Part shown: positions 1 through 64,000 of the stretch, in pieces
Layout: every line of letters begins with the position of its first letter
How positions within the stretch are numbered: position 1 is the stretch's first letter
Assembly (NCBI GenBank): GCA_017395045.1
Contig: JAFPWG010000029.1
Span: forward strand, 62,001-126,000
DNA length: 64,000 nt
Direction of reading: 5' to 3'
Source: Bacteroidales bacterium
GTDB taxonomy: Bacteria; Bacteroidota; Bacteroidia; Bacteroidales; UBA932
Notes under the pieces: model-generated
Database searches by the model: none
Told to the model about the DNA's origin: nothing
What the model saw: only the letters and a program-made list of their open reading frames with translations
Position numbers and translations under genes: made by a program

Positions 1-54
1 CAGTACCAGGGCCACCATTCCCAAAATGAACCTTATGACGTTTCGCTTGAACAT
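1..54 (-). CDS. 5' end of an exported protein (partial)
   Basis: Only the first 18 codons are inside the window, starting at an ATG whose complement is at 52-54. The visible peptide has a basic start (MFKRN) followed by a hydrophobic stretch, which is what a signal peptide looks like. It begins 4 bases after the stop of the MFS transporter gene, so it is probably the next cistron of the sialic-acid operon. In related Bacteroidetes nan clusters this position often holds a sialidase or sialate O-acetylesterase, but nothing in 18 codons identifies it. Confidence 0.6.
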   Translation of the reverse strand, partial: MFKRNVIRFILGMVALVL

Positions 55-58
55 AATC

Positions 59-1294
59 CTATTGCATGTCATCCGTAGTAGGCCGCAGGACCGTAAGCTG
101 CACCAGGAGTGCCAGGGCCGTGACGACGCCCAGCACAGCAAAGGCCGCGCCCAGGTGGCCGCCGTCCTGCATCCGGCCCAGGACCTGGGTGCACACGGCA
201 CCCATCGCCACACCCACGGTGTTCATGAACCCATAGGCGGTTGCCCGGAGACGGGAAGGGACGAACTGGCACAGGATGGGCATGTTGTTCGTATCGAACA
301 TGCCGTAACCCACGCCGAAGATGACGCCGGCGGCGACGGCCGCAGCGAGACCGTGCCCGAGGCCCACCAGGACGAGGGCCGGCACCATCATCGCGAGGCC
401 GATGGCGCTGGTATAGATGCGCCCCTTGAGGTTCTTCTTCACCCAGCGGTCGGACAGGGGACCGCCGATGAGCACGCCGATCAGCGAGGCCGCCGCGATG
501 GTGATCGTAGCGATGGGACCGGCCTTCTCCATCGGGATGTCCAGGCTGCCCTGGAACAGGGTCGGAAGCCAGTTCTTCGTGGCCCAGCCCGGCATGGACG
601 AAGAGGCGAAGAAGAACAGGATGGCCCAGAAGGCAATGTTGGAGAAGATGAGGGCGAAGGACTTCCAGATAGAATCCTTGGCGACGGGCGCATCGGCCTT
701 CACGGGCGCGGCGGCGGGACGGGCCTCCCGCAGGCAGAAGATGAGGATGACGGCATATGCGATGCCGATGATACCGAACCAGTGGAAGGTCTGCTGCCAG
801 GTCAGGGCCGATGCCAGGTTGGCGCCGAAGCCGCCGAGGGCCTGCCCCAGGTACAGGCCGGTCATGTGGATGCCGACAGCCAGGGAACGCGATTTCCCGG
901 TATGATAATCGGCGATGAGCGACAGGCTGGAGGGGATGTACAGGGCCTCGCTCACGCCCATCAGGCCGCGGAGCCACTTGAGCTGGGAGAACGTCGTGCA
1001 GTAGCCCATCAGGAGCGTCACCGCCGACCAGACGGCCAGCGAGCCGACGATCAGCCACTTCCGGCTGAGCCGGTCGGCTACGGTGCCGGCGAACGGGCTC
1101 ACGATGGCATAGATCCACAGGAAGATGCCCATCAGCACGCCGAACGCCTCGGCGCTATGCAGTTCCGCAATGTCCAGGGCGATGTACTCCCGCATGGTCG
1201 AGAGCATCTGCCGGTCCATATAGTTCAGCAGGGCGACCACCCAGAGGAGGGCCACCACGATCCACGGATAGATCTTTTCGAATCTCTTAGTCAT
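59..1294 (-). CDS. nanT: MFS transporter, probable sialic acid permease (NanT-like)
   Basis: This is a 411-residue polytopic protein with about 12 hydrophobic segments, the usual size of a major facilitator. The loop after the second helix carries the MFS signature (GTVADRLSRKW, about residues 70-80) and a related motif recurs mid-protein (GGPLSDRWVKK). It would carry free sugar from periplasm to cytoplasm. The sialate assignment rests on context: it lies 3 bases after the GH20 gene in an operon that also encodes sialate lyase, epimerase and mutarotase. Bacteroidetes nan clusters normally contain an inner-membrane MFS permease here. Transport of another released sugar such as GlcNAc cannot be excluded from sequence. 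Confidence 0.8.
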   Translation of the reverse strand: MTKRFEKIYPWIVVALLWVVALLNYMDRQMLSTMREYIALDIAELHSAEAFGVLMGIFLWIYAIVSPFAGTVADRLSRKWLIVGSLAVWSAVTLLMGYCTTFSQLKWLRGLMGVSEALYIPSSLSLIADYHTGKSRSLAVGIHMTGLYLGQALGGFGANLASALTWQQTFHWFGIIGIAYAVILIFCLREARPAAAPVKADAPVAKDSIWKSFALIFSNIAFWAILFFFASSSMPGWATKNWLPTLFQGSLDIPMEKAGPIATITIAAASLIGVLIGGPLSDRWVKKNLKGRIYTSAIGLAMMVPALVLVGLGHGLAAAVAAGVIFGVGYGMFDTNNMPILCQFVPSRLRATAYGFMNTVGVAMGAVCTQVLGRMQDGGHLGAAFAVLGVVTALALLVQLTVLRPTTDDMQ

Positions 1295-1297
1295 ATC

Positions 1298-3130
1298 TTA
1301 GAAATCGGTTGAATACTTCACATCGGCGGCGGCGCGGCCGTCGGGGGTGGTAAGGGCGCAGGTGAACATCCATTTCACCAGGCGCGTTTCGGGGGTCGTG
1401 AAAGCCCCCACGGGCAGTTTGACCAGGATCTCGTTCCAACCCTTGTCCAGCGTGACCGGCATGGGTGGACGGCCGGTACAGTTGGTACTGCCGGTCCACT
1501 TCGGGGGATGGACCTCCTCCCCGTTCAGCCAGAGGCGGCTGTGACGGAAGTCCCACGCGTCCTCGGGCGGGACCGGATCATGTTCGGAACGGCTGTAATT
1601 CTGTGTTTCGAAGAGAAGGCCGACGGCCTGCCGGCGCGGCGACCAGACCTTCGTCCGCGCATAGACGGTGTGGTCCGGCTGCGGATCCTCATAGTATCCC
1701 GACACCATGGCTGGGCCCCAGACATGCCGGAAATAGATGCCGGAACCCGTAACGACGCGGTCCGTCACCCATCGGCCCTCCTCCGGCGGGAAAGCCTTTT
1801 CCAGGTCGCCGCCATTCGCGTAAGCTTCAGAGACGGCCCAACGGGCCTGCCCCTGCGCGACATAGGACATGGGCGCATCCTTCAGGACGGTTTCCCGATA
1901 GGAGAGCATCCGGTTTTCGAAGTCCAGGAAGTCGTCCCGGGCGGGCCCATCCTCGGGAAGGACGGTGCCGAACCCGTTGAAATACTGGTAGCCGCCACCC
2001 CGCCAGGCCCGGTCCGCCAGGGCGAGGACGGATACATACAAGTTATTCTCCCTGAGGATGTTCTCTTCTTCCGGGAGATAGCGGTCGTTCCAAAGGGCAA
2101 TGATGGACCCGGCGATGTCGGCGGATCCTTCCGGCTGCCCGTAGATGGTGCTGGTCTGGAGGGCGACAACGTCTCCAAACAGGTCGAAGTGGTTCACATA
2201 GTGCAAGCGGCAGTCCACCGCCGGAATCCCCTCCTGCGCCCGGCCGCGGTAGCTCCAGAGCTGGGTCGCATCGATCTCCCCGGGCTTGTACTTCCAGCCC
2301 GGATTCCAGGAGACGGCTTTCTTGCCGAGCGCACGGACGGCGGCGACCATTTCCGGTACGAAGTCCGGGTCGGTGAAGGCGACTTCATCCGTGCCGATAT
2401 GGAAGTACGGGCCGCCGAACACCTCGCAGGCCTCGGCGATGAGTTCCTTCAGGACAGCCTTCCCTTCCGGGGTCTGCATGCCGAAGCCCATCGCCCTCTC
2501 GAAGGCGCGGCTGTGGCCCGGCATGTCGAACTCCGGGACCAGGATCACGCCCCGCTCCCGGCAGTAGGCGTCCAGTTCCCGCATCTCGTCCTGCGTATAG
2601 TACAGGCCGGGCTGCCGGAGCATGCTCTCCGGCGCATTGAGCTGCGGATACTTCCGGCTTTCCAGCCGCCAGGCCTCGTTCTCGGTCAGATGCAGGTGGA
2701 AGACATTGACCTTGAACTGTGAAAAGACATCCACCTCGCGGCGGAGTTCCTCCAGGCTCACGTAAGTTCGCCCCACGTCCATCATCCACCCGCGAACCCG
2801 GAAACTGGGCCAGTCCGCGATGCGGCAGCATGGGATCCGGCCCTTCCGCACGAGTTGCTTCAGCGTCTGCCGGGCGTTCCAAAGGCCCTGTTCCGTCGCG
2901 GCTTCGATGCGGATGCCCGTCTTGCCGACGGTCAGGCGATAGGCTTCCTTTTCATTCAGAAGCGCTTCCGGAACGGCGTCCACCAGGGTTTCTGTCACGG
3001 GCGCATCGGCCCGGACGGTCCCGCCGGTATACTCCACTTGTTTCGGAAGCGGCAACAAGACTGGTTCCTGCACCGCGGTACAGGACAGCAGCGCCCAGAA
3101 AAGGAGCGCTATGACGGCGCCCCTTTGCAT
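1298..3130 (-). CDS. GH20 beta-N-acetylhexosaminidase lipoprotein
   Basis: The 610-residue product starts with a lipoprotein signal (ALLSC, lipid-accepting Cys17). A GH20b-like N-domain (about 25-105) is followed by the GH20 catalytic barrel. The catalytic pair is visible in HIGTDEV at about 244-250 (Asp248, which orients the substrate acetamido group, and Glu249, the acid/base). Other barrel motifs are WMMDVGR near 115 and EFDMPGH near 200. The C-terminal 150 residues form an extra beta-rich module. The enzyme should remove terminal beta-GlcNAc or GalNAc from glycans at the cell surface or in the periplasm, acting beside sialidase on sialylated glycans. Its ATG overlaps the stop of the mutarotase gene by one base (TAATG), so translation is probably coupled. 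Confidence 0.93.
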   Translation of the reverse strand: MQRGAVIALLFWALLSCTAVQEPVLLPLPKQVEYTGGTVRADAPVTETLVDAVPEALLNEKEAYRLTVGKTGIRIEAATEQGLWNARQTLKQLVRKGRIPCCRIADWPSFRVRGWMMDVGRTYVSLEELRREVDVFSQFKVNVFHLHLTENEAWRLESRKYPQLNAPESMLRQPGLYYTQDEMRELDAYCRERGVILVPEFDMPGHSRAFERAMGFGMQTPEGKAVLKELIAEACEVFGGPYFHIGTDEVAFTDPDFVPEMVAAVRALGKKAVSWNPGWKYKPGEIDATQLWSYRGRAQEGIPAVDCRLHYVNHFDLFGDVVALQTSTIYGQPEGSADIAGSIIALWNDRYLPEEENILRENNLYVSVLALADRAWRGGGYQYFNGFGTVLPEDGPARDDFLDFENRMLSYRETVLKDAPMSYVAQGQARWAVSEAYANGGDLEKAFPPEEGRWVTDRVVTGSGIYFRHVWGPAMVSGYYEDPQPDHTVYARTKVWSPRRQAVGLLFETQNYSRSEHDPVPPEDAWDFRHSRLWLNGEEVHPPKWTGSTNCTGRPPMPVTLDKGWNEILVKLPVGAFTTPETRLVKWMFTCALTTPDGRAAADVKYSTDF

Positions 3131-4170
3131 TACCAGGACAAGGAGAATATCTTCGGACTGCGGACGCCGGGCTTGAGCTCGCCGCCGGCCACGTACAGGG
3201 AACGGGGGCCGTGGACGGCGATGCCGGGACCGGCGAGGGCGCAGGACGGATCGGTAGCCAGGAGAGACCAGGTCTCGGTCAGGGGATCGAACGCGAACAC
3301 TTCCTGACGGAACTGATACTCAGCCGGTTCCTTGGACAGGTACGGGATACGGTCTTCCGGGGTGTTGTGCAGGGCGCGCGCGAAAATGGCGCGGTTCACA
3401 CCGCCCACGACGGCGAGCCGTCCGTCACGCATCGTCGTACCCGTGGAACCGACGAAGGTGCCTCCGTCCGGAATCCCCGGAGCCTCCTGCCAGGAGCCCG
3501 CCTTCAGGCAAAGTCCCTTGTCGGACACCGCCAGCGTCTCGGGATTGAAGCCGCCCCAGACGAAGAGTTTCCCGTCCGAAGCGAAAACGACGGGCTGGAC
3601 CAGGGGCTCGGGCAGATCGGCAATCTTTTCCCATCGATAATCTCCGATGGTACAGGCATATACGCCGGTCGTGCCGACGCCACCCACCAGGAAGAGCGAG
3701 TTTCGGTCACGGGTCCAGCCGCACTGCTCCATGGGTACGGGCAGCTGCGGCAGGGCGCGGAGGACGGCCTTTCCGTAATGCAGGCGTAGCTCATACACCT
3801 TGTCGGTCGTCTGCCCGCACACGTTGCCTCCGGCGAGGATCAGCGCATTGTCCACCGGGAAAGTGGCCCCATAGGCCGTGGAATCCGGCAGTACGCCGGC
3901 GTGGATCCACTGGCGGGACGAGGGCGACTTCGCCCAGATATCGGCATAGACGCGCTTGGCGCCGCCTTCCAGCAGGCTCTTGTCCGGGAAGTTCGCGCCT
4001 CCCGCGACCACCAGCGTATCCTGGATAGTCCCGCAGAACGGCGCCGACACCCCCTTCGCGTAGGCCTCGTCGGGGATGGGTTTCAATTCGGTTACTCTCA
4101 TAGTCTCCGTTTTACAGGCGGCGAGGCTCAGCACCGCCGCCAGAATCATGCTAGCCCAGGATTTCGTCAT
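3130..4170 (-). CDS. nanM: Kelch-repeat N-acetylneuraminate mutarotase (cyclically permuted type)
   Basis: The 346-residue lipoprotein (LAAC, Cys19) is built from Kelch-like beta-propeller repeats. Repeated LVVAGGAN, LFLVGGVG, LFVWGGFN and LAVVGGVN strands mark the blades. The order of blades, with a GGANFPD motif near the N terminus, fits the cyclically permuted mutarotase family found in Bacteroidetes sialate clusters. The enzyme would speed conversion of released alpha-Neu5Ac to the beta anomer for uptake. Its start overlaps the end of the epimerase gene by 20 bases. The genes next to it, epimerase and lyase, support the role. Confidence in the family is high. The substrate is inferred from context. 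Confidence 0.88.
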   Translation of the reverse strand: MTKSWASMILAAVLSLAACKTETMRVTELKPIPDEAYAKGVSAPFCGTIQDTLVVAGGANFPDKSLLEGGAKRVYADIWAKSPSSRQWIHAGVLPDSTAYGATFPVDNALILAGGNVCGQTTDKVYELRLHYGKAVLRALPQLPVPMEQCGWTRDRNSLFLVGGVGTTGVYACTIGDYRWEKIADLPEPLVQPVVFASDGKLFVWGGFNPETLAVSDKGLCLKAGSWQEAPGIPDGGTFVGSTGTTMRDGRLAVVGGVNRAIFARALHNTPEDRIPYLSKEPAEYQFRQEVFAFDPLTETWSLLATDPSCALAGPGIAVHGPRSLYVAGGELKPGVRSPKIFSLSW

Positions 4171-5329
4171 ACAGCATCGCGGCCTTGAGCATCATGCGGG
4201 GAATGTGGAAGGGACCCTTGAACAGGTTTCCCTTCGCAGGCTGCGCCACCGTTCCGTCACGGTGGAGGTAGCCGTACCACTCGCCGTACTGCTCGTCCGG
4301 GAACACCTTGTAGGCGTAGTCGAAGGCCTTGCGGTGCATCTCCAGGTATTTCGCATCGCCGGTAGCCTGATAGGCGTACAGGCCGGCCAGGATGGTTTCG
4401 CACTGAGGCCACCAGAACTTCATGTCCTGGGAATAGTCCTGCGGCGGGAAGTTCCTGCAGTCGCGGAAGTTGATCATTCCGCCGAACTCTTCGTCCCAGC
4501 CCCATTCCCAGGCCCAGTCGATGATGGTCGTCCCCATCTTCACGAGGTCCGGATCCCAGCCGCGGCCCTTGGCGATGTCCAGGATGAACCAGCCCGTCTC
4601 CATGCAGTGGCCCGGGTTGATCACCCGGCCCGCGAGGGTGTCGATGAACTCTCCCTTCGGACCCACCATTTCCAGGACCGTCTTGAACTCCGGCTTCATG
4701 AAATAGGTCTTGAGCTCGTGGATGCTCCGGTCGATCTGTGCGTCCAGGCAGGGATCGTCGGACACCTGCTTGAGCACGTTCGCCACGTTGATGAGCATCA
4801 TCGTGATGGAGTGTCCCCGGGCCTCGAAATCGAACTTCGGCGGCAGGAAACCGGGCTCCGCCAGCATCCACTGGATCTTCTTGAACAGGGCGACGGCCTT
4901 CTCGGCATACTCCGGGTCCTCGGCCGCCAGGCTGTATTCCGCCATCGCGATGGCCGCGAAGCATTCTGAAAACACATACCGGCGTTTCTGAACCGGCTTG
5001 CCGTCGGCCGTGACGGCGAAGTACATATGCCCGTCCTTGTCAAAGCAATGGGCTTCAATGAAGTCGATGGCCGAAGCCGCCGCATCCAGGCACTCTTCGC
5101 TCCCCAGCCGGATGGCCGCCAGCGAGGCGATGTAGCCCCACCGCCCCTGGAACCACACGCTCTTGGTGGTGTCCATCAGGGTGCCGTCGCGGTCCAGGCA
5201 GGTGAAGATGCCGCCGTTTTCCTTATCCAGGCCGTTCTCCAGCCAGAAAGGGAGGATGTCGGCGACGATGTCCATGCCGACACGCTGCCGGCAGGATTTC
5301 AGGTAAGCGGTTTGTTCGGAAGTCAGCAT
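4151..5329 (-). CDS. nanE: N-acylglucosamine 2-epimerase (AGE/renin-binding-protein family)
   Basis: This 392-residue protein has no signal peptide and aligns over its length with the AGE (alpha/alpha)6-barrel family. Family landmarks are the SVWFQGRWGY segment near 57-66, the two histidines expected for proton transfer (His241 in NPGHCMETGWF and His375 in GPFHIPR) and His173 in RGHSITM. It would interconvert ManNAc and GlcNAc in the cytoplasm. Bacteroides use this non-phosphorylating epimerase after sialate lyase, so the symbol nanE follows Bacteroides usage and does not mean the E. coli ManNAc-6-phosphate epimerase. It starts one base after the lyase stop codon and overlaps the mutarotase gene downstream. 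Confidence 0.92.
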   Translation of the reverse strand: MLTSEQTAYLKSCRQRVGMDIVADILPFWLENGLDKENGGIFTCLDRDGTLMDTTKSVWFQGRWGYIASLAAIRLGSEECLDAAASAIDFIEAHCFDKDGHMYFAVTADGKPVQKRRYVFSECFAAIAMAEYSLAAEDPEYAEKAVALFKKIQWMLAEPGFLPPKFDFEARGHSITMMLINVANVLKQVSDDPCLDAQIDRSIHELKTYFMKPEFKTVLEMVGPKGEFIDTLAGRVINPGHCMETGWFILDIAKGRGWDPDLVKMGTTIIDWAWEWGWDEEFGGMINFRDCRNFPPQDYSQDMKFWWPQCETILAGLYAYQATGDAKYLEMHRKAFDYAYKVFPDEQYGEWYGYLHRDGTVAQPAKGNLFKGPFHIPRMMLKAAMLYDEILG

Positions 5330-5330
5330 G

Positions 5331-6248
5331 TCAGAACCGGTTGCAGCGTTCGAAGAAATGAATCTCCTCCAGTTCGCGCTTCATCGCGGCTTCCTCCTCG
5401 TCGGTCATGTTGCGCCAGGGAATCCGGTTGGGGCCGAGGTCCAGGCCGATGAGCTTCATGATCCGCTTGCCGCCCACGATGTTGCCGCGGAAGTGGCAGA
5501 TCACGTTGATCACCTCCTGCGAGAAGTTCTGCAGCTCGCGGGCCTTTTCCAGGTCGCCGGCCGCCCAGGCTTCGCCGATGGCGACCTGCTCGCGGCCGTT
5601 GTAGTTCGTCGTGCCGCAGATGCCGCCCTGGGCACCGCCCTGGGCGAGGGACGGAAGATACGTTTCGTCCTGGCCGTGCAGCATGTCGAACTTGCCGTCC
5701 TTGTACAGGCGGCACTGGTTGTACTCGTACAGGCTTTCGAAGGTGTACTTGATGCCCGCGAAGTTCGGGATACGGCCGTCAACCGCCTTCAGGAAGTCCA
5801 GCATGGGCAGGAAAGCCCCGTTGAACGCCGGGATATGGTAGAAGTAGAACGGCAGCTCCGGCGCGGCGGCGGCGATGGTCTCGCAGTACTTCACGAGTTC
5901 TTCCACGCGGCCGATCTTCGGGAACGGCGGCGCCATCGCACCGATGCCCCAGGCACCGATGGCGGCAGCGTGTTTCGCCAGTTCGACCGACTCCCGGAGG
6001 CAGCAGCTGCCCACATGGACGATGACCTTGAAGCCGGCCGGCACGGCGGCCATCCAGGCCTCCGCCAGCTGCTTCCGCTCGTCCGTGGTGAGCATGTATC
6101 CCTCACCGGAAGAGCCGTTGATGAACACGCCTTTCAGGCCGTTCTTCGCCAGCATCGCGGCGTAGGCGGGAATGGGTTCCAGGTTGATGTCCCCGTTCGG
6201 TTTCATCGGGGTGAAGGGGGCGTCGATAAGACCGATGATCTTTTCCAT
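5331..6248 (-). CDS. nanL: N-acetylneuraminate lyase
   Basis: The 305-residue cytoplasmic protein is a class I aldolase of the DapA/NanA superfamily. It has the carboxylate-binding loop GSSGEG (45-50), the catalytic tyrosine in FYFYHIP (Tyr137) and the Schiff-base lysine in GIKYT (Lys167). The length and residue spacing match E. coli NanA (Tyr137, Lys165). It splits Neu5Ac to ManNAc and pyruvate. The GSSGE form and the adjoining AGE epimerase favour sialate lyase over dihydrodipicolinate synthase. It is the first enzyme cistron after a terminator-like hairpin that separates it from susD. No separate promoter is obvious in the 80-base gap. Confidence 0.93.
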   Translation of the reverse strand: MEKIIGLIDAPFTPMKPNGDINLEPIPAYAAMLAKNGLKGVFINGSSGEGYMLTTDERKQLAEAWMAAVPAGFKVIVHVGSCCLRESVELAKHAAAIGAWGIGAMAPPFPKIGRVEELVKYCETIAAAAPELPFYFYHIPAFNGAFLPMLDFLKAVDGRIPNFAGIKYTFESLYEYNQCRLYKDGKFDMLHGQDETYLPSLAQGGAQGGICGTTNYNGREQVAIGEAWAAGDLEKARELQNFSQEVINVICHFRGNIVGGKRIMKLIGLDLGPNRIPWRNMTDEEEAAMKRELEEIHFFERCNRF

Positions 6249-6277
6249 TTCAGTGTTATTGTGTAGGTTGTGAATTA

Positions 6278-6308
6278 AAAAGGGGCGGGATTCGGGCCCG
6301 CCCCCTTT
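6278..6308 (-). terminator. Hairpin and T-run between susD and nanL
   Basis: Arms at 6282-6289 and 6297-6304 are perfectly complementary (8 bp, all G/C). Read on the minus strand, the hairpin is followed by a run of five Ts (complement of 6277-6281). It lies 21 bases downstream of the susD stop and 30 bases before the nanL start. It has the form of an intrinsic terminator inside the operon and could leave susCD transcript more abundant than the enzyme genes. Confidence 0.75.
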
Positions 6309-6329
6309 CCGTTCTCAGGCTATCGGGAA

Positions 6330-7937
6330 TCAATAGCCGGGATTCTGCTGGTTTACATTGTTCTCCGGATCGTACAGCAGCGGGTCGCCGTTCAGTACGT
6401 TCACATCGATCGGCCACAGGAGCTTGTAAGCCTCGGAGGAAGAGAGGACCGCCTTGGCGGAACCGCCCACCTTGTCGGGATAAGCAGCGGCGTTGGAGAA
6501 CGCAAGCGGCTTGCCGGAGGCATCGTGCATGCGGACCAGGTCGAACCAGCGGGAGCCCTCACCGACGAATTCCTTGTCGCGCTCCCTCAGGATGGCGAGC
6601 TCGGTCGTGGCGAAATCAGAAGTCTTGAACTCCACGGCGCTGCTATAGTTGGAACCATAGGCGCGCTTGCGAATCTGGTTGATGTACTGAACCGCACCGG
6701 AAGGATTGCCCAGACCGTTCTCAACTTCCGCCATCATCAGGATCGCGTCGGAAAGACGGAAGATGATCACGTCGGAATCATAGTAACGGTTGGAACCTTC
6801 CGCATGGCCCATGTACTTGAGCATGGCGGAACCGAACGTACGGTTGGCCGGATCGGCGGAAGAGTAGCACTCGTGGAAGGTTGCCGCGCGGCGCTGGTCC
6901 GTCTTGTCAAAGGCTTTCACGAAGGACTCGATGTACTCGTCGCGGTGCATGCCGCCGCCCTTGAGGTCGAGCGGGTCGCCATACAGGTTTCCGTCCTCAT
7001 CATAGAAGGAATTGTTCCAGATGGCGGCCTGATAGACGAACTGCGTGCCGGCATTGGTCGTTTCATCCTTGCTGAAGAAGAGTGCGAAAATCTCCTCGGC
7101 GTTACCCTTGTTGTCTGCGCTGAAGATGGAAGCATAATCGTCAAGCAACTGGAAAGGACCACCCAGGACATTCTTGAGGGCGCCCTGCGCCACGGTCAGG
7201 TCGCTGTTGCCTGTAGCCGTGAACTTGCCGATGCCGTCGTCCGTGGTAACCTTGGCCGCCCACATGTAGATCTGGGCCTTCAGCATCTCAGTAGCATAGT
7301 AGCTCCATTCATGCGGGTTATGGGAACGGTCGCTGCCGTAAGCGGTTTCAGAACGGCCGATCTCGTCCTTGAGGAACTGCATGATATCGGCAGCGCCGGA
7401 GCGGGCCTTGTAGTACTCGTCAAGCTTGTTCGTCTTGAACAGGACCACGTCTTCCTCCAGCGGAACGCCGCCGTAGGTGCGGTAAAGCATGAAATAGTAG
7501 TAGGCGCGGATGCCATATATGGGAGCGAGCCATTTATTCCGGCTTGCGTCGTCAAAGAATTCACAATGGTCACGGACCTGCTCGATGTAGTTGTTCACCT
7601 GAAGGATCCGACTGAAATAACCGGCCCAGTTGGTAACACCGGTATCGTCCTTGTTCAGGGCATTGCGGGCGATGGTCTGGTAGGACGTGGAAACGCCTTC
7701 GATCGACGCATTCTGCTTGAGCGTACCGCCACGGACCTCGCCCAGCACGAACGGATAGGAGTAGGAACCCCGGAGCTGGTTCAGAATGCCGTAGTATTCG
7801 CTTTCGACCTGTGCCTCGTTCCGCCAGTAGTTGCCGGACGCTGCATAATCGATCGGTCCCAGATCCAGTGCGTTACAGCCGCTGAAGGCGATGACGCCCG
7901 AAACGGCGATGGCGATATAGGAAAATATCTTTTTCAT
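6330..7937 (-). CDS. susD: SusD/RagB-family outer-membrane glycan-binding lipoprotein (NanU-like)
   Basis: The 535-residue lipoprotein (AFSGC, Cys21) has the SusD/RagB layout. The N-terminal half consists of TPR-like helices with the family motif EAYYYFML-like segment (here IRAYYYFMLYRTYGGVP, about 145-161). The C-terminal RagB domain holds RLSDAILMMAEVEN near 396-409. It would sit as a lid over the SusC barrel and capture ligand outside the cell. It lies 20 bases downstream of susC. Sialate or sialylated oligosaccharide as ligand is inferred from the operon, by analogy with NanU. Confidence 0.92.
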   Translation of the reverse strand: MKKIFSYIAIAVSGVIAFSGCNALDLGPIDYAASGNYWRNEAQVESEYYGILNQLRGSYSYPFVLGEVRGGTLKQNASIEGVSTSYQTIARNALNKDDTGVTNWAGYFSRILQVNNYIEQVRDHCEFFDDASRNKWLAPIYGIRAYYYFMLYRTYGGVPLEEDVVLFKTNKLDEYYKARSGAADIMQFLKDEIGRSETAYGSDRSHNPHEWSYYATEMLKAQIYMWAAKVTTDDGIGKFTATGNSDLTVAQGALKNVLGGPFQLLDDYASIFSADNKGNAEEIFALFFSKDETTNAGTQFVYQAAIWNNSFYDEDGNLYGDPLDLKGGGMHRDEYIESFVKAFDKTDQRRAATFHECYSSADPANRTFGSAMLKYMGHAEGSNRYYDSDVIIFRLSDAILMMAEVENGLGNPSGAVQYINQIRKRAYGSNYSSAVEFKTSDFATTELAILRERDKEFVGEGSRWFDLVRMHDASGKPLAFSNAAAYPDKVGGSAKAVLSSSEAYKLLWPIDVNVLNGDPLLYDPENNVNQQNPGY

Positions 7938-7957
7938 GATCTGTCGCTGGATTAAGA

Positions 7958-10900
7958 TTAGAAAGTAAGGTTGACACCGAAGATGACCGTGCGCGGGAGG
8001 GAGTAGGCACCCCAGTTGTCCGCACCGTATTCAGGGGAGCACAGGAGTTTGGCTGCCGTGATGTAACCCAGGTTCTGGCCGGAAACAAACACGTTTATAC
8101 GCTGCATGTTGATGGCCTCAACCAGTTTCTTGGGAAGATCGTAGCCGAGCGTAACCTCGCGGATGGCCAGGTAGGAAGCGTCATACACGAACATGGAGGT
8201 GTTGTCGTGGTAGTAGTTGCGCTTTCCGAGCTGGTCGGCCCAGTAGTACATCGGATAGATACCCTCTCCAGTCTCGGGATTGAAGGAATCGCGCGTCTGG
8301 ACAAGCGTATTGAACGTGCCCTGCATGTTACCCATGAACCAAGGGGTGACACCGTCGAAGACCTTGTGGCCGAGGGCATAGTCAAAGCGGCCGCTGAGGG
8401 TCAGGCCCTTCCAGGAAGCATTGGCATTGAAACCGCCGGTCCACTTGGGAACGGTGTTGCCGAGCTTGACGCGGTCATAGTTGTCGATCTTTCCGTCACC
8501 ATTGACATCCTTCCACTTCACGTCACCGGGCTGGATCGGGAGCGCGCCCTTCTTTTCTTCATCGCTCAGGCGGGCCCAGGCGGCCGGTCCATAGAGATGG
8601 ATGGAAGAAGAGGCCCAGCCGGCCGTAGATTCGTCGATGAGTTCCCCGGGGATCTCGTCGTAGCTGCGGTAGAGACCCTCTGCGACGAAGCCGTAGAGGT
8701 CACCCGGAGTCTGGCCTTCCTGGTAACCGCCGACCCAGATCAGTTCACCCGTGTTGGGATCGTAGCACTGGAAAGCGTTCTGGCGGTTGTTCTCAAGTCC
8801 GTTGAACGGGAGCTTGATGATCTTGTTGCGGTTGTAGGCACCGTTGAGGGCGAGATTGACCTTCCAGTCACGGGTGTTCACGAGGCGGGCGCTGATTTCG
8901 AACTCAATACCCTGGTTCTGGACCTCACCGTTGTTGGACATGATTCCGCTTACGCCGGTATGGCTCGGAACGGTGATGTTCGCGATCTTGTCGGAAGTGT
9001 GGCGGTTGTAATACGTCAGGTTGGTATTGAGCCGGTTCTGGAAGAAACTCATGTCCAGACCAACTTCATAGGTCCAGGATTTCTCCCAAAGGAGGCTCGG
9101 ATTCGGAAGGTCGGAAAGGAGGATGGTCTTATGGCCATTGTACTCCGTCTGGGAAGCATAGGAACCCTGGAGCGTGTAGTTTCCGATGGAGGAAGGCAGG
9201 TTGCCGTTGGCACCGTACGACATACGGAGTTTCGCGAAGGAGATGACATCGCGGAGCGGCTGCATGAACGGCTCCTTGGAGAAGACCCAACCCGCGGAAA
9301 TGCCCGGGAAGAAGCCCCAGCGGTTGTCGATCAGGCGGGAATAGCCGTCGTAACGGGCAACCAGGGAAAGGAGGTACTTCGCATCGTAGTCATAGTCAAC
9401 CTTGGCGAAATAGGACAGGACCCGGTTCTGGTTATGCCAGGAGTCGATGTCGCGGGTGTCCTTGGCGGCGAGGGAGAGGTCCTGGAAGTCATCCGTCGGG
9501 GCGTTGTAGCCATAGGCATCGAAGCCCTTCGTGCCCTGGTCCAGGTACTCCACGCCCAGCATCGCGGTCAGCGTGTTGAACTCGGCGAAGGTCTGGTTGA
9601 AATTCAGGATACCGGTATAGGTCTGGTTGAGGTTCCGGTTGTAGTAGTCGTAGCTTTCGCGGGAACGATACCAGTTGTTCGGACCGCGGAGGTAATCCTT
9701 AAAGAAATACTCCTGCTTGGTATCTTCATAGTACCAGCTGGCGCTCGCCTTGAAGTTGAGCCAGGGAGCGAAGATGATCGTGAAGGACTGGTTCATGTTG
9801 AACTTGTCCGTGTTGTAGTCGTAGGTCCGGTAAGGGTTGGACAGGGCAACTGCGGAGTCCTGGATGTTACCGCGGGGACTCGGGTTGTAGTCTCCGTCGG
9901 CGTTGACCACCCGGAAGGTGGGAGGCAGGGACAGCGCACGGGCGAAGTAATTGCGGTGGCTGTTGCTGTTCTTGATCGGGGTCCAGGTGTTGTGGGAGAA
10001 GTTGAAGGAAGAGCTGGAGTGCAGCCACCTGCGGATCTTATAATCGCCGTTGAAGACGAAGGAAAGGCGGTTGTAGTCGTTATCCAGCGCATTACCTTCG
10101 GAATGGTTGTAACCGATGGAAGCGTAGTAGGAACCCTTGTCATTGCCGCCCTGGAAATCAATGCCGTAATCCTGGGAGAAGGCCGGGGACTTGAAGTTCA
10201 GGTCGGAAACCGTCTCACCCTGCCAGAAGACCAGTTCGCCGCCATAGACGGGATCGACCATCTTGCCCCAGCGGGGATCGGAAAGGAGAGAGCTGTACTT
10301 GCCGTCGGCATTGTCCAGCACACCCCACAGGGCGCGGCTGTCAAGGTTGCCGTTCAAGGGAGTGGTGCCGTCTTCATCGTAATAAAGGTTTCCGGTTCCG
10401 TAAGGCTGCACGCCGGTCAGGGAGCCCATGCTCGCGAAACCGCGCCAGGATCCATCGGAAAGCTTGGCAACCTCGGCGCCACGCTTGTAAGAAGAACGCA
10501 TGTACCAGAGGTATTCGTCGGAAGGCAGGAACTCGTACGGAGTCCAGAAATAGTTTGCAGACACCTTCGAGCGCACGTTGATGGCGCTGAATCCCTCCTT
10601 ACCGCGCTTGGTGGTCACGAGGATGACACCGTTGGCGGCGCGGGCACCATAGATGGCGGTGGCACCGGCGTCCTTGAGGACTTCGATGGACTCGATGTCG
10701 TTCGGATTGATGTCGCCGAGGCTGGAACGCTGGGCGCCGTCGATGATGATGAGCGGGGAGCCGGAGCCGTCAAGGCCGGTACCGCCGCGGAGGACCATCG
10801 TCGGAGTCGCACCCGGGTCGCCGGAGGTCTGGCGCACCGACAGACCGGCAACGGCACCGGAGAGGGCCTGGGCCGGGTTGGTGTGCATACCGGAGGCGAG

Positions 10901-11308
10901 GACGTCTTCCTTCACGGAGGAGATGGAGTTCGTGACCTTGGTCCGGAGCTGGCGGCCACCGTAGGCGGTGATCACCGTCTCGTTGAGGAGGTTCTCGTCA
11001 TCGTTCATCACGATGGTGAGGGGACCGCCGTTCCACGGGACTTCCACGGTCGCGTAGCCGATGCAGGAGACGACGAGGACGTCACCCGGCTTTGCGTTCG
11101 GCTGGACGAATTTACCGTCCATGTCCGTGACCACGCCGGTGGAGACGGGCGCATCCTTGATCAGGACGGACGCCGCGATGACGGGCTCGCCCTGTGCGTC
11201 CTTCACCGTACCCTGGCAGGTGCGGTTCTGGGCAAAGAGAGAGCCTCCGCCCAGGAGCAGGATGCCGAGCAGCGAAAATGCTGCAAGCAGTTTCTGTGAT
11301 TTACGCAT
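7958..11308 (-). CDS. susC: SusC/RagA-family TonB-dependent outer-membrane transporter (NanO-like)
   Basis: The 1116-residue protein has a signal peptide, an N-terminal carboxypeptidase-regulatory-like domain (CQGTVKDAQGEPVIAAS at about 34-50), a TonB plug (NPAQALSGAVAGLSVRQTSG, ILRGGTG-like and ATAIYGARAANGVI strands) and a large beta-barrel ending in aromatic residues (FGVNLTF). There is no STN domain ahead of the plug, so it should import without also signalling to an anti-sigma factor. It heads the nan operon, with its own promoter at 11360-11390. The ligand is inferred to be sialic acid. Confidence 0.93.
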   Translation of the reverse strand: MRKSQKLLAAFSLLGILLLGGGSLFAQNRTCQGTVKDAQGEPVIAASVLIKDAPVSTGVVTDMDGKFVQPNAKPGDVLVVSCIGYATVEVPWNGGPLTIVMNDDENLLNETVITAYGGRQLRTKVTNSISSVKEDVLASGMHTNPAQALSGAVAGLSVRQTSGDPGATPTMVLRGGTGLDGSGSPLIIIDGAQRSSLGDINPNDIESIEVLKDAGATAIYGARAANGVILVTTKRGKEGFSAINVRSKVSANYFWTPYEFLPSDEYLWYMRSSYKRGAEVAKLSDGSWRGFASMGSLTGVQPYGTGNLYYDEDGTTPLNGNLDSRALWGVLDNADGKYSSLLSDPRWGKMVDPVYGGELVFWQGETVSDLNFKSPAFSQDYGIDFQGGNDKGSYYASIGYNHSEGNALDNDYNRLSFVFNGDYKIRRWLHSSSSFNFSHNTWTPIKNSNSHRNYFARALSLPPTFRVVNADGDYNPSPRGNIQDSAVALSNPYRTYDYNTDKFNMNQSFTIIFAPWLNFKASASWYYEDTKQEYFFKDYLRGPNNWYRSRESYDYYNRNLNQTYTGILNFNQTFAEFNTLTAMLGVEYLDQGTKGFDAYGYNAPTDDFQDLSLAAKDTRDIDSWHNQNRVLSYFAKVDYDYDAKYLLSLVARYDGYSRLIDNRWGFFPGISAGWVFSKEPFMQPLRDVISFAKLRMSYGANGNLPSSIGNYTLQGSYASQTEYNGHKTILLSDLPNPSLLWEKSWTYEVGLDMSFFQNRLNTNLTYYNRHTSDKIANITVPSHTGVSGIMSNNGEVQNQGIEFEISARLVNTRDWKVNLALNGAYNRNKIIKLPFNGLENNRQNAFQCYDPNTGELIWVGGYQEGQTPGDLYGFVAEGLYRSYDEIPGELIDESTAGWASSSIHLYGPAAWARLSDEEKKGALPIQPGDVKWKDVNGDGKIDNYDRVKLGNTVPKWTGGFNANASWKGLTLSGRFDYALGHKVFDGVTPWFMGNMQGTFNTLVQTRDSFNPETGEGIYPMYYWADQLGKRNYYHDNTSMFVYDASYLAIREVTLGYDLPKKLVEAINMQRINVFVSGQNLGYITAAKLLCSPEYGADNWGAYSLPRTVIFGVNLTF

Positions 11309-11359
11309 AAGTTATTAGGTTGGTTAAAAAAGGTTGGTGTCGGGTCTATACACGCACCA

Positions 11360-11390
11360 CAAATGTATGCAAATATTTTATGCAAACAAA
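11360..11390 (-). promoter_or_regulatory. Bacteroidetes-type promoter of the nan operon
   Basis: On the minus strand TTTG (11387-11390) is followed after 19 bases by TACATTTG (11360-11367). This fits the -33 TTTG / -7 TAnnTTTG consensus with correct spacing. It is 52 bases from the susC ATG. Two direct ATGCAAA repeats (11367-11373 and 11380-11386) lie inside the spacer and are candidate operator half-sites. Confidence 0.75.
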
Positions 11391-11430
11391 ATATATTTCA
11401 TCTAAATTCAAAATTTTTCGATTTTTATTT

Positions 11431-11444
11431 ATGCAATTTTGCAT
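11431..11444. promoter_or_regulatory. Palindrome ATGCAA-TT-TTGCAT, candidate ROK operator
   Basis: A perfect 6+6 inverted repeat with a 2-base centre lies between the ROK regulator and susC. The same half-site occurs twice more as direct copies inside the susC promoter. The position, 31 bases before a TATATTTG box (11475-11482) that could serve the regulator gene, suits a site for regulator binding. Binding itself is inference. Confidence 0.5.
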
Positions 11445-11474
11445 TAATTTATTTTACCTTTTGAAATATTTACT

Positions 11475-11482
11475 TATATTTG
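11475..11482 (+). promoter_or_regulatory. Possible -7 element (TATATTTG) for the ROK regulator gene
   Basis: The TATATTTG octamer matches TAnnTTTG. A TTTG at 11460-11463 is only 11 bases upstream, short of the usual 19-21, so the -33 partner is unclear. A transcript from this box would start at about 11488-11490, only a few bases before the annotated ATG. Confidence 0.4.
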
Positions 11483-11493
11483 CACCATAATAG

Positions 11494-12681
11494 ATGCGCA
11501 CGCATATGAATACGCCTCAACGAAAAATCCTTTCACTGCTCACGCGGAAAGACGGTGCCACCATCCCCCAGATGGCGGACACCCTGGATCTAAGTATCGG
11601 GACCACAACCAAATACGTCGGTTCCCTGGTTGCCGCAGGCTATCTGGAAGATTGCGGCAAAGCGGAATCCGTGAGCGGACGCCGGCCGCACCTGTTCCGC
11701 CTCCGGGCCGAAGCAGGCTGGTTCCTGGGAATGGATGTCAGTGACCGGTATGTCAACATCGGCTTGATGGATTTCCGAGGCGAATTGCACAAGACCCAGC
11801 TGGTGGAAAACTTCGCCCTCGAGGAAGAAGGATCCTTCGAACGCTTCAGCGTCATTCTCCGGAAAGCCATCGATTATACGGGAAGGAAAGGCTACGCCCT
11901 GAAACACATCTGCGTCGCCCTGCCCGGACGGGTCAATGCCCTGACGGGAGACAGCTATACAACCTTCTTCACGCCGGGACAGGTCCTGGCGACCCGGCTG
12001 CAGGAGCTGGTGGGCGTTCCCCTGTGCCTGTACAACGACACCCGGGCAATGACCTACGGTGAACTGCTGAAAGGAGCCGGCGTCGGATGCCGGAACATGC
12101 TCATGATCAATGTCAACTGGGGTCTCGGGATGGGCATCATCATCGACTCGTCCGTTTATGGGGGGAAATCGGGATACGCCGGGGAATTCGGCCACGTGTA
12201 CGGATTCGACAACCAGGTCATCTGCCGATGCGGGAAGCGCGGCTGCAACGAGACGGAAATCTCAGGCCAGGCCCTCCAGCGCCATCTCGTCGAGCGCATC
12301 CGCGCCGGGGAATCCTCCATCCTGAGCCGCCACGTCCTTTCCTCCGAGAAACCTTTGACGCTGAGCGAGATCATGGAGGCAGTCGCCCGTGAAGACGTCC
12401 TGTGCATCGACGTCATCGAGCAGATCGGCCTCCGGCTGGGACAGAAGACCGCAGGCCTGATCAACCTGTTCAATCCCGAACTCGTCGTCGTGGGCGGAGA
12501 ACTCGCCATGACCGGCGACTATCTCCTGGACCCCATGCGGATGGCCGTCAACAAGCACGCCATCCATCTCGTGAGCCAGGATACCCGGATCTGCCGAAGC
12601 GCCCTGGGCATGAACGCCGGCATTATCGGAGCCTGTCTCGTCGCGCGCAACCGGGACATCGGCGAGTCGTTTGAAAAATAG
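11494..12681 (+). CDS. ROK-family transcriptional regulator of the nan operon
   Basis: The 395-residue protein has an N-terminal winged helix-turn-helix (about 10-55, with ATIPQMADTLDLSIGTTTKY) followed by a ROK sugar-kinase-like domain. The ROK zinc site is intact: GEFGH (His234) then CRCGKRGC (Cys244, Cys246, Cys251). The kinase-type NDxxA segment is present (NDTRA, 181-185). It is divergent from susC, and its likely role is to sense a sialate-derived sugar such as ManNAc or GlcNAc and control the operon. A second ATG at 11506 (MNTPQRK) may be the true start because the -7 element is so close to the first ATG. Repressor or activator status cannot be read from the sequence. Confidence 0.85.
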   Translation: MRTHMNTPQRKILSLLTRKDGATIPQMADTLDLSIGTTTKYVGSLVAAGYLEDCGKAESVSGRRPHLFRLRAEAGWFLGMDVSDRYVNIGLMDFRGELHKTQLVENFALEEEGSFERFSVILRKAIDYTGRKGYALKHICVALPGRVNALTGDSYTTFFTPGQVLATRLQELVGVPLCLYNDTRAMTYGELLKGAGVGCRNMLMINVNWGLGMGIIIDSSVYGGKSGYAGEFGHVYGFDNQVICRCGKRGCNETEISGQALQRHLVERIRAGESSILSRHVLSSEKPLTLSEIMEAVAREDVLCIDVIEQIGLRLGQKTAGLINLFNPELVVVGGELAMTGDYLLDPMRMAVNKHAIHLVSQDTRICRSALGMNAGIIGACLVARNRDIGESFEK

Positions 12682-12745
12682 GACACGAATACTTTTGCAC
12701 GTTTATTGCAGCAACCGCTTATATTGATTTGAAAACTCAAAGACT

Positions 12746-13264
12746 ATGAAACGTTTTTTTAGCATCCTTCTGGCCGGCGCCTGCGCCGCCTTCGCACTTA
12801 CTTCCTGCGAAACGATGGATCCCAACTCAGAAAAAGATTTCAGCGGAACACCCTATGGCTTCTGGATTGTCGATAAACTCGAAGTAGATGCCTCCGTGAC
12901 CATCAACGGACACACGACCTCCACCACGAGCACGACGGACTTCTCCAAGGAATACTGCCGTCTGAACCTCGACACCTCGCATATCGCCACGCTCTGGTTC
13001 AATTTCGAGATTCCGGATATGGAAAGCTTTACCTATGACGAATCCGCAAAAAGGATCGTCTTCAAGGAAGGGCTTGACAAAGGCGACAACGGCAAGGCCA
13101 TCGTCCTCCTCGGCACATACGACGTCCTGCTGGATGGTGACAACATGATCCTCCGCCAGCCCGAGGCCGAAATCGAAATCGGCGGTTACGGCGCCAGCGA
13201 GCGCGCAACCTATTATCTCCACCGCGCACCCAAGTCGGAGAAACCCCGCGAAACGAACAAGTAA
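12746..13264 (+). CDS. Small hypothetical lipoprotein
   Basis: The 172-residue protein has a lipoprotein signal (ALTSC, Cys21). The mature part is beta-rich, with short alternating strands around FWIVDKLEVDASVTING and TLWFNFEIPDMESFTY, and has a threonine-rich turn (STTSTTD). It resembles lipocalin-like small exported proteins of Bacteroidetes in size and pattern, but I do not recognise a named family. It starts 64 bases after the ROK gene and is followed by a strong terminator. A TTTG (12694-12697) 22 bases before TATATTGA (12720-12727) could be its own promoter. Confidence 0.75.
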   Translation: MKRFFSILLAGACAAFALTSCETMDPNSEKDFSGTPYGFWIVDKLEVDASVTINGHTTSTTSTTDFSKEYCRLNLDTSHIATLWFNFEIPDMESFTYDESAKRIVFKEGLDKGDNGKAIVLLGTYDVLLDGDNMILRQPEAEIEIGGYGASERATYYLHRAPKSEKPRETNK

Positions 13265-13284
13265 TCAACCCATTGACAAAAAAG

Positions 13285-13312
13285 AAAGCCCGGATCCTGC
13301 GATCCGGGCTTT
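13285..13312. terminator. Bidirectional intrinsic terminator
   Basis: There is a perfect 12-bp stem (13285-13296 with 13301-13312) around a CTGC loop. The outer A/T pairs give a T-run in either direction. It lies between the convergent small lipoprotein and OmpA genes. Confidence 0.85.
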
Positions 13313-13332
13313 CCTGCTCTTCAGAGAACGGT

Positions 13333-14019
13333 TTACTGCTTCGCAGCCTCGGCCTCGGCGGCCTTGATCATGTTCTCATTGGCGGAGATGAAGATTTCCA
13401 CGCGGCGGTTCTGGGCGCGGCCTTCGGCGGTGCTGTTGTCAGCGACCGGATCGTTGAAGGAGTGACCCTCGGCGACGATGCGGCTCTTCGCGATGCCCTT
13501 GCCCTGGAGGTAGTTGGACACGGCGTTGGCGCGGCTGTCGGACACCTTCTGGTTCGCCTCGGCGGTACCGACGTTGTCGGTGTGGCCCAGGACGGTGATG
13601 TCGGTGTCGGGCAGGTCGGCCATCTCAGCGGCGAACTTATCGAGGTTTCTCTTGGCATCGGCCTTGAGAGTGGATTTGTTGAAGTCGAAGAGGATACCGC
13701 TGTCGAAGGTTACCTTGATGGCCTTGAGGCCGTTCACGTCTTCGACGGTCTCCACCTGGGCGTTCTCGAGGGCAGCCAGCTCTTCAGCCTTCTTGTCCAT
13801 CTTGTTGCCGATGATGGCACCGGTTCCACCACCCACGGCGGTACCGATGGCGGCGCCGATGGCGGCACCCTTGCCGTCCTTTCCGATCAGGTAGCCGAGA
13901 CCCGCACCGATGGCGGCGCCGGCACCCGAACCGATGAGGGAGCCCTTGCCCAGGTTGGACATGCCGCAACCGGAGAAGATCATCGCTCCGCAGAGGAAGA
14001 GAGTAACAAATTTCTTCAT
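13333..14019 (-). CDS. OmpA-family lipoprotein with glycine-zipper segment
   Basis: The 228-residue lipoprotein (IFSGC, Cys18) has a Gly/Ala-rich glycine-zipper region (about 24-75, repeated GAAIGAGLG and GAAIGAAIG), then a C-terminal OmpA peptidoglycan-binding domain. Visible OmpA landmarks are FDFNKSTLK, the TVLGHTDNVG motif with its peptidoglycan-contacting Asp, and the RAQNRRVEI end motif. It matches the YiaD-like layout and would tie the outer membrane to the cell wall. It has a good promoter upstream (14062-14093). The last 15 residues are Ala/Glu-rich. Confidence 0.9.
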   Translation of the reverse strand: MKKFVTLFLCGAMIFSGCGMSNLGKGSLIGSGAGAAIGAGLGYLIGKDGKGAAIGAAIGTAVGGGTGAIIGNKMDKKAEELAALENAQVETVEDVNGLKAIKVTFDSGILFDFNKSTLKADAKRNLDKFAAEMADLPDTDITVLGHTDNVGTAEANQKVSDSRANAVSNYLQGKGIAKSRIVAEGHSFNDPVADNSTAEGRAQNRRVEIFISANENMIKAAEAEAAKQ

Positions 14020-14061
14020 AATAAAATGGGTTTAAATGGTTTGTTTCCGTGTTAATCTTGC

Positions 14062-14093
14062 CAAAAATATTGTTTTTTTCGCTTTTGAACAAA
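14062..14093 (-). promoter_or_regulatory. Promoter of the OmpA lipoprotein gene
   Basis: On the minus strand TTTG (14090-14093), a 20-base spacer and TATTTTTG (14062-14069) match the Bacteroidetes housekeeping consensus exactly. The box is 43 bases from the ATG. Confidence 0.75.
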
Positions 14094-14163
14094 TTTTTTC
14101 GCCACCTTTGATGCAAGGTTCGGACCAGAAACGGGTTTTAGCCATGCATAAACAAAAGACAAT

Positions 14164-15366
14164 ATGATGAGAAAGACAGTTTTCCTCGCCCTTGCGGCGG
14201 TCCTCGGTTTCGCCTCCTGCACGAAAGAAGGCGCCTGGGGCGACGGATATAAATCCGATATGGGAGAGTACAGTGCTTCGGACGGTGCGATGGGTCCGGG
14301 CGGATATGGACAGGGCCGTCCCGGCGGACAGGCCGGCGTCCTGACGGCCGGAGAATGGAACGACCTGGCCAATTGGGACTTCTGGAGCGGCCTGATGACC
14401 GGCCAGGAATACGGAAACGTGTCTGAACTCTGGGGCTTCTACACCTCCCGCCGCATCGCCGTGCGCGTAGCCGATGCCGCCGGCAACCGCCTTCCGGCCG
14501 TGACGGTTTCCCTCGAGCAGGGCCAGAAGACCATCTGGACCGCCCGCACCGACAACCTGGGCGAAGCGGACTGCTGGGTGGAACCCTACCTCCGGCAGGC
14601 CGGGACGGAGGATCTCGCCATCGTCATCGACGGCGTCCGCCAGGCCGGAGCTCCCAAAGTGACCGGCTGGAACATCCAGACCCCGGAGGCCGATGTCAAC
14701 TTCTATGTCATCGACAATGCCCCCGCCGCCGAAAAGCGCGCCGACCTGGCCTTCATCGTGGACGCCACCGGGTCGATGGGCGACGAAATCGCCTTCCTCA
14801 AGAAGGACCTCATCAACATCCTGGACCGCGTCAAGGGCGGCCAGAGCGATATCGAACTCCGCACCGGAACCGTCTTCTACCGGGATTCGGGCGATGAATA
14901 TGTGACCAAGTTCTCCGACTTCACCCGCGACTACCGGGAAACCGTCCGGTACATCTCCATGCAGTACGCCCGTGGCGGCGGTGACTTACCGGAAGCCGTC
15001 CATACGGCCTTGGAAGCCGGCCTGAAGGATCTCTCGTGGAACCTCAACGCCCGCGCCCGCGTCGCTTTCCTCATCCTGGACGCCCCCGCTCACCGCGACC
15101 ACCAGGGCGTCATCGAAAGCCTCCAGGCCTCCATCAAGCGCTATGCCGAGTCCGGCATCAAGATCATCCCGGTCTTCTGCTCCTCCCCGAGCAAGGAATG
15201 CGAGTTCATGTGCCGCTACTTCGCCATTCTCACCGGCGGCACCTACGTCTTCCTCACCGACGACAGCGGCGTTGGCGGCGACCACATCGAAGCCTCCGTG
15301 GGCCAGTTCCAGGTGGAATCCCTCAACGACCTGCTCGTGCGGCTGATTGCGAAGTATATCGGATAA
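14164..15366 (+). CDS. von Willebrand factor A domain lipoprotein
   Basis: The 400-residue protein starts with a lipoprotein signal (GFASC, Cys19), a Gly-rich linker, and a beta-sandwich region (about 90-190) with the look of a carboxypeptidase-regulatory or Ig fold (VRVADAAGNRLPAVTVSLEQ). A vWA domain follows from about 193 to the end. The MIDAS motif is present as FIVDATGSMGDE (Asp200, Thr202, Ser204), so divalent metal binding is likely. The function would be metal-dependent protein-protein contact at the envelope. The partner is unknown. Two adjacent ATGs (14164, 14167) are equally possible starts. The gene is divergent from the OmpA gene. Confidence 0.85.
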   Translation: MMRKTVFLALAAVLGFASCTKEGAWGDGYKSDMGEYSASDGAMGPGGYGQGRPGGQAGVLTAGEWNDLANWDFWSGLMTGQEYGNVSELWGFYTSRRIAVRVADAAGNRLPAVTVSLEQGQKTIWTARTDNLGEADCWVEPYLRQAGTEDLAIVIDGVRQAGAPKVTGWNIQTPEADVNFYVIDNAPAAEKRADLAFIVDATGSMGDEIAFLKKDLINILDRVKGGQSDIELRTGTVFYRDSGDEYVTKFSDFTRDYRETVRYISMQYARGGGDLPEAVHTALEAGLKDLSWNLNARARVAFLILDAPAHRDHQGVIESLQASIKRYAESGIKIIPVFCSSPSKECEFMCRYFAILTGGTYVFLTDDSGVGGDHIEASVGQFQVESLNDLLVRLIAKYIG

Positions 15367-15380
15367 TTTTCGAAAAATTA

Positions 15381-15411
15381 TTTGGAGATTCGGATTTTTG
15401 ACGTATCTTTG
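15381..15411 (+). promoter_or_regulatory. Promoter of tRNA-Gly
   Basis: TTTG (15381-15384), a 19-base spacer and TATCTTTG (15404-15411) give a near-perfect Bacteroidetes promoter 36 bases ahead of the tRNA. Confidence 0.75.
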
Positions 15412-15446
15412 CAGTCCCGTTCCACGAGAATGGTCTTTGAAATACT

Positions 15447-15561
<115 letters not shown>

Positions 15562-15811
15562 CGGTGCAGGAGATCTTCGGGAGGTTGGGAACCACAGGCT
15601 CTCGTATGCTCTTGATAATCAAACGCTTATAAATCATTGGGTTCCAAACCTCGCTTTCTCTAAAGGGGTTGGGAACCACGACCTTCGCAACAAACTAATA
15701 ATCAACCATTTAAAAACCACCACGTGACAAACCTATTGTGTCGTCCTGAAAATTGACCCTGCCGGCGGAATGTACTGGCAGGCGAAGCGGCTCGAGGGAA
15801 ATGATTGAAAA
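15562..15811. other. Island left-end region with inverted and direct repeats, no intact gene
   Basis: No intact gene is seen here. GAGGTTGGGAACCA (15581-15594) is nearly repeated at 15665-15678, and an inverted relative lies at 15638-15652. A TTGATAATCAAACGCTTATAA segment near 15612-15632 resembles, in reverse orientation, the sequence just before the second tRNA repeat (about 23361-23383). These look like recombinase arm or boundary sequences left at an integration site. The last part (15728-15808) is the gene remnant listed next. Confidence 0.45.
15728..15808 (+). pseudogene. C-terminal remnant of an unknown gene (copy 1)
   Basis: An open frame ends with PAGGMYWQAKRLEGND and a TGA stop. 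A 43-base part (15759-15801) matches 24904-24946 at 36 positions, and most differences are silent or conservative in this frame (TAGGMDWQMRRIEGK in the other copy). This pattern points to decayed copies of one protein-coding gene. The family is not recognised. Confidence 0.4.
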
Positions 15812-16213
15812 TCAACCATTCCTGAGGCAGATGAACGCGACAACAACTTCAATCAGTCCCAGGACGAAGTAGATGTTGCTCAGGGCGACGAAGCCCCAGA
15901 TCCACCACTCGAGGACGATCCAGAGCATCAGGAGGATGCCGCAGGCAAGCGTAACCTGACAGGCCCATGGGTGCTTCTTGAAGAGCATCAGCGCGGCCAG
16001 CAGCTGGGGCAGTCCGTTCACGGCCAGGAGAGCGAATCCGGACGGGATGAAATCCTTGAACAGGAGGTCCGGCCAGGGCATCTTGGCGCGCAGGAGGTCC
16101 AGCATCGGCGCACCTCCCCAGCCCGCACCGGTCGGGTCCATCCACATCATCACGGCTCCCCCCACCGCACCGACGGCGATGAAAAGGGTCAATATCTTCA
16201 GGATAGTCTTCAT
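15812..16213 (-). CDS. Small four-helix membrane protein
   Basis: The 133-residue product starts at the ATG with complement 16211-16213. A GTG two codons upstream is less likely. It has four hydrophobic helices: an N-terminal anchor, then FALLAVNGLPQLLAALML, VTLACGILLMLWIVLEWW and a final IYFVLGLIEVVVAFICL segment. No catalytic motif is visible. It resembles uncharacterised integral membrane proteins of about 130 residues. It follows the next membrane-protein gene by 13 bases, so the two form an operon. Confidence 0.75.
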   Translation of the reverse strand: MKTILKILTLFIAVGAVGGAVMMWMDPTGAGWGGAPMLDLLRAKMPWPDLLFKDFIPSGFALLAVNGLPQLLAALMLFKKHPWACQVTLACGILLMLWIVLEWWIWGFVALSNIYFVLGLIEVVVAFICLRNG

Positions 16214-16226
16214 GGGCACAAACAGA

Positions 16227-16721
16227 TTAGAAGAGCCAGGCGTACAGGCCCGCGCCGGCCAGGCAGGGAATCAAGCCGATGAGCATGCCCCAGAGGGACT
16301 GGACAAAGTGGTAGCACTTCTGGTGATAGGCCTTGTCCATGTGCTCCGTGCCCGGAAGGCGGACGGCCTTCATGTTGGCGAAGAGGACCCAGTCCAGGAA
16401 GAAACAGTCGTACCAGTCGATGAAAAGCCACATCCCGTAACCGACCGCGAATGCCTGCCTGAAACCCTTGCCTCCCGCCAGCCATAACAGGCCGACAAGC
16501 ACGGCAAGGACGAGCAGGATGGCCAGCCCTTTCTTCAGGAGCACCGTCGGCGAAAAGAAATCGGCGGGCACGCGCTCGTGCGTCTTGAAGTATTCCTCCT
16601 GGATGTCCTTGGGGTAGTCGTGGATCCACCAAACCGGATTCTTGACAAGGGGAATGAGAATCATGGCCGTGAACGCAGCGGTCATGACGAGGGTCTCAAT
16701 GATGATGACGGTCCAATTCAT
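16227..16721 (-). CDS. Hypothetical membrane protein
   Basis: The 164-residue protein starts at MNWTVIII (complement of 16719-16721). A longer open frame reaching 16886 would run through the divergent promoter region, and its N-terminal part is basic and unlike a signal, so it is rejected. There are about four membrane helices with conserved-looking acidic and aromatic loops (WIHDYPKDIQEEYF, FIDWYDCFFLDW, KAYHQKCYHF). I do not recognise a named family. It sits upstream of the small four-helix gene and is divergent from the PstS-like gene. Confidence 0.75.
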   Translation of the reverse strand: MNWTVIIIETLVMTAAFTAMILIPLVKNPVWWIHDYPKDIQEEYFKTHERVPADFFSPTVLLKKGLAILLVLAVLVGLLWLAGGKGFRQAFAVGYGMWLFIDWYDCFFLDWVLFANMKAVRLPGTEHMDKAYHQKCYHFVQSLWGMLIGLIPCLAGAGLYAWLF

Positions 16722-16804
16722 AGTCCATGCGAAGTTACGGTTATTATTCGGAAACCTCGCAAGGGCAAAGGTACCCCGAAACCGGCGCAACCGGGTTGCA
16801 TCTA

Positions 16805-16834
16805 TTTTCTTTTCGAACAATTGGCTTATCTTTA
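16805..16834 (+). promoter_or_regulatory. Shared promoter-like element, copy 1
   Basis: A TTTTCTTTTCG tract leads, after a short A/T-rich stretch, to TATCTTTA (16827-16834). Very similar sequences precede two other genes (23591-23621 and 24971-25003). TATCTTTA is one base from TAnnTTTG. The PstS-like gene starts 75 bases downstream. Confidence 0.5.
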
Positions 16835-16909
16835 CATCAATAAACCGGAACCGTCCCCGTCGATAACCCGCACGCTGCCGGTGCAAGATTTATAGGTCCG
16901 GGGATTTTT

Positions 16910-17899
16910 ATGGATATGAAACTGAACGCAAAAAGAATAATCGGCTCGGCATTTCTTGTCATGCTGCTGAGCAGCTGCCGTGGCATAGACAATCCGGAAG
17001 GAGACCTGAAGGGCATCAAACTGGAAGATTGGCCGCTGACGGATTGCTCCACCAGCACCCGCCCGGTCCGGGATCTCGTGGCCTATAAGCTGCTTGGCGT
17101 GCCCTACAAGTGGGAAGTGGATTGGATGAGCGGTACGACTTATATCATCCAGCCTGACTTTTCTGGAGCGAAAACACCCTTCTCCTACCATGATTATGTT
17201 GCCAAGAACCACTTCAGCGGCACGCACGAAGCCTATATGAATCTCATGGAAGGCAAGACGGACGTGATCATTGCAAGCCGTGACATCTCCAGAAACGAAA
17301 AGACCTCCTCCGAAGAGTTGGGAGTCGAACTGGAAACGGCACCGCTCGCCATTGACGCCCTGGTGTTCATCGTCAATCCCAAGAACCCTGTCAAGAACTT
17401 GACTTCGGACCAGGTGCGGAAGATCTATACCGGCGAAATACGCAATTGGAAGGAAGTCGGCGGCATCGACCATGCCATCACCCCGTATATCCGGAATGCG
17501 GATTCCGGCAGCCAGGAAAAGATGGAAACCCTGGTCATGAAGGGATTGTCCATGATCGACAGGACCGACGGGAACTATATGTATGAAATCATCGGCTCAC
17601 AGATGGTCTCTCCATACCTTCAACTCGAAATCGATGAATATGGCATCGGCTACACGCCGTTTTTCTACTGCGCGGCGATGGTCCGCGATTTAATGAGGGT
17701 CGATATGCTTTCCATCGACGGCGTGGCACCCACCAAAGAATCGCTGCGGGCGAACAAGTATCCGTTCGTGTCAAGCATCTATGCTGCGGTCCGCAAGACG
17801 GAAGACCACGAGAGCATGGCGTACAAGCTCTATCAGTTCCTCTTTACCAAGAAAGGCGCGGACATGATCGATGAGAGCGGGTATATCGCAATCAGGTAA
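16910..17899 (+). CDS. PstS-like phosphate/oxyanion-binding lipoprotein
   Basis: The 329-residue lipoprotein (LLSSC, Cys23) has the PBP-like fold of phosphate ABC-transporter binding proteins. Landmarks are DALVFIVNPKNPVKNLT followed by IYTGEIRNWKEVGG, a signature of PstS and PstS-like proteins, and a C-terminal YKLYQFLFTKKGADMI helix. No pstCAB genes are nearby, so it is an orphan binding protein. It may feed or sense phosphate, since a Na+/phosphate symporter lies 3.2 kb away in the same island. Start: a second ATG at 16916 (MKLNAK) is also possible. Confidence 0.82.
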   Translation: MDMKLNAKRIIGSAFLVMLLSSCRGIDNPEGDLKGIKLEDWPLTDCSTSTRPVRDLVAYKLLGVPYKWEVDWMSGTTYIIQPDFSGAKTPFSYHDYVAKNHFSGTHEAYMNLMEGKTDVIIASRDISRNEKTSSEELGVELETAPLAIDALVFIVNPKNPVKNLTSDQVRKIYTGEIRNWKEVGGIDHAITPYIRNADSGSQEKMETLVMKGLSMIDRTDGNYMYEIIGSQMVSPYLQLEIDEYGIGYTPFFYCAAMVRDLMRVDMLSIDGVAPTKESLRANKYPFVSSIYAAVRKTEDHESMAYKLYQFLFTKKGADMIDESGYIAIR

Positions 17900-18063
17900 T
17901 CCTCAGGAGAGCGTGTACTCAAATTCGTATTGTTCGGTCTCTTCCACCTCCCCTGACAACAGTAGCCCATCCACCCCAATCCATTCACGGGCGGAATCCA
18001 TATCGGGAAGGGAAAGAGATTGAGCAATATAGTGTGATTGGGAGATAATCGCTATATTTAGGC

Positions 18064-18206
18064 CGGAAAATCAAAGAAGACAACGTGATACGGATGGACA
18101 CAGGGTAGTGCAAAGTCCCCGCCGGCTTAATCCTCGCTTTTGAAGTAATTCCGTCACGTCGTCTTGGGGCAAGTCTAGCAGGAGGTCATCTGGCCTCCTG
18201 CTTTTG
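18064..18206 (+). ncRNA. Candidate structured small RNA
   Basis: AAGACAACGTGA (18077-18088) can pair with TCACGTCGTCTT (18154-18165) over 12 positions with one mismatch, closing a domain of about 65 bases. An intrinsic terminator (18177-18205) follows 12 bases after the stem. A TATATTTA box ends at 18060, so a transcript of about 140 bases could start near 18066. The inner segment contains short G/C-rich runs (CAAAGTCCCCGCCGGC). I cannot match it to a known RNA class. Confidence 0.4.
18177..18205 (+). terminator. Intrinsic terminator after the candidate RNA
   Basis: There is a perfect 9-bp stem (18177-18185 with 18194-18202) with an 8-base loop, followed by TTT on the plus strand. Confidence 0.7.
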
Positions 18207-18253
18207 ATACTCTTTCACGGTAGTCTTCAAATCGTTCGAGAACCCATATTATC

Positions 18254-18293
18254 CCGCCACGAAAGAGCACAATATCCTCTTCGTGGCGGTTTT
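18254..18293 (+). terminator. Second plus-strand terminator hairpin
   Basis: A 13-bp stem (18254-18267 with 18277-18289, one bulged A) is followed by TTTTATTT. It points away from the minus-strand genes to its right, so it belongs to plus-strand transcription from the RNA region. Confidence 0.65.
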
Positions 18294-18340
18294 ATTTCGG
18301 CATTTCGGTATTTCAACCATATCCGTCTTGCCCATTTTAA

Positions 18341-18799
18341 TCATTTCTTGTCTGTTGCAAAGGATTCCAGCGTGGAGACCTGCTCCCGAGTGACTTCATG
18401 GAGAGGATACTCGATTCCCTGCGAGAAGTCGGCATAATCAAAGAATCGGGCAAGCCGTAGGTCTTCATCTTTACGATAGTAGACTTCCACAAGGGCGCCG
18501 CCCGGCTGCGGGGAATGCAGGTCGAGGGTTTCCAGTTTTCCTTCCAAATAGGCAAGGATCTCGGCTTTGTTGTCCCGGGAAAGAGAGAGTTCCTGCAGCC
18601 GATAGAGACCTTTGCGGTCTTCAAGCCGATAGCCGTGTCGGTAGAAAGGAAGCATCGTCGCGCCACAAAGAAGAATCACGACTCCCAGACCGCCCCATCC
18701 TTCTCCCAGAAGGAAGCAGGCGGCTCCTGCCGCGAAGATAACCGCCAGGACGGCGATGTCCTGCGGCAGGAACGTTTTCTTTACCTGCGGGTTTTTCAT
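18341..18799 (-). CDS. Small membrane protein, paralogue of the upstream gene
   Basis: The 152-residue protein has two membrane helices near the N terminus (about 15-55) followed by a cytoplasmic or periplasmic domain with ALVEVYYRKDEDLRLARFFDYADF. This closely follows the pattern in the neighbouring gene (IRLEVYYNAAAPVAYAQLFDFSNY), and the two are clear paralogues. Its ATG overlaps the neighbour's stop (ATGA). Family and function are not recognised. The operon starts with a Ca2+/Na+ antiporter. Confidence 0.75.
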   Translation of the reverse strand: MKNPQVKKTFLPQDIAVLAVIFAAGAACFLLGEGWGGLGVVILLCGATMLPFYRHGYRLEDRKGLYRLQELSLSRDNKAEILAYLEGKLETLDLHSPQPGGALVEVYYRKDEDLRLARFFDYADFSQGIEYPLHEVTREQVSTLESFATDKK

Positions 18800-19233
18800 A
18801 GTTTAGTGATGATTTGATCGGCTTTCGGGCCGCGTAATTCAACGATGCCCGTAGCGGGCTCATAGGTGTAATTGGAGAAGTCGAAGAGTTGAGCGTAGGC
18901 GACGGGCGCGGCCGCATTGTAGTAAACTTCCAGGCGGATGATGCCACCGTTGATGCTGGTATTCACATCGGGTTCGACATCTTTGCCCTCCAGGAAGCCT
19001 TTGAGGGAGTCCCTGCAGGTGTGGGCCACATCGAGGGCTTTCTTCTGAAGGACGATGTCTTCTCCTTCGCGTTTATAGCCGCCTTTAAAGAACAGCAGCA
19101 TCAGGATGCCGCAGACGGCCAGGATAATTCCGAGTCCGGCGTTGATGAAATAGAGGCCGATGCCGGCGGCCAGTACAATGGCAGATATGATTAGGTCCTT
19201 TTTTGTGTGAACCTTTTTGAATTTGATTTGCAT
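18796..19233 (-). CDS. Small membrane protein, paralogue of the downstream gene
   Basis: The 145-residue protein starts at MQIKFKK (complement of 19231-19233), 2 bases after the antiporter stop. A longer frame starting upstream inside the antiporter gene is unlikely. Two hydrophobic helices (about 14-50) are followed by a domain with a KALDVAHTCRDSLKGFLEGK helix and the paired-strand EVYYN...QLFDFSNYTY motif. It shares architecture and motif spacing with the next gene. Function is unknown. Translation is coupled at both ends. Confidence 0.75.
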   Translation of the reverse strand: MQIKFKKVHTKKDLIISAIVLAAGIGLYFINAGLGIILAVCGILMLLFFKGGYKREGEDIVLQKKALDVAHTCRDSLKGFLEGKDVEPDVNTSINGGIIRLEVYYNAAAPVAYAQLFDFSNYTYEPATGIVELRGPKADQIITKL

Positions 19234-19235
19234 GA

Positions 19236-20186
19236 TTATAAGTTGATAAACAAATAAGTGTAATAGGCTCCGAAAACCAGGAGCATCAGTGCGCCTTCCC
19301 AGCGGTCGATCCGCTCTCTTCGGCCTGTGTAAGCCCAAAGGAGCAACAGGATCATACTTAGCGTGAGAACCAAAGCATCGACATATGTCACAGATGCTAA
19401 GGAAAGCGGTGTAATGAGGGCAGATGAGCCCAGAATCAGGAGGATATTGAAGACGTTAGAACCAAGGATGTTGCCGAGGGCCAGTTGGTCCCGTCCTTTG
19501 AGGGCGGCCACGAGACTGGTGGCCAGTTCCGGGAGTGATGTGCCTCCGGCCAGAATCGTAACGGCGATGAACTTGTCGCTGACACCGAGCATCCGAGCTA
19601 GATTCGTGGCAGAATTCACGAACAGATTGCCTCCGAATATCAGTCCGGAGAGCCCGGCAAGGACCATGAGAATGGCTATCCACAGTTTCCGGGGCTTGGA
19701 TTCAGCTGCATCTTCTGCGGGTTTGCCGGTTACGAATGAATGGACGATATAGCCAGCGAAAATGGCAAGGAGCAGCGCTCCTTCCCAGCGGGAAAGACTG
19801 TCGGTCTGGCCGATGCCCCAAAGTGTGCGGTTCAGGCCTATCGCCAGATAAAGAACCGTAGCGGTAAGCGTGAGCGGGATATCCTTCTTGCGGTTGTCCT
19901 GCGTCATGGTGACCGGACATAGCAACGCCGTAAGTCCCAAGATAAACAGGACATTGAAGATGTTGGAGCCGATGACATTGCCGACGGCGATATCGGCATT
20001 CCCCTCCAATGCGCCCGTGAGGCTTACCACCAGTTCCGGACACGAAGTCCCAAAGCCAACGATGGTAAGGCCGATTACGAATTCACTGACGCCAGCCCTC
20101 CTAGCGATGGAGGAAGCGCCTTCAACAAGCCAGTCAGCACCCAGGACGATAAGTCCCAGGCCGACCAGCAGCCAGATAATGGTCAT
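19236..20186 (-). CDS. Calcium/sodium antiporter (CaCA family, YrbG-like)
   Basis: The 316-residue inner-membrane protein has about ten helices in two inverted halves. Each half has the CaCA alpha-repeat: GFGTSCPELVVSLTGALEGN with GNVIGSNIFN in the first, and AGGTSLPELATSLVAALKGR with GNILGSNVFN in the second. The conserved acidic residues of both repeats (the Glu in CPELV and LPELA) are intact. It would export Ca2+ in exchange for Na+ or H+. It is the first gene of a three-gene operon with two small membrane proteins. Confidence 0.92.
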   Translation of the reverse strand: MTIIWLLVGLGLIVLGADWLVEGASSIARRAGVSEFVIGLTIVGFGTSCPELVVSLTGALEGNADIAVGNVIGSNIFNVLFILGLTALLCPVTMTQDNRKKDIPLTLTATVLYLAIGLNRTLWGIGQTDSLSRWEGALLLAIFAGYIVHSFVTGKPAEDAAESKPRKLWIAILMVLAGLSGLIFGGNLFVNSATNLARMLGVSDKFIAVTILAGGTSLPELATSLVAALKGRDQLALGNILGSNVFNILLILGSSALITPLSLASVTYVDALVLTLSMILLLLWAYTGRRERIDRWEGALMLLVFGAYYTYLFINL

Positions 20187-20244
20187 GATGGTTGTTCTGA
20201 TTGATAGATAACTGTCCGATTGTCAAAAGAGCATTGACAAGCTG

Positions 20245-20637
20245 CTAAAGCCGGAGGCTGCAAATGGAAAACAGATATCTGTCAGGAAGATACATCCCCG
20301 CCAGGTGCACGATGGACTGGGCCAGGAAGGGATGCAAATGGTTGTTGTCGATGACTTTTCCGGCTTTGATGATGCGGAAGGTGGACCGTACCTGCGGCTG
20401 CGTCCGTCTTCCGGACTGCGAGACACGGATCAGGACGGAATTCGTGCCGCCGTCTCCTGCGAAGGTGTATCCCTGTGCGGCAGCGATGCAGAGTTCCCGG
20501 TTCTGGGTATAATCGGATGTCTTATTGGTTGATTGGCCTTCCGATACACTGTACTGGCCGCTTTCCTGCGAACTCGTAACCACCTCTGCTCTTCCACCGG
20601 AGAGAAAGAACAGCAGAAAGGATAATATGAGCGTCAC
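20245..20637 (-). CDS. Small exported hypothetical protein
   Basis: The open frame extends up to an ATG at 20679, but a TATCTTTG promoter box lies inside that extension (20653-20660, minus strand). A downstream GTG (20637, VTLILSF; or 20646, VKRVTL) is therefore more likely, giving about 130 residues. There is a signal peptide, then a polar Ser/Thr-rich part, and a conserved-looking C-terminal half (RIIKAGKVIDNNHLHPFLAQS and DRYLFSICSLRL). Function unknown. It is divergent from another small exported protein. Confidence 0.6.
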   Translation of the reverse strand: MTLILSFLLFFLSGGRAEVVTSSQESGQYSVSEGQSTNKTSDYTQNRELCIAAAQGYTFAGDGGTNSVLIRVSQSGRRTQPQVRSTFRIIKAGKVIDNNHLHPFLAQSIVHLAGMYLPDRYLFSICSLRL

Positions 20638-20652
20638 CCGTTTCACGCAGTA

Positions 20653-20660
20653 CAAAGATA
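20653..20660 (-). promoter_or_regulatory. -7 element TATCTTTG for the small exported gene
   Basis: A perfect TAnnTTTG octamer lies on the minus strand. A start site about 7 bases downstream would fall near the GTG codons at 20646 or 20637, giving little or no leader. Confidence 0.45.
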
Positions 20661-20734
20661 GCAAAAACGCGCAAAACAAGTATCGGGCGTTCCCGAAATA
20701 TCTGCGGAATAAAAATTGCAGTGGATTCTGGCAG

Positions 20735-21019
20735 ATGAAGATTCTGACACTTTTCCTTGCGCTGTTTCTGACCTTGCTGCCGGAAAGTGCTCCTTTTGTC
20801 AGTTATTCCCAGGGACAGGATATCTGTCTTGAAGAGGTGGACGATGTGGAAGAGGAGGCCGTCATCCGTATTCCCCAACGGATTCCGAAAAAGATTCTCA
20901 CGGCAACCGATGCCTTTTCCCCGGAGATCAAGCCCGCATCCATTCAGAATCTCACATTTCATCTCATCCATTTCTGTTTTGAAAGGCAATGGCTGAAAGC
21001 GTGTCTGCTTCGGCTATAG
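20735..21019 (+). CDS. Small exported hypothetical protein
   Basis: The 94-residue product starts at MKILTLFLALFLTLLP, a good signal peptide. The much longer upstream open frame covers the divergent gene and is not used. The mature part is short and charged (EEVDDVEEEAVIRIPQRIPKK) and ends with FERQWLKACLLRL. No family is recognised. It is divergent from the preceding small exported protein, about 100 bases apart, and sits 51 bases before the phosphate symporter gene, so it may share a transcript with it. Confidence 0.6.
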   Translation: MKILTLFLALFLTLLPESAPFVSYSQGQDICLEEVDDVEEEAVIRIPQRIPKKILTATDAFSPEIKPASIQNLTFHLIHFCFERQWLKACLLRL

Positions 21020-21021
21020 AC

Positions 21022-21046
21022 TGAATCCTTCTTTCAGGAGGATTCA
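21022..21046. promoter_or_regulatory. Hairpin in the leader of the phosphate symporter gene
   Basis: TGAATCC (21022-21028) pairs with GGATTCA (21040-21046), and additional pairs inside leave a small loop. No T-run follows, so it is not a standard terminator. It lies 25 bases before the symporter ATG. Confidence 0.4.
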
Positions 21047-21070
21047 AGTCATTCTTTCAAAACAACTTAT

Positions 21071-22753
21071 ATGGATTTAACAGCAATCATCACCTCTTTG
21101 CTGACACTTCTTGCAGGAATCGGTGTATTCCTGATCGCGTGTCAGATGATGAGCTCGAATCTAGAAGCGGCGAGCTCGGAAAAACTGAAACTGCTCTTTT
21201 CGAAAGCTTCCAACAGCAAACTGATGGGTGTCGGAATCGGCGCGCTGGGGACGGCGGCCATCCAGAGTTCCGGCGCCACCACGGTCATGACCATCGGCTT
21301 TGTCAATGCCGGTATCATCTCCCTGGCGCAGGCCGCGACCATCATCTATGGCGCCAACATCGGTACCACAGTGACGGCGCAGATTGTCGCCCTGGGTATG
21401 TTCGGGGGCAATTCCCTGTCCACGAGCGTCATCTTCTCGGCCTTCGCCGGCCTGGGCGCCTTCCTGAGCATCTTTGCCAAAAAGAGCGGTTCCAAGACCC
21501 TGGGCGGCATCCTGGCTGGCTTCGGCCTTCTGTTCGTGGGCCTGGAACTCATGAGCGGATCGATGGAACAGTTCGCCGCCCTGGACGGTGTCAAAACATT
21601 CCTCGCCGGAATCGGAAATCCCATCCTGCTCGTCCTGCTGGGCGCTGTCTTCACGGCCATCATCCAGAGTTCCTCTGTCATGACCTCCATTGCGCTGGCC
21701 ATGGTGGTGACTGGGCTCATCGGGATTGATCAGGGCATCTATCTGACGATGGGTTCCAACATCGGATCCTGCGTGGTCGCCATCATCGCGGGTGTCACCA
21801 GTGGAACCAACGCCAGGCGCACAGCCCTCATACATTTGTTGTTCAACTGTTCCGGAGTAATCCTGTTCATGCTCGCAGCGATGGTGCTGGGCTGGTTCGA
21901 CCTCTCTTACGGAAGCCTGTTTGAGAAACTGTTCCCTTCGGCGCCTCAGATCCAGTTGGCCATGTTCCATACTTTCTTCAATACGGTGACAGTGGCCATC
22001 ATGCTGCCCCTGACGGGGCTGTTGGTCGCGCTGGTGGTCAAGATGATTCCGGAACGGTCCGTTCCCAAAGATTCAGAATTCTCCCTCCGTTATGTGGACG
22101 AGAATATGCTTCGCACCCCTCCTGTGGCCGTTTCACAGGTCAAACGCGAGATTCTGAGGATGGCCGATATCGCCCTAGGGAATGTCGACCGCGCGCTGGA
22201 CATGGCCGTGCAACTGGATTTTTCCGGGAGAAGCCTTTTCGAGCGGGCCGAACGGGAGTTGAATTTCATCAATCGCGAACTGGTCGGTCTCGTCGTAAGA
22301 CTGAACGGCAGGAGCGGTCTGGGCGAAAAGGACAGGACGTACCTATCCGGCACTTACCGCAGTATCCGAGACATCGAACGGATTGGCGATTATGCGGAGA
22401 ACATCGTTGAATATGCTACCGTCCTTGCCGACACTTCCCAGCAGTTCTCCGACGATGCCAAATATGAAATCAGCCAGTTGAAGAAACTGCTGCACCAGTT
22501 GTATGCCCATGCGATGGATGCGTATCAGAATGAAAGCCTGGAGTCCCTGCGCGAAGCCAACTTCATAGAGGAGGAAATCGACGACTACACCAAAGAAATG
22601 GAAGACGGGCACATCGCCCGTATGGAGAAAGGCATCTGTACACCTTCCGTCGGGGCGCAGTATCTGGAACTCTCCTCCAATGCCGAGCGTATCGCTGACC
22701 ATATGATCAATATCGCCAAATCAATCAAATCACTTAAAGCAACCAAATCATGA
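21071..22753 (+). CDS. Na+/phosphate symporter with C-terminal PhoU-like domain
   Basis: The 560-residue protein belongs to the NptA/PNaS family. The membrane part (about 1-325) has two inverted repeats, each with the QSS signature: AIQSSGATTVMTIGFVNAG near 59-77 and AIIQSSSVMTSIALAMVV near 197-214. The C-terminal 200 residues are helical and PhoU-like (IRDIERIGDYAENIVEYA and NAERIADHMINIAKSIK). It would import phosphate, or export it when levels are high, using the Na+ gradient. The PhoU domain probably tunes activity. The stop overlaps the next ATG (ATGA), forming a two-gene operon. Confidence 0.93.
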   Translation: MDLTAIITSLLTLLAGIGVFLIACQMMSSNLEAASSEKLKLLFSKASNSKLMGVGIGALGTAAIQSSGATTVMTIGFVNAGIISLAQAATIIYGANIGTTVTAQIVALGMFGGNSLSTSVIFSAFAGLGAFLSIFAKKSGSKTLGGILAGFGLLFVGLELMSGSMEQFAALDGVKTFLAGIGNPILLVLLGAVFTAIIQSSSVMTSIALAMVVTGLIGIDQGIYLTMGSNIGSCVVAIIAGVTSGTNARRTALIHLLFNCSGVILFMLAAMVLGWFDLSYGSLFEKLFPSAPQIQLAMFHTFFNTVTVAIMLPLTGLLVALVVKMIPERSVPKDSEFSLRYVDENMLRTPPVAVSQVKREILRMADIALGNVDRALDMAVQLDFSGRSLFERAERELNFINRELVGLVVRLNGRSGLGEKDRTYLSGTYRSIRDIERIGDYAENIVEYATVLADTSQQFSDDAKYEISQLKKLLHQLYAHAMDAYQNESLESLREANFIEEEIDDYTKEMEDGHIARMEKGICTPSVGAQYLELSSNAERIADHMINIAKSIKSLKATKS

Positions 22754-23193
22754 AAATGTTTACAAATCTTTTCGCGGTCATGACCCTCGTGTCCGCCGCC
22801 ACATTACTCGTTTCATGCAAAGACGCCATTATGACCACCGACAAACTGCCCGAAGCGGCTCAGTCCTTCATAAAGGAATACTTTCCTGAGAATACCGTCT
22901 CCTATGTCAAGAAAGACAGTGAACTCACCAAAACAACCTATGAGGTCGTGTTTCAGGACGGTACCGAGACTGAATTCGACGGCAAGGGACAGTGGGACAA
23001 AATCGACTGCAAACGGACGGCCGTGCCTGCCGCACTGATTCCCGCCGCCATCGCCGATTATGTCCGGCAGAGTTTCCCGGGCCAGGTCATCGTCAAGATT
23101 GACAAAGAGACTTTGGGTCATGAGATTGAACTTGCCAGCGGCCTGGAACTCAAGTTTGATAAAAAAGGCAAGCTGGTCAACGTTGATGACTAG
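22750..23193 (+). CDS. PepSY-like (DUF2874) lipoprotein
   Basis: The 147-residue lipoprotein (LLVSC, Cys23) consists of two related halves of the PepSY-like fold common in Bacteroidetes: LPEAAQSFIKEYFPENTVSY with TTYEVVFQDGTETEFDGKG, then IPAAIADYVRQSFPGQVIVK with GLELKFDKKGKL. Such proteins are periplasmic, often acidic and often near ion-related genes. Their ligand is not established. It is translationally coupled to the symporter. Confidence 0.85.
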   Translation: MKMFTNLFAVMTLVSAATLLVSCKDAIMTTDKLPEAAQSFIKEYFPENTVSYVKKDSELTKTTYEVVFQDGTETEFDGKGQWDKIDCKRTAVPAALIPAAIADYVRQSFPGQVIVKIDKETLGHEIELASGLELKFDKKGKLVNVDD

Positions 23194-23396
23194 CGTTGGC
23201 ACCAGGCTTTCTATCGTCCATGACCTCCGGCATAAATACATTTTGCGGCAGTTCATGGCGTCTTTTCCCTTGCCTTGTGTCTCTTTATGTCGCTTTCCCT
23301 ATACATCCTGAAAAGCCACGAAAGTTTCACCTATGTTTCACCCGATGTCTTTTTGTGTTCTTATAAATCGCTTATTATCAATGTATTACAAGGTAT

Positions 23397-23460
23397 AGTT
23401 CGAGTCTCGTTTTCCGCTCTGAACGCCTCGCAGTAATGCGGGACGTTTTTGTTCGGGGGC
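23397..23460 (+). repeat. Direct repeat copy 2: tRNA-Gly 3' end plus terminator (attR-like)
   Basis: 60 of 64 bases match copy 1. Two of the changes fall in the CCA (now CTG), so this copy could not complete a tRNA, which suits a displaced att site. The terminator stem is kept with one change. Confidence 0.75.
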
Positions 23461-23590
23461 TGCACCGGTCTTCGGACGCCGATGTCTCCCACTCTGCTGG
23501 GGGGCCTGGTCTTCAGCGCGTCTATATGTACACAGAAGCAGCGTACACGGGTAGTCTCCAATCTTCCTGACCACACCAGGTGTATAAGCC

Positions 23591-23621
23591 TTTTTCTTTT
23601 CGGCCAATTGACTTATCTTTA
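23591..23621 (+). promoter_or_regulatory. Shared promoter-like element, copy 2
   Basis: TTTTTCTTTTCGGC followed by TATCTTTA (23614-23621). TTTT at 23591-23594 is 19 bases upstream of the octamer. The DUF1349 gene starts 46 bases downstream. Confidence 0.5.
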
Positions 23622-23667
23622 TGCCGGCAAACCGGTATGACTTGCCGAAACCAATAACCCATACGAC

Positions 23668-24408
23668 ATGATGAAACTGTCCAACTCCTTCGCAACCACT
23701 GGCATTTGTCTCTTATTGCTGTCCTGCGGCAGCCAGACCACGACGTCTTCCCCGTCCGATTCAGTCGACGGAGTGGCGACGGCCCTACAAAACGGCGGAG
23801 ATGTCGACCTGACCGCTTTTCAGTGGACACGCGAACCGGCCGCCTTTTCCATTGACGGCCGGACGCTGACGGTTACCACGGCCCCGCATACGGACCTTTG
23901 GCAGCGGACCTACTATCATTTCCGCAATGACAATGCCCCGGTATTCCAGATCCAAACGAAGGAGCCGTACTTCAGTTTTGTCGTGAAAACCGATTTCACC
24001 CAGAGCCACCAGCGCTTTGACCAGTGCGGCGTCGTGATGTACCTGGACAGCGACAACTGGCTCAAGGGCTCCGTGGAATTCGAGAACGAGGCGTTCCAGC
24101 ATCTGGGCAGCGTCGCCACCAACAACGGTTATTCCGACTGGGCTACGACGGCCATTCCGGCCGATGTTAAAACCATGTGGTACCGATTCTCCAGGAGGGC
24201 CGACGACTACTGCATCGAGTGCTCGACCGACGGGACCAACTTCAGCCAGATGCGCATCTGCCACATGTATGCGGGTGCCGATGTCATCCGCTTCGGCGTA
24301 TACGCCTGTTCCCCGGAAGAATCGTCCTTCACAGCCGTTTTCTCGGACATGAAGATTACCGAATGCCAGTGGAAAGCCCACGACGGTCAGCAGCCGGATC
24401 AAGAATAA
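23668..24408 (+). CDS. DUF1349 lipoprotein (concanavalin A-like fold)
   Basis: The 246-residue lipoprotein (LLLLSC, Cys20) has the DUF1349 pattern: TDLWQRTYYHFRNDNAP, FSFVVKTDF, then the hallmark FDQCGVVMYLDSDNWLKGSVEFE and a late MRICHMYAG...FGVYACSP segment. The family has a beta-jellyroll resembling concanavalin A-like lectins and glucanases, but activity is mostly undefined. It lies between tRNA repeats 2 and 3 and so may be cargo of a second small insertion. Two ATGs (23668, 23671) are possible starts. Confidence 0.87.
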   Translation: MMKLSNSFATTGICLLLLSCGSQTTTSSPSDSVDGVATALQNGGDVDLTAFQWTREPAAFSIDGRTLTVTTAPHTDLWQRTYYHFRNDNAPVFQIQTKEPYFSFVVKTDFTQSHQRFDQCGVVMYLDSDNWLKGSVEFENEAFQHLGSVATNNGYSDWATTAIPADVKTMWYRFSRRADDYCIECSTDGTNFSQMRICHMYAGADVIRFGVYACSPEESSFTAVFSDMKITECQWKAHDGQQPDQE

Positions 24409-24418
24409 GAAGAAAAGC

Positions 24419-24469
24419 CTCGTTTTCCGCTCCAAACGCCTCGCAGCAATGCGGGGCGTTTTTGTTTGG
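24419..24469 (+). repeat. Direct repeat copy 3: tRNA-Gly 3' end plus terminator
   Basis: 50 of 51 bases match copy 1, including the CCA. It begins 11 bases after the DUF1349 stop, so it also serves that gene as terminator (stem GCCTCGC/GCGGGGC and T-run). Confidence 0.75.
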
Positions 24470-24879
24470 AGCCAGTCTCACACTGGGCGCAGAATGTAAG
24501 CGACTGACTTTTAATTAATTGCATGATTTCGCCTAGTCTATTTCTACCAGGCAATATTGCGTAAAACCCTGACTGAACGGAGTTTCCATTCGACGGTAAG
24601 GAAGGTTTCGTGGCTCCACCTAATGCATAGTTCGCGAGCGGGGACGTTTATTTTTGGGGGGGCGAGAAAATCATTTGTCTTTGACACATTTTTGCACAAG
24701 TGTCAAATTGTCAAATAAGGATCCCTACGATCGGAACATCCCCTTTAACCAACTCCTTCCTCTGCCCCTGGAAGCGGAGGCGTATCCGGATGAAGAGGTA
24801 CGTACAAGCCTTTTTCTTCCACCATGCCGATCCGGCCGTGGCAGAGCAGTTCATGATCTGGGGCAAATCGCTTTAATCC

Positions 24880-24989
24880 CTGAAACCATCGCAAAGATGA
24901 ACACTGCCGGCGGAATGGACTGGCAGATGAGACGGATCGAAGGAAAGATCTTCACCGTATGGGCTGGTGTCCTTTTTCTTTTCGGCTGA
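24880..24989 (+). pseudogene. C-terminal remnant of an unknown gene (copy 2)
   Basis: The frame reads ETIAKMNTAGGMDWQMRRIEG and ends at a TGA at 24987-24989. It shares 36 of 43 bases (24904-24946) with the left-end remnant and keeps the same reading frame. Upstream the open frame continues to 24654 but with low-complexity, non-protein-like content. Confidence 0.4.
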
Positions 24990-25003
24990 TTGTCTTATAT
25001 TTA
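24971..25003 (+). promoter_or_regulatory. Shared promoter-like element, copy 3
   Basis: CCTTTTTCTTTTCGGC followed by TATATTTA (24996-25003). The beta-barrel gene starts 43 bases downstream. Confidence 0.5.
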
Positions 25004-25046
25004 CACCGATTAATCGTAATTCCCGATTGTTGGATAGTACAGAAGC

Positions 25047-25616
25047 ATGACAATGAAGAAAATGATCCTATTTATCTCCTTGATTCTGTCTGTGGTACAT
25101 CTTGACGCCCAGACAAAGTACCGTGGAATCGTAGAAGGAGGTTATTCTTTTCTTCAGGACAACAAGTCGGGCTTGTCGTTCCAAGTATCCACCATCCATG
25201 GTGTCAGACTCGGTTCGTACTTTATCGGGGGTGGTATCGGCCTGGAGGGGGACCAGATAGATAACCCTTCCTACACTCCTCAAGCGGATGATCAGCTTCT
25301 GAATGAATTCCCCTATATCGGCCTCAAGACGGTTTCAACGACTTCTGTCCCTGTTTTCTTTGATTTCCGAAGCATGTGGGACAGGCATGCGGTGATGCCC
25401 ATGTTCGATTTCAGGGTCGGAGTATCCTTTGGGACGGTGTTCGGGCCCTTCGTAGAACCAGGGGCCGGCATCAGGATACGCCTGTATAATGCTATCGCTA
25501 TCTCGGCAAATGTGTTCGGCAAGATACTTTACGATCCCGGAATTGTCACGGATGTACCCCCTTGCACGGATGGCCTGTTTAAGCAGGTCGGGATGCGCGT
25601 GGCGCTGGAATTCTGA
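25047..25616 (+). CDS. Small outer-membrane beta-barrel-like protein
   Basis: The 189-residue protein has a signal peptide with a likely SPI site after LDAQ, alternating strands (YRGIVEGGYSF, YFIGGGIGLEGD, MPMFDFRVGVSFGTVFGP) and a final strand ending in Phe (MRVALEF), all usual for small outer-membrane barrels. A start at the third codon (25053, MKKMIL) is equally likely. The family is not identified. It is convergent with the next gene. Confidence 0.75.
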   Translation: MTMKKMILFISLILSVVHLDAQTKYRGIVEGGYSFLQDNKSGLSFQVSTIHGVRLGSYFIGGGIGLEGDQIDNPSYTPQADDQLLNEFPYIGLKTVSTTSVPVFFDFRSMWDRHAVMPMFDFRVGVSFGTVFGPFVEPGAGIRIRLYNAIAISANVFGKILYDPGIVTDVPPCTDGLFKQVGMRVALEF

Positions 25617-25646
25617 CCAGGACCCGGAGACTTGCCCGGAACCGAC

Positions 25647-26057
25647 CTAATCGCGGAGGATGCAGAAGCCGGAAGCCGTGAATCTGGTCGGTCTGCCGGT
25701 GACGTCCTTCTTCAGCGAGGACTTGAAATCGACGATGGCGTCGGCACCGAGCTCACGCGCCTTTTCCTCGACGATCCGCAGGAATCCCTCATAATCAAGT
25801 TCTTCGAAAGGAGGCCTTCCCTGGGAGAAACCTTCGTGGCGATAGGTCGAAGGGGTGAGCACCACCTTCATTTCGGCGATGGGGGTGAACCCTCCGGTCC
25901 AGGGCCGGTTGGGGATGAAATAGAAATCATCGTCCAGGAACGGACGGTAGTCGATATAACTGACAGGCTCCGAAGCGGACTCGAAGCCGGAAATCCCGGC
26001 CACCCCGCAGCTCGCCAGCACGGATGCAAATGCCAGAAGTGCGATGAACTTTTTCAT
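25647..26057 (-). CDS. Small lipoprotein of unknown function
   Basis: The 136-residue lipoprotein (LASC, Cys17) has an aromatic acidic segment (YRPFLDDDFYFIPNRPW) and a C-terminal part with ARELGADAIVDFKSS followed by FTASGFCI. The latter pattern, a helix with GADAIV then strands with ASG, recalls YbjQ or heavy-metal-binding-like pentameric domains, but the match is weak and I would not name it. Confidence 0.7.
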   Translation of the reverse strand: MKKFIALLAFASVLASCGVAGISGFESASEPVSYIDYRPFLDDDFYFIPNRPWTGGFTPIAEMKVVLTPSTYRHEGFSQGRPPFEELDYEGFLRIVEEKARELGADAIVDFKSSLKKDVTGRPTRFTASGFCILRD

Positions 26058-26082
26058 TTCTTTATTTCGCGATTGGTCTGGA

Positions 26083-26112
26083 TAAAGATAGTCATTTTCG
26101 GATTAAACACAA
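26083..26112 (-). promoter_or_regulatory. Probable promoter of the small lipoprotein gene
   Basis: TTGT (26109-26112), an 18-base spacer and TATCTTTA (26083-26090) lie 26 bases from the ATG on the minus strand. Confidence 0.4.
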
Positions 26113-26193
26113 TCAGCCCCGGCCAAAAGGTAAGATGTCTGTCCTTTCCCGATCCACTTCCGTCATCAACTTCGGACTCCTCATCGCTTTGCG

Positions 26194-26919
26194 CTAGAAC
26201 CTGAAGGAAAGACCCCCGTTGAGGGTGAAGAACCAGCGGATCGGGGCCGTCGTCTCCTTGACGGCCCCTCCGGCATCGCCAACGGTGAGGTGGTAGAGGT
26301 AGTTGTCCGTGAGATTGTAGTGGACGGCCGGTGTCAACTTGAGATCGAAGCGCCAGATGCTGTAATTGAGCGTCACTCCGGCATCCAGCGTCAGCGAGAA
26401 GTCATGCGTCTTCTCCACCCAGGCATCTTCCCAATATGGACTGAGATTTCCCCGCAAGAAATGTGACGGGATTTCGGAAGAACCGACGATGTATCCGGGC
26501 GTCGCGCCCGCGAAGAACTCCATGTCGCTGAACAGGTTCAGCAGGAAGCCGCCGAGAAAGCCCACCGCGTCACTGCGATGGGTGCCCCGGTAAATCATCG
26601 CATCCCTCGCGCCGGCGGCGCCTGTCTCGAACCGCTCGCCGGGCGATTTGGTTCGGGTCCTGTACGCGAATGCCAGGGGAATGCCGAAGACGTCATCAAT
26701 ATCGGCGGTGCTGGCGGCATACTGGAATCCGGTCCGGAAGCCTAAGCCGTTGTGGTAGAACTGTCCATAGCTGACGCCCAGCATGACGTCACTCCCGATC
26801 ATGGCCTTCTGGGACATCGGGACATTGAGCCCGACCTGCAGGCCGATATCCCGGCTTTGGGCGGATGCCGTTCCACACAAGACAATCAGAGAGCAGACAA
26901 GAATCAGTTTTATTTTCAT
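26194..26919 (-). CDS. Outer-membrane beta-barrel protein (porin-like)
   Basis: The 241-residue protein starts at MKIKLIL (complement of 26917-26919). An upstream ATG eleven codons earlier adds a charged stretch and is less likely. The signal peptide ends at ASAQ. The mature chain shows repeated amphipathic strands (GLQVGLNVPMS, VMLGVSYGQFYHNGLGFRTG, YSIWRFDLKLTPAVHYNL) and a terminal GLSFRF, the usual C-terminal Phe of outer-membrane barrels. The family resembles generic PorT or OMP_b-brl barrels. No specific role can be given. Confidence 0.78.
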   Translation of the reverse strand: MKIKLILVCSLIVLCGTASAQSRDIGLQVGLNVPMSQKAMIGSDVMLGVSYGQFYHNGLGFRTGFQYAASTADIDDVFGIPLAFAYRTRTKSPGERFETGAAGARDAMIYRGTHRSDAVGFLGGFLLNLFSDMEFFAGATPGYIVGSSEIPSHFLRGNLSPYWEDAWVEKTHDFSLTLDAGVTLNYSIWRFDLKLTPAVHYNLTDNYLYHLTVGDAGGAVKETTAPIRWFFTLNGGLSFRF

Positions 26920-27068
26920 GAAAAAAAACCTTTGTTCGCGAGCAATATGCAAAACACATACCCCTTTTGTTTCCTGAAAATGCGATAGTTGGAGAAAATC
27001 CTTCCCTCAGGAAGTGAATTGTCCTCAAAAATGCGTATTTTGCGACTTGGATTGATTCAATAAGACCT

Positions 27069-29501
27069 GTGAAACGTTTCATCGCCCTTTTCGCCTTGAT
27101 CCTGAGCATCCCCTGCATGGCTCAATACCAGTTCAACGCCCCCAGCGTCACTCCCGAGGAAGATTCCCTGGCCATCGTCCGCATACGGGCCAGAATGGAC
27201 TCCATCCGTCAGCATCGCCCCACCGTAGCGGTGGTGCTGGGCGGAGGCGGCGCCTTGGGCATGGCCCACCTGGGAGTCCTCCGTTACATCGAAGAGATGG
27301 GAATCCCCGTCGACATGGTGGGCGGCACCAGCATGGGAGGCCTCGTCTCCGGCCTCTATTCGCTGGGCTATGATGCAAAGTATCTGGATTCCCTGGTCCG
27401 CGCCATAGACTGGACGGTGATGATGTCCGACAAGATCCCGGACAGTTTCCAGACCTATAAGATCCGCCGCAACAAAGAGCGTTTCGCCATCACAGTCCCG
27501 TTCCATTACGACGACCAGGACATGCAGGCGCGCATCGACCGGCAGATCCGCTACGGCAGGAACTACGAACAGAGCGATACCCGTTCCGGCGACATGGGCC
27601 AGGAAATGATGGCCAAGATCGGACTCGGCCTGCCCGACGGCTTCCTGTTCGGATTCAACGTCCGCAACACCCTCAGCTCCGTTTCCGTGGGTTACCAGGA
27701 TTCCCTCGCCTTCGACCGGCTTCCCAAGCCCTTCTTCTGCGTCGCCACGGACATGTACAGTCTCAACGAGAAAAACTGGACGTCCGGCCACATCGTGGAC
27801 GCGATGCGCTCCACCATGGCCATCCCGGGCTATTTCCGTCCCGTACGGCTGGAAGGGATGGTGCTCGTGGACGGAGGCACCCGCAACAATTTCCCGGTGG
27901 ACCTTGCCCACGTGATGGGCGCGGACATCATCATCGGCTCTGAAATGCCCACGCACCGCGACCTGGCCGACCTGGGCAGCCTGGCCAACCTGGCCATGCA
28001 GAACATCACCCTCCTGTCGGCCGACATCTCCGTAAAGAACCGCAAGCACACGGACATCCTCCTGCAGCACCGGTTGCAAGGGTACAACATGCTTTCCTTC
28101 GATGCCAAGAGCGTGGACGACATCATCGCGCGGGGATATGCGCTCGCCCAGGAGAAGAAAGCGGAATTCGAAGAAATCGCCCGGCGGGTGGGAGCCAAGC
28201 CCGGCACCGCTCATGCGGCCCAGGGCCCCCATGCCGTGGATATCCACAAGAAGAAAGTCAAAGTCAGCGACATCCGTTACGAGGGCATCACTCCCAGGGA
28301 GTCGGAATTCGTCATCAGTCCGGCCCTTCTTCCGAGGGACAGCCTGTTCGGCCGTGAAGAAATCGAAGATGTACTTTCCGAACTCTACGGCACCAAGTCC
28401 TTCGAGTCCGTCACCTATCGCCTCAGCGGCAGCCGGGAGCCCTACACGCTCATCTTTGACTGCCAGAAGGGACAGACACACGAAGCCGGCGTCGGCATCC
28501 ATGCCGACGAGGACGAGGGCGTTTACATCTGCGGATTCGCAGGCTTCGGCACCAGAAGGCTGTCCGGACTGCGATTCATCTCGGAAGTGAAACTGGGACA
28601 GGTGTCCGAGGTGAACCTGGACCTCTCCTACAAGCCGCTGGGAGAGCTGCCCGTTTTCGGCGTGGCGCTCAAGAATTCCTACAAGAACTTCAGCTACTGG
28701 GAAGACGGGGGTAAGACCCGGTACAACGGAATCAATTCCAGGGGAGAAGTGTATTTTGAGGATTCCCGGCTGATCTACGGAAACGCGCGCCTTGGGTTCG
28801 CAGCCGAAATGGAGCCTTACGAGTATTATCTGGACCAGACCATGCAGTGGCAGGGCTGGGATCTCCAGAGCCGGTGGTTTTCCACTTTCGCCAACCTGCG
28901 CTATGACACCTTCAACGAGAGTTATTTCCCGACAAAAGGGTTCCGCGTGTCTCTGGACACCCGTTACGTCTTCGGCGGATATTCCTCCTACATGGAAGAC
29001 GAAGAAACGGAAGCCGGCGACTTTTACACGGGTGACGTTCCTCCCTACAGCGTAGGCATCGCGCACGCCTCGGCCGCCATTCCTCTCGGTTCCCGTCTCG
29101 TGCTGCAGCCGTCCCTCTATTTCGGCTGGCAGACAGAGTATCCGGGACGTATGAACTTCATCCACACCTTGTGCGTTGGCGGCACGCTGGCGAGCCGGTA
29201 CCTGGACAATCAGCTTCCGTACTTCGGCTACAACACGGGATTCCAGGCCTGCGGCAACTTCGCAGCCTCCATGCAGGTGGACATGCGACTCCGCATCACC
29301 CACAAAAACTTCTTCACGCTGCGTACCGGCATGTTCCAGGACAAGGACATCATGGCGGAACTGGTGAAAACGGCCCCGACGGCCTATGCTTTCGGCGCAG
29401 AGTTTGGGCGGAAAACCCTGCTGGGACCTTTGACGCTGGCGGCGCAATGGTGCAGCCTCAGAGGATTATCCGTCGCGATGTCGATCGGATTCGTGTTCTA
29501 G
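27069..29501 (+). CDS. Patatin-like phospholipase fused to an outer-membrane beta-barrel (type Vd-like)
   Basis: The 810-residue protein starts at a GTG (VKRFIALF) and has a signal peptide ending near CMAQ. The patatin domain (about 50-320) is complete: oxyanion loop GGGGALG (58-64), nucleophile elbow GTSMG (Ser88) and the dyad aspartate in VDGGTRNNFPV (Asp268). A POTRA-like linker (about 390-470) leads to a 16-strand-type surface-antigen barrel ending SIGFVF. This architecture matches PlpD-type autotransporters, in which the lipase domain is held at the surface or in the periplasm. Activity would be phospholipid or ester hydrolysis. Its 3' end overlaps the convergent DUF4421 gene by 4 bases. 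Confidence 0.9.
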   Translation: MKRFIALFALILSIPCMAQYQFNAPSVTPEEDSLAIVRIRARMDSIRQHRPTVAVVLGGGGALGMAHLGVLRYIEEMGIPVDMVGGTSMGGLVSGLYSLGYDAKYLDSLVRAIDWTVMMSDKIPDSFQTYKIRRNKERFAITVPFHYDDQDMQARIDRQIRYGRNYEQSDTRSGDMGQEMMAKIGLGLPDGFLFGFNVRNTLSSVSVGYQDSLAFDRLPKPFFCVATDMYSLNEKNWTSGHIVDAMRSTMAIPGYFRPVRLEGMVLVDGGTRNNFPVDLAHVMGADIIIGSEMPTHRDLADLGSLANLAMQNITLLSADISVKNRKHTDILLQHRLQGYNMLSFDAKSVDDIIARGYALAQEKKAEFEEIARRVGAKPGTAHAAQGPHAVDIHKKKVKVSDIRYEGITPRESEFVISPALLPRDSLFGREEIEDVLSELYGTKSFESVTYRLSGSREPYTLIFDCQKGQTHEAGVGIHADEDEGVYICGFAGFGTRRLSGLRFISEVKLGQVSEVNLDLSYKPLGELPVFGVALKNSYKNFSYWEDGGKTRYNGINSRGEVYFEDSRLIYGNARLGFAAEMEPYEYYLDQTMQWQGWDLQSRWFSTFANLRYDTFNESYFPTKGFRVSLDTRYVFGGYSSYMEDEETEAGDFYTGDVPPYSVGIAHASAAIPLGSRLVLQPSLYFGWQTEYPGRMNFIHTLCVGGTLASRYLDNQLPYFGYNTGFQACGNFAASMQVDMRLRITHKNFFTLRTGMFQDKDIMAELVKTAPTAYAFGAEFGRKTLLGPLTLAAQWCSLRGLSVAMSIGFVF

Positions 29502-30658
29502 AAACGCATTCCCAGACGAAGAGAGACCGTCCACCGGAAGAACGCTCCCACGGTCTGCACATCATCGCTTTGGAAGCCCCCGTACACGATGGAACTGTTT
29601 CCCCGGTACGTATAGTCGTTGTTGCTGGCTGAAAGGTTGACGGAAAAAAGATCGTGCGTATACCCGATGCCGAGGCGGGCGACATAGTTCACCTGAAGCT
29701 TACCGTTCCTGACGTCCTTGTCCACTTGCGTGTAAACACCGTTTTCAAGATCGTTGTAGGCCGTGGAGGTGAACTGGTTGAAGAATGTCACCATCGGAAG
29801 GAAAGTCATGTTGACGGTCAAGTTGCGGAGACCTTTGTCCCTTTCGGCATAAGGCTGCCTGTGAAAAGGAACCAGATTGTAAGAATAGCCGCCGCCCAGG
29901 GACACCTGCGCGGTGGTCTGTCGGGCCTGGCCGTTTACCCAGTGGGCAATCTCCTCTTCCGGATCGATGCGGAATTCCCCCAGAATGACCTTGGATCCGA
30001 ACATCCAGCTTCCGGCACTGCGTTTTTGGAACAGATTCCCCCGATAGGCGGCAGAATAGGCGAAAGTCCTTCGGTTGAAGGCATAGAAGGCGTCCACGAG
30101 AAACGACCGCAACCGTCCGGGCTTTTCGGTCGTACCGTCCTCCTCCCGAAAGGACCAGTCCCCTTCCTTACCAAAGACCTGATGGTAATCCACCGGATTC
30201 GAATAGCTGAAGTACTGCGCCTGAAGGGCATATCCGGCGGACTGGTGATCGAAGGATATGACGTTGTCCGTTCTCTCTCCGCCCAGGTTCTTGCTCAGGG
30301 AAAGGCTCAGGTCTCCATAACCGACCTGCACCCCGATTCCCGTGCCTATCTTGCCATGCAGTTTGACGGAGACGTTGACAGGATTCTCCTTGATAATCAT
30401 TTCGCCGTTGGGGGCCAGAACGGCAGAAGGAAGGAAAAAATCCTGTGTCTGGGAAAAACGGGCCTGTCTCAGGTCTCCCGTCAGGGCAAAGGTCCAACGC
30501 GGAGCCGGAACATAGATGGCTTTCGGGTCAATCGCCCTGGACGAGGCCAGGATCCTGTCCAGCATTCGATGCTTTGAGCCTTTCTCCCCCTGCGCATTCG
30601 CAGGGAGGAAGAAAGAAAGGGTCATGACCAGGGCGAGGGCGGGATGGAATAAGCGCAT
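29498..30658 (-). CDS. DUF4421 outer-membrane protein
   Basis: The 386-residue protein has a signal peptide ending at ANAQ and a barrel-type sequence with strands such as GIGVQVGYGDLSLSLSKNLG, typical of DUF4421 (fatty-acid transporter-like barrels of Bacteroidetes), ending WTVSLRLGMRF. Conserved-looking segments are YVPAPRWTFALTGDLRQ and LRSFLVDAFYAFNRRTFAY. Ligand unknown. It is convergent with the patatin gene, and the two share 4 bases. Confidence 0.82.
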   Translation of the reverse strand: MRLFHPALALVMTLSFFLPANAQGEKGSKHRMLDRILASSRAIDPKAIYVPAPRWTFALTGDLRQARFSQTQDFFLPSAVLAPNGEMIIKENPVNVSVKLHGKIGTGIGVQVGYGDLSLSLSKNLGGERTDNVISFDHQSAGYALQAQYFSYSNPVDYHQVFGKEGDWSFREEDGTTEKPGRLRSFLVDAFYAFNRRTFAYSAAYRGNLFQKRSAGSWMFGSKVILGEFRIDPEEEIAHWVNGQARQTTAQVSLGGGYSYNLVPFHRQPYAERDKGLRNLTVNMTFLPMVTFFNQFTSTAYNDLENGVYTQVDKDVRNGKLQVNYVARLGIGYTHDLFSVNLSASNNDYTYRGNSSIVYGGFQSDDVQTVGAFFRWTVSLRLGMRF

Positions 30659-30695
30659 GACGGATCATTTTTTCGTAAAAATAAGGATAATTTCA

Positions 30696-31661
30696 TTAAC
30701 ATGCGTCTTTTATTCCTTTAATGGCCTCCTCAAGTTTGGCTTTTATCTGGTCGAGGGTAAGCCTGGGTGCATTGTGGGAGTTGTATTCCCCCACCGGGGC
30801 ACCGCCGCCGGGTGCCGCGGGGATGCGGTAGAAGCCGCCCATATCCACGGCCCTTACGCCCTCCTCTTTCGTCAGGAGGGTTTCATAAAGTTTCTCTCCG
30901 GGCCGCGCCCCCACGACCACCACGCCGGTACCGCCGCACAGTTCATTGACCGCCTGCGCCTGCAGGCCGATGGTGCAGGCCGGGGACTTCTGCACCAGGA
31001 TATCGCCGCTCTCCCCGTTCTCAAAGGCATAGACGACCAGGTCCACCGCCTCGCGGATGGTCATGATGAAGCGGGTCATGTCCGGATCGGTGACGCTGAC
31101 CGGCTTCCCCTCCGAGATCTGTTTCATCCAGAAGGGGACGACGGAACCCTGCGAGCACAGGACGTTGCCGAAGCGGGTGCAGACGATGCGGGTCCCTTTA
31201 CCGGAAAGGGACACGGCCACCTTTTCGCCGATGGCCTTGGTGTTTCCCATCACGTTCACCGGGTAAGCCGCCTTGTCCGTGGAAAGGCACACCACGGCCT
31301 CCACGCCTGCCGCCACAGCCTCCTCCAGCACGGTTGCCGTGCCGATAACATTGGTCCTGACGGCATCCAACGGGTCCTTTTCGCATCCGGGGATATCCTT
31401 CAGGGCCGCTGCATGGAATACATAATCGACACCGGAGAGGACCTTCCTCATGAAGGCCCGGTCCGCAATGTCGCCGGCATGGAACGACAGCCTTCCGGCC
31501 TCGAAGGCATACCGGGCTTCCAGGGCCCGCTGCTTCCCGGCATCCCGGGATACGATACGGATGGCACCGGCATCCATGGACAGCAGCCTCTCCAGGGCCG
31601 CCGTCCCGAAACTGCCGGTACCGCCGGTGATCAGTACCGTCTTTCCGCTAAAAAGTGACAT
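30696..31661 (-). CDS. CapE/FnlA-like nucleotide-sugar 4,6-dehydratase
   Basis: The 321-residue cytoplasmic SDR-family protein has the NAD(P) loop TGGTGSFG (12-19), LSTDKAAYPVNVMG (126-139) and a catalytic Met138-x3-Lys142 in place of Tyr-x3-Lys. The Met form is typical of the FlaA1/CapD/CapE group acting on UDP-GlcNAc. Its size and the AYPVN segment fit CapE/FnlA, which make a UDP-6-deoxy-4-keto sugar on the way to L-FucNAc. The C-terminal NSHNAPRLTLDQIK fits the same group. It is the last gene of the PUL transcription unit, 6 bases after the GT4 gene, an unusual place for a biosynthetic enzyme. Confidence 0.87.
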   Translation of the reverse strand: MSLFSGKTVLITGGTGSFGTAALERLLSMDAGAIRIVSRDAGKQRALEARYAFEAGRLSFHAGDIADRAFMRKVLSGVDYVFHAAALKDIPGCEKDPLDAVRTNVIGTATVLEEAVAAGVEAVVCLSTDKAAYPVNVMGNTKAIGEKVAVSLSGKGTRIVCTRFGNVLCSQGSVVPFWMKQISEGKPVSVTDPDMTRFIMTIREAVDLVVYAFENGESGDILVQKSPACTIGLQAQAVNELCGGTGVVVVGARPGEKLYETLLTKEEGVRAVDMGGFYRIPAAPGGGAPVGEYNSHNAPRLTLDQIKAKLEEAIKGIKDAC

Positions 31662-31667
31662 AAAGCA

Positions 31668-32837
31668 TCATTGCTGCGTCTTCATGTCCACAAATATACA
31701 ATAATCCGCATAAACGTCGCGGACTACATCGTCCCAACTGAGATAGAGGTCGCGGCGGGCGGCCGCGGACACGCGCCCATAGGTATCCGGATCGGACAGG
31801 ATGTCCAGGATCATCTGCGCATAGGCGTCTTCGTCCGGAGGACAGACGAAGGCGTTGACGCCGTTGGTCACCGTAGCGGCCGTACGGGCGCCCTCCAGGA
31901 AAACGGTAGGCGTGCCCTGGCATGCCGCCTCGATCTGGACCAGGGAGTTCGCATCGTACAACGAAGGGAACAGGAAAAGTTTCGCCCGGGAGTACAGGTT
32001 TTCAAGCATTTCCCTGTCGGAAACCAGGCCGCACATCACGACCTCTTCGGCCAGTCCCTGTTCCTGCACCAACGCTGCAAGTTTCTCCCCATCCTGTCCC
32101 CGGCCCACGAAAAGCATCCGGAAGTCCTTCAGGCCCAAGGCCTTCGCCTTCGCGAGGGCGCGGACGGTGAAGTCGATGTTCTTGATGAAATTGATCCGGC
32201 CCACGAACAGGAAGACGGTGGCGGAAGCCGGGATACCGTATGTCTTGTCGACCACCCTGGCCGCCTCGGCCGGGTCGGCCACGGGCTGGTGGTCCGTCGC
32301 ATTGAGCCGCACCTTGCAGGGGGCGGTCAGGCCGTACTCCCGGACATACAGGTCCTTGATGCCGGCGTTCACGGCCCAACACTCGTCGCAGGCATTGAAC
32401 ACCCGCATGATGGCGTCCATCGCCACGTCCACGGCCGGCTTGAACTTCAAGGGTTTCTCGAAATCCTGCCTGTACTGCGAATGCAGGGTGGCGACCACCG
32501 GCAATTTGTGGATCTTGGCATACAGGACGCCTGCCAGGCTCACCGAAAACGGCGAATGGATATGGACCAGGTCGATCCCGCTCAGGAGGAGCTGCGCTTC
32601 GAACCGCGGGTCCAGGACGGGTGTCGGAAGGTCGTAATCGCTCTTGATGAGCGGCATCGACAGGCAACGGACCACCTTGTATGGCACCTGGTCGTCCTCA
32701 CGGCCGGCGCCCCGCGTTTCGGGGCAGAACACCACGACGTCGCAGTACTTCATCAGCCGGCGGGCATAATTATCCACGACTTTGATCACCCCGTCCACCA
32801 TCGGATACCAGGTGTCGATAAACAAACCTACCTTCAT
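31668..32837 (-). CDS. GT4-family glycosyltransferase
   Basis: The 389-residue protein starts at MKVGLFIDTWYP (complement of 32835-32837), 2 bases after the GH89 stop. The GT-B fold is evident: an N-terminal acceptor domain (HIHSPFSVSLAG, VATLHSQYRQDFEK), then the donor domain with FLFVGRINFIKNID, LFVGRGQDGEKL and SLYDANSLVQIEAACQG. In the last motif the usual first Glu of E-x7-E is Asp. Close relatives include glycolipid and capsule glucosyl- or galactosyltransferases. Acceptor and donor are unknown. Co-transcription with glycosidases is odd and, with the following CapE-like gene, suggests a small glycan-building module. Confidence 0.88.
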   Translation of the reverse strand: MKVGLFIDTWYPMVDGVIKVVDNYARRLMKYCDVVVFCPETRGAGREDDQVPYKVVRCLSMPLIKSDYDLPTPVLDPRFEAQLLLSGIDLVHIHSPFSVSLAGVLYAKIHKLPVVATLHSQYRQDFEKPLKFKPAVDVAMDAIMRVFNACDECWAVNAGIKDLYVREYGLTAPCKVRLNATDHQPVADPAEAARVVDKTYGIPASATVFLFVGRINFIKNIDFTVRALAKAKALGLKDFRMLFVGRGQDGEKLAALVQEQGLAEEVVMCGLVSDREMLENLYSRAKLFLFPSLYDANSLVQIEAACQGTPTVFLEGARTAATVTNGVNAFVCPPDEDAYAQMILDILSDPDTYGRVSAAARRDLYLSWDDVVRDVYADYCIFVDMKTQQ

Positions 32838-32839
32838 CT

Positions 32840-34930
32840 TCACTTCTTTTTGTGCCACCAGTCCCATTCGAACGATTCGCACCAACGCAGGTACGCTTCC
32901 TGGTCGAACGGTGTCCCGGCTTCGGAAGCCGTAATCACTTCATCGAAAAACTTCTCCCAACGAGCTTTGTAGTAGGTACTTAGCATGCCGGCGAAGGACC
33001 GGGAGGCATAGTCCGTGAGACCGGAGCCGAACACGCCCCACGTGGACAGGATGCAGCGCGCGTTCTCCTCGTAGTAATCCTTCTCTTCCGGGGTGGCACC
33101 CCAGGCGCGGGCATCGGCGACCCACTTGTCCAGGGAGAAGCAGGCCTGTCCGGAGACAGCCTCTTCCATCTTGTCGACCAGCGCCAGGAACTCCTGCGCC
33201 GACGCCTTCATATCCGCAAGATTCCCCTGATCATACGCCGCCATGAAGTCTTCATACACATAGGCCGACTTGTTGGCCAGCACCTGCCTCTGCAGGTTGG
33301 CCAGGTCGAATCCATAGGCCTGGCCGGACCCGCCGGCCGCCCGGAGCAGTTCCAGGGCTCGCTCCAACACAGCATCTTCGTACCGGGGATGGAGCCAGGT
33401 CATGTTCTTACCCAGCGACGGCCGCTCGTGGACCGTGCAGCTGAACCCCGTGGGGACCGTCTTGCCATAGACCTCCTTTACCAGCAGGGACCACGCTTCC
33501 CGCGCCTTTTCATCCACCTTGCCGGTGCGGCTGTCGGCCAGGAGCGTCGCATAGGACTCCGGATCAGAAGGATAGTCCCAGGCCTTTCCCAGCACGTATT
33601 CGAATACGTAGGGGTTGCAATCCAGCGCCTCCAGCGTGCAACCGATGCCTTTCGGCGCCGGTTCGCTTTCGGCGAAAGCCTCGTTGATGCGCCTGTCCAC
33701 ATCGGGAATGTTCCCGGTAAGAACGGTATTGCCGCCGAAATTCCCCAGGTAGCACCAGATATAAGGCACCCCGAAGTAACTGTCCGTCCTGCGCCAGATT
33801 TCCCCGGACTCGCAGAAATAGTCCAGCAGGAGCTGCCTGTCGGCCGGATAGGAGGTGATGAAGGCCCTGATCTTTTCCGGCGTCCAGTCCCGGCTCTGAT
33901 ACCAGAACAGCCAGGTCATCTGAAGCCAAACCGCCTCCGGGTCCGCGGCCTCCAGGGATGCGTACACGCCGGATCCGGCCTCCGCCAGCCACTCGTCCTC
34001 CCAGCTCCGGGGCTGGATCTCATTGAAGAGGTCTATCCCGTAGACATGGTCCGTGCCGTAGATTTCGGTCTGCTTGTCGATGAACTTTTTCTGGATGACG
34101 GGGAACAGGCTGTCCGTAGGATTCAGGCAGTACGGCGTATATTCCGCCGGGAATCCCGCCCACGGTTCGATCTGCATCACGTCGGCATCCGGGTAAATGC
34201 CCAGCAGGGCCGGAGGGACATGCCCCGCGAACGCCGGGAGGACGGGCCTCATGTTCAAGGCGCGCTCCCGGGCGAGGATCTTCTTCTGCAGCTCCTGCTG
34301 TCCCTTCAGCCACGAATGGGGCAGCGGCCCCTGCCATCCGTCGATGTTGATCATCCTGTGCCAGGGCAGGTGCGCAGGACCGCTGAAGAATCCGCGGATC
34401 TCTTCGTCCTTCAGGCCCATCTCCCGCCAAACCTCGTACCAGACGGATTCCTGTCCGGTAATGGCCAGCGGCAGGTTCACTCCGTTCAGGGCCATCCAGT
34501 CGATGAGCCTTTCCCAGTCCGACCATTGCCACCAGGGCAGCGTATAGCCATAGGTGCAGTAGTTCAGGAAGAAACGGTTCGGGACTCTGGCCGATGACTC
34601 CACCGCCTCCTTGACCGGAGCCAGAGGGGCGTCCAGCCGGGCCTTTCCCGGGTCCATCCAGCCGATGCTTATGTTGCAATAATGCTTGAGGTAGTACCCC
34701 AGTCCGGTCGCCATGGAATTGGCGTTGTTCCCCGTAATGACGACTTTCCGGCCCTGGGACTCGATGCGGAAGACATCCGTTTCCGCCTCCGTTTTCCGGA
34801 ACTCCAGGAACCGGACTCCGGGCCCTTCCAGCACCCTTCCGGCAAGCGCCCGGGCTTCTTTAACATCCGTGTCCACGGCACATCCGGCCAGCAAAACCGC
34901 GGCAAGGATCAGGGAAAGACTTCTCTTCAT
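32840..34930 (-). CDS. GH89 alpha-N-acetylglucosaminidase lipoprotein
   Basis: The 696-residue product (start MKRSLSL, lipobox LLAGC with Cys17) has the GH89 layout: N-domain with GNNANSMATGLGYYLKHYC, barrel start LNYCTYGYTLPWWQWSDWER, then the two catalytic glutamates in DLFNEIQP (Glu304) and CTLEALDCNP (Glu434), spaced as in human NAGLU (316 and 446). A C-terminal helical domain follows. It hydrolyses terminal alpha-linked GlcNAc, as found on gastric mucin O-glycans, heparan fragments and some microbial polymers. A TTG two codons upstream is a less likely start. It begins 6 bases after the GH127 stop. Confidence 0.94.
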   Translation of the reverse strand: MKRSLSLILAAVLLAGCAVDTDVKEARALAGRVLEGPGVRFLEFRKTEAETDVFRIESQGRKVVITGNNANSMATGLGYYLKHYCNISIGWMDPGKARLDAPLAPVKEAVESSARVPNRFFLNYCTYGYTLPWWQWSDWERLIDWMALNGVNLPLAITGQESVWYEVWREMGLKDEEIRGFFSGPAHLPWHRMINIDGWQGPLPHSWLKGQQELQKKILARERALNMRPVLPAFAGHVPPALLGIYPDADVMQIEPWAGFPAEYTPYCLNPTDSLFPVIQKKFIDKQTEIYGTDHVYGIDLFNEIQPRSWEDEWLAEAGSGVYASLEAADPEAVWLQMTWLFWYQSRDWTPEKIRAFITSYPADRQLLLDYFCESGEIWRRTDSYFGVPYIWCYLGNFGGNTVLTGNIPDVDRRINEAFAESEPAPKGIGCTLEALDCNPYVFEYVLGKAWDYPSDPESYATLLADSRTGKVDEKAREAWSLLVKEVYGKTVPTGFSCTVHERPSLGKNMTWLHPRYEDAVLERALELLRAAGGSGQAYGFDLANLQRQVLANKSAYVYEDFMAAYDQGNLADMKASAQEFLALVDKMEEAVSGQACFSLDKWVADARAWGATPEEKDYYEENARCILSTWGVFGSGLTDYASRSFAGMLSTYYKARWEKFFDEVITASEAGTPFDQEAYLRWCESFEWDWWHKKK

Positions 34931-34936
34931 AAACAA

Positions 34937-36772
34937 TCAATTATAGTCGATCCAAACCTTCATGCGACCGGCCTCCCGGTTGTCCCAGGCATAATAGGGC
35001 ACGAACGTGATTCCGTTGGAGCCCTTGATGGTGGTCACCCCGCCCAGCAGGTCCTGCTGCCAGGTTTCGGTAAAGTCGGTGTCTCCGGTCAGTCCGGCCG
35101 AATCGTATACGTCCGCATTGTCCGTCTCTTCCATGCAATAGACCAGTGGCCCGCGGCAAACGGCGCGCTTGCCCTCGTCGGCTTTCACATTCGGGTCGGC
35201 GGCCACCATGCGGACCGGCATGTCCATGCGGAGCAGGATCTCGTCGCCGGCTTTCCAGCCCTGTCCGGCCTGGACATAGCCATCCACCACCGGAGCCTCC
35301 ACCGGCTTCCCGTTCACTTCCATGGTCCAGGACTCACACCAGTCCGGAATACGGAGTAGGATCGCCGCCTTGGCGCCGTCCACGACGGTCATTTTCACGG
35401 TACCCTCCCAAGGATAGGCCGTTTCCTGTTTCAGGGTCAGTTTCTTCCCATCGACCTCGAAGCTGGCGGAACTGCCGATATAGAGGTTGGTGTACACGGT
35501 ATTCCCCCGGACGCCGTAGATGTAACCGCCGATGGAAGGCAGGAAACGGCAGATATTGCTGGGACAGCAGGCGCAGCCGAACCAGGCGCGGCGGTGATGG
35601 TCCCCCTTGGATTCAAGCGGATTGACATAGAAGAAACGGTCGCCGGACAGGGAGACGCCGGCGAGCGCCGCATTGTAAAGGCTGCGCTCCATCACGTCGG
35701 CATACTTGGCATCGCCGGTCATCCGGTTCATCCGGGAATTCCACAGGACCATCCCGATGGAGGCGCAGGTCTCGCAATAGGCCTCCAGGTTGGGCAGGTC
35801 ATAGTCCTCGGTGACCCCCTCGTTGGCATAGGAAGAGCCGATGCCGCCGGTAACATACATATTGCGCAGCACCACGTCGTCCCACACCCGGTCCAGGGCA
35901 TCCATGTAACCCTTGTCTCCCGTAAAGGAGGCCACATCGGCCATCCCGCAGTAGAGGTACATGGCGCGTACGGCGTGGCCGACGATGTCGGTAATCTCCC
36001 GCACCGGAACATTGTCTTGATAATACAGGCGCGTACCGTCATCGACGGGCTCCAGGGGATCGCCATACACTCCGTAGCCATGTCCGCGCTGGTCCAGGAG
36101 CCAGTCGGCGAACTCCAGGTACTTTTTGTCGCCGGTTTCCCGGTACAGCTTCACCAGGGCCAGCTCGATTTCCTCGTGTCCGGGGACCCAGTGGCGCAGG
36201 CCCGGACCGATGACGGTCATGGCGTGGTCCACCATGCGCTGCGCCACATCCAGCAGCGTGCGCTTGCCCGTGGCATGGTAGTAGGCAATGGCGGCCTCGA
36301 TCATATGGCCCGTACAGTAGAGTTCGTGCTTGTCCATGTCGGTCCAGCGTTCGATCGGACAGGGCAGGGTGAAGAAGGTGTTGATATAACCGTCTTCCTG
36401 CTGGGCGCCGGCAATCTTGGAAATCCATTCATCGCATTTCGCCTCCAGCTCCGGGTCCGGATGCTGGATGAGCGAGTACGCCAGGCCTTCCAGCGCCTTG
36501 TATACGTCGGAATCGTCGAAGAAATAGCCCTCGTGCTCACCTTCGTGCGCCGCCGCTTTCTCGTAATTGCGCATGCGCCCCGTTTCCTTCTCGATCTGGT
36601 CTATGCAGATCGGGATGGTCGCCGTCTTGTGAAGGTCCAGGCGGGGACTCCAGAAGGAGTCTTCTATGATCACGTCCGAGAAATCGACCGGGCGGATGGC
36701 GGTCTCTTTGCTGCCGCAGGCGGCAAGCGCCAGCACCAGGGCAAGGAGGATGGGAATGTGGCAGTGTTTCAT
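34937..36772 (-). CDS. GH127 beta-L-arabinofuranosidase-like lipoprotein
   Basis: The 611-residue lipoprotein (LALAAC, Cys19) has an (alpha/alpha)6 barrel and C-terminal beta-sandwiches of the GH127 (formerly DUF1680) type. Metal/nucleophile residues of the family are present: Glu334 and Cys336 in AYCETCAS, and the cysteine pair in GCACCPSN (Cys402, Cys403). In HypBA1 the matching residues are Glu338, Cys340, Cys417 and Cys418, where a cysteine is the nucleophile beside Zn2+. It should remove terminal beta-L-arabinofuranose, although some GH127 members have other pentosidase specificities. It follows the CotH gene by one base. Confidence 0.92.
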   Translation of the reverse strand: MKHCHIPILLALVLALAACGSKETAIRPVDFSDVIIEDSFWSPRLDLHKTATIPICIDQIEKETGRMRNYEKAAAHEGEHEGYFFDDSDVYKALEGLAYSLIQHPDPELEAKCDEWISKIAGAQQEDGYINTFFTLPCPIERWTDMDKHELYCTGHMIEAAIAYYHATGKRTLLDVAQRMVDHAMTVIGPGLRHWVPGHEEIELALVKLYRETGDKKYLEFADWLLDQRGHGYGVYGDPLEPVDDGTRLYYQDNVPVREITDIVGHAVRAMYLYCGMADVASFTGDKGYMDALDRVWDDVVLRNMYVTGGIGSSYANEGVTEDYDLPNLEAYCETCASIGMVLWNSRMNRMTGDAKYADVMERSLYNAALAGVSLSGDRFFYVNPLESKGDHHRRAWFGCACCPSNICRFLPSIGGYIYGVRGNTVYTNLYIGSSASFEVDGKKLTLKQETAYPWEGTVKMTVVDGAKAAILLRIPDWCESWTMEVNGKPVEAPVVDGYVQAGQGWKAGDEILLRMDMPVRMVAADPNVKADEGKRAVCRGPLVYCMEETDNADVYDSAGLTGDTDFTETWQQDLLGGVTTIKGSNGITFVPYYAWDNREAGRMKVWIDYN

Positions 36773-36773
36773 A

Positions 36774-38144
36774 TCACAGGTTGTTTATGTTCGTGTCCAG
36801 CCAAAGGAAGCGTTGCTCGCAGTAGTCCTTGAGGAGTTGTACCTCCTCGTCGTAGGATTTGGGAAGCTCCTCTTCCGGCCAGGAATTGGGCCATACGTTG
36901 GTCCCGATCACCGGCCAGCGTTCAAAATTGCGGTCGAACGAGGCGCGGTGCTTCACCAGCAGGGTGTCGATATAGGCCGGCAGGGTGGCCAGCTGCGGCT
37001 TGACCTCGTTCCAGCGGGCCTTCACGGCGGCGCAGAACGCCGGGTCTTCGAAAAGCCGCAGGTACCAGCCGGTCTTCATCCGCCAGGGGGCGACCGTCTT
37101 CACCCACCAGCCCTCCGGCCCGTCTTCGGCGCCCGGGTCGGCATGCAGGTAGGAGCAGTTGCCCAGCGCCAGGTCAAAATCCCACACGTGGCAGAACGCG
37201 AGCTTGCCGCCACGGGTCTTGGTCAGGAAGGTACTCTTGCGCAGGACGTCCACGGTTTTGCAGAATTCCTGCACAATATAGTGATTTACAAAGGATTCTA
37301 CATCGATATAGTCCTCATATCCGCGCTTGCCCTCCTTGGAGAAGTCTCCGTCCCGCAGCGCCGTTTCCATATCCTCGAAATACTGGCGGCAATACTGGAC
37401 CTGGGCCTCCGTCGGAAGCTCCGGATCGCGGAACATCACCGGCTCGCGATAGACGGGCGTCCAGAATCCGGCCGGCTGGTCCATGTCGGACTCGATCTCG
37501 AAATAATAGTCTCCGGTAAGCGCTTCCCCGTCGTTGTCCTTGGGGCCGGCCGGCGTGATGTCAATCTTGTTATTGTTTACTTCCTTATGCTCGCTGAGCA
37601 TGTAGTTCCCCTTGTAATCCCCGTTCAGCCACAGTTCCACCGGAAGCATCGCGGGCGTCCAGGACAATCCGCAGATTTCGGAAATCCGCATCGCGACGAG
37701 GTTGCGCATCAGGGTTTTGTCAGGGTGGTTGGCGATCAGGTACCAGTCCCGGTCGGCATTGATACCCAGCAGGCTGGCCTTTTCGTCCAGTTTGATGCGG
37801 TACGATTTCTTCTCGCACGTCAGGGTGGAATGGCCCCTCCACCGGATATTCAGCGTCGCTTCCACCAGCGGTGTCTTGGAATAGAAGCCATCGGGGTCGT
37901 TGAGCAGCATCCGGCCGCGTACATAAAAAGAGGCCTTGTCCACGTCTTTTCCGTGCCGCGTCGGGCCCACGATTTCCTCCTCCGTGGTCAAGGAAATGTA
38001 CGGATACACCTTCTTCTGATACTCTTCCGGAGACAGGGGCTCCAAGGGGTCCTCTGGTTCGAGGATCACATCCCGTTGGCACGAAGGCAGCACTACCGCA
38101 AGCACGAGCAGGCACGACCGGAGAGAGCGGAGAAAGGTTTTCAT
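36774..38144 (-). CDS. CotH-family lipoprotein (atypical kinase fold)
   Basis: The 456-residue lipoprotein (LPSC, Cys22) matches the CotH family: NIRWRGHSTLTCEKKSYRIKL (the RGxS and KKSYRIKL signature, here with His), NADRDWYLIANHPDKTLMRN, and LNGDYKGNYMLSEHKEV. CotH proteins of spores phosphorylate other coat proteins, while the role of the many secreted bacterial versions in sugar-utilisation loci is open. A later FCHVWDFDLALGN segment supplies the acidic metal-binding-like motif. It lies between the fimbrillin-like genes and the GH127 gene. Confidence 0.9.
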   Translation of the reverse strand: MKTFLRSLRSCLLVLAVVLPSCQRDVILEPEDPLEPLSPEEYQKKVYPYISLTTEEEIVGPTRHGKDVDKASFYVRGRMLLNDPDGFYSKTPLVEATLNIRWRGHSTLTCEKKSYRIKLDEKASLLGINADRDWYLIANHPDKTLMRNLVAMRISEICGLSWTPAMLPVELWLNGDYKGNYMLSEHKEVNNNKIDITPAGPKDNDGEALTGDYYFEIESDMDQPAGFWTPVYREPVMFRDPELPTEAQVQYCRQYFEDMETALRDGDFSKEGKRGYEDYIDVESFVNHYIVQEFCKTVDVLRKSTFLTKTRGGKLAFCHVWDFDLALGNCSYLHADPGAEDGPEGWWVKTVAPWRMKTGWYLRLFEDPAFCAAVKARWNEVKPQLATLPAYIDTLLVKHRASFDRNFERWPVIGTNVWPNSWPEEELPKSYDEEVQLLKDYCEQRFLWLDTNINNL

Positions 38145-38162
38145 GGTTTTTGCTTTGGCAGA

Positions 38163-38186
38163 CGGCGCCCCGGTCAGGGGGCGCCG
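38163..38186. promoter_or_regulatory. G/C hairpin in the intercistronic gap before CotH
   Basis: A perfect 9-bp stem (38163-38171 with 38178-38186) with a 6-base loop lies in the 69-base gap, the longest in this part of the operon. No T-run follows on the minus strand, so it looks more like an mRNA-stabilising or processing hairpin than a terminator. Confidence 0.5.
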
Positions 38187-38213
38187 CCCGAAAAACGCCT
38201 GAAGGCGGAATGG

Positions 38214-39779
38214 TTACAGCGCCTCGAAGGTGAGCGTCACGTTGAAGATGTCACCGCGCTTGATGGTGCCGTCGGTCTGGATCTCGTTGCTCTGAGGCTT
38301 GTTGGACGCCTTGGCGCCCCAATCCCACTCCTCTGCCGTAACAGAGTAGCATTCAGCCTTGAAGCCCCACGGCGGAGTGTCATACGCACCCGTAAGGATC
38401 GGGATATCCACGACCAACTGGGCGATATCGCCGGTATGCTCAGGAAGTACCATGACACACCATTCGTCCTTCGCCGTCGCTTCGATGACCGGATTCTCGT
38501 CGAGCGGGTTCACCGTGCCGTCAAAGAAGAAGAACTGACGGGCGCCGCACTCCAGGAAGACACTCTTCGCCGCAGCGGGGATGTTCTTCAGGGTGACGCG
38601 GATGGTCGCACCCATGTTCTTGAAGGCCACGCTCTTCAGGTAGGCGGGGGAAGACGGTTCTCCGACGGTGCCGAAGAGGAAAGCGCCCGGATTGAAGTTC
38701 CACTGGTCATTGGTGTACTTCAGGGTCGTGCCTTCGAGGGAAACTCCCGTCGTAGGCGTGATGGCGTACTGTGCGCCTTCGGGGATATCACCCTCGAATT
38801 CGCCCACGGCCACATTGCCGCCGGAAACGGTCTTTTCAGTCAGGGTGGTACCGTCCCACAGGCCGATCTTCGTACCGGAAAGCCAGGTAAGGCCGCCTTC
38901 GATGGTGGCGCTCAGGCCGGAAGCCTCACCGCCTTCGAACACGATGTCCGGGAGGACGATAATCTCGCCACGATTGACGACACCGCCCGTAATCAGTTTA
39001 CCGACATGGTTGATGACGGGTTCATCCACAAGGTCGCCCTTGCCATACTCCTTGCCCCAGTCCACGTCCTGGAAGAACTTGACCTTGAAGGCCTTTCCAT
39101 CGGCCCAGTTGCCGGGCATGATGGGGGCGTAGATCACGATCTTGGAGTGGTCCTCCGGAAGCGGAACGAATCCCTGCTCCTGGGCGCCTTCGGTGAACTT
39201 GGGATACTCCTTGGTCAGGTCAGCCTTCTGGCCGCCGGTAAGGAACATCGCACCGCCGGGAGATTCCAGATAGGCATATTTGCAATCCTGGCGGACATTC
39301 TTGATGGTTACGAGCGCGTAAGCGCACAGGTGCTGGAACTTGAAGATGTTGCCTTCGCTTACGGGAGCATACAGATGCACGCAGGACTTGTAGTCACCCC
39401 ACCAACTTTCGTTATAGAAGGAGGTGTAAATACCGTCCTCGTACGTATCGTTCTCGCTGTAAGGATAGACGGCGAACTTGATTTCCTTGCCTTCCGGAAC
39501 GGTGCCGGTGAACTTGCCGGCGGTGGCGCCTTCGGCGGAATCCTCAAGCGTGAAGGGGACGAATTCGTCGCCGACCCAGACGCCGATCTGATCGCCTTTC
39601 TCCCAGACGAACTTTCCTATCTCGCTTCCGGTCGTAACCCTGGTGAGCGCACTCTCGAGCGCCGCATAAACGGTGACGACACGGTCTCCGGCAGGCTCCT
39701 GGGCGACATCTTGCTTATTGCAACCGGAAAGGGCAATGGCAGCGATGGCTGCAATCAGGGGAAATATATACTTTTTCAT
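38214..39779 (-). CDS. Fimbrillin-like lipoprotein with two related domains
   Basis: The 521-residue lipoprotein (ALSGC, Cys20) contains two copies of the Mfa-like pattern. First copy: TRVTTGSEIGKFVWEKGDQIGVW with FAVYPYSEND and a later YALVTIKNV strand (about 45-300). Second copy: LTWLSGTKIGLWDG with YAITPTTGV and IRVTLKNIPAAAKSVFLECG (about 315-515). The W..GD.IGVW and I.VTLKN motifs recur in Bacteroidetes fimbrillins and in PUL surface lipoproteins. It is probably a surface glycan-binding or structural protein. It resembles the next gene upstream. Confidence 0.8.
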   Translation of the reverse strand: MKKYIFPLIAAIAAIALSGCNKQDVAQEPAGDRVVTVYAALESALTRVTTGSEIGKFVWEKGDQIGVWVGDEFVPFTLEDSAEGATAGKFTGTVPEGKEIKFAVYPYSENDTYEDGIYTSFYNESWWGDYKSCVHLYAPVSEGNIFKFQHLCAYALVTIKNVRQDCKYAYLESPGGAMFLTGGQKADLTKEYPKFTEGAQEQGFVPLPEDHSKIVIYAPIMPGNWADGKAFKVKFFQDVDWGKEYGKGDLVDEPVINHVGKLITGGVVNRGEIIVLPDIVFEGGEASGLSATIEGGLTWLSGTKIGLWDGTTLTEKTVSGGNVAVGEFEGDIPEGAQYAITPTTGVSLEGTTLKYTNDQWNFNPGAFLFGTVGEPSSPAYLKSVAFKNMGATIRVTLKNIPAAAKSVFLECGARQFFFFDGTVNPLDENPVIEATAKDEWCVMVLPEHTGDIAQLVVDIPILTGAYDTPPWGFKAECYSVTAEEWDWGAKASNKPQSNEIQTDGTIKRGDIFNVTLTFEAL

Positions 39780-39787
39780 GGCTCAAA

Positions 39788-40756
39788 CTAATTTAAAGAA
39801 ATATTCCAGAAGCCATCAGGATCCTGTGTGGTGACAATGCCTTCTTCGATACCGTCGTTGACGCCGGAACCGGAGTCGTCCATCTCCTTCAGGTTAGGAT
39901 AAGTAATGGTCGGGAACACATAGTACTCTCCGGCCGACACGGTATAGCCCGTCGCCCCTTCTGCAGGGAGGAAGTATCCGGCGTGGTCGAAGATCTTGGT
40001 GCTCCACCAGTTGGGTTCGGAATAGACCGCGATGCGGAATTTAAGACCGTTCTTGCCCGACTTCTGGGCGTAGGTCCCGGGCTTGACGGCAATCAGGAGA
40101 TCCAGCTGCTCGATGGCTCCGGTGTGCTCGGGAATGGCATAGATCACGGATTCGTCCGTAGCATATTCAAGGGCGGGAGTCTCGCCGGAGAAGTCATACT
40201 TGACGCTGATGGCATAGCATCCACCGTCCGCCGTCTCGATGTACAGGCCGCCGGCGCTGGCCGGGACGTTCTTGAGGGTCACGCGGAAATAGGCGGTCGC
40301 GTGGTGGAACAGGAACGTGTATTTCCCATTCACCTCCGTGGCGCCCTTGGCGTACAGGTTGATGAACTTGGTGGGGAGTTCCCACTTGCTTATCTCCGCA
40401 CCCTGTACGGCCGTTGCGGTCGCGGCTTCATCCTCGTTGTAAGGGTAAACCGCATAGGAGTTCTCGTTAATGACCCCGCCTTCGGGGAGTTCACCCACGA
40501 ATTCGCCGTAGCCGAAACCGGCCCATTCGGGATCCAGGGTGAATTTGGTGAGTCCGGCACCGGTCCAGACGCCGATGGCGTCGTTCTCCTGCCAGGTGAA
40601 ACGGGCGGAGCTGTTGCTGGTTACCTTCGTGACCATCTGGGCGACATCCGCCGTAATGCGGACCGTGCGGCCTGCCGGCGTCTCTTTGTCAATCTTGTTG
40701 CAACCTGTGAAGATCAGTGCTGCAATTGCGAAAGATGCAATCAATATCCTTTTCAT
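39788..40756 (-). CDS. Fimbrillin-like lipoprotein, paralogue of the following gene
   Basis: The 322-residue lipoprotein (IFTGC, Cys19 with the ATG at complement 40754-40756; the GTG three codons earlier is less likely) has one domain with the same landmarks as its neighbour: VTKVTSNSSARFTWQENDAIGVW, YAVYPYNEDE, YFRVTLKNVPASAGGLYIE and YAIPEHTGAIEQLDLLI. The repeat of this fold three times in two adjacent genes suggests tandem duplication. Likely on the cell surface. Ligand unknown. Confidence 0.8.
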   Translation of the reverse strand: MKRILIASFAIAALIFTGCNKIDKETPAGRTVRITADVAQMVTKVTSNSSARFTWQENDAIGVWTGAGLTKFTLDPEWAGFGYGEFVGELPEGGVINENSYAVYPYNEDEAATATAVQGAEISKWELPTKFINLYAKGATEVNGKYTFLFHHATAYFRVTLKNVPASAGGLYIETADGGCYAISVKYDFSGETPALEYATDESVIYAIPEHTGAIEQLDLLIAVKPGTYAQKSGKNGLKFRIAVYSEPNWWSTKIFDHAGYFLPAEGATGYTVSAGEYYVFPTITYPNLKEMDDSGSGVNDGIEEGIVTTQDPDGFWNISLN

Positions 40757-40781
40757 AATATTCACTGTCTAAATGGTTGTA

Positions 40782-42197
40782 TTACTGCTCTTTCCAGAAA
40801 TCATCGCCGACGGAGATGACGTCGCCGTGGTCGATGTTGTCATCGTGCTTCTCGATCACGACGCCGAACTCGGACATGTCGATGGGGACATGGGCATCGT
40901 GGGCGGCCTTCGCCGCAGCCGTGAACTGGTCGGCGACGGCCTGGTCCCAATCGAGCATCTTCTTGGGAATGTAGGTCTTGTAACCGGCCGCAGGGTCATA
41001 ACCCATGCTGGAGAAGTACCAGGCCCAGGTGTTGGTGTCGTCACCGTCGATGATCTTGCCGATGAGGAGGCGCCAGTCGCTCCAGGTCTCCTTGTCGCCC
41101 TTGACGGCATTCTCGTCGAAGAGCTCGTAACGCACCTGGCCCCAGCCCTTTTCGAAACCGAGCCAGTGTCCTTCCTTCACGCCACCGACCTTCATCTGGG
41201 TCTTGTCGCCCTGGGCGGTACGCTCGGAGTTGAGGATGACGTCCAGGGTCGCAGGGACGATGTAGCCGAGATACGGGCATTCCGTGTCGCCCTCATAGGG
41301 ATCTTCCCCGGTGAAGGTACAGTTGCGGGCTGTACTGATCAGCGCTACCTCCAGCACCTTGGATGCCCAGATATGAGGCAGGGCACCATAGAAATCGGTA
41401 TCGTCGAAGTAGATCTCGGCGAGCACCGGGCTGGCCGCGAACCCGTCGCAAAGCGGGCCGGTCATCTTGGTGTGGGACAGGGCGATGTGCTTGAGCTTCG
41501 GGGTGTTCCACTCCTTCGGGAACAGGGTTCCGGCAAGCTTGGAGTTGTTGTTCTGCCGGATCCTCTCCACATTGGGAAGGTTCACCACCTCCGGGAAGGC
41601 CGTGAAGGGCGCCTCCTCCTTGATCTCGACGACGGTGATCTTGCCGTTGTCGTCATTGCCGAAGACCAGGCCCGGGAAAGCGGTGAGTTCGGCATCCTCG
41701 GCTGTCACCCAATCGGTGATGTTGGGCGTGTCTTCGCCGAACAGCTTGTCCTTGACGATGGCCTGCAGGAACTGGAGGTCGCCGTCGGCCACCTTGGATT
41801 CAGGGCTCGCCTGGACCACGAAAATGTCGTAGATGACGGCCGTACCCTGAAAGACGGCGAAGGAAGCGGAACGCTCCTTGGCCCCCTCTTCGGTGTTGGC
41901 GGAGACAGCGAACGTAAGGGTGGTCTTGCCCTTGCTTCCGCTCATGGGACTCACGGAAATCCACTTGTAATTCCCGTCCGCAGAGACTGTCCAGTCGGCA
42001 AAAGCCTCGATGTCAGTCGTAAGGGTGGTCGACCCGCCGGGGCCGACAGTGAGGTTGACGTCCTTCTTGTCCGGGACAATCACCTCTTCGGGTTTTTTCT
42101 CATCCTCCGGATCTTTCGGGTCGTCCTTCTTATGGCAGGACGCGACCGTGAGAAGCGCGAGGACTAAAACACCAAACCATTTGAGACTGAATTTCAT
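40782..42197 (-). CDS. BACON-domain lipoprotein with leucine-rich-repeat-like region
   Basis: The 471-residue lipoprotein (TVASC, Cys21) starts with a Lys/Asp/Glu/Pro linker, then a BACON domain (about 45-130: DVNLTVGPGGSTTLTTD, the DWTVSADGNYKWISVSP signature, and a closing FVVQAS). The next part (about 140-310) has LRR-like spacing (LPNVERIRQNNNSKLAG, TPKLKHIALSHTKMTG, SPVLAEIYFDDTDFYG). BACON domains are linked to glycan or mucin binding. Together with SusCD it probably forms part of the surface capture complex. Confidence 0.85.
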   Translation of the reverse strand: MKFSLKWFGVLVLALLTVASCHKKDDPKDPEDEKKPEEVIVPDKKDVNLTVGPGGSTTLTTDIEAFADWTVSADGNYKWISVSPMSGSKGKTTLTFAVSANTEEGAKERSASFAVFQGTAVIYDIFVVQASPESKVADGDLQFLQAIVKDKLFGEDTPNITDWVTAEDAELTAFPGLVFGNDDNGKITVVEIKEEAPFTAFPEVVNLPNVERIRQNNNSKLAGTLFPKEWNTPKLKHIALSHTKMTGPLCDGFAASPVLAEIYFDDTDFYGALPHIWASKVLEVALISTARNCTFTGEDPYEGDTECPYLGYIVPATLDVILNSERTAQGDKTQMKVGGVKEGHWLGFEKGWGQVRYELFDENAVKGDKETWSDWRLLIGKIIDGDDTNTWAWYFSSMGYDPAAGYKTYIPKKMLDWDQAVADQFTAAAKAAHDAHVPIDMSEFGVVIEKHDDNIDHGDVISVGDDFWKEQ

Positions 42198-42240
42198 AAG
42201 TTTGATTGTTTAAAAGTTAATGAATAGTGTTAGTGGTATA

Positions 42241-43368
42241 TTAATCAGCTGTCGTAAAAGGAACGGTGATGATTAGTTCATAGGTACCGGGCTCGTAGAT
42301 GCGGATCTTGGTACGGAGACGCACGTACCAGCCCCGGAAGTGCTCGGCATCGAAAATGGATGTCGACCACGCGGCCGAAGCTTTGTCGGTATGGGCCTGA
42401 TAGTACCGGCGGAGCTCGTCGGTGTCCAGGCGCGAAAGGTCGGAATTATACTCCCCTCTCATATAATAGTGCTGGTCCAGCACGGGCCAGGGTGTCATCG
42501 GGAAGGAGACCCCCATTCCCTTGGCGGGATCGTTGACACGGTCTATTCCGACGTCGAAATAGCTGAGCGTCGTGGTATAATTCGTATATTTCGACGGATC
42601 GTAGAGCTTGCCGTTCTTATCCAGCATCTTGTACCAGACCTGGACCCCGTTCTCCGGGGTGTCGGCGATCTTGTGGAAGACCATTCCCGGTTCCTTGCCG
42701 TTGTCGGCGACGACGTTCGCGCGGCGGGTCTCGAAATTGGGATCGCTGGAATTGATCTGGTCATAATACGGGAAGATGTTCACGACCTGGTTCTCCGTGG
42801 CGTCGAAGTACTCCACGCAGATTCCGTTCACGAAGTCTTCGATGAAGAACTGGTCGTTGGAGGTACCGGCCGCGAAGGAGATCACCGCATAGTCCTGGAT
42901 GTCGATGGAGCCCTTGCTGTTGGACATCCGGACATCCACGTTGAAGATATCGCCGGCGGTGAGGCCGCATTCGGCCGTCGAAGGCATCGTGTAGAGCTGC
43001 CCGTTCACCTCGTTGATCATGATCGGGGAGACGACGGCGCTTCCGAGCTTTGCCTCGATCAGGGCACGGGTGGTATCGGTCAGATAGTCGTACGGCACGT
43101 TCCACACCGTCAGCGGGGACGTCTTGAAGAACTCCTCCTTCCGCTCGCCGAACTTGTCACGGATGTTGGTGATCTCGAACTTGACCGGCTTGGTGGAATT
43201 GTCCAGCCACGCTTTCTGGGTGGATACCTGCTGGCCGATCGGGACCACCAGCGTATCGGACCCCTGAAGGTAGATGTTCGTACCCAGGTAGCCCTGCAGC
43301 TGCGACTCCTTGAAACAGGAGTTCAGGCACACAAGTGCCAGGATGATTATGGGAAAAAACTTTTTCAT
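42241..43368 (-). CDS. DUF5007-like lipoprotein
   Basis: The 375-residue lipoprotein starts at MKKFFPII (complement of 43366-43368; lipobox LNSC, Cys18). A longer frame reaches upstream into the FAS1 gene and is not used. The sequence begins with the FKESQLQGYLGTNIYLQGS and DTLVVPIGQQVSTQKAWLD segments typical of DUF5007 proteins that follow SusCD and fasciclin genes in Bacteroidetes, and it has an all-beta composition. Role: probable surface glycan-binding accessory protein, from context only. Confidence 0.8.
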   Translation of the reverse strand: MKKFFPIIILALVCLNSCFKESQLQGYLGTNIYLQGSDTLVVPIGQQVSTQKAWLDNSTKPVKFEITNIRDKFGERKEEFFKTSPLTVWNVPYDYLTDTTRALIEAKLGSAVVSPIMINEVNGQLYTMPSTAECGLTAGDIFNVDVRMSNSKGSIDIQDYAVISFAAGTSNDQFFIEDFVNGICVEYFDATENQVVNIFPYYDQINSSDPNFETRRANVVADNGKEPGMVFHKIADTPENGVQVWYKMLDKNGKLYDPSKYTNYTTTLSYFDVGIDRVNDPAKGMGVSFPMTPWPVLDQHYYMRGEYNSDLSRLDTDELRRYYQAHTDKASAAWSTSIFDAEHFRGWYVRLRTKIRIYEPGTYELIITVPFTTAD

Positions 43369-43376
43369 GGTCTCTG

Positions 43377-44165
43377 CTAATAATCGTCGTTTCTCACCCC
43401 GTAGAAGAATAGTGTATGATACTGATAGCGCTCCGTATAGGCATTGTTGCCCATCACGACGATGTGCACTACGCCGTTGGAGGTACGGACGTCGGACAGG
43501 TACATCCGGTAAGCCTGGTCGCAATCCGGATTGGCCAGGCCCTTGGCATAACGTGCCAGATACGAAGGCTTTCCGGTGCGTTCGTCCACTTCCCAGTCTT
43601 CGCCGCGCTTGAAGACGACGTACACAATCTCGGGGCTGGACATCATGAAGTTGCCGTACTGGTAACCCGCTCCGGCATTTCCTTCGCCGTTCCAGGATGC
43701 GCCAGGATCGGCCGACGCCTTTTCAAGGGAAAGGTAGATCTCCTGGCTGCCGTCCAACGAAGTCAGGTACTGGGGTCCCTGCTCCTTGAGGGCTTTGGAG
43801 TCCCACCGGCCGGGGAAGATGTACATGCCCATCTGGGCCACCTCCTCGTCCTCGATATCCTCGATCTTGAACTCAGGGCCGGTACCGTTGCGGAAAGGCT
43901 TGTTCCGGCGGTAAACATACCGCATCACCGACCACTTGCTGGGGCCGACGATGGTGACGTCTTCCCCGTTGATGACATCCTTGAGGCCGGCCCGGTCGAA
44001 GAGTTGGGCGACCACGGCGGTTTCGTCGGTCTGGGCCATCCAGTCGTAGGTGTTGATGTCCATCACGTCGGTAGGATTGACCGTGCCGCCGATGGAGTCG
44101 TCCTTCCTGCACGAAACGGCGAGGACCGCTGCAGCTGCAAATACAAATAATACGATTCTTTTCAT
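43377..44165 (-). CDS. Fasciclin (FAS1)-like lipoprotein of the PUL
   Basis: The 262-residue lipoprotein (LAVSC, Cys19; start MKRIVLF) carries a partial FAS1-like signature (TYDWMAQTDETAVVAQLFDR, then DVINGEDVTIVGPSKWSVMR) in its N-terminal half and a beta-rich C-terminal half (YQYGNFMMSSPEIVYVVF, GVVHIVVMGNN). FAS1-type lipoproteins directly after susD are common in Bacteroidetes and are thought to act as surface glycan-binding proteins. It is 13 bases downstream of susD. Confidence 0.75.
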   Translation of the reverse strand: MKRIVLFVFAAAAVLAVSCRKDDSIGGTVNPTDVMDINTYDWMAQTDETAVVAQLFDRAGLKDVINGEDVTIVGPSKWSVMRYVYRRNKPFRNGTGPEFKIEDIEDEEVAQMGMYIFPGRWDSKALKEQGPQYLTSLDGSQEIYLSLEKASADPGASWNGEGNAGAGYQYGNFMMSSPEIVYVVFKRGEDWEVDERTGKPSYLARYAKGLANPDCDQAYRMYLSDVRTSNGVVHIVVMGNNAYTERYQYHTLFFYGVRNDDY

Positions 44166-44178
44166 GGCGTCCTCCTTT

Positions 44179-45810
44179 TTACCAGTTGCACTTACCATTC
44201 CAGTAGGGAGTCTGGTCGATCATGGTGTTCGTGGCGAGCACATTCGAGGAGACCGGCCAGTAGTAACCCTTCTGGCGATATTTGACGGCGCCCATCAGGT
44301 GCGCGTTGGGCCAGAAATTGTTCCGGACAAAGTCGTAGTAGAGATACCCTTCCCCGAAGAGTTCGCTGATCCGCTGCTGCATGATTTCGGAGATGATGTC
44401 GTTGCCGGCGTAGTCGGCCAGCCCGGCACGGTGGCGGATATCGTTCACGATCGGCAGGGCCTTCTCTTCCTCACCGTTCTTGTAATAGGCTTCCGCGAGG
44501 AGGAGCATCGCATCGGTGTACCGGAAAACCGGGATGTTGCATTCGGCAAAGTAAGCGATGTAGGATTCCTGCTTCCGTTCGGTGTCTTCCGTGAGCTGCG
44601 CCCATTTGGTGAGCCAGGTGACCTTCGTGCGGTCGTTGGTGGAAGACCCTTGCGTTTCGTTGAAGGGTTCGTTGTACGTGGAGTCCCACGCGCCGAAGAA
44701 GAGGTTGGGGCGGATGTCCGGGCCTCCGGTGGCGAAGTCGTACTCCGGATAGAGCTTGGACTTCTGGCTGTACGGGATCCAGTCGATACCCGCGGAGCGG
44801 TCGTGGGTCGGGTCGTTGTCCAGCGGAGTCATCTTGCAGGTAAACGCCTGGACGCCGGACCGGTCGGCCCTGTAGGACTCGTTGTTCTCCGTACCCACGT
44901 AGAGTTCGAAGACCGCTTCCGGGGACTGGCCGTTGAACATCGCCTTCACCGCGTCGGCATTCCGGTAGTCCACATAGGAGTAGCCGCCGTGATCCCGCAG
45001 GTCCTCCAGGGCGGTGATGGCATTCTTCACATAACCCAGCGGATTGGGCAGACGGTCGCGCCGGGCCAGGAAGTTCGCCCACATGTTCGCATGGGCAAAC
45101 AGTTCCAGGGCGGAACCCTTGTTGGCGCGGATCGCCCAGGTGGCTGTGCCGTAGGTGCCGTAATCGAGCAGGGACACCGCCTTTTCGGCATCGTCAAGCA
45201 CCTGGCTTGCGATCTCGAAGTCGGTGCTGCGCCCGATCAGAAGCGGAGAGTGGTCCTTGTCGATGACCTGGCTCGAGGATTCGATGGCCTCGGTGACGAG
45301 CGGGGCGTCTCCCCAGACCCTCAGGATGTTGAAATACGTCAGGGCGCGGAGGAAATAGGCCTCGCCCAGCAGGCGGTCATACGCTTCCTGGCTGCTGAAC
45401 TTTTCCACGTCCATGGCCAGGATCTTGGTAATCACCAGGTTGGCCTGGGCGACGACCTTGTAGAAGGGGCCCCAGTCGCAGGCGGAGTCCATCGATCCCC
45501 ACATCCGGTCCACGGAAGAGACATCGGAATAGTTGCCCACCGTATAATAGTTCCTGTTGGAACCTCCGGACCAGCCGTTCTTCACGAAACCGCAGGTGAC
45601 GTCGGCCCGCTGGTACCAGTTCGCGCTGGAAGACATCAGGCCGCGGTAGAGCGAGTAAACGCCGGTCACACCCACTTCCGCGTCCGCCTGAGATTCCCAG
45701 AAGGCTTCGTTGTAGATGAGGTCGATCTGGGTGGGCTCAAGGAAATCCTTGCAGGAGGTGGCGAACCCTGTCGCAACCGCTGCAGCAAGTATAATCAAGT
45801 ACTTTTTCAT
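44179..45810 (-). CDS. susD: SusD/RagB-family lipoprotein of the large PUL
   Basis: The 543-residue lipoprotein (GFATSC, Cys20) has the SusD N-domain (FLEPTQIDLIYNEAFWESQ), the LLGEAYFLRALTYFNILRVWGD TPR-type motif region near 140-161, and the C-terminal RagB part with FRYTDAMLLLAEAYYKNGE and VKYRQKGYYWPV. It is paired with the SusC gene 18 bases upstream. It would bind and deliver the PUL substrate, which should contain arabinofuranose or alpha-GlcNAc judging from the enzymes encoded. Confidence 0.92.
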   Translation of the reverse strand: MKKYLIILAAAVATGFATSCKDFLEPTQIDLIYNEAFWESQADAEVGVTGVYSLYRGLMSSSANWYQRADVTCGFVKNGWSGGSNRNYYTVGNYSDVSSVDRMWGSMDSACDWGPFYKVVAQANLVITKILAMDVEKFSSQEAYDRLLGEAYFLRALTYFNILRVWGDAPLVTEAIESSSQVIDKDHSPLLIGRSTDFEIASQVLDDAEKAVSLLDYGTYGTATWAIRANKGSALELFAHANMWANFLARRDRLPNPLGYVKNAITALEDLRDHGGYSYVDYRNADAVKAMFNGQSPEAVFELYVGTENNESYRADRSGVQAFTCKMTPLDNDPTHDRSAGIDWIPYSQKSKLYPEYDFATGGPDIRPNLFFGAWDSTYNEPFNETQGSSTNDRTKVTWLTKWAQLTEDTERKQESYIAYFAECNIPVFRYTDAMLLLAEAYYKNGEEEKALPIVNDIRHRAGLADYAGNDIISEIMQQRISELFGEGYLYYDFVRNNFWPNAHLMGAVKYRQKGYYWPVSSNVLATNTMIDQTPYWNGKCNW

Positions 45811-45828
45811 CTTATTCTCCTTTAAGCG

Positions 45829-48800
45829 TTAAAACTGGATCTGTGCACCCAGCACAAAGGTCTGCGAAAGCGGGTAGCCTTCGCCGTTGTAGAAGCCCGT
45901 ACGGGTGATCTTGCGCGGATCCAGCACGGTGGAGGCCTTGAACATGGCGAGGTTGCTCACGTTCAGGTACACGTTGATGCCGCGGATGCCGAGGCTGCTC
46001 ATCCACTTGTCGGGCAGGTTGTAGGAGACGTTCACGTTGTCGATGCTCCAGTAGTCTCCCCGCTCGAGGTACATGCTGGACTTGCGGTAGATGCTGGCAC
46101 CGCCGCCTTCCCAGTAGTTCACGTACAGCATCGGATAATAGGAGTCGTCGCCCGGAGCCGACCAGAACTTGGATTCGTCGAACTTATAGAGCGCGTACTG
46201 GTAGTAATCCCAGGAGGAATCCAGACGGCTCAGCTGTTCGTAGAGGGTGGTGTTGAAGATCCAGTGACCGAAGGCGAAAGAGGAATTCACCCTGACGGAG
46301 AGGTTCTTGTACTTGAAGCCGGTGGAGATACCGCCGGTGATCTTGGGTTCGGCCGTCTTGCCTCCGATGACTTTCATGTCGCTCGCGTCGTTGCGCAGAT
46401 AGTAGTCGCCGTCCACGTCGGTATAGAGCGAGCAGCCCGGGAAGATACGTCCCTGGAGGTTGCGGGCAAGCCCCATGTCCACCTGGTAGTAGGTGAGGGC
46501 CTCACCGGTCAGGGGGTTCACCGGAAGGTCGGAGAAGGAGTCGAGGGCGCCCAGATACTCGTGCATGTAGTACTGGAACGCCGGAGCACCCTGGATGAAG
46601 GCGTAGTTTTCGTCGATGTTGATGTAGTCCTTGCCGCCGTTACCCATCTTGGCAATGACCATATGGTTGTTGCCCAGGTTGAGGGTCCAGTCCCACTGTA
46701 CCTTGCTGGTACGCGGGAAGAGATAGGCGGTGATGGAGGTTTCGAAACCGTGTCCCACCATGTCCACGAGGTTGGAGGAGATCCTGTTGAATCCCACATA
46801 GGCGGGAAGTTCCGAGGTATAGACCAGGTTGGAGATATACCGGGAATACAGGTCGAACGTCAGGTTGAGCCGCCGGCCGAAGAGTTCCAGGTCCAGACCG
46901 TAGTCCACTTCCTTGGACCAGCTCCAGGTGAGATCCTTGTTCGCGATTTTGTCGAAGTCGGACACGAGGGAGAGGTTGCCGCCGTAGGTCTTGACATCCA
47001 TCTTGTTGCTGTCCTGCCACATCACACCGGCGCCGAAGCCGTTGGGGGCGACCAGGGAGTTGTACTGGAGCAGCGGGTCGTAGTAGATCTCACCGGAGGT
47101 TCCGTACGAGGCGCGGATCTTACCGAAGTCCAGCCAGCTGGCCGTGACGGGCTTGAGCCAGGGTTCCTCGCTGAACGCCCACTGCGCCTTCACCGAAGGG
47201 AAGTTCGCCCAGCGGGTATTGGCGCCGAAACGGGAGGATCCGTCGCGGCGGTACACGCCCTCGATCTTGTAGCGGTTTCCGGCGAAGCCATAGGAAAGCA
47301 GTCCGAAGACCGAGAACATCCGGGAAGTGACGATGTCGGAGTAGGCCAGGGTATTCTCCTTGGTGTAACCCTGGATGACCTTCAGGTGGTCGGACATACC
47401 CGACTGGGCCTCGGCCCGGAGGGTGTTCAGGTTGTTCATGTTCACCTCCGTACCGAGCAGCGCGATGACCGTATGCTTCTTCTCCGGGCCGAAGGACTTG
47501 TTGAAGTTGAGCACGGAGTTCACGTTGTAGGTCGTGGTCATGCTGGCGTAGGAGTAGGCGATGCTCTTGTTGTCGGTACGCGCGATGGACGGGACCGAAT
47601 AGTCGCGCTTTCCGAAGTCCAGGACCATGGAGACCTGGTTGTCCATGGTGAGCCAATCGGCGAATTTCAGGCGCAGCGTCTCACCCACCGTAAGGTCGTG
47701 GGAGACATTCTTGTTGTAGGCGTCGCCCAGACCGCCGGACATCTGGTTCAGTTCCGTCTCCGTGCGGTAGAACAGCGAGGAAGGGAGGTTGGTCGGCGAT
47801 GTCGGCATCGCCTTCATCACGTCGCCCAGGCCACCTTCGCGGTCGATGTAGGAGTAACGCATCACCACCTCGTTGTGAATCCACTTGTTGACGTCGTTGA
47901 CCAGCGACATGGAGAGGTTCGTACGGGAAAGCCCGTAGCCTACCAGGATACCGGTCTCGTCGTAATGGGCCAGGGATACGCGGTAAGAGTTGTTCTCGGT
48001 ACCGCCTTCCATGGACAGGTCGTAATTGCCGGTCTGGCCGGTCTGGTAGAACATGTTCTGGAAGTCGTAGGCGTTGTTGAAGTACGGGTTGTACTTGTCG
48101 CTGAGCACCGACGGATAGGCGATGGCCTCCACGTAGGTGGCTCCGTTACCGCTCGTCCGCTGGTCGTACCATTCAGCGCCCTGGAAGAGGTTGGTCCAGG
48201 TCTTCTTGAGCAGGTCGATCTTGGCCTGGCGCTCCTCTTCACCCACATACACGGGGATCTTCGCAGGTTTGAGCGTGAAACCGTGGCTCACGCGGGCGGT
48301 CACACGGGCGGCTCCCGACGTTCCCTTGCGGGTAGTGATGATGACGACGCCGTTCGCACCGCGGGAACCGTAGATGGCCGTCGCGGCGGCATCCTTCAGG
48401 ATGTCGATGCTCTGGATGTCCTGCGGGTTCAGCGACGAGAGGAAGTCGTTGTCGGTCACGTTATAGCCCGCGAAATCCTGCAGGGACATGGGCACGCCGT
48501 CGATGATGTAAAGCGGATTGGAGATACCGGTGATGTCGTTGGCGGACGAAAGCGAGCTGTTGCCCCGGATGACAAGGCCGGTGTTGGAGGCTCCCGGGAC
48601 ACCGCTTCGGGTGACGGTCTGCAGGCCGGCCGCCTGGCCGGCGAGCATGGTCGCGATGGACACGGACTGGTTGTTCTCGAGGGCCTGCATGTCCACCCGC
48701 TGCACAGCCGCGGAAATGTTCCGAAGGTTCTCCTTGGTGTAGCCGACCACGACGAGTTCATCCAGGATCTGGTCCTCCGTCTTCATTTCGACGACCATGT

Positions 48801-49083
48801 TGGGGGCGGCGGTCCGTTCTACGTCGGCGTAGCCCAGGCTGGTGAAAACCAAGACGGTTCCCCGCGGGACCGTGATACTGAAAGTACCGTTGTCCCTGGC
48901 GACTCCACCCTGGGTTTGCTGCCCCTTTACATAGAATACGGCGCCGGGGACCGGGTCTCCGTTCTGGTCGATGACCGTTCCCTTGGCCGTCACCTGCTTC
49001 TGGGCGTCCACCCTCAAGGTCGGCGCCAGGAGGAGGACGATGCCCAGAAGGAAGGTTCCCATTCTGTGATGTTTAGTAGACAT
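45829..49083 (-). CDS. susC: SusC/RagA-family TonB-dependent transporter of the large PUL
   Basis: The 1084-residue protein has a signal peptide (ending near RVDAQ), carboxypeptidase-regulatory-like domain (TAKGTVIDQNGDPVPGAVFY), plug domain (TMLAGQAAGLQTVTRSG, ATAIYGSRGANGVVIITTR) and a barrel ending FVLGAQIQF. No STN domain is present. Only 16 bases separate it from the SusE-like gene upstream, so it has no room for its own promoter and depends on the transcript starting near 57.2 kb or on an internal promoter I cannot see. Confidence 0.93.
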   Translation of the reverse strand: MSTKHHRMGTFLLGIVLLLAPTLRVDAQKQVTAKGTVIDQNGDPVPGAVFYVKGQQTQGGVARDNGTFSITVPRGTVLVFTSLGYADVERTAAPNMVVEMKTEDQILDELVVVGYTKENLRNISAAVQRVDMQALENNQSVSIATMLAGQAAGLQTVTRSGVPGASNTGLVIRGNSSLSSANDITGISNPLYIIDGVPMSLQDFAGYNVTDNDFLSSLNPQDIQSIDILKDAAATAIYGSRGANGVVIITTRKGTSGAARVTARVSHGFTLKPAKIPVYVGEEERQAKIDLLKKTWTNLFQGAEWYDQRTSGNGATYVEAIAYPSVLSDKYNPYFNNAYDFQNMFYQTGQTGNYDLSMEGGTENNSYRVSLAHYDETGILVGYGLSRTNLSMSLVNDVNKWIHNEVVMRYSYIDREGGLGDVMKAMPTSPTNLPSSLFYRTETELNQMSGGLGDAYNKNVSHDLTVGETLRLKFADWLTMDNQVSMVLDFGKRDYSVPSIARTDNKSIAYSYASMTTTYNVNSVLNFNKSFGPEKKHTVIALLGTEVNMNNLNTLRAEAQSGMSDHLKVIQGYTKENTLAYSDIVTSRMFSVFGLLSYGFAGNRYKIEGVYRRDGSSRFGANTRWANFPSVKAQWAFSEEPWLKPVTASWLDFGKIRASYGTSGEIYYDPLLQYNSLVAPNGFGAGVMWQDSNKMDVKTYGGNLSLVSDFDKIANKDLTWSWSKEVDYGLDLELFGRRLNLTFDLYSRYISNLVYTSELPAYVGFNRISSNLVDMVGHGFETSITAYLFPRTSKVQWDWTLNLGNNHMVIAKMGNGGKDYINIDENYAFIQGAPAFQYYMHEYLGALDSFSDLPVNPLTGEALTYYQVDMGLARNLQGRIFPGCSLYTDVDGDYYLRNDASDMKVIGGKTAEPKITGGISTGFKYKNLSVRVNSSFAFGHWIFNTTLYEQLSRLDSSWDYYQYALYKFDESKFWSAPGDDSYYPMLYVNYWEGGGASIYRKSSMYLERGDYWSIDNVNVSYNLPDKWMSSLGIRGINVYLNVSNLAMFKASTVLDPRKITRTGFYNGEGYPLSQTFVLGAQIQF

Positions 49084-49099
49084 AGCGTTCTATATGGTT

Positions 49100-50641
49100 T
49101 TACATTAATTCCCTTTGCAGACGTTTTTCATATTCCACCGCACCGTAATAATCGAACAGGTAGTACCACCAGTTGTTCAGATGGAGGTCGTTGCTGTCGT
49201 GGGTGTTGATTCCCTTGAAGTGCGGGATGTGCTCATAGAACCATTGCATGTAGCCGTACTGCGAACTCTTCCACTCCGAACTGTTCACTTTCCGGGCAAG
49301 GTCCTTGTTGTCCTCGATATAAGGGTAGTGTTCCCATTCGTCCGCGAACGTAAGGATATAGGAAGACTCCCCGTAGCCGTAGTTGACGTCCGTGTTGCAG
49401 GGCGAGTGGCAGGTGCCGATGTGGGCATAGCCCTTTTCGCCGACCTTCTCATAGGCGGTGCCGTGCGAGAAGAACTTGTCAAAGGTGCGCAGGTCCTTCT
49501 TCAGGCCGGAGAAGTGGCTGTCGCTGGGGAACCAGTGGAAGTTCTCGTTGTAATAGAGATGGCTCATGATGGATTCGGTCCGGTGCGCGAAACTGTGCAG
49601 GGCCAGGTCCACCGTCCGCTCGTAGTTGCAGAACATCACGCACACCAGGTTCTTGTTATGGGCGTGATAGCGGTCGGTACCGTAGTCGATGGGGCCGCTG
49701 TTGCACCAGAATCCGCCCTGGCCCAGGAAACGGGATTCGTTCATCTTGCAGGCCGGATGGTTGTACACCCACACTTCGTTCACCTCTCCCTTGTCGATCA
49801 TTTCGGAAATGCCGAAATGGTCCAGCACGCCCGGGTAATCGTACTCAAGGCCTACTCCGTCTATGTTCTTGTGATCCTTGATGAAATCGTTGCAGATGGC
49901 GTAAGGGGTGACATACCTCCTTTCGGACGTCTCGGTTTCCCCCTCGGCATAGTAGCTGAACAGCTGGTTGTCCAGCGAGAATTCGTGGACGATCTGGATG
50001 TCCACCGCGCCGTGGGAATACGCTTCGAAGTCGCGGGCGTATTCCTGCATCTGGCTATGGGGATTGTTGTAGCCGAAGATCTCATGGATGCGCTTGCCGT
50101 TCCACGGGTCGGAGCTGTTTTCGAAGTTGGTGTAATAGGGGTCTTCATAAATGACGGCCACCTTCACGACGATCGCTTCCTCCACAGGTCCCCAGTCGGG
50201 TTTTTCTTCTGCCAGACGGGTTACCGTGACCTTGCGGACGTTCGTGGTATATTCCGTATGCGCCACTTCCTTATAGGGAAGCACGCTCCACCAGATGTCC
50301 GCCGTGGCTTCGGAAGCGACTCCCAGTTCCTGCAGGTAGCCGTCCAGGGTCTTGCCGTCCAGGGCCTGGGACGTGCTCCGGATACTGACGATATAAGGAT
50401 TCGACAGGTCCTGGGACTTGCTCAGCACCAGCTTGTAGTTGGTCTGGCCGGGGACTGCCTCCCAGGAGAACGTGTAGGTTCCGGCGGCGTCAAGCGCCCA
50501 GCTGGCGGCGTCCGCCGGCTCCGTGAGCTTCAGGTCGTACGTCTTGGTTTCTACCTGTTCCTCCGGTTCATCGATGACCTGGGGACCCGCGCAAGCCAAC
50601 GCGAGAACCGGGATCAAACTGTAAACAATGGATCTTTTCAT
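49100..50641 (-). CDS. SusE-like lipoprotein with uncharacterised HSFAHR domain (copy A)
   Basis: The 513-residue lipoprotein (ALAC, Cys17) has an Ig-like SusE-type N-domain (about 35-145: LTEPADAASWALDAAGTYTF, WEAVPGQTNYKLVLSKS), then a conserved domain (about 158-500). Its centre reads NYERTVDLALHSFAHR (339-354) followed by TESIM, giving Glu341, His349, His353 and Glu356 in a metalloprotease-like pattern. Other shared motifs are WVYNHPACKMNESRF, GGFWCNSGPID, HIGTCHSPCNTD and NNWWYYLFDYYG. I know similar domains only as uncharacterised secreted bacterial proteins. It is co-transcribed with SusCD and glycosidases. Role at the cell surface is probable, and peptidase or glycan-processing activity is inference. 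Confidence 0.8.
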   Translation of the reverse strand: MKRSIVYSLIPVLALACAGPQVIDEPEEQVETKTYDLKLTEPADAASWALDAAGTYTFSWEAVPGQTNYKLVLSKSQDLSNPYIVSIRSTSQALDGKTLDGYLQELGVASEATADIWWSVLPYKEVAHTEYTTNVRKVTVTRLAEEKPDWGPVEEAIVVKVAVIYEDPYYTNFENSSDPWNGKRIHEIFGYNNPHSQMQEYARDFEAYSHGAVDIQIVHEFSLDNQLFSYYAEGETETSERRYVTPYAICNDFIKDHKNIDGVGLEYDYPGVLDHFGISEMIDKGEVNEVWVYNHPACKMNESRFLGQGGFWCNSGPIDYGTDRYHAHNKNLVCVMFCNYERTVDLALHSFAHRTESIMSHLYYNENFHWFPSDSHFSGLKKDLRTFDKFFSHGTAYEKVGEKGYAHIGTCHSPCNTDVNYGYGESSYILTFADEWEHYPYIEDNKDLARKVNSSEWKSSQYGYMQWFYEHIPHFKGINTHDSNDLHLNNWWYYLFDYYGAVEYEKRLQRELM

Positions 50642-50647
50642 AACGTC

Positions 50648-52288
50648 TTACTTCCCGATTTGTGCGCGGAGCTGGGCTTCGTAGTCCATGGCTCCGTAGT
50701 AGTCAAACAGATAATGCCACCAGTTGTTCAGGTGCAGGTCCCCTTCGTCAAAGGTGTTGATCCCCTGGAAATGGGGCACATGCCTGTAGAACCATTTCAT
50801 ATAGCCGTACTGGTAGTCCTTGGGATCCTTCCACTCGGCGCAGGTGACCTTGCGGGCATCGGCCTTGATGCCGTGGACGTAAGGGTAGTTGTCCCACTCG
50901 TCGGCGAAAGTGTAGATGGCCGCGGGGTCTGCGTATCCGTAGTTGCCGTCCGTGTTGCACGGGGAGTGACAGGTGCCGATATGTGCATAGCCGCTTTCCC
51001 CGATTCTGTCATAGGCGCTTCCATGCGCGAAGAACATGTCGAACTTGTTCAGGTCACGGTCCGTTCCCTTGAACCAGTCGCGTTCGTACACATAGGTGAA
51101 CACCCCGTATTTGTTATAGTCACGCCAGCTCTTGGTCTGGGTGTTATAATTCTGGTAATAGACCTGGCTCATGATGGATTCGGTCCGGTGCGCAAAGCTG
51201 TGAAGGGCCAGGTCCACCGTACGTTCATAGTTGCAGAACATCACGCACACCAGTTTCTTGTTGTGGGCGTAGTTCCGGCCCACGCCGAAGTCGATCGGCA
51301 TGGAATTGCACCAGAAGCCGCCCTTGCCCATGAAACGGGACTCGTTCATCTTGCAGGCGGGGTGGTTGTACACCCAGACTTCGTTGATGGTTCCCTCGTC
51401 CACCTTGGCGGAAAGTCCGAAGGCATCCATCATCGCCACGTAATCGTAGTCGAGCGTCTTTCCGTCGATGTCGATGTGCGCCTTCCCGGTTTCCGGGTCC
51501 GGGTCCAGGTAGCGCTTGTACAGCAGCTGCGGCGTCATGTACTCGCGCGTGGAGTTGGCCGTCGAGGACGTGTAGCAGAACATCCGCTGCGAATCGTGCT
51601 CCTCCACGATCTCGATGTCCACGGCGCCATGGGAGACCTCCTCGAAGGCAGCGGCATACTCCCGCATCTGTGCCCAGGGGTCGTTCCAGTGCTCGATCTC
51701 GTGGATGCGCTTTCCGTTGCGGGGGTCGGACGGGTTCGCCGGGTCGTTGAAGACCGGATCCTCATAGACCACGGCCACCTTCACCCTGATAGGGTCGGTG
51801 ACGGGTTCTGAAACGCCGTCTTCCTTGAGGGTCGTAACCTTCATGCGCCGCACCTGGGGAGTGTACTTGACCCCTTCGGTCCACGGACCCACGCTCCACC
51901 AGACATCGGCCGTCTCCGCCGAAGCGAAACCGATCTCCTTGAGGGCCGCCGCGAAGTCGCGCCAGCTCACCGACGCCTTCGCCCGGTCGACCACGATGGA
52001 GGTCTTTTCGGCCATGTCGGACGTGCGGCTGAAATACAGGCGATAGAAGTTCTGACCTTCCATCGGGTTCCACTCGAAGACATAATCCTCGTTGTACCAC
52101 AGGTCCAAGGTATAGCCGTCGGCGGGTGCCACGAGGGCGATTTCCGGACCGGGAGTGTCCGGATTCTGCTCCGGCGTCTGCTCTTCGGGGTCCTTGCCAT
52201 CCGGCGGATTATCGTCCGTCTTCGTACAGGAACCGTTCAGCAGGAAAGGACATCCCAGCAGAAGCAGTATCAAGATCCTTCTCTTCAT
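50648..52288 (-). CDS. SusE-like lipoprotein with uncharacterised HSFAHR domain (copy B)
   Basis: The 546-residue lipoprotein (NGSC, Cys21, then an acidic Pro/Glu/Asp linker) is a paralogue of the next gene downstream, 6 bases away. The SusE-like N-domain (about 48-152: ALVAPADGYTLDLWYNEDYV) precedes the same C-domain. All candidate active residues are conserved: Glu355, His363, His367 and Glu370 in NYERTVDLALHSFAHR plus TESIM. The cysteines of ACKMNESRF, FWCNS and GTCHSPCNTD are also kept. The N-domains have diverged far more than the C-domains, which suggests the two copies share a chemistry but meet different ligands. Confidence 0.8.
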   Translation of the reverse strand: MKRRILILLLLGCPFLLNGSCTKTDDNPPDGKDPEEQTPEQNPDTPGPEIALVAPADGYTLDLWYNEDYVFEWNPMEGQNFYRLYFSRTSDMAEKTSIVVDRAKASVSWRDFAAALKEIGFASAETADVWWSVGPWTEGVKYTPQVRRMKVTTLKEDGVSEPVTDPIRVKVAVVYEDPVFNDPANPSDPRNGKRIHEIEHWNDPWAQMREYAAAFEEVSHGAVDIEIVEEHDSQRMFCYTSSTANSTREYMTPQLLYKRYLDPDPETGKAHIDIDGKTLDYDYVAMMDAFGLSAKVDEGTINEVWVYNHPACKMNESRFMGKGGFWCNSMPIDFGVGRNYAHNKKLVCVMFCNYERTVDLALHSFAHRTESIMSQVYYQNYNTQTKSWRDYNKYGVFTYVYERDWFKGTDRDLNKFDMFFAHGSAYDRIGESGYAHIGTCHSPCNTDGNYGYADPAAIYTFADEWDNYPYVHGIKADARKVTCAEWKDPKDYQYGYMKWFYRHVPHFQGINTFDEGDLHLNNWWHYLFDYYGAMDYEAQLRAQIGK

Positions 52289-52290
52289 AA

Positions 52291-54303
52291 TCAGTAGGTT
52301 ACGGGGAATTCAGTGATTCTTAGCGTCGTACATCCGTAGGGGATGAGGGTGATTTCCTGTACCGGGCCCAGTTCGGCCTGATACTGGTCGCTGTAAGGCA
52401 GCGGCCCGGTCATGCCTCCGTACAGCTCCCAGCCTTCGAGCGTACGCGCGCGGGCCTTGATCTGTAACGGAGCGTTGTCCACATTCCAGGGATAGCCTTC
52501 GACGGGGGTTTCGACGAGCGTGAACGCCGAAGCCGGTGCGTCTCCCTCCACATCTTCGCGAAGCAGGGCGTAATTCCAGGCATCGGGACTGTGCACTTCG
52601 TAGTACCAGTCTCCGTAGCGGGTACCGAACTTGCCGTCATTGGCCACCTTGGTCCAATTCTCCTGCATCTTGAGGGCAAAGACCAGCGGGCCGCGCTCCA
52701 CGGCGGCGGAGTTCTCATACCAGCGGGAAACCTTGATCTGCAGCGGCAGGCTGAGTTCAATCACGTCGCCCTGGTTCCATTCGCGGTTCACGACCAGCGT
52801 CTCCCCTCCCTTGCCGGAGGCCGCTTCGCCGCCGTTCACTTTCACCGCGCCGGTTTCGCACCAGCCGGGGATGCGCAGATGCAGCGGGAAGCCGGTCGGC
52901 CCGGCCAGTTCCTCAATCTTGAACAGGACCGTCTCCGAGAAGGGATATCCGCCCGATTCGGCGATGGTTACCTCTGCGCCGCCGGCCACTTTCGCAGTAA
53001 CCGTGCAGGGTCCGTAATACATGGCGGCCAGGCCGTTGTCGTCGGAGGCGTACCAGAGGTCCCGGACGAATTTCGGCCAGCCCTGGTGCATGTTGGCCGT
53101 GCAGCAGGGGAAGCCGGTAAGCGGGCCGAACGTGCCTTCGGTACCGTTATAGCTGGTCATGAAATTGCGCATCTTCCGCGAAACCTCCACCTGGTTGAGC
53201 TGCTGGTAGTACTGGCGCGCGTCAAAGTCGTCCGTGGCCTGGGTGGGAAGGGCGTTGTAGGCCACTTTCTCCAACCAGTCCGCCAGGTCCGTACGGCCGG
53301 TGATCTCGATCATCCTTTCCAGGGAGAACATCAGTTCCACGGCCGAACAGAACTCGGAGCCCTGGGTGGGAGAGCCGCTGTGCAGCAGCTCGTCGGAACC
53401 GTACATCCCGTTGGGCCAGCCCAGCTGCTTCATGAGGTCTTCGTAGCCGGTAACCACGGCGTCCACATACGACTTGTCGCCGTTTCCCTGGTATTCGATG
53501 ACCGGAGCCTTGAAGCCCTGGGCGAGGTTCACGCAGTGCAGGGCGTAGCGTGTGAAAAGAGTGCTGTGGTCCGAAAGGCGGTCCTTCCAGGGCGCCGTCT
53601 GTTCCGCGAGCAGTTTGCCCAGATCCAGGAGGAAGGCGTCACCGGTGATGTTGTACAGCCAGTACACGACCATGATATTGTCGGCCCCGCGCTCCACTGC
53701 CCAATAGCTCCACTGCCCCAGCGGCTCTTCCGGGAGCCTTTCCAGCTGATAGTGGAAGTATTTGGTCATGAAGTCGATGACGCGTTCGTCCCCCGTCGCG
53801 TCGTAATACTGCTGGAGGAACTTGAGCACGACGATGCGGGGCCACCAGTCGTGGGTGCGGTCGCGCTGCAGGCCGTCCACGTTGGGGAGGTCCTCCCCAG
53901 GGCCGAAGAAGCCGTCTTCCTGCTGGCTGGCGAGGGTCCATTCAATCCAGCGCTGCGCCTTGTCCTTCAGGGCCTGGTCGTCCAGGATGTAGGCGAGGGG
54001 CACCAGGCCGTCGATCCAATAGGGGCCGCGTTCCCACTTGTCCCCGTCGCCGCCCAGCCAGCCGTTGCGGTCGCCCATGATGTTGGGTACGATTCCGTCC
54101 AGATGGCCGGTCATGCCGGATGCCTGGCGGAGGAGTTGGTCGCGAAGCCATCCGTCGGGCTTCACGGCTCCCAGCGGCAGTTCCACATACGGCTTGTGGG
54201 CCAGCGGAGAGCGGTTATTCCGATAGAGTCCCTCTTCTTCTCGGGGGGATGCGCACGAAAAAAGCACAGCAGCGGAAAGTGCCATGATCATCAAACGCTT
54301 CAT
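52291..54303 (-). CDS. GH127-superfamily (DUF1680) glycosidase lipoprotein
   Basis: The 670-residue lipoprotein (LFSC, Cys17) belongs to the DUF1680 superfamily but differs from the GH127 gene at 34.9 kb. It keeps a Glu-x-Cys (Glu317, Cys319 in GSEFCSAVE) and a Cys pair (Cys400, Cys401 in GFPCCTANMHQGWPKF), the residues used for Zn2+ and catalysis in GH127/GH146. N-terminal motifs are GYLRDQL-like (GWLRDQLLRQASG) and ERGPYWIDGLVPLAY. It is probably a beta-L-arabinofuranosidase or related pentosidase. The exact GH family is uncertain. Its ATG overlaps the stop of the upstream gene (TAATG). Confidence 0.85.
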   Translation of the reverse strand: MKRLMIMALSAAVLFSCASPREEEGLYRNNRSPLAHKPYVELPLGAVKPDGWLRDQLLRQASGMTGHLDGIVPNIMGDRNGWLGGDGDKWERGPYWIDGLVPLAYILDDQALKDKAQRWIEWTLASQQEDGFFGPGEDLPNVDGLQRDRTHDWWPRIVVLKFLQQYYDATGDERVIDFMTKYFHYQLERLPEEPLGQWSYWAVERGADNIMVVYWLYNITGDAFLLDLGKLLAEQTAPWKDRLSDHSTLFTRYALHCVNLAQGFKAPVIEYQGNGDKSYVDAVVTGYEDLMKQLGWPNGMYGSDELLHSGSPTQGSEFCSAVELMFSLERMIEITGRTDLADWLEKVAYNALPTQATDDFDARQYYQQLNQVEVSRKMRNFMTSYNGTEGTFGPLTGFPCCTANMHQGWPKFVRDLWYASDDNGLAAMYYGPCTVTAKVAGGAEVTIAESGGYPFSETVLFKIEELAGPTGFPLHLRIPGWCETGAVKVNGGEAASGKGGETLVVNREWNQGDVIELSLPLQIKVSRWYENSAAVERGPLVFALKMQENWTKVANDGKFGTRYGDWYYEVHSPDAWNYALLREDVEGDAPASAFTLVETPVEGYPWNVDNAPLQIKARARTLEGWELYGGMTGPLPYSDQYQAELGPVQEITLIPYGCTTLRITEFPVTY

Positions 54304-57209
54304 TAGTCTATGGTTATTTTAGTGTTATTCTGCAAACGGATGGAGCGGGTTTCGCCGGCGTACGTGAAGGTCAGGTCCTTCGGCGCACCGGTAGCGGTAA
54401 ATTCAAAGGTGACGGCCTCCCCGTCCTTCTTCATGTCGAACCCGATCGTGTCCTTGCCCATGCGCAGGCCGCGCACCCGAAGGCTGTCCCATGCGTCGGG
54501 AAGCTGCGGGGCCAGCGTGCAGGTGCCGTCCAGCGCGTTGCAGGTCCAGCCCAGCATGCCGCGGATGGCGGGACCGGTAACCCCGGTTTCGGACCAGCAC
54601 TGGAAAGCCGTGATCCCGCCGCTCCGGTATGCGTTCCCCCGGAGCACCTCCGGAACACGTCCGTGGGTGGAGCCGCTGTAACACAGGAGGTTGCCCATGA
54701 GATGGCCGAAAGCCGCCTCCCGGAGTCCCGTGCAATACTCGGCCAGCGCCACCGAACCGGTGAGCAGCGGCCAGATGTTGCTTTCGTCATAGGGCCCGAC
54801 ATTCTCCTCATTCCGCGGATCGCCGCTTTGGCGCACGCCCCAGGGCTGGGTGAAATTGGAACCGGAGTACCACTTTACCGTACTCAAGGCCTTTTCGGGA
54901 TTGGTCACGCCCAGCCAGACCGGGAAGGACTCCAGGGCCAGGAGCGAAGTGGTGAAGGAGCCGTCGTTGTAGATGCCATAATTATAGTATCCCGCAGGAT
55001 TCCAGAACCTGTCCAGGGCAGCCTTGACCGTCTCGGATTCCTCCGCCCACGACCGGGCCTCCTCGGAGTGGCCGTCCAGGCCCGCCAGCCAGGCACCGTC
55101 GGAGAGGGCCCTCGCCCAGATGCCGCACAGGTAGAATTCCGTATTGTCCGCAAAATAGTCGCCGCCTTCCAGCCAGCCGTGGCCCACGTGACGGATTTCA
55201 ATGAAATGGTCCCCGTCCGTATCGGTAGAGAAGCAGAACTCCATGGCTTTGTACACATTGGGCATGTGCGCCCGTACAAAGTCCTCGTCGCCCGTGGCCC
55301 GGAGGTAGTCGGCCATCAGGATCACATAGAGCGGGGTTGCGTCGGATGCGTCAAAATGGTCGGACCCGCTGGTGGTGAGTTCGTGGAAGATGGGGCCGTC
55401 TTCGCCCTGGAAGTCCGACAGGACCTCGAGCGTGGCCTTGACCGCGGCGAAATCGCCCATCCCCAAGTATGCAAAACCGGCCAGCTCGGAGTCGCGGCCG
55501 AAGTACCAGGCGTAGCCCGGACGGCCGCTCACGCGGTGTCCGCCACCCCATCCCCGCAGGGAGGAAGCATAGCCGGCCATGAGGGCCGCTCCGATTCCGG
55601 GCGTTTCGGCCAGGAACTGTCCGGCCGACACGGTGGCCCAGCGGTAACCTTCGTTGAAAGCAGGATCGGGCGTTTCGATGCTGACGGTCTCTTCCAGATA
55701 ACGCTGCCAGTGCCTGGCGTTGCGGACATACATCTCCCGGGGCGCCTGGATGGCCTTCGCATATGCGCCCAGGGCCGCATCCATTCCCTCGCTGCCCGCC
55801 GCCATGACCAGGTCGCAGGCCTGCTTTCCGGAAGCGTCCAGGGAGAAGGAGGCATTGAGCTGGAGACGGTCCCCGGCAGCGCCCTCGGAGAGAAGCTTGC
55901 CAGGGATGTTGGCGCCGACGAGGGAGACAAACTCTCCGTCGCCCGCCGTCACGGCATACAGGCCGGCCCCGGAGGACCAGCCGCCGCAGATGGAGCCCAG
56001 TGCGTCGGAGTCATAGGGCCACATGAAACGCATGTTGGAGGAGAAGCCCACCACGAGACTGTCCACCGCGCCTTCCCACTGGTAATGGGCGACGACGGCC
56101 GGCGTTTCCGGGTCGGCGGTGATGATCTCCATCACCTGCACATCCCCGGCGGTATAGGTGCGGCAGATGCTGTGGGCCCTGAGCGTGACGCCGGCGGCCT
56201 CCCTGAGCGGGTAAAGACTCCCGCCGGCAGCCACCGAAACGTTCATGTCCTTCAGGGACATCACAGGGTGCGTCCATATTTCCTTGATGCCGCCGCGCTC
56301 GTCGCATACGGTCATGCAGCGGCGGGAAGGGACGACAATCTCCTGGGCGGCGGGAGCAAAGGCCAGGGAATCCCCGCCTTCCCCGGCGGGATTCCAGCGC
56401 GAGGGTCCGGCGCCGCGGGCGACAGGACGGTCCGCCCCCGGTACAGGCCGGCCCGTTTCCACGACGGCGGGACCGTACTGCCAGTATCTTTCCGGGCTTT
56501 CGCATTTGCCGCCCGTGAGCCAGTTCACCACATTCGCCGTGAAACGGCTCAGAATCTTGGTGTTATAGTTCGGACGGTCATAATACAGGAAGGCACCGAT
56601 GGAGAGCAGGCTGCCCTTCCCCACCGGCTGCACCCAGACCACCTTCTGGTCCGGATGATAGAAAATGAGTTCCCAGAGGGTGGCGGCTATGCGGGTACCT
56701 TCCCGCTGCGGAGCGTTGGCTCCGGAATAACCCAGCACACGGCACTTGTTATCTTCGTGGCCGTGCCAGACATAGGCACCGCCGTGCATCCCGTCGAACA
56801 GGGGATGGCTGCGGAAAGAATGGTAGCCCATCTTGCGACCGAAACCGGAATCCTCCGCATCCCACGTACTCGCTTCCACCGGGTTGGGTTCCAGTCCCCA
56901 GGCATTCCCCAGACGGACGGCGTCCATGGAAAGGACCACCTTCCCGCCCTTCTCCATATAACGGATCAATGCGGGGCCAGCCGCTACTTCCCGGGGCGAA
57001 AGAGCCGACGTGTCCGGGCGGTGCCACCACACCAGGTCATAGGCGCCGAGGGGAGCGTCGGGAGCGATTTCCTCACACTGGAAACCGCGCTCCTCCAACA
57101 TGTTTCGGAGACCGCTTTCAGAAGAGATGAGTCCTATCCGGACAGGAGAGGAGCAGGCCGAGAACAGGGCGACGGCCAAAAAAGTGTTGATTAATCTGTG
57201 GCTAAGCAT
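54303..57209 (-). CDS. (alpha/alpha)6-barrel glycosidase fused to a GATase-like N-domain
   Basis: The 968-residue lipoprotein (FSAC, Cys19) starts at the ATG with complement 57207-57209. A TTG four codons upstream is rejected. Domains: a Rossmann/GATase-1-like region (about 22-235: YDLVWWHRPDTS, GGKVVLSMDAVRLG, GKGSLLSIGAFLYY), a beta-sandwich (about 265-490) and an (alpha/alpha)6 barrel (about 500-900) with YAWYFGRDSELAGFAYLG, DGDHFIEIRHVGHGWLEGGD and YDESNIWPLLTGSVALAEY. The barrel resembles glycogen-debranching/GH78/GH63-type catalytic domains with an acid in WLEGGD. Substrate unknown. It is the first gene of the PUL transcription unit. Confidence 0.8.
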   Translation of the reverse strand: MLSHRLINTFLAVALFSACSSPVRIGLISSESGLRNMLEERGFQCEEIAPDAPLGAYDLVWWHRPDTSALSPREVAAGPALIRYMEKGGKVVLSMDAVRLGNAWGLEPNPVEASTWDAEDSGFGRKMGYHSFRSHPLFDGMHGGAYVWHGHEDNKCRVLGYSGANAPQREGTRIAATLWELIFYHPDQKVVWVQPVGKGSLLSIGAFLYYDRPNYNTKILSRFTANVVNWLTGGKCESPERYWQYGPAVVETGRPVPGADRPVARGAGPSRWNPAGEGGDSLAFAPAAQEIVVPSRRCMTVCDERGGIKEIWTHPVMSLKDMNVSVAAGGSLYPLREAAGVTLRAHSICRTYTAGDVQVMEIITADPETPAVVAHYQWEGAVDSLVVGFSSNMRFMWPYDSDALGSICGGWSSGAGLYAVTAGDGEFVSLVGANIPGKLLSEGAAGDRLQLNASFSLDASGKQACDLVMAAGSEGMDAALGAYAKAIQAPREMYVRNARHWQRYLEETVSIETPDPAFNEGYRWATVSAGQFLAETPGIGAALMAGYASSLRGWGGGHRVSGRPGYAWYFGRDSELAGFAYLGMGDFAAVKATLEVLSDFQGEDGPIFHELTTSGSDHFDASDATPLYVILMADYLRATGDEDFVRAHMPNVYKAMEFCFSTDTDGDHFIEIRHVGHGWLEGGDYFADNTEFYLCGIWARALSDGAWLAGLDGHSEEARSWAEESETVKAALDRFWNPAGYYNYGIYNDGSFTTSLLALESFPVWLGVTNPEKALSTVKWYSGSNFTQPWGVRQSGDPRNEENVGPYDESNIWPLLTGSVALAEYCTGLREAAFGHLMGNLLCYSGSTHGRVPEVLRGNAYRSGGITAFQCWSETGVTGPAIRGMLGWTCNALDGTCTLAPQLPDAWDSLRVRGLRMGKDTIGFDMKKDGEAVTFEFTATGAPKDLTFTYAGETRSIRLQNNTKITID

Positions 57210-57232
57210 AAGGGCATGCAATTAGTCTAAGG

Positions 57233-57240
57233 CAAATATA
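57233..57240 (-). promoter_or_regulatory. -7 element (TATATTTG) of the large PUL operon
   Basis: A TAnnTTTG match on the minus strand 24 bases before the ATG of the first PUL gene. No TTTG lies at the proper distance upstream, so this promoter may need an activator, which fits the divergent AraC-type regulator. Confidence 0.5.
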
Positions 57241-57254
57241 TGAAACACTTTTTC

Positions 57255-57264
57255 AACCCGGGTT
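57255..57264. promoter_or_regulatory. Palindrome AACCCGGGTT in the PUL intergenic region
   Basis: A perfect 10-base palindrome sits just upstream of the PUL -7 box, where the missing -33 element would be. It is G/C-rich in an A/T-rich region and so stands out as a candidate regulator site. Confidence 0.35.
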
Positions 57265-57280
57265 CACATTTGTTTTATCT

Positions 57281-57313
57281 TTTGTCACTTTTGATTCAAT
57301 TTGATTATCTTTG
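57281..57313 (+). promoter_or_regulatory. Promoter of the propeller-AraC regulator gene
   Basis: TTTG (57281-57284), a 21-base spacer and TATCTTTG (57306-57313) fit the consensus. The expected start is about 57319-57320, coinciding with the ATG at 57320. Confidence 0.65.
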
Positions 57314-57319
57314 CTGGAA

Positions 57320-60049
57320 ATGAAGAGAATACACATAGGACTGTCCTGCCTCCTGCTGTCCCTGGCAGGGAGCATCTCCAAGGGCCAGCCGTACACCCTC
57401 CGCAGCCTGGAAGTGGAGGACGGCCTCTCGCAGAACATGGTTTACTGCGTCATCCAGGACCGGAGCGACTATATCTGGATCGGAACGCAGAACGGGCTAA
57501 ACCGGTATGACGGGAACACTTTCCGGATTTACAAGAAAGGCGACGGAAGCGGACTGTCCCAGGATGCAGTATGCTCGTTGCGGGAAGACGCGGAGGGAAA
57601 CATCTGGGTCGGCACCCTGTTCGGCCTGCACATCTTCTCTCCGGAAAGCGAAACCTTCCGGGACATTCCCCTGCACGACGCCTCCGGGAAACTCGTGGAA
57701 GGTATCGTCCGCGATATTGAATTCGGCCCGGAAGGCGAAACCTATGCAGCCATCGCGGACACATGCCTGATCCGGATCGAAAACGATTTCTCCGAAAGCC
57801 AGATCGACCTGGGCGAGGCCGGACGCGGCATCCACATCCGCGACCTGCAGACAGACGGATACGGGAACCTGTGGATCGCCTCCTATGCCAGCGGTTTACT
57901 GGAGCTTCTGGGAGACGACCGCGACCAGGTAAAACAGTATCCTTACCTGGGAAAGACCGAGCGGCGGTTTACTAAAGTCGTTCCCCTCGACAACGAGACC
58001 CTCCTGGTGGGATCGGTCGACTACGGCGTCCTGAAATTCGACCTCCGCAGCAAGTCATTCTCCCAGATGGAGGGATTCGGCAGCAAGGACGTCTATTTCG
58101 TCCACGATATCCTCGCAGCATCCGACGGGCGCATCTGGGTAGGGGCGGAGAACGGTGCGCACGTCAAGGACGCATCCGGCATCAGCCGGCTCACCCACAC
58201 CAGCGACATGTCCAGTTCCCTCTCGGACAACGCCGTCTTCTGTCTGATGGAGGACCGCGACGGAGGCGTCTGGATCGGAACCTATTTCGGCGGCGTGAAC
58301 TACTACTCGCCCTATTCTTCGATGTTCCGGAAATACTTCCCCGTCCCGGGGCCCAACACGCTGCACGGAAAGAACATCAGCGAGTTCTGCCAGGCACCGG
58401 ACGGCAGTATCTGGATCGGCACCGAGGATTCCGGGCTGCATCGGTTCAACCCCGAAGACGGCAGCTTCCAGAACGGTTTCCTCCCGGCCGGAAACATCCA
58501 CGCCCTGGACATCATCGACGGCCGGCTCTGGGCCGGTTCTTACGGGGAAGGCCTCTTCGTGCTGGACCCCGGCAAACGCGGTTTCCGCCATTACAGCCTT
58601 GCCTCGGAAGGCGGCAGCCCCGGTGAAAACAGCGTTTACTCCATCCTCCGGGACCTCTCCGGGCAGGTGTGGATCGGGACGGAAAGCGGTTTATTCCAGT
58701 ATGATGCTTCGAGGGACCGGTTCTCCAAAGTCGCCGATAACCTGATCTCCCGGCAGGTGAACGATATCCTGCAGGACTTCCACGGCTCGCTGTGGTTCGC
58801 CACCATGGGCCAGGGCGTCTTCCGTTTGGACCCGGACACCGGCACCTGGGAGAACCTGGACGGGATGAGCCCCTATGTCACCTGCCTGATGGAGGATTCG
58901 GCCCATGATATCTGGCTTGGCACGGAGGACGCGGGAATCATCTATTACAATCATTCCACCAAGCAGGTCGAAAGAAGGTGGACCGAAGAGGACGGCCTTC
59001 CCAACAACATGGTTTACATGCTGCTCGAGGACGACTCCGGCGGAATCTGGGGAAGCACGAACCACGGCCTCTTCCACATTTCCCCGCAGCGGGACAGGGT
59101 GCTGTACTATGACCACCGCAGCGGACTCACCGGCGACCAGTTCAACTTCAAGTCGGGGCTGAAGGCCTCCGACGGGACGTTCTATTTCGGCGGGGTGAAG
59201 GGGTTCGTCAGCTTCCGGCCGGAATGGTTCAACCATCCTCCGAAGCCGTCGAAAATCGTGTTCAGCCGCTACTTCGTCTATAATTCAGAGGTCCAGCCGG
59301 GACCCCGGGACGAGATTGTCCTGCGGCCGGACCAGAAGATGTTCAGCGTGGGTTTCGCCGACCTGGATTATTCCACGTCGGGCATCAAAACTTACCAGTA
59401 CAGGCTGCTGGGGCATGATAAAGAATGGATCGACATCGAGCAGAGCCACTTGCTCAGTTTCTCCAACCTTCCGTCGGGGCACTACCGGCTGGAAGTCCGG
59501 GCAAATCCGCTCAATTCCTTCCCGGGAGAGCCCGTACAGGGCATCGACATCCGGATCCTGCAGCCCTGGTACCGCACGGTCCCGGCCATTGTCGTGGAAA
59601 TCCTCCTGATCCTGCTCCTGGCGCTTTGGGGAATCCGTCTCCTGATCGGGAAAATACGCAAGCTCAACATGAAAGCGGTCCAGGCCGAATTGGAGCGCCG
59701 CCGGCTGGCCGCCTCTCCGGAGAATCTCAAGTTCATGGACCGGGTCACCAACGTCATGGAGGCGAATCTGGCCAATCCTGCCTTCAACGTGAATATGATG
59801 GCGGACGAGCTCCATATGAGCCGGTCCACCCTCTACCGGAAAATGAAGCTCGTCACCGATTCGGCCGGAAACGACTACATCCGGCAATACCGCCTGGACA
59901 AGGCGGCGAAACTGCTGGCGGAGAAGTCCTGGCAAGTGTCCGAAATCGCCACCATGACAGGCTTCAACTCGGTTTCCTACTTCTCCCGTTGTTTCCGCGC
60001 CCGGTTCGGCGTCTCTCCCAAGGACTACACGGAGCCCTCAAAGCAATAG
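57320..60049 (+). CDS. Membrane-bound propeller-Y_Y_Y-AraC regulator lacking kinase and receiver domains
   Basis: The 909-residue protein starts at the ATG 57320. It has a signal peptide, about a dozen Reg_prop propeller repeats (YIWIGTQNGL, NIWVGTLFGL, GVWIGTYFGG, QVWIGTESGL, DIWLGTEDAG), a Y_Y_Y domain (about 690-750), one membrane helix (about 753-776), a short linker (KAVQAELERRR) and a C-terminal AraC domain (about 810-905: MMADELHMSRSTLYRKMK, VSEIATMTGFNSVSYFSRCF). Classical HTCS proteins place a histidine kinase and a receiver between helix and AraC, and neither is present. It would sense a sugar in the periplasm and bind DNA from the membrane, probably activating the divergent PUL. 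Confidence 0.9.
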   Translation: MKRIHIGLSCLLLSLAGSISKGQPYTLRSLEVEDGLSQNMVYCVIQDRSDYIWIGTQNGLNRYDGNTFRIYKKGDGSGLSQDAVCSLREDAEGNIWVGTLFGLHIFSPESETFRDIPLHDASGKLVEGIVRDIEFGPEGETYAAIADTCLIRIENDFSESQIDLGEAGRGIHIRDLQTDGYGNLWIASYASGLLELLGDDRDQVKQYPYLGKTERRFTKVVPLDNETLLVGSVDYGVLKFDLRSKSFSQMEGFGSKDVYFVHDILAASDGRIWVGAENGAHVKDASGISRLTHTSDMSSSLSDNAVFCLMEDRDGGVWIGTYFGGVNYYSPYSSMFRKYFPVPGPNTLHGKNISEFCQAPDGSIWIGTEDSGLHRFNPEDGSFQNGFLPAGNIHALDIIDGRLWAGSYGEGLFVLDPGKRGFRHYSLASEGGSPGENSVYSILRDLSGQVWIGTESGLFQYDASRDRFSKVADNLISRQVNDILQDFHGSLWFATMGQGVFRLDPDTGTWENLDGMSPYVTCLMEDSAHDIWLGTEDAGIIYYNHSTKQVERRWTEEDGLPNNMVYMLLEDDSGGIWGSTNHGLFHISPQRDRVLYYDHRSGLTGDQFNFKSGLKASDGTFYFGGVKGFVSFRPEWFNHPPKPSKIVFSRYFVYNSEVQPGPRDEIVLRPDQKMFSVGFADLDYSTSGIKTYQYRLLGHDKEWIDIEQSHLLSFSNLPSGHYRLEVRANPLNSFPGEPVQGIDIRILQPWYRTVPAIVVEILLILLLALWGIRLLIGKIRKLNMKAVQAELERRRLAASPENLKFMDRVTNVMEANLANPAFNVNMMADELHMSRSTLYRKMKLVTDSAGNDYIRQYRLDKAAKLLAEKSWQVSEIATMTGFNSVSYFSRCFRARFGVSPKDYTEPSKQ

Positions 60050-60060
60050 CTGGCGACCGG

Positions 60061-61341
60061 TCAGATGGCCAGCTTGTTGAATTTCGCCTTGAAATCGTTC
60101 CAGTGATAGAAGCCCGGAGCGGCCTCGGGCAGCGGCAGCGTCGCGCAGAAGCCGTTCAGGAGCACCTGGATCAGGATATCCTCCGGGTGCTTCCGGCTAC
60201 GGAAGAAAATCATCTGGAAGTTGCAGCCCATGGGGATGTCGTAGCTCCGCCAGATCTTCTCCACCTCATAGGGATCCTCGATCTCCGCGTCCATCCCATT
60301 CACGCCCAGGTAAGAAACCAGCGGCGCCAGAGCCGTGTCGTGCGAGAAACGCATCCGGAGGGCCACTCCGTTCGCCTGGTCTTCCTCAAACCGGTCAATG
60401 ATATCCTTCGCCGCAACGGACATTTCCAGGAAACGGCGGCGGTCCACGCCGGGAGCCACACCCGTGTACATGTAGTCGCTGTAGTTCTGGACACGCCAGA
60501 TGGCGTAACGCTCCTCCGGGGTGAAGACATTCCTAAGCGCCTCAGGGACAGGGAAATCGAGATTGTCGCTGTCGGATACCAGCTGCATCATGTCGTACAT
60601 GAACGACTCCCGGTCCAGGTCGAGGCCTTCCGTTGAAGTGAACCAGCGCCCGATGACGCCTTCCTCATCGAACACCTCCTTGGCGAACCGCTCGTACTTG
60701 CCCAGCGCCTCCTCCGTGAAGGGTTCCATGGCCTTGAAATTCGGATTGGAATGGCTCTCCGGAATGAGCATGGCGTAATACGGACGCCCGTAATCCACCT
60801 GGATCGACAGGTCGCGGTCCAGGTCGGACAGCTCGTCCAGGCAGCAGAGCATGCTCACGATGACGCGCGAAGACTCGGTCGAAAGCGCCACCAGGTTGGT
60901 CTTCCCCTTGAAAATTTCCGGATAGTTCCGGTAGATCTGGTCGGCGATCTGCCGGTGTTGCCGCTGTCCTTTCAGGGTCAGGATCCCCTCGTGATACAGC
61001 ATCTGGGAGTACACCTCGGCATAGGCCTCGTAGAATTTCTTTCCTTCGGGGGTCAGCTGGCCCCTTTCGCTGGCGGTCTTCCAAAGGTTGTACATCTTCG
61101 GATAGAACCGGGAGCCGTCGACAAACCGCGATCCATGTCGGCCCATATGGCTGATATAGAACGGTTTATACCCCTTCGGAGCCTTCGGGGGGACGGGCTG
61201 TCCCTCCGGATATGTGGCAAAGGTTCCGCCCCAGCGGGAGGGTTCGGCGAGGACATCGTTTTTTGCCCACTGGCGGTCCTGGGCGGAAAGCATCGCCGCC
61301 GAAGCCAGGGCAAGGATCATGGAAAGGAAAAACTTGCGCAT
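60061..61341 (-). CDS. Secreted histidine acid phosphatase (MINPP/phytase-like)
   Basis: The 426-residue protein (start MRKFFLS; the ATG two codons earlier is also possible) has a signal peptide ending at LSAQ. The branch-2 histidine phosphatase motif is present as SHMGRHGSR (Arg68, His69, Arg72) and the second motif as FSHDTALAPL (His334, Asp335). The family includes phytases and multiple inositol-polyphosphate phosphatases, which act on inositol phosphates or sugar phosphates in the periplasm. It ends the second operon, 8 bases after the DUF4832 gene, and is convergent with the regulator gene. Confidence 0.9.
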   Translation of the reverse strand: MRKFFLSMILALASAAMLSAQDRQWAKNDVLAEPSRWGGTFATYPEGQPVPPKAPKGYKPFYISHMGRHGSRFVDGSRFYPKMYNLWKTASERGQLTPEGKKFYEAYAEVYSQMLYHEGILTLKGQRQHRQIADQIYRNYPEIFKGKTNLVALSTESSRVIVSMLCCLDELSDLDRDLSIQVDYGRPYYAMLIPESHSNPNFKAMEPFTEEALGKYERFAKEVFDEEGVIGRWFTSTEGLDLDRESFMYDMMQLVSDSDNLDFPVPEALRNVFTPEERYAIWRVQNYSDYMYTGVAPGVDRRRFLEMSVAAKDIIDRFEEDQANGVALRMRFSHDTALAPLVSYLGVNGMDAEIEDPYEVEKIWRSYDIPMGCNFQMIFFRSRKHPEDILIQVLLNGFCATLPLPEAAPGFYHWNDFKAKFNKLAI

Positions 61342-61349
61342 AGTCATGG

Positions 61350-62657
61350 TTATGGAGTTACACGTATATCCGCTTCATATTCGATCCGCTGTCCCGGGAC
61401 CAGACGGTCGCATTCGATCGTCACGGCCGGGGAAGCCGGCATCCTCCGGCTGTCGATCCGGACCCAGACTCCCTGTCCGGGCATCAGGTCGCGGAGGTTG
61501 TAGTCCCCACGGACCCCGTTGACGGCCACATAGGCGTCATGGTAGATGGGCGCGACGCCCGTATTCTCGATGTAGACGGCGGCACCCTTCCTCTTCCTGA
61601 CCAGGAAATCCCCGATCCGGAAGCGGTACCCCATGGACATGGACGCCTCCTTGATCCGCTCCATCGGCTGGAAGCGGGTCTGGTCGTTGCCGATGATGAA
61701 GGTCATGTGGAACCGGGAGACCTCTCCTTCGAAGGTCCGGCCGTGCATCCCCTCCCGGTCCAGGCAGTGCTCCTGGTCGAAACGGGTGTAATAATTGAAT
61801 TCGCCGCCCAGGGGTGCCCGCCGGTAGCGCTCTTCCCCGAAATACCGCCAGGACCGCAGATTATAGTCGTCGTGGTCCTTGCTCATGAAGGAATCATCGA
61901 AGTTGCCGAAACTGCCTTCCAGCAGGTCCGGATACTGGTCGAACGGGCCGTACTTCGGATCGGCGGCGTCGATGGAGATGCACCAGGGCGTATGCTTGAA
62001 CCAGCCTTCCATTTCCTGGAAGAACTTCGCCTGGAACTCCTTGGACGGGAAGGTCTGCCCTTCGATGAAGGGCCCGTCATAGATATGGTATTCCGCCCAG
62101 AGCCCATACCCTGTCTCCAGGAAGGCGAGCCGGGGGTCGTTGTCATACTTCTCGGCGAAACGCCGGTGGAATTCCAGATGGAACCGTTGCAGCTCCTCGT
62201 TCCTCCAGTCGGGGAAACAGGTCCGGCGCCCTTCGCTCAGACCCACCGTTTCCTCATAATCCGGAAGCGCCTTGATATAATCCGGCGCCGAACATTCCTG
62301 CCCCACATACACGTAACGGAAGCGGATGACGGCCTGGTGTCCCCGCGACGCGATGTCCGCCAGGAGGTTCTCGACGGGCGTCCAGTCATAGACGTCCTTC
62401 TCCTTGCAGACCTCGTTGTACAGCATATAAGAATACTCCAGCTGGATCGCGTCGGTATCCTTCTTGTCATTCGTCGTCCAGAGGACGATGCCGGTCATCG
62501 GCTGGACCCCCTGGATCTGGGAAGAAAGTGCAACTTGAGTGTATCCCGGCCATTCGGAAACGGCCTCCGCCCGGTTCTCTCCTTTCCGGCCGGCGTTCCT
62601 GCAGCCGACGGCCACAAGGGCCAGGGCGGCGAGGATCCATAATATCGATCGTTTCAT
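61350..62657 (-). CDS. DUF4832 lipoprotein, TIM-barrel hydrolase-like
   Basis: The 435-residue lipoprotein (VAVGC, Cys19) fits DUF4832/DUF4874-type proteins: a barrel with MTGIVLWTTNDKKD, GHQAVIRFRYVYVG, and LAFLETGYGLWAEYH, where a Glu sits at a glycosidase-like strand end, then a C-terminal beta-sandwich (VYIENTGVAPIYHDAYVAVNG). Such proteins are predicted glycoside-hydrolase-like but not well characterised. It lies between two phosphatases and a GH31 in one operon. Confidence 0.8.
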   Translation of the reverse strand: MKRSILWILAALALVAVGCRNAGRKGENRAEAVSEWPGYTQVALSSQIQGVQPMTGIVLWTTNDKKDTDAIQLEYSYMLYNEVCKEKDVYDWTPVENLLADIASRGHQAVIRFRYVYVGQECSAPDYIKALPDYEETVGLSEGRRTCFPDWRNEELQRFHLEFHRRFAEKYDNDPRLAFLETGYGLWAEYHIYDGPFIEGQTFPSKEFQAKFFQEMEGWFKHTPWCISIDAADPKYGPFDQYPDLLEGSFGNFDDSFMSKDHDDYNLRSWRYFGEERYRRAPLGGEFNYYTRFDQEHCLDREGMHGRTFEGEVSRFHMTFIIGNDQTRFQPMERIKEASMSMGYRFRIGDFLVRKRKGAAVYIENTGVAPIYHDAYVAVNGVRGDYNLRDLMPGQGVWVRIDSRRMPASPAVTIECDRLVPGQRIEYEADIRVTP

Positions 62658-62678
62658 ATTGCTTGACTGTTAAATCGC

Positions 62679-63752
62679 TTACTCGTTGACAATAACTTTC
62701 CCGTTCCGGTAATCATACACGAAAAGATGCTTTCCCCGGAGATACTGGTCGCGGTTACATCCGATCCTGTCGATGACGAAAAAGCCGCGGCTCGGATTGA
62801 CGGTGAACAGGTTGAAGGAATCCTGGAAGGAAGTTCCGACGGTCCTATCCTCGTCCATGAACCAATCGGGCCATCCGGCCTTGTCAATGATGACCTGGAA
62901 CTGGCGCTCATGACCGCGGACCGGGCCCAGAAAATCCTGATGGGTGTGCCCGGCGAGCCAGCAGACCAGCGTTCCGCCCTGGTCCAGGAAGGCGTCGACC
63001 CGGGCAAAAGCGCTGTCCGGGAGGCGGTGGCTTCCCGCCTCTTCGTCCAGGGGCTCATCCCGCTCCGTAAAACCGCTTTCCAGGGGAAGGAGGCCCTTCT
63101 CGGGGGGAAGATGGCTGGCAACGACCACCTGCAGGTTCCTTGCCAGGGCCTCGGACAGACGGCCTTCAAACCAGTCTTCCTGGTCCTTCGTGTAGTGCAT
63201 CCCGTCCAGCACGATGAGCCGGATTCCGGACAAGGGGTAATCCCGGTAATAATAGCAGGCGGCATAGTGCCGACTCCCTTTCCGACCCACCCCGTCGGGC
63301 TGGACGACGTCCCAGCCACCCAGGTGGGGTTCCAGCAGGAACCGGTATGTAACCTCTTGGCTGGCAGATTCTTCCGATCCGATCCGGATATCGTGGTTCC
63401 CTACGGTATTCATCAGGGCCCCAGCCCCTTTCACCTGGTCCCACGGGTTCCCGTCGGCCATTTCCTCCTTCACGGAATCCCCCGTATGGAGGGCGGCGTC
63501 GATATACTTTCCGTAACGTTCCCGGAAAGCGACGATACGCTCCAGGTTCTCGGTGCAGCCGTGGATGTCGGAAAAATGGAGGAGCGTCCAGGAGGACGTC
63601 CCCGCCATCCCCTCCCGGGCTACGGACGGCTTCCTGGCCGCCAGCAGACGGGGGACGACTTCTTCTTCCGGATGGAAGTCAAGAATCCCCTGGGCAAAAA
63701 GCGACAGGGGAAACCATAATACTGCTACAACGATCGGAAGGATCCGCTTCAT
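62679..63752 (-). CDS. Exported metallophosphoesterase
   Basis: The 357-residue protein has a signal peptide ending SLFAQ and all calcineurin-like metal motifs: HFSDIHG (Asp62, His64), TGDSV, VGNHDI, ASHLPP and LAGHTHQDF. It would bind two metal ions and hydrolyse phosphomonoesters or diesters in the periplasm. The 5' end overlaps the stop of the GH31 gene (ATGA) and it lies 21 bases before the DUF4832 gene. Together with the histidine phosphatase it suggests a phosphorylated substrate. Confidence 0.9.
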   Translation of the reverse strand: MKRILPIVVAVLWFPLSLFAQGILDFHPEEEVVPRLLAARKPSVAREGMAGTSSWTLLHFSDIHGCTENLERIVAFRERYGKYIDAALHTGDSVKEEMADGNPWDQVKGAGALMNTVGNHDIRIGSEESASQEVTYRFLLEPHLGGWDVVQPDGVGRKGSRHYAACYYYRDYPLSGIRLIVLDGMHYTKDQEDWFEGRLSEALARNLQVVVASHLPPEKGLLPLESGFTERDEPLDEEAGSHRLPDSAFARVDAFLDQGGTLVCWLAGHTHQDFLGPVRGHERQFQVIIDKAGWPDWFMDEDRTVGTSFQDSFNLFTVNPSRGFFVIDRIGCNRDQYLRGKHLFVYDYRNGKVIVNE

Positions 63753-64000
63753 TTGGTTTTCTTCGTAAAGCAGGGTACCCGGCTCAGGGGGACATCCAAC
63801 TGGTAAGTCTTTCCTCCCTTGTATACCTTGCCGGTTTCATCCTGCCAACGGCCTTTGGGAAGGCGTACCGTCCGCGTCGTGCCTTTGGTCAGCATCGGAG
63901 CAACGAGGTAACGGTCGCCCAGCATATATTGGTCGATGCAGGTCTCAAACCCTTCTCCGGGGAATGCAAATTCCATGCTGCGGACGATGGGTTCGCCGGT
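63749..64000 (-). CDS. GH31-family glycosidase, C-terminal part (truncated by window end)
   Basis: The last 83 codons are in the window, open through base 64000. The sequence TGEPIVRSMEFAFPG, then QYMLGDRYLVAPMLTKG and VRLPKGRWQDE is the typical GH31 end of the barrel and the proximal C-terminal sheet. GH31 includes alpha-glucosidases, alpha-xylosidases and others. The catalytic aspartates lie outside the window, so the substrate cannot be given. The stop overlaps the next ATG. Confidence 0.85.
   Translation of the reverse strand, partial: TGEPIVRSMEFAFPGEGFETCIDQYMLGDRYLVAPMLTKGTTRTVRLPKGRWQDETGKVYKGGKTYQLDVPLSRVPCFTKKTK

What the first reader, a model, noticed from the sequence alone, without database searches (positions are those of the whole stretch)
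49100..52288. Tandem SusE-like lipoproteins carrying an uncharacterised HSFAHR domain, a candidate new surface enzyme of a PUL
Seen: two adjacent paralogues share a domain of about 340 residues with strict conservation of Glu-x7-HSFAHR-x-Glu (Glu341/His349/His353/Glu356 in copy A), five cysteines and a Trp-rich end, while their SusE-like N-domains have diverged. They precede SusC in the same transcript. Known: SusE-type domains bind glycans at the surface. HxxxH plus nearby Glu residues are often metal ligands. Inference: a surface metallo-enzyme, perhaps a peptidase or a glycoprotein-directed hydrolase, works beside the SusCD pair. The duplication suggests two substrates or two steps.
Basis: partly seen in the sequence, partly recalled or inferred. 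Interest (0 to 1): 0.85.

Follow-up and report, generated by a model that had tools for sequence, protein, structure and literature searches.

The report
Unclassified surface domain in a sugar-degradation cluster
Two neighbouring surface lipoproteins of a Bacteroidales bacterium carry a conserved domain that matches no family in the libraries searched, and because distant relatives of it often sit beside, or in one case are fused to, sugar-cutting enzymes, it is probably a new glycan-cleaving enzyme rather than the peptidase-like metalloenzyme first suggested.

Summary
Six other genomes keep both copies; both are under purifying selection. The domain has no credible match in Pfam, NCBIfam or the PDB. 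I found it in 15 more Bacteroidota genomes; of 17 proteins scanned there only one has SusE. Across 29 sequences 19 positions are invariant, including D268, E289, E302, N314, R342, H353, E356, H412 and N416. His349 is not: it is His in 20 and Glu in 9. The cysteines are clade-specific.

In 10 of 15 genomes the gene lies near a GH127, a GH172 or a large GH116/GDE-like hydrolase, in one fused to the last. These partners suggest an arabinofuranoside-rich glycan. Best reading: a new secreted or surface glycan-cleaving enzyme family, with SusE as spacer. No relation to M64 metallopeptidases, the one family compared, was detectable.

The parts
49100..50641 (-). Copy A (P0001, 513 aa): lipoprotein, SusE-like N-domain (about 31-120) plus HSFAHR domain (about 155-513)
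50648..52288 (-). Copy B (P0002, 546 aa): paralogue of copy A, all 19 family-invariant residues kept
52291..54303 (-). GH127-type hydrolase (P0004), recurrent partner
   Evidence: Pfam PF07944 E=3.5e-31; best PDB 4qjy GH127 E=2.8e-18; linked in other lineages
54303..57221 (-). 972-aa hydrolase-like protein, (alpha/alpha)6 type, with DUF4960-like N-part (P0003), recurrent partner; fused to the HSFAHR domain in G022
   Evidence: GH116/GDE/rhamnosidase Pfam hits, all under the cut-off; PDB GH116 and GDE chains at 4.1e-6 and 9.6e-6
45829..49083 (-). SusC-like TonB-dependent transporter
44179..45810 (-). SusD-like lipoprotein
43377..44198 (-). Lipoprotein with sub-threshold fasciclin match, conserved next to SusD in the G561 and G268 clusters
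42241..43524 (-). Lipoprotein with DUF5007 match, conserved in the G561 and G268 clusters; the listed start overlaps the gene before by 148 bases or more and is probably too far upstream
34937..36772 (-). Second GH127 of the same gene run; homologue 57% identical in the G828 cluster
32840..34936 (-). GH89 (NAGLU) alpha-N-acetylglucosaminidase; homologue 38% identical in the G387 cluster
57311..60049 (+). Divergent regulator (Reg_prop, Y_Y_Y, AraC-type HTH)

Best explanation
The C-terminal domain belongs to an unclassified family of exported Bacteroidota enzymes that cleave a glycan, most likely one rich in arabinofuranose. In this genome two divergent copies were mounted on a SusE-like spacer and lipid anchor at the cell surface; they would cut the polymer so that the SusC/SusD pair imports the pieces and the GH127 and (alpha/alpha)6-type hydrolases of the same gene run trim them. 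Catalysis would use invariant carboxylates (among D268, E289, E302, E356) with H353 and H412; position 349, His or Glu in every member, would lie in the same site. Shown: family, conservation, gene linkage, one fusion. Read from sequence by eye: export signals. Inferred: enzymatic activity, substrate, surface location, the roles of the residues.
For: 19 invariant columns in 29 sequences down to 17-22% identity to copy A, many of them charged, His or Asn, which I judge more typical of an active site than of a binding face. Position 349 takes only H or E, with at least 4 changes on the tree. Near GH127, GH172 or the 972-aa hydrolase in 10 of 15 genomes outside the window and its six close relatives, and fused to the 972-aa hydrolase in G022. 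In 197 genomes of G410's class, 6 of 7 genomes with the domain have a full-length 972-aa homologue (E below 1e-130) against 11 of 190 without, Fisher p=1.1e-6; at the search's own limit of 1e-20 it is 7 of 7 against 19 of 190, p=3.2e-7. The domain occurs alone, with a type IX secretion tail with or without Big_2, or behind SusE. GH172 and GH116 enzymes are published exo-D-arabinofuranosidases (PMC10509167, PMC10115798, passages read).
Against: No activity or structure. 5 of 15 genomes (G585, G233, G687 on a 9-kb contig, G1247, G836) show no such partner close by; G585 has only a 26-27% relative of the 972-aa protein near its divergent copy. The window genome has no GH172. The SusE-like N-domain is usual for glycan-binding, not catalytic, proteins. 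Helical periodicity of conservation at 339-361 was not significant (977 of 5000 shuffles reached it). The 972-aa partner is only weakly GH116-like. The Fisher tests do not correct for relatedness, and the full-length limit was chosen after seeing the list.
Confidence: 0.52

Rival explanations
1. A new non-catalytic glycan-binding module: the protein is a surface glycan-binding protein in which the usual C-terminal binding domains of SusE are replaced by this fold, and its conserved Trp and polar residues form the binding site.
For: SusE-like N-domain and lipobox; invariant Trp residues W291, W436, W491, W492; linkage to SusC/SusD.
Against: SusE was found in 1 of 17 proteins scanned outside the window group; other lipoproteins follow SusD in the slot where binding proteins are usual (recalled); many invariant carboxylate, His and Asn positions; self-standing forms of about 330-370 aa.
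Confidence: 0.25
2. A surface metallo-enzyme as the first reader proposed (peptidase or glycoprotein-directed), with [H/E]349, H353 and E356 or H412 as metal ligands.
For: Position 349 is only His or Glu, an exchange that metal sites tolerate (recalled); H353, E356, H412 are 29 of 29; a zincin-like order of strand and motif is seen by eye only.
Against: Profile comparison with Peptidase M64 gives 0.6% probability and aligns other parts; the HExxH Glu is absent (position 350 is S, N or D); no recurring library hit, peptidase or other (one single member touches a proline iminopeptidase model at E=0.004); partners are glycosidases. Other metallopeptidase families were not compared.
Confidence: 0.17
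3. An enzyme that removes a non-sugar substituent (for example an esterase) from the same glycan.
For: Same linkage evidence; sulfatase-modifying-factor-like domains occur in neighbouring genes of G559, G268 and G561.
Against: No library hit to an esterase; esterase motifs were not searched for systematically.
Confidence: 0.06

Closest known systems
SusE (PF14292) surface glycan-binding lipoproteins
   Same: N-terminal domain of both copies, lipoprotein signal, SusC/SusD linkage
   Different: C-terminal two thirds match no listed family; 16 of 17 scanned relatives outside the window group lack SusE
D-arabinan gene clusters with GH172, GH116 and GH183 (PMC10115798, PMC10509167, passages)
   Same: GH172 lies within about 7 kb of the domain in G268, G410, G368, G559 and G387; the 972-aa partner is weakly GH116-like
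   Different: GH183 (PF13810) is in 3 of 16 genomes and not near the domain in any; the window genome shows neither GH172 nor GH183; GH127 is added
GH127 beta-L-arabinofuranosidase systems (HypBA1 type)
   Same: GH127 is the immediate neighbour in the window and lies close in 6 of 15 other genomes
   Different: Different proteins; the domain itself is not GH127
Peptidase M64 (PF09471) zincins
   Same: A short HxFGH-like string, seen by eye
   Different: No profile relation; no HExxH

Membership tests
SusE (PF14292) | Pfam SusE domain over the curated cut-off | tested here: inconclusive
   Copy A 37.1 bits over 25.2; copy B 23.2 bits, under it; G828 relative 34.4 bits. Covers only the N-terminal part.
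Zincin metallopeptidases | HExxH motif | tested here: not met
   Motif is [H/E][S/N/D]xxH in 29 of 29
Peptidase M64 (PF09471) | Profile similarity over the catalytic domain | tested here: not met
   hhalign probability 0.6% against 11 M64 proteins
Any named glycoside hydrolase family | Match to a Pfam, NCBIfam or PDB sequence model | tested here: not met
   No family hit by more than 1 of 29 members, best E 0.004; PDB only cytochrome c3 chance matches. CAZy itself not available here.
Glycoside hydrolase (as a function) | Hydrolysis of a glycosidic bond | not testable with these tools
   Needs purified protein
Metalloenzyme | Bound metal at clustered His/Glu side chains | not testable with these tools

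The most novel reading that the evidence does not exclude
The domain founds a new family of glycoside hydrolases with an unfamiliar active site built on [H/E]xxxHxxE plus two distant invariant Glu and a HxPxN loop, specialised for an arabinofuranose-containing glycan whose degradation no studied gene cluster yet explains, and the two tandem copies cut two different linkages.
Probability: 0.3. Interest if true: 0.72.

Novelty: new variant of a known kind. Interest (0 to 1): 0.52.

Why it matters
A protein family without an entry in the libraries searched, yet fixed in sequence at 19 positions and repeatedly linked to three arabinofuranoside-type hydrolase families, is a ready candidate for a new carbohydrate-active enzyme family. 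It gives a short list of residues and one fused natural protein with which to test it, and may open an unexplained glycan used by Bacteroidota.

Tried and rejected
Peptidase reading: 12 M64 proteins read, 11 of them aligned and compared by profile, no relation. Only this metallopeptidase family was compared. Helix test: conservation periodicity over 339-361 was not above shuffles, so it lends no support to a shared helix face for 349/353/356. PDB profile hits to cytochrome c3 (E 0.035 and worse) rest on about 25 columns around HxPxNGxxDY and were judged chance. Single-member hits, best NCBIfam E=0.004 (proline iminopeptidase) and 0.0088 (a beta-lactamase model), each in 1 of 29 members, were judged chance. 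Hit L012 (G095, E=1.4e-4) was dropped on reading: its frame looks LamG-like to me and has neither an H[R/Q]xE nor an HxPxN string. The distant group L024-L027 and L044 was kept, because a profile of those five finds the window's copies back at E=2.5e-13 and 7.2e-7. No relatives in plasmids, phages or viral contigs. Papers: six motif strings gave 0 papers; GH127 with GH172 and 'unknown function' gave 0; searches on DUF4960 or PULs (10 of 2,132 listed), SusE fusions (11 listed), GH127/GH89 (5 listed) and new GH families (11 listed) gave listings in whose titles and abstract openings I saw no mention of this domain. Only passages of PMC10509167 and PMC10115798 were read. Remarks on lipoboxes, zincins, the SGBP slot and the meaning of the isolate name RUG are recalled.

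Full report
Observation. They align over 512 columns at 51% identity. The C-domain is 62.1% identical (220 of 354) and the N-domain 30.7% (39 of 127). Pfam finds only SusE, at residues 31-120 of copy A (E=3.7e-9) and 40-133 of copy B (E=8.3e-5, under the cut-off). The C-domain has no Pfam or NCBIfam match up to E=1, and copy A only two PDB chains at E=0.42 and 1.1. Six C-domain cysteines are shared by the copies, not five.

The pair is real. 6 of 6 relatives found in genome contigs (L003-L008, 62-83% identical; one titled water-buffalo rumen, five with RUG isolate names, which I recall as rumen genomes) carry both copies. dN/dS of the window against L003, L004 and L006 is 0.075-0.153 for copy A and 0.061-0.148 for copy B, with dS above 1; dN is higher in the N-part than in the C-part. 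In the tree, copies A of the window, L003, L006 and L008 group together, weakly (83/73), and so do copies B (99/98), while the single copy of G828 lies outside both (100/100); so the duplication probably came before these genomes parted and after the split from G828.

The family. Whole-genome searches gave it in 5 of 295 genomes of the order, own genome included and one of the five dropped, 8 of 395 of the phylum, own included, 7 of 197 of G410's class, 3 of 149 of the family, own included, and 2 of 395 of the class, own included. These draws overlap. Beyond the window and L003-L008 that makes 15 genomes: G561, G410, G368, G559, G442, G387, G585, G268, G022, G233, G774, G687, G828, G1247 and G836. 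It is thus rare. A profile of the five most distant members finds the window's copies back at 2.5e-13 and 7.2e-7. No family is hit by more than one of 29 members (best single E=0.004), and the 29-sequence profile finds no credible PDB chain.

Architecture. Of the 21 members outside the window group, 17 were scanned whole by Pfam; L020, L025 and the truncated L026 and L042 were not. SusE occurs in 1 of 17, the G828 protein (34.4 bits). A type IX secretion tail occurs in 8 of 17 (L015, L016, L017, L018, L019, L022, L041, L045), with a Big_2 hit in six of these eight, over its cut-off in four. Forms of about 330-370 aa with little more than an N-terminal signal and the domain are L009, L011, L014, L020, L023, L024 and L025. 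In L010/L036 the domain is fused to a homologue of the window's 972-aa hydrolase; the contig ends within that frame.

Residues. In 29 aligned members 19 columns are invariant: D268 E289 W291 E302 S303 N314 R342 H353 E356 G409 H412 P414 N416 Y421 W436 P440 P473 W491 W492 (copy A numbering). Position 349 needs at least four His/Glu changes on a tree built without that column. Such a two-letter alternation suggests a constrained site and is compatible with a metal ligand, but does not prove one. The seven C-domain cysteine columns of copy A hold Cys in 3 to 10 of 29. The alignment was made by MAFFT and not curated by hand.

Neighbourhood. The window genes from 57221 down to 32840 lie on one strand with gaps under 70 bases or overlaps: 972-aa hydrolase, GH127, copy B, copy A, SusC, SusD, five further proteins, CotH, a second GH127 and GH89. 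In the 15 other genomes, looking at the stretches fetched and, for the 972-aa protein and GH172, at whole genomes: the 972-aa homologue is close by or fused in 7 (G828, G368, G559, G442, G387, G774, G022), GH127 in 6 (G561, G442, G387, G774, G268, G828), GH172 in 5 (G268, G410, G368, G559, G387), any of these in 10 of 15; none in G585, G233, G687, G1247 and G836. G585 has a 26-27% relative of the 972-aa protein about 4 kb from its divergent copy, not counted. In G368, G559 and G387 the linked GH172 is the only one found in the genome. In G561 and G268 SusC, SusD and both lipoproteins after SusD are conserved too. In 197 genomes of G410's class, 6 of 7 domain-bearing genomes and 11 of 190 others have a full-length 972-aa homologue (E below 1e-130, one counted from two pieces); at E up to 1e-20 it is 7 of 7 and 19 of 190 (p=1.1e-6 and 3.2e-7; relatedness not corrected).

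Two divergent paralogues side by side recur: in G410 (L029, 8140-10197 and 10204-12276) and G559 (L031, 7673-9721 and 9742-10755), and two in one region in G442 and G387.

Function. GH172 and a GH116 subfamily are published exo-alpha- and exo-beta-D-arabinofuranosidases (PMC10509167, passages; PMC10115798, passages); GH127 is named beta-L-arabinofuranosidase in the PDB and Pfam entries hit here. The 972-aa protein is only weakly GH116/GDE-like. The common theme is furanose-type arabinose, so I propose that the domain cleaves a glycan of that kind outside the cell. GH183, the endo-enzyme of D-arabinan clusters, is in 3 of 16 of these genomes and never near the domain, so the domain may fill the endo role; this last step is conjecture.

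Limits. No relation to M64 was found; other metallopeptidases were not compared. Presence outside Bacteroidota was not tested.

Noticed in passing
window 57311-60049 (+): The divergent regulator has propeller, Y_Y_Y and AraC-type HTH parts but no histidine kinase or receiver hit at E up to 0.01; an ORF beside the G828 cluster that starts alike is 1335 aa (L048:4928-8932).
   Followed up: no
window 54303-57221 (-): The 972-aa protein has a DUF4960-like N-part and an (alpha/alpha)6-type C-part whose hits all stay under the Pfam cut-offs; it may itself be an unassigned hydrolase family, with a second, weaker type (25-29%) in many genomes.
   Followed up: partly
window 43377-44198 and 42241-43524 (-): Two lipoproteins after SusD are conserved in the G561 and G268 clusters, with a sub-threshold fasciclin and a DUF5007 match.
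   Followed up: partly
window 38214-39779 and 39788-40765 (-): Two proteins without Pfam hits, kept in L004-L007 at 54-68% identity.
   Followed up: no
window 36774-38144 (-): A CotH-type protein inside the sugar-degradation gene run; CotH also lies in the G410 cluster, L029:4505-8089.
   Followed up: no
L040:3701-6481 and L031:3-989: Proteins with type IX secretion tails and a HExxH string near the domain's clusters, without a Pfam catalytic hit.
   Followed up: no
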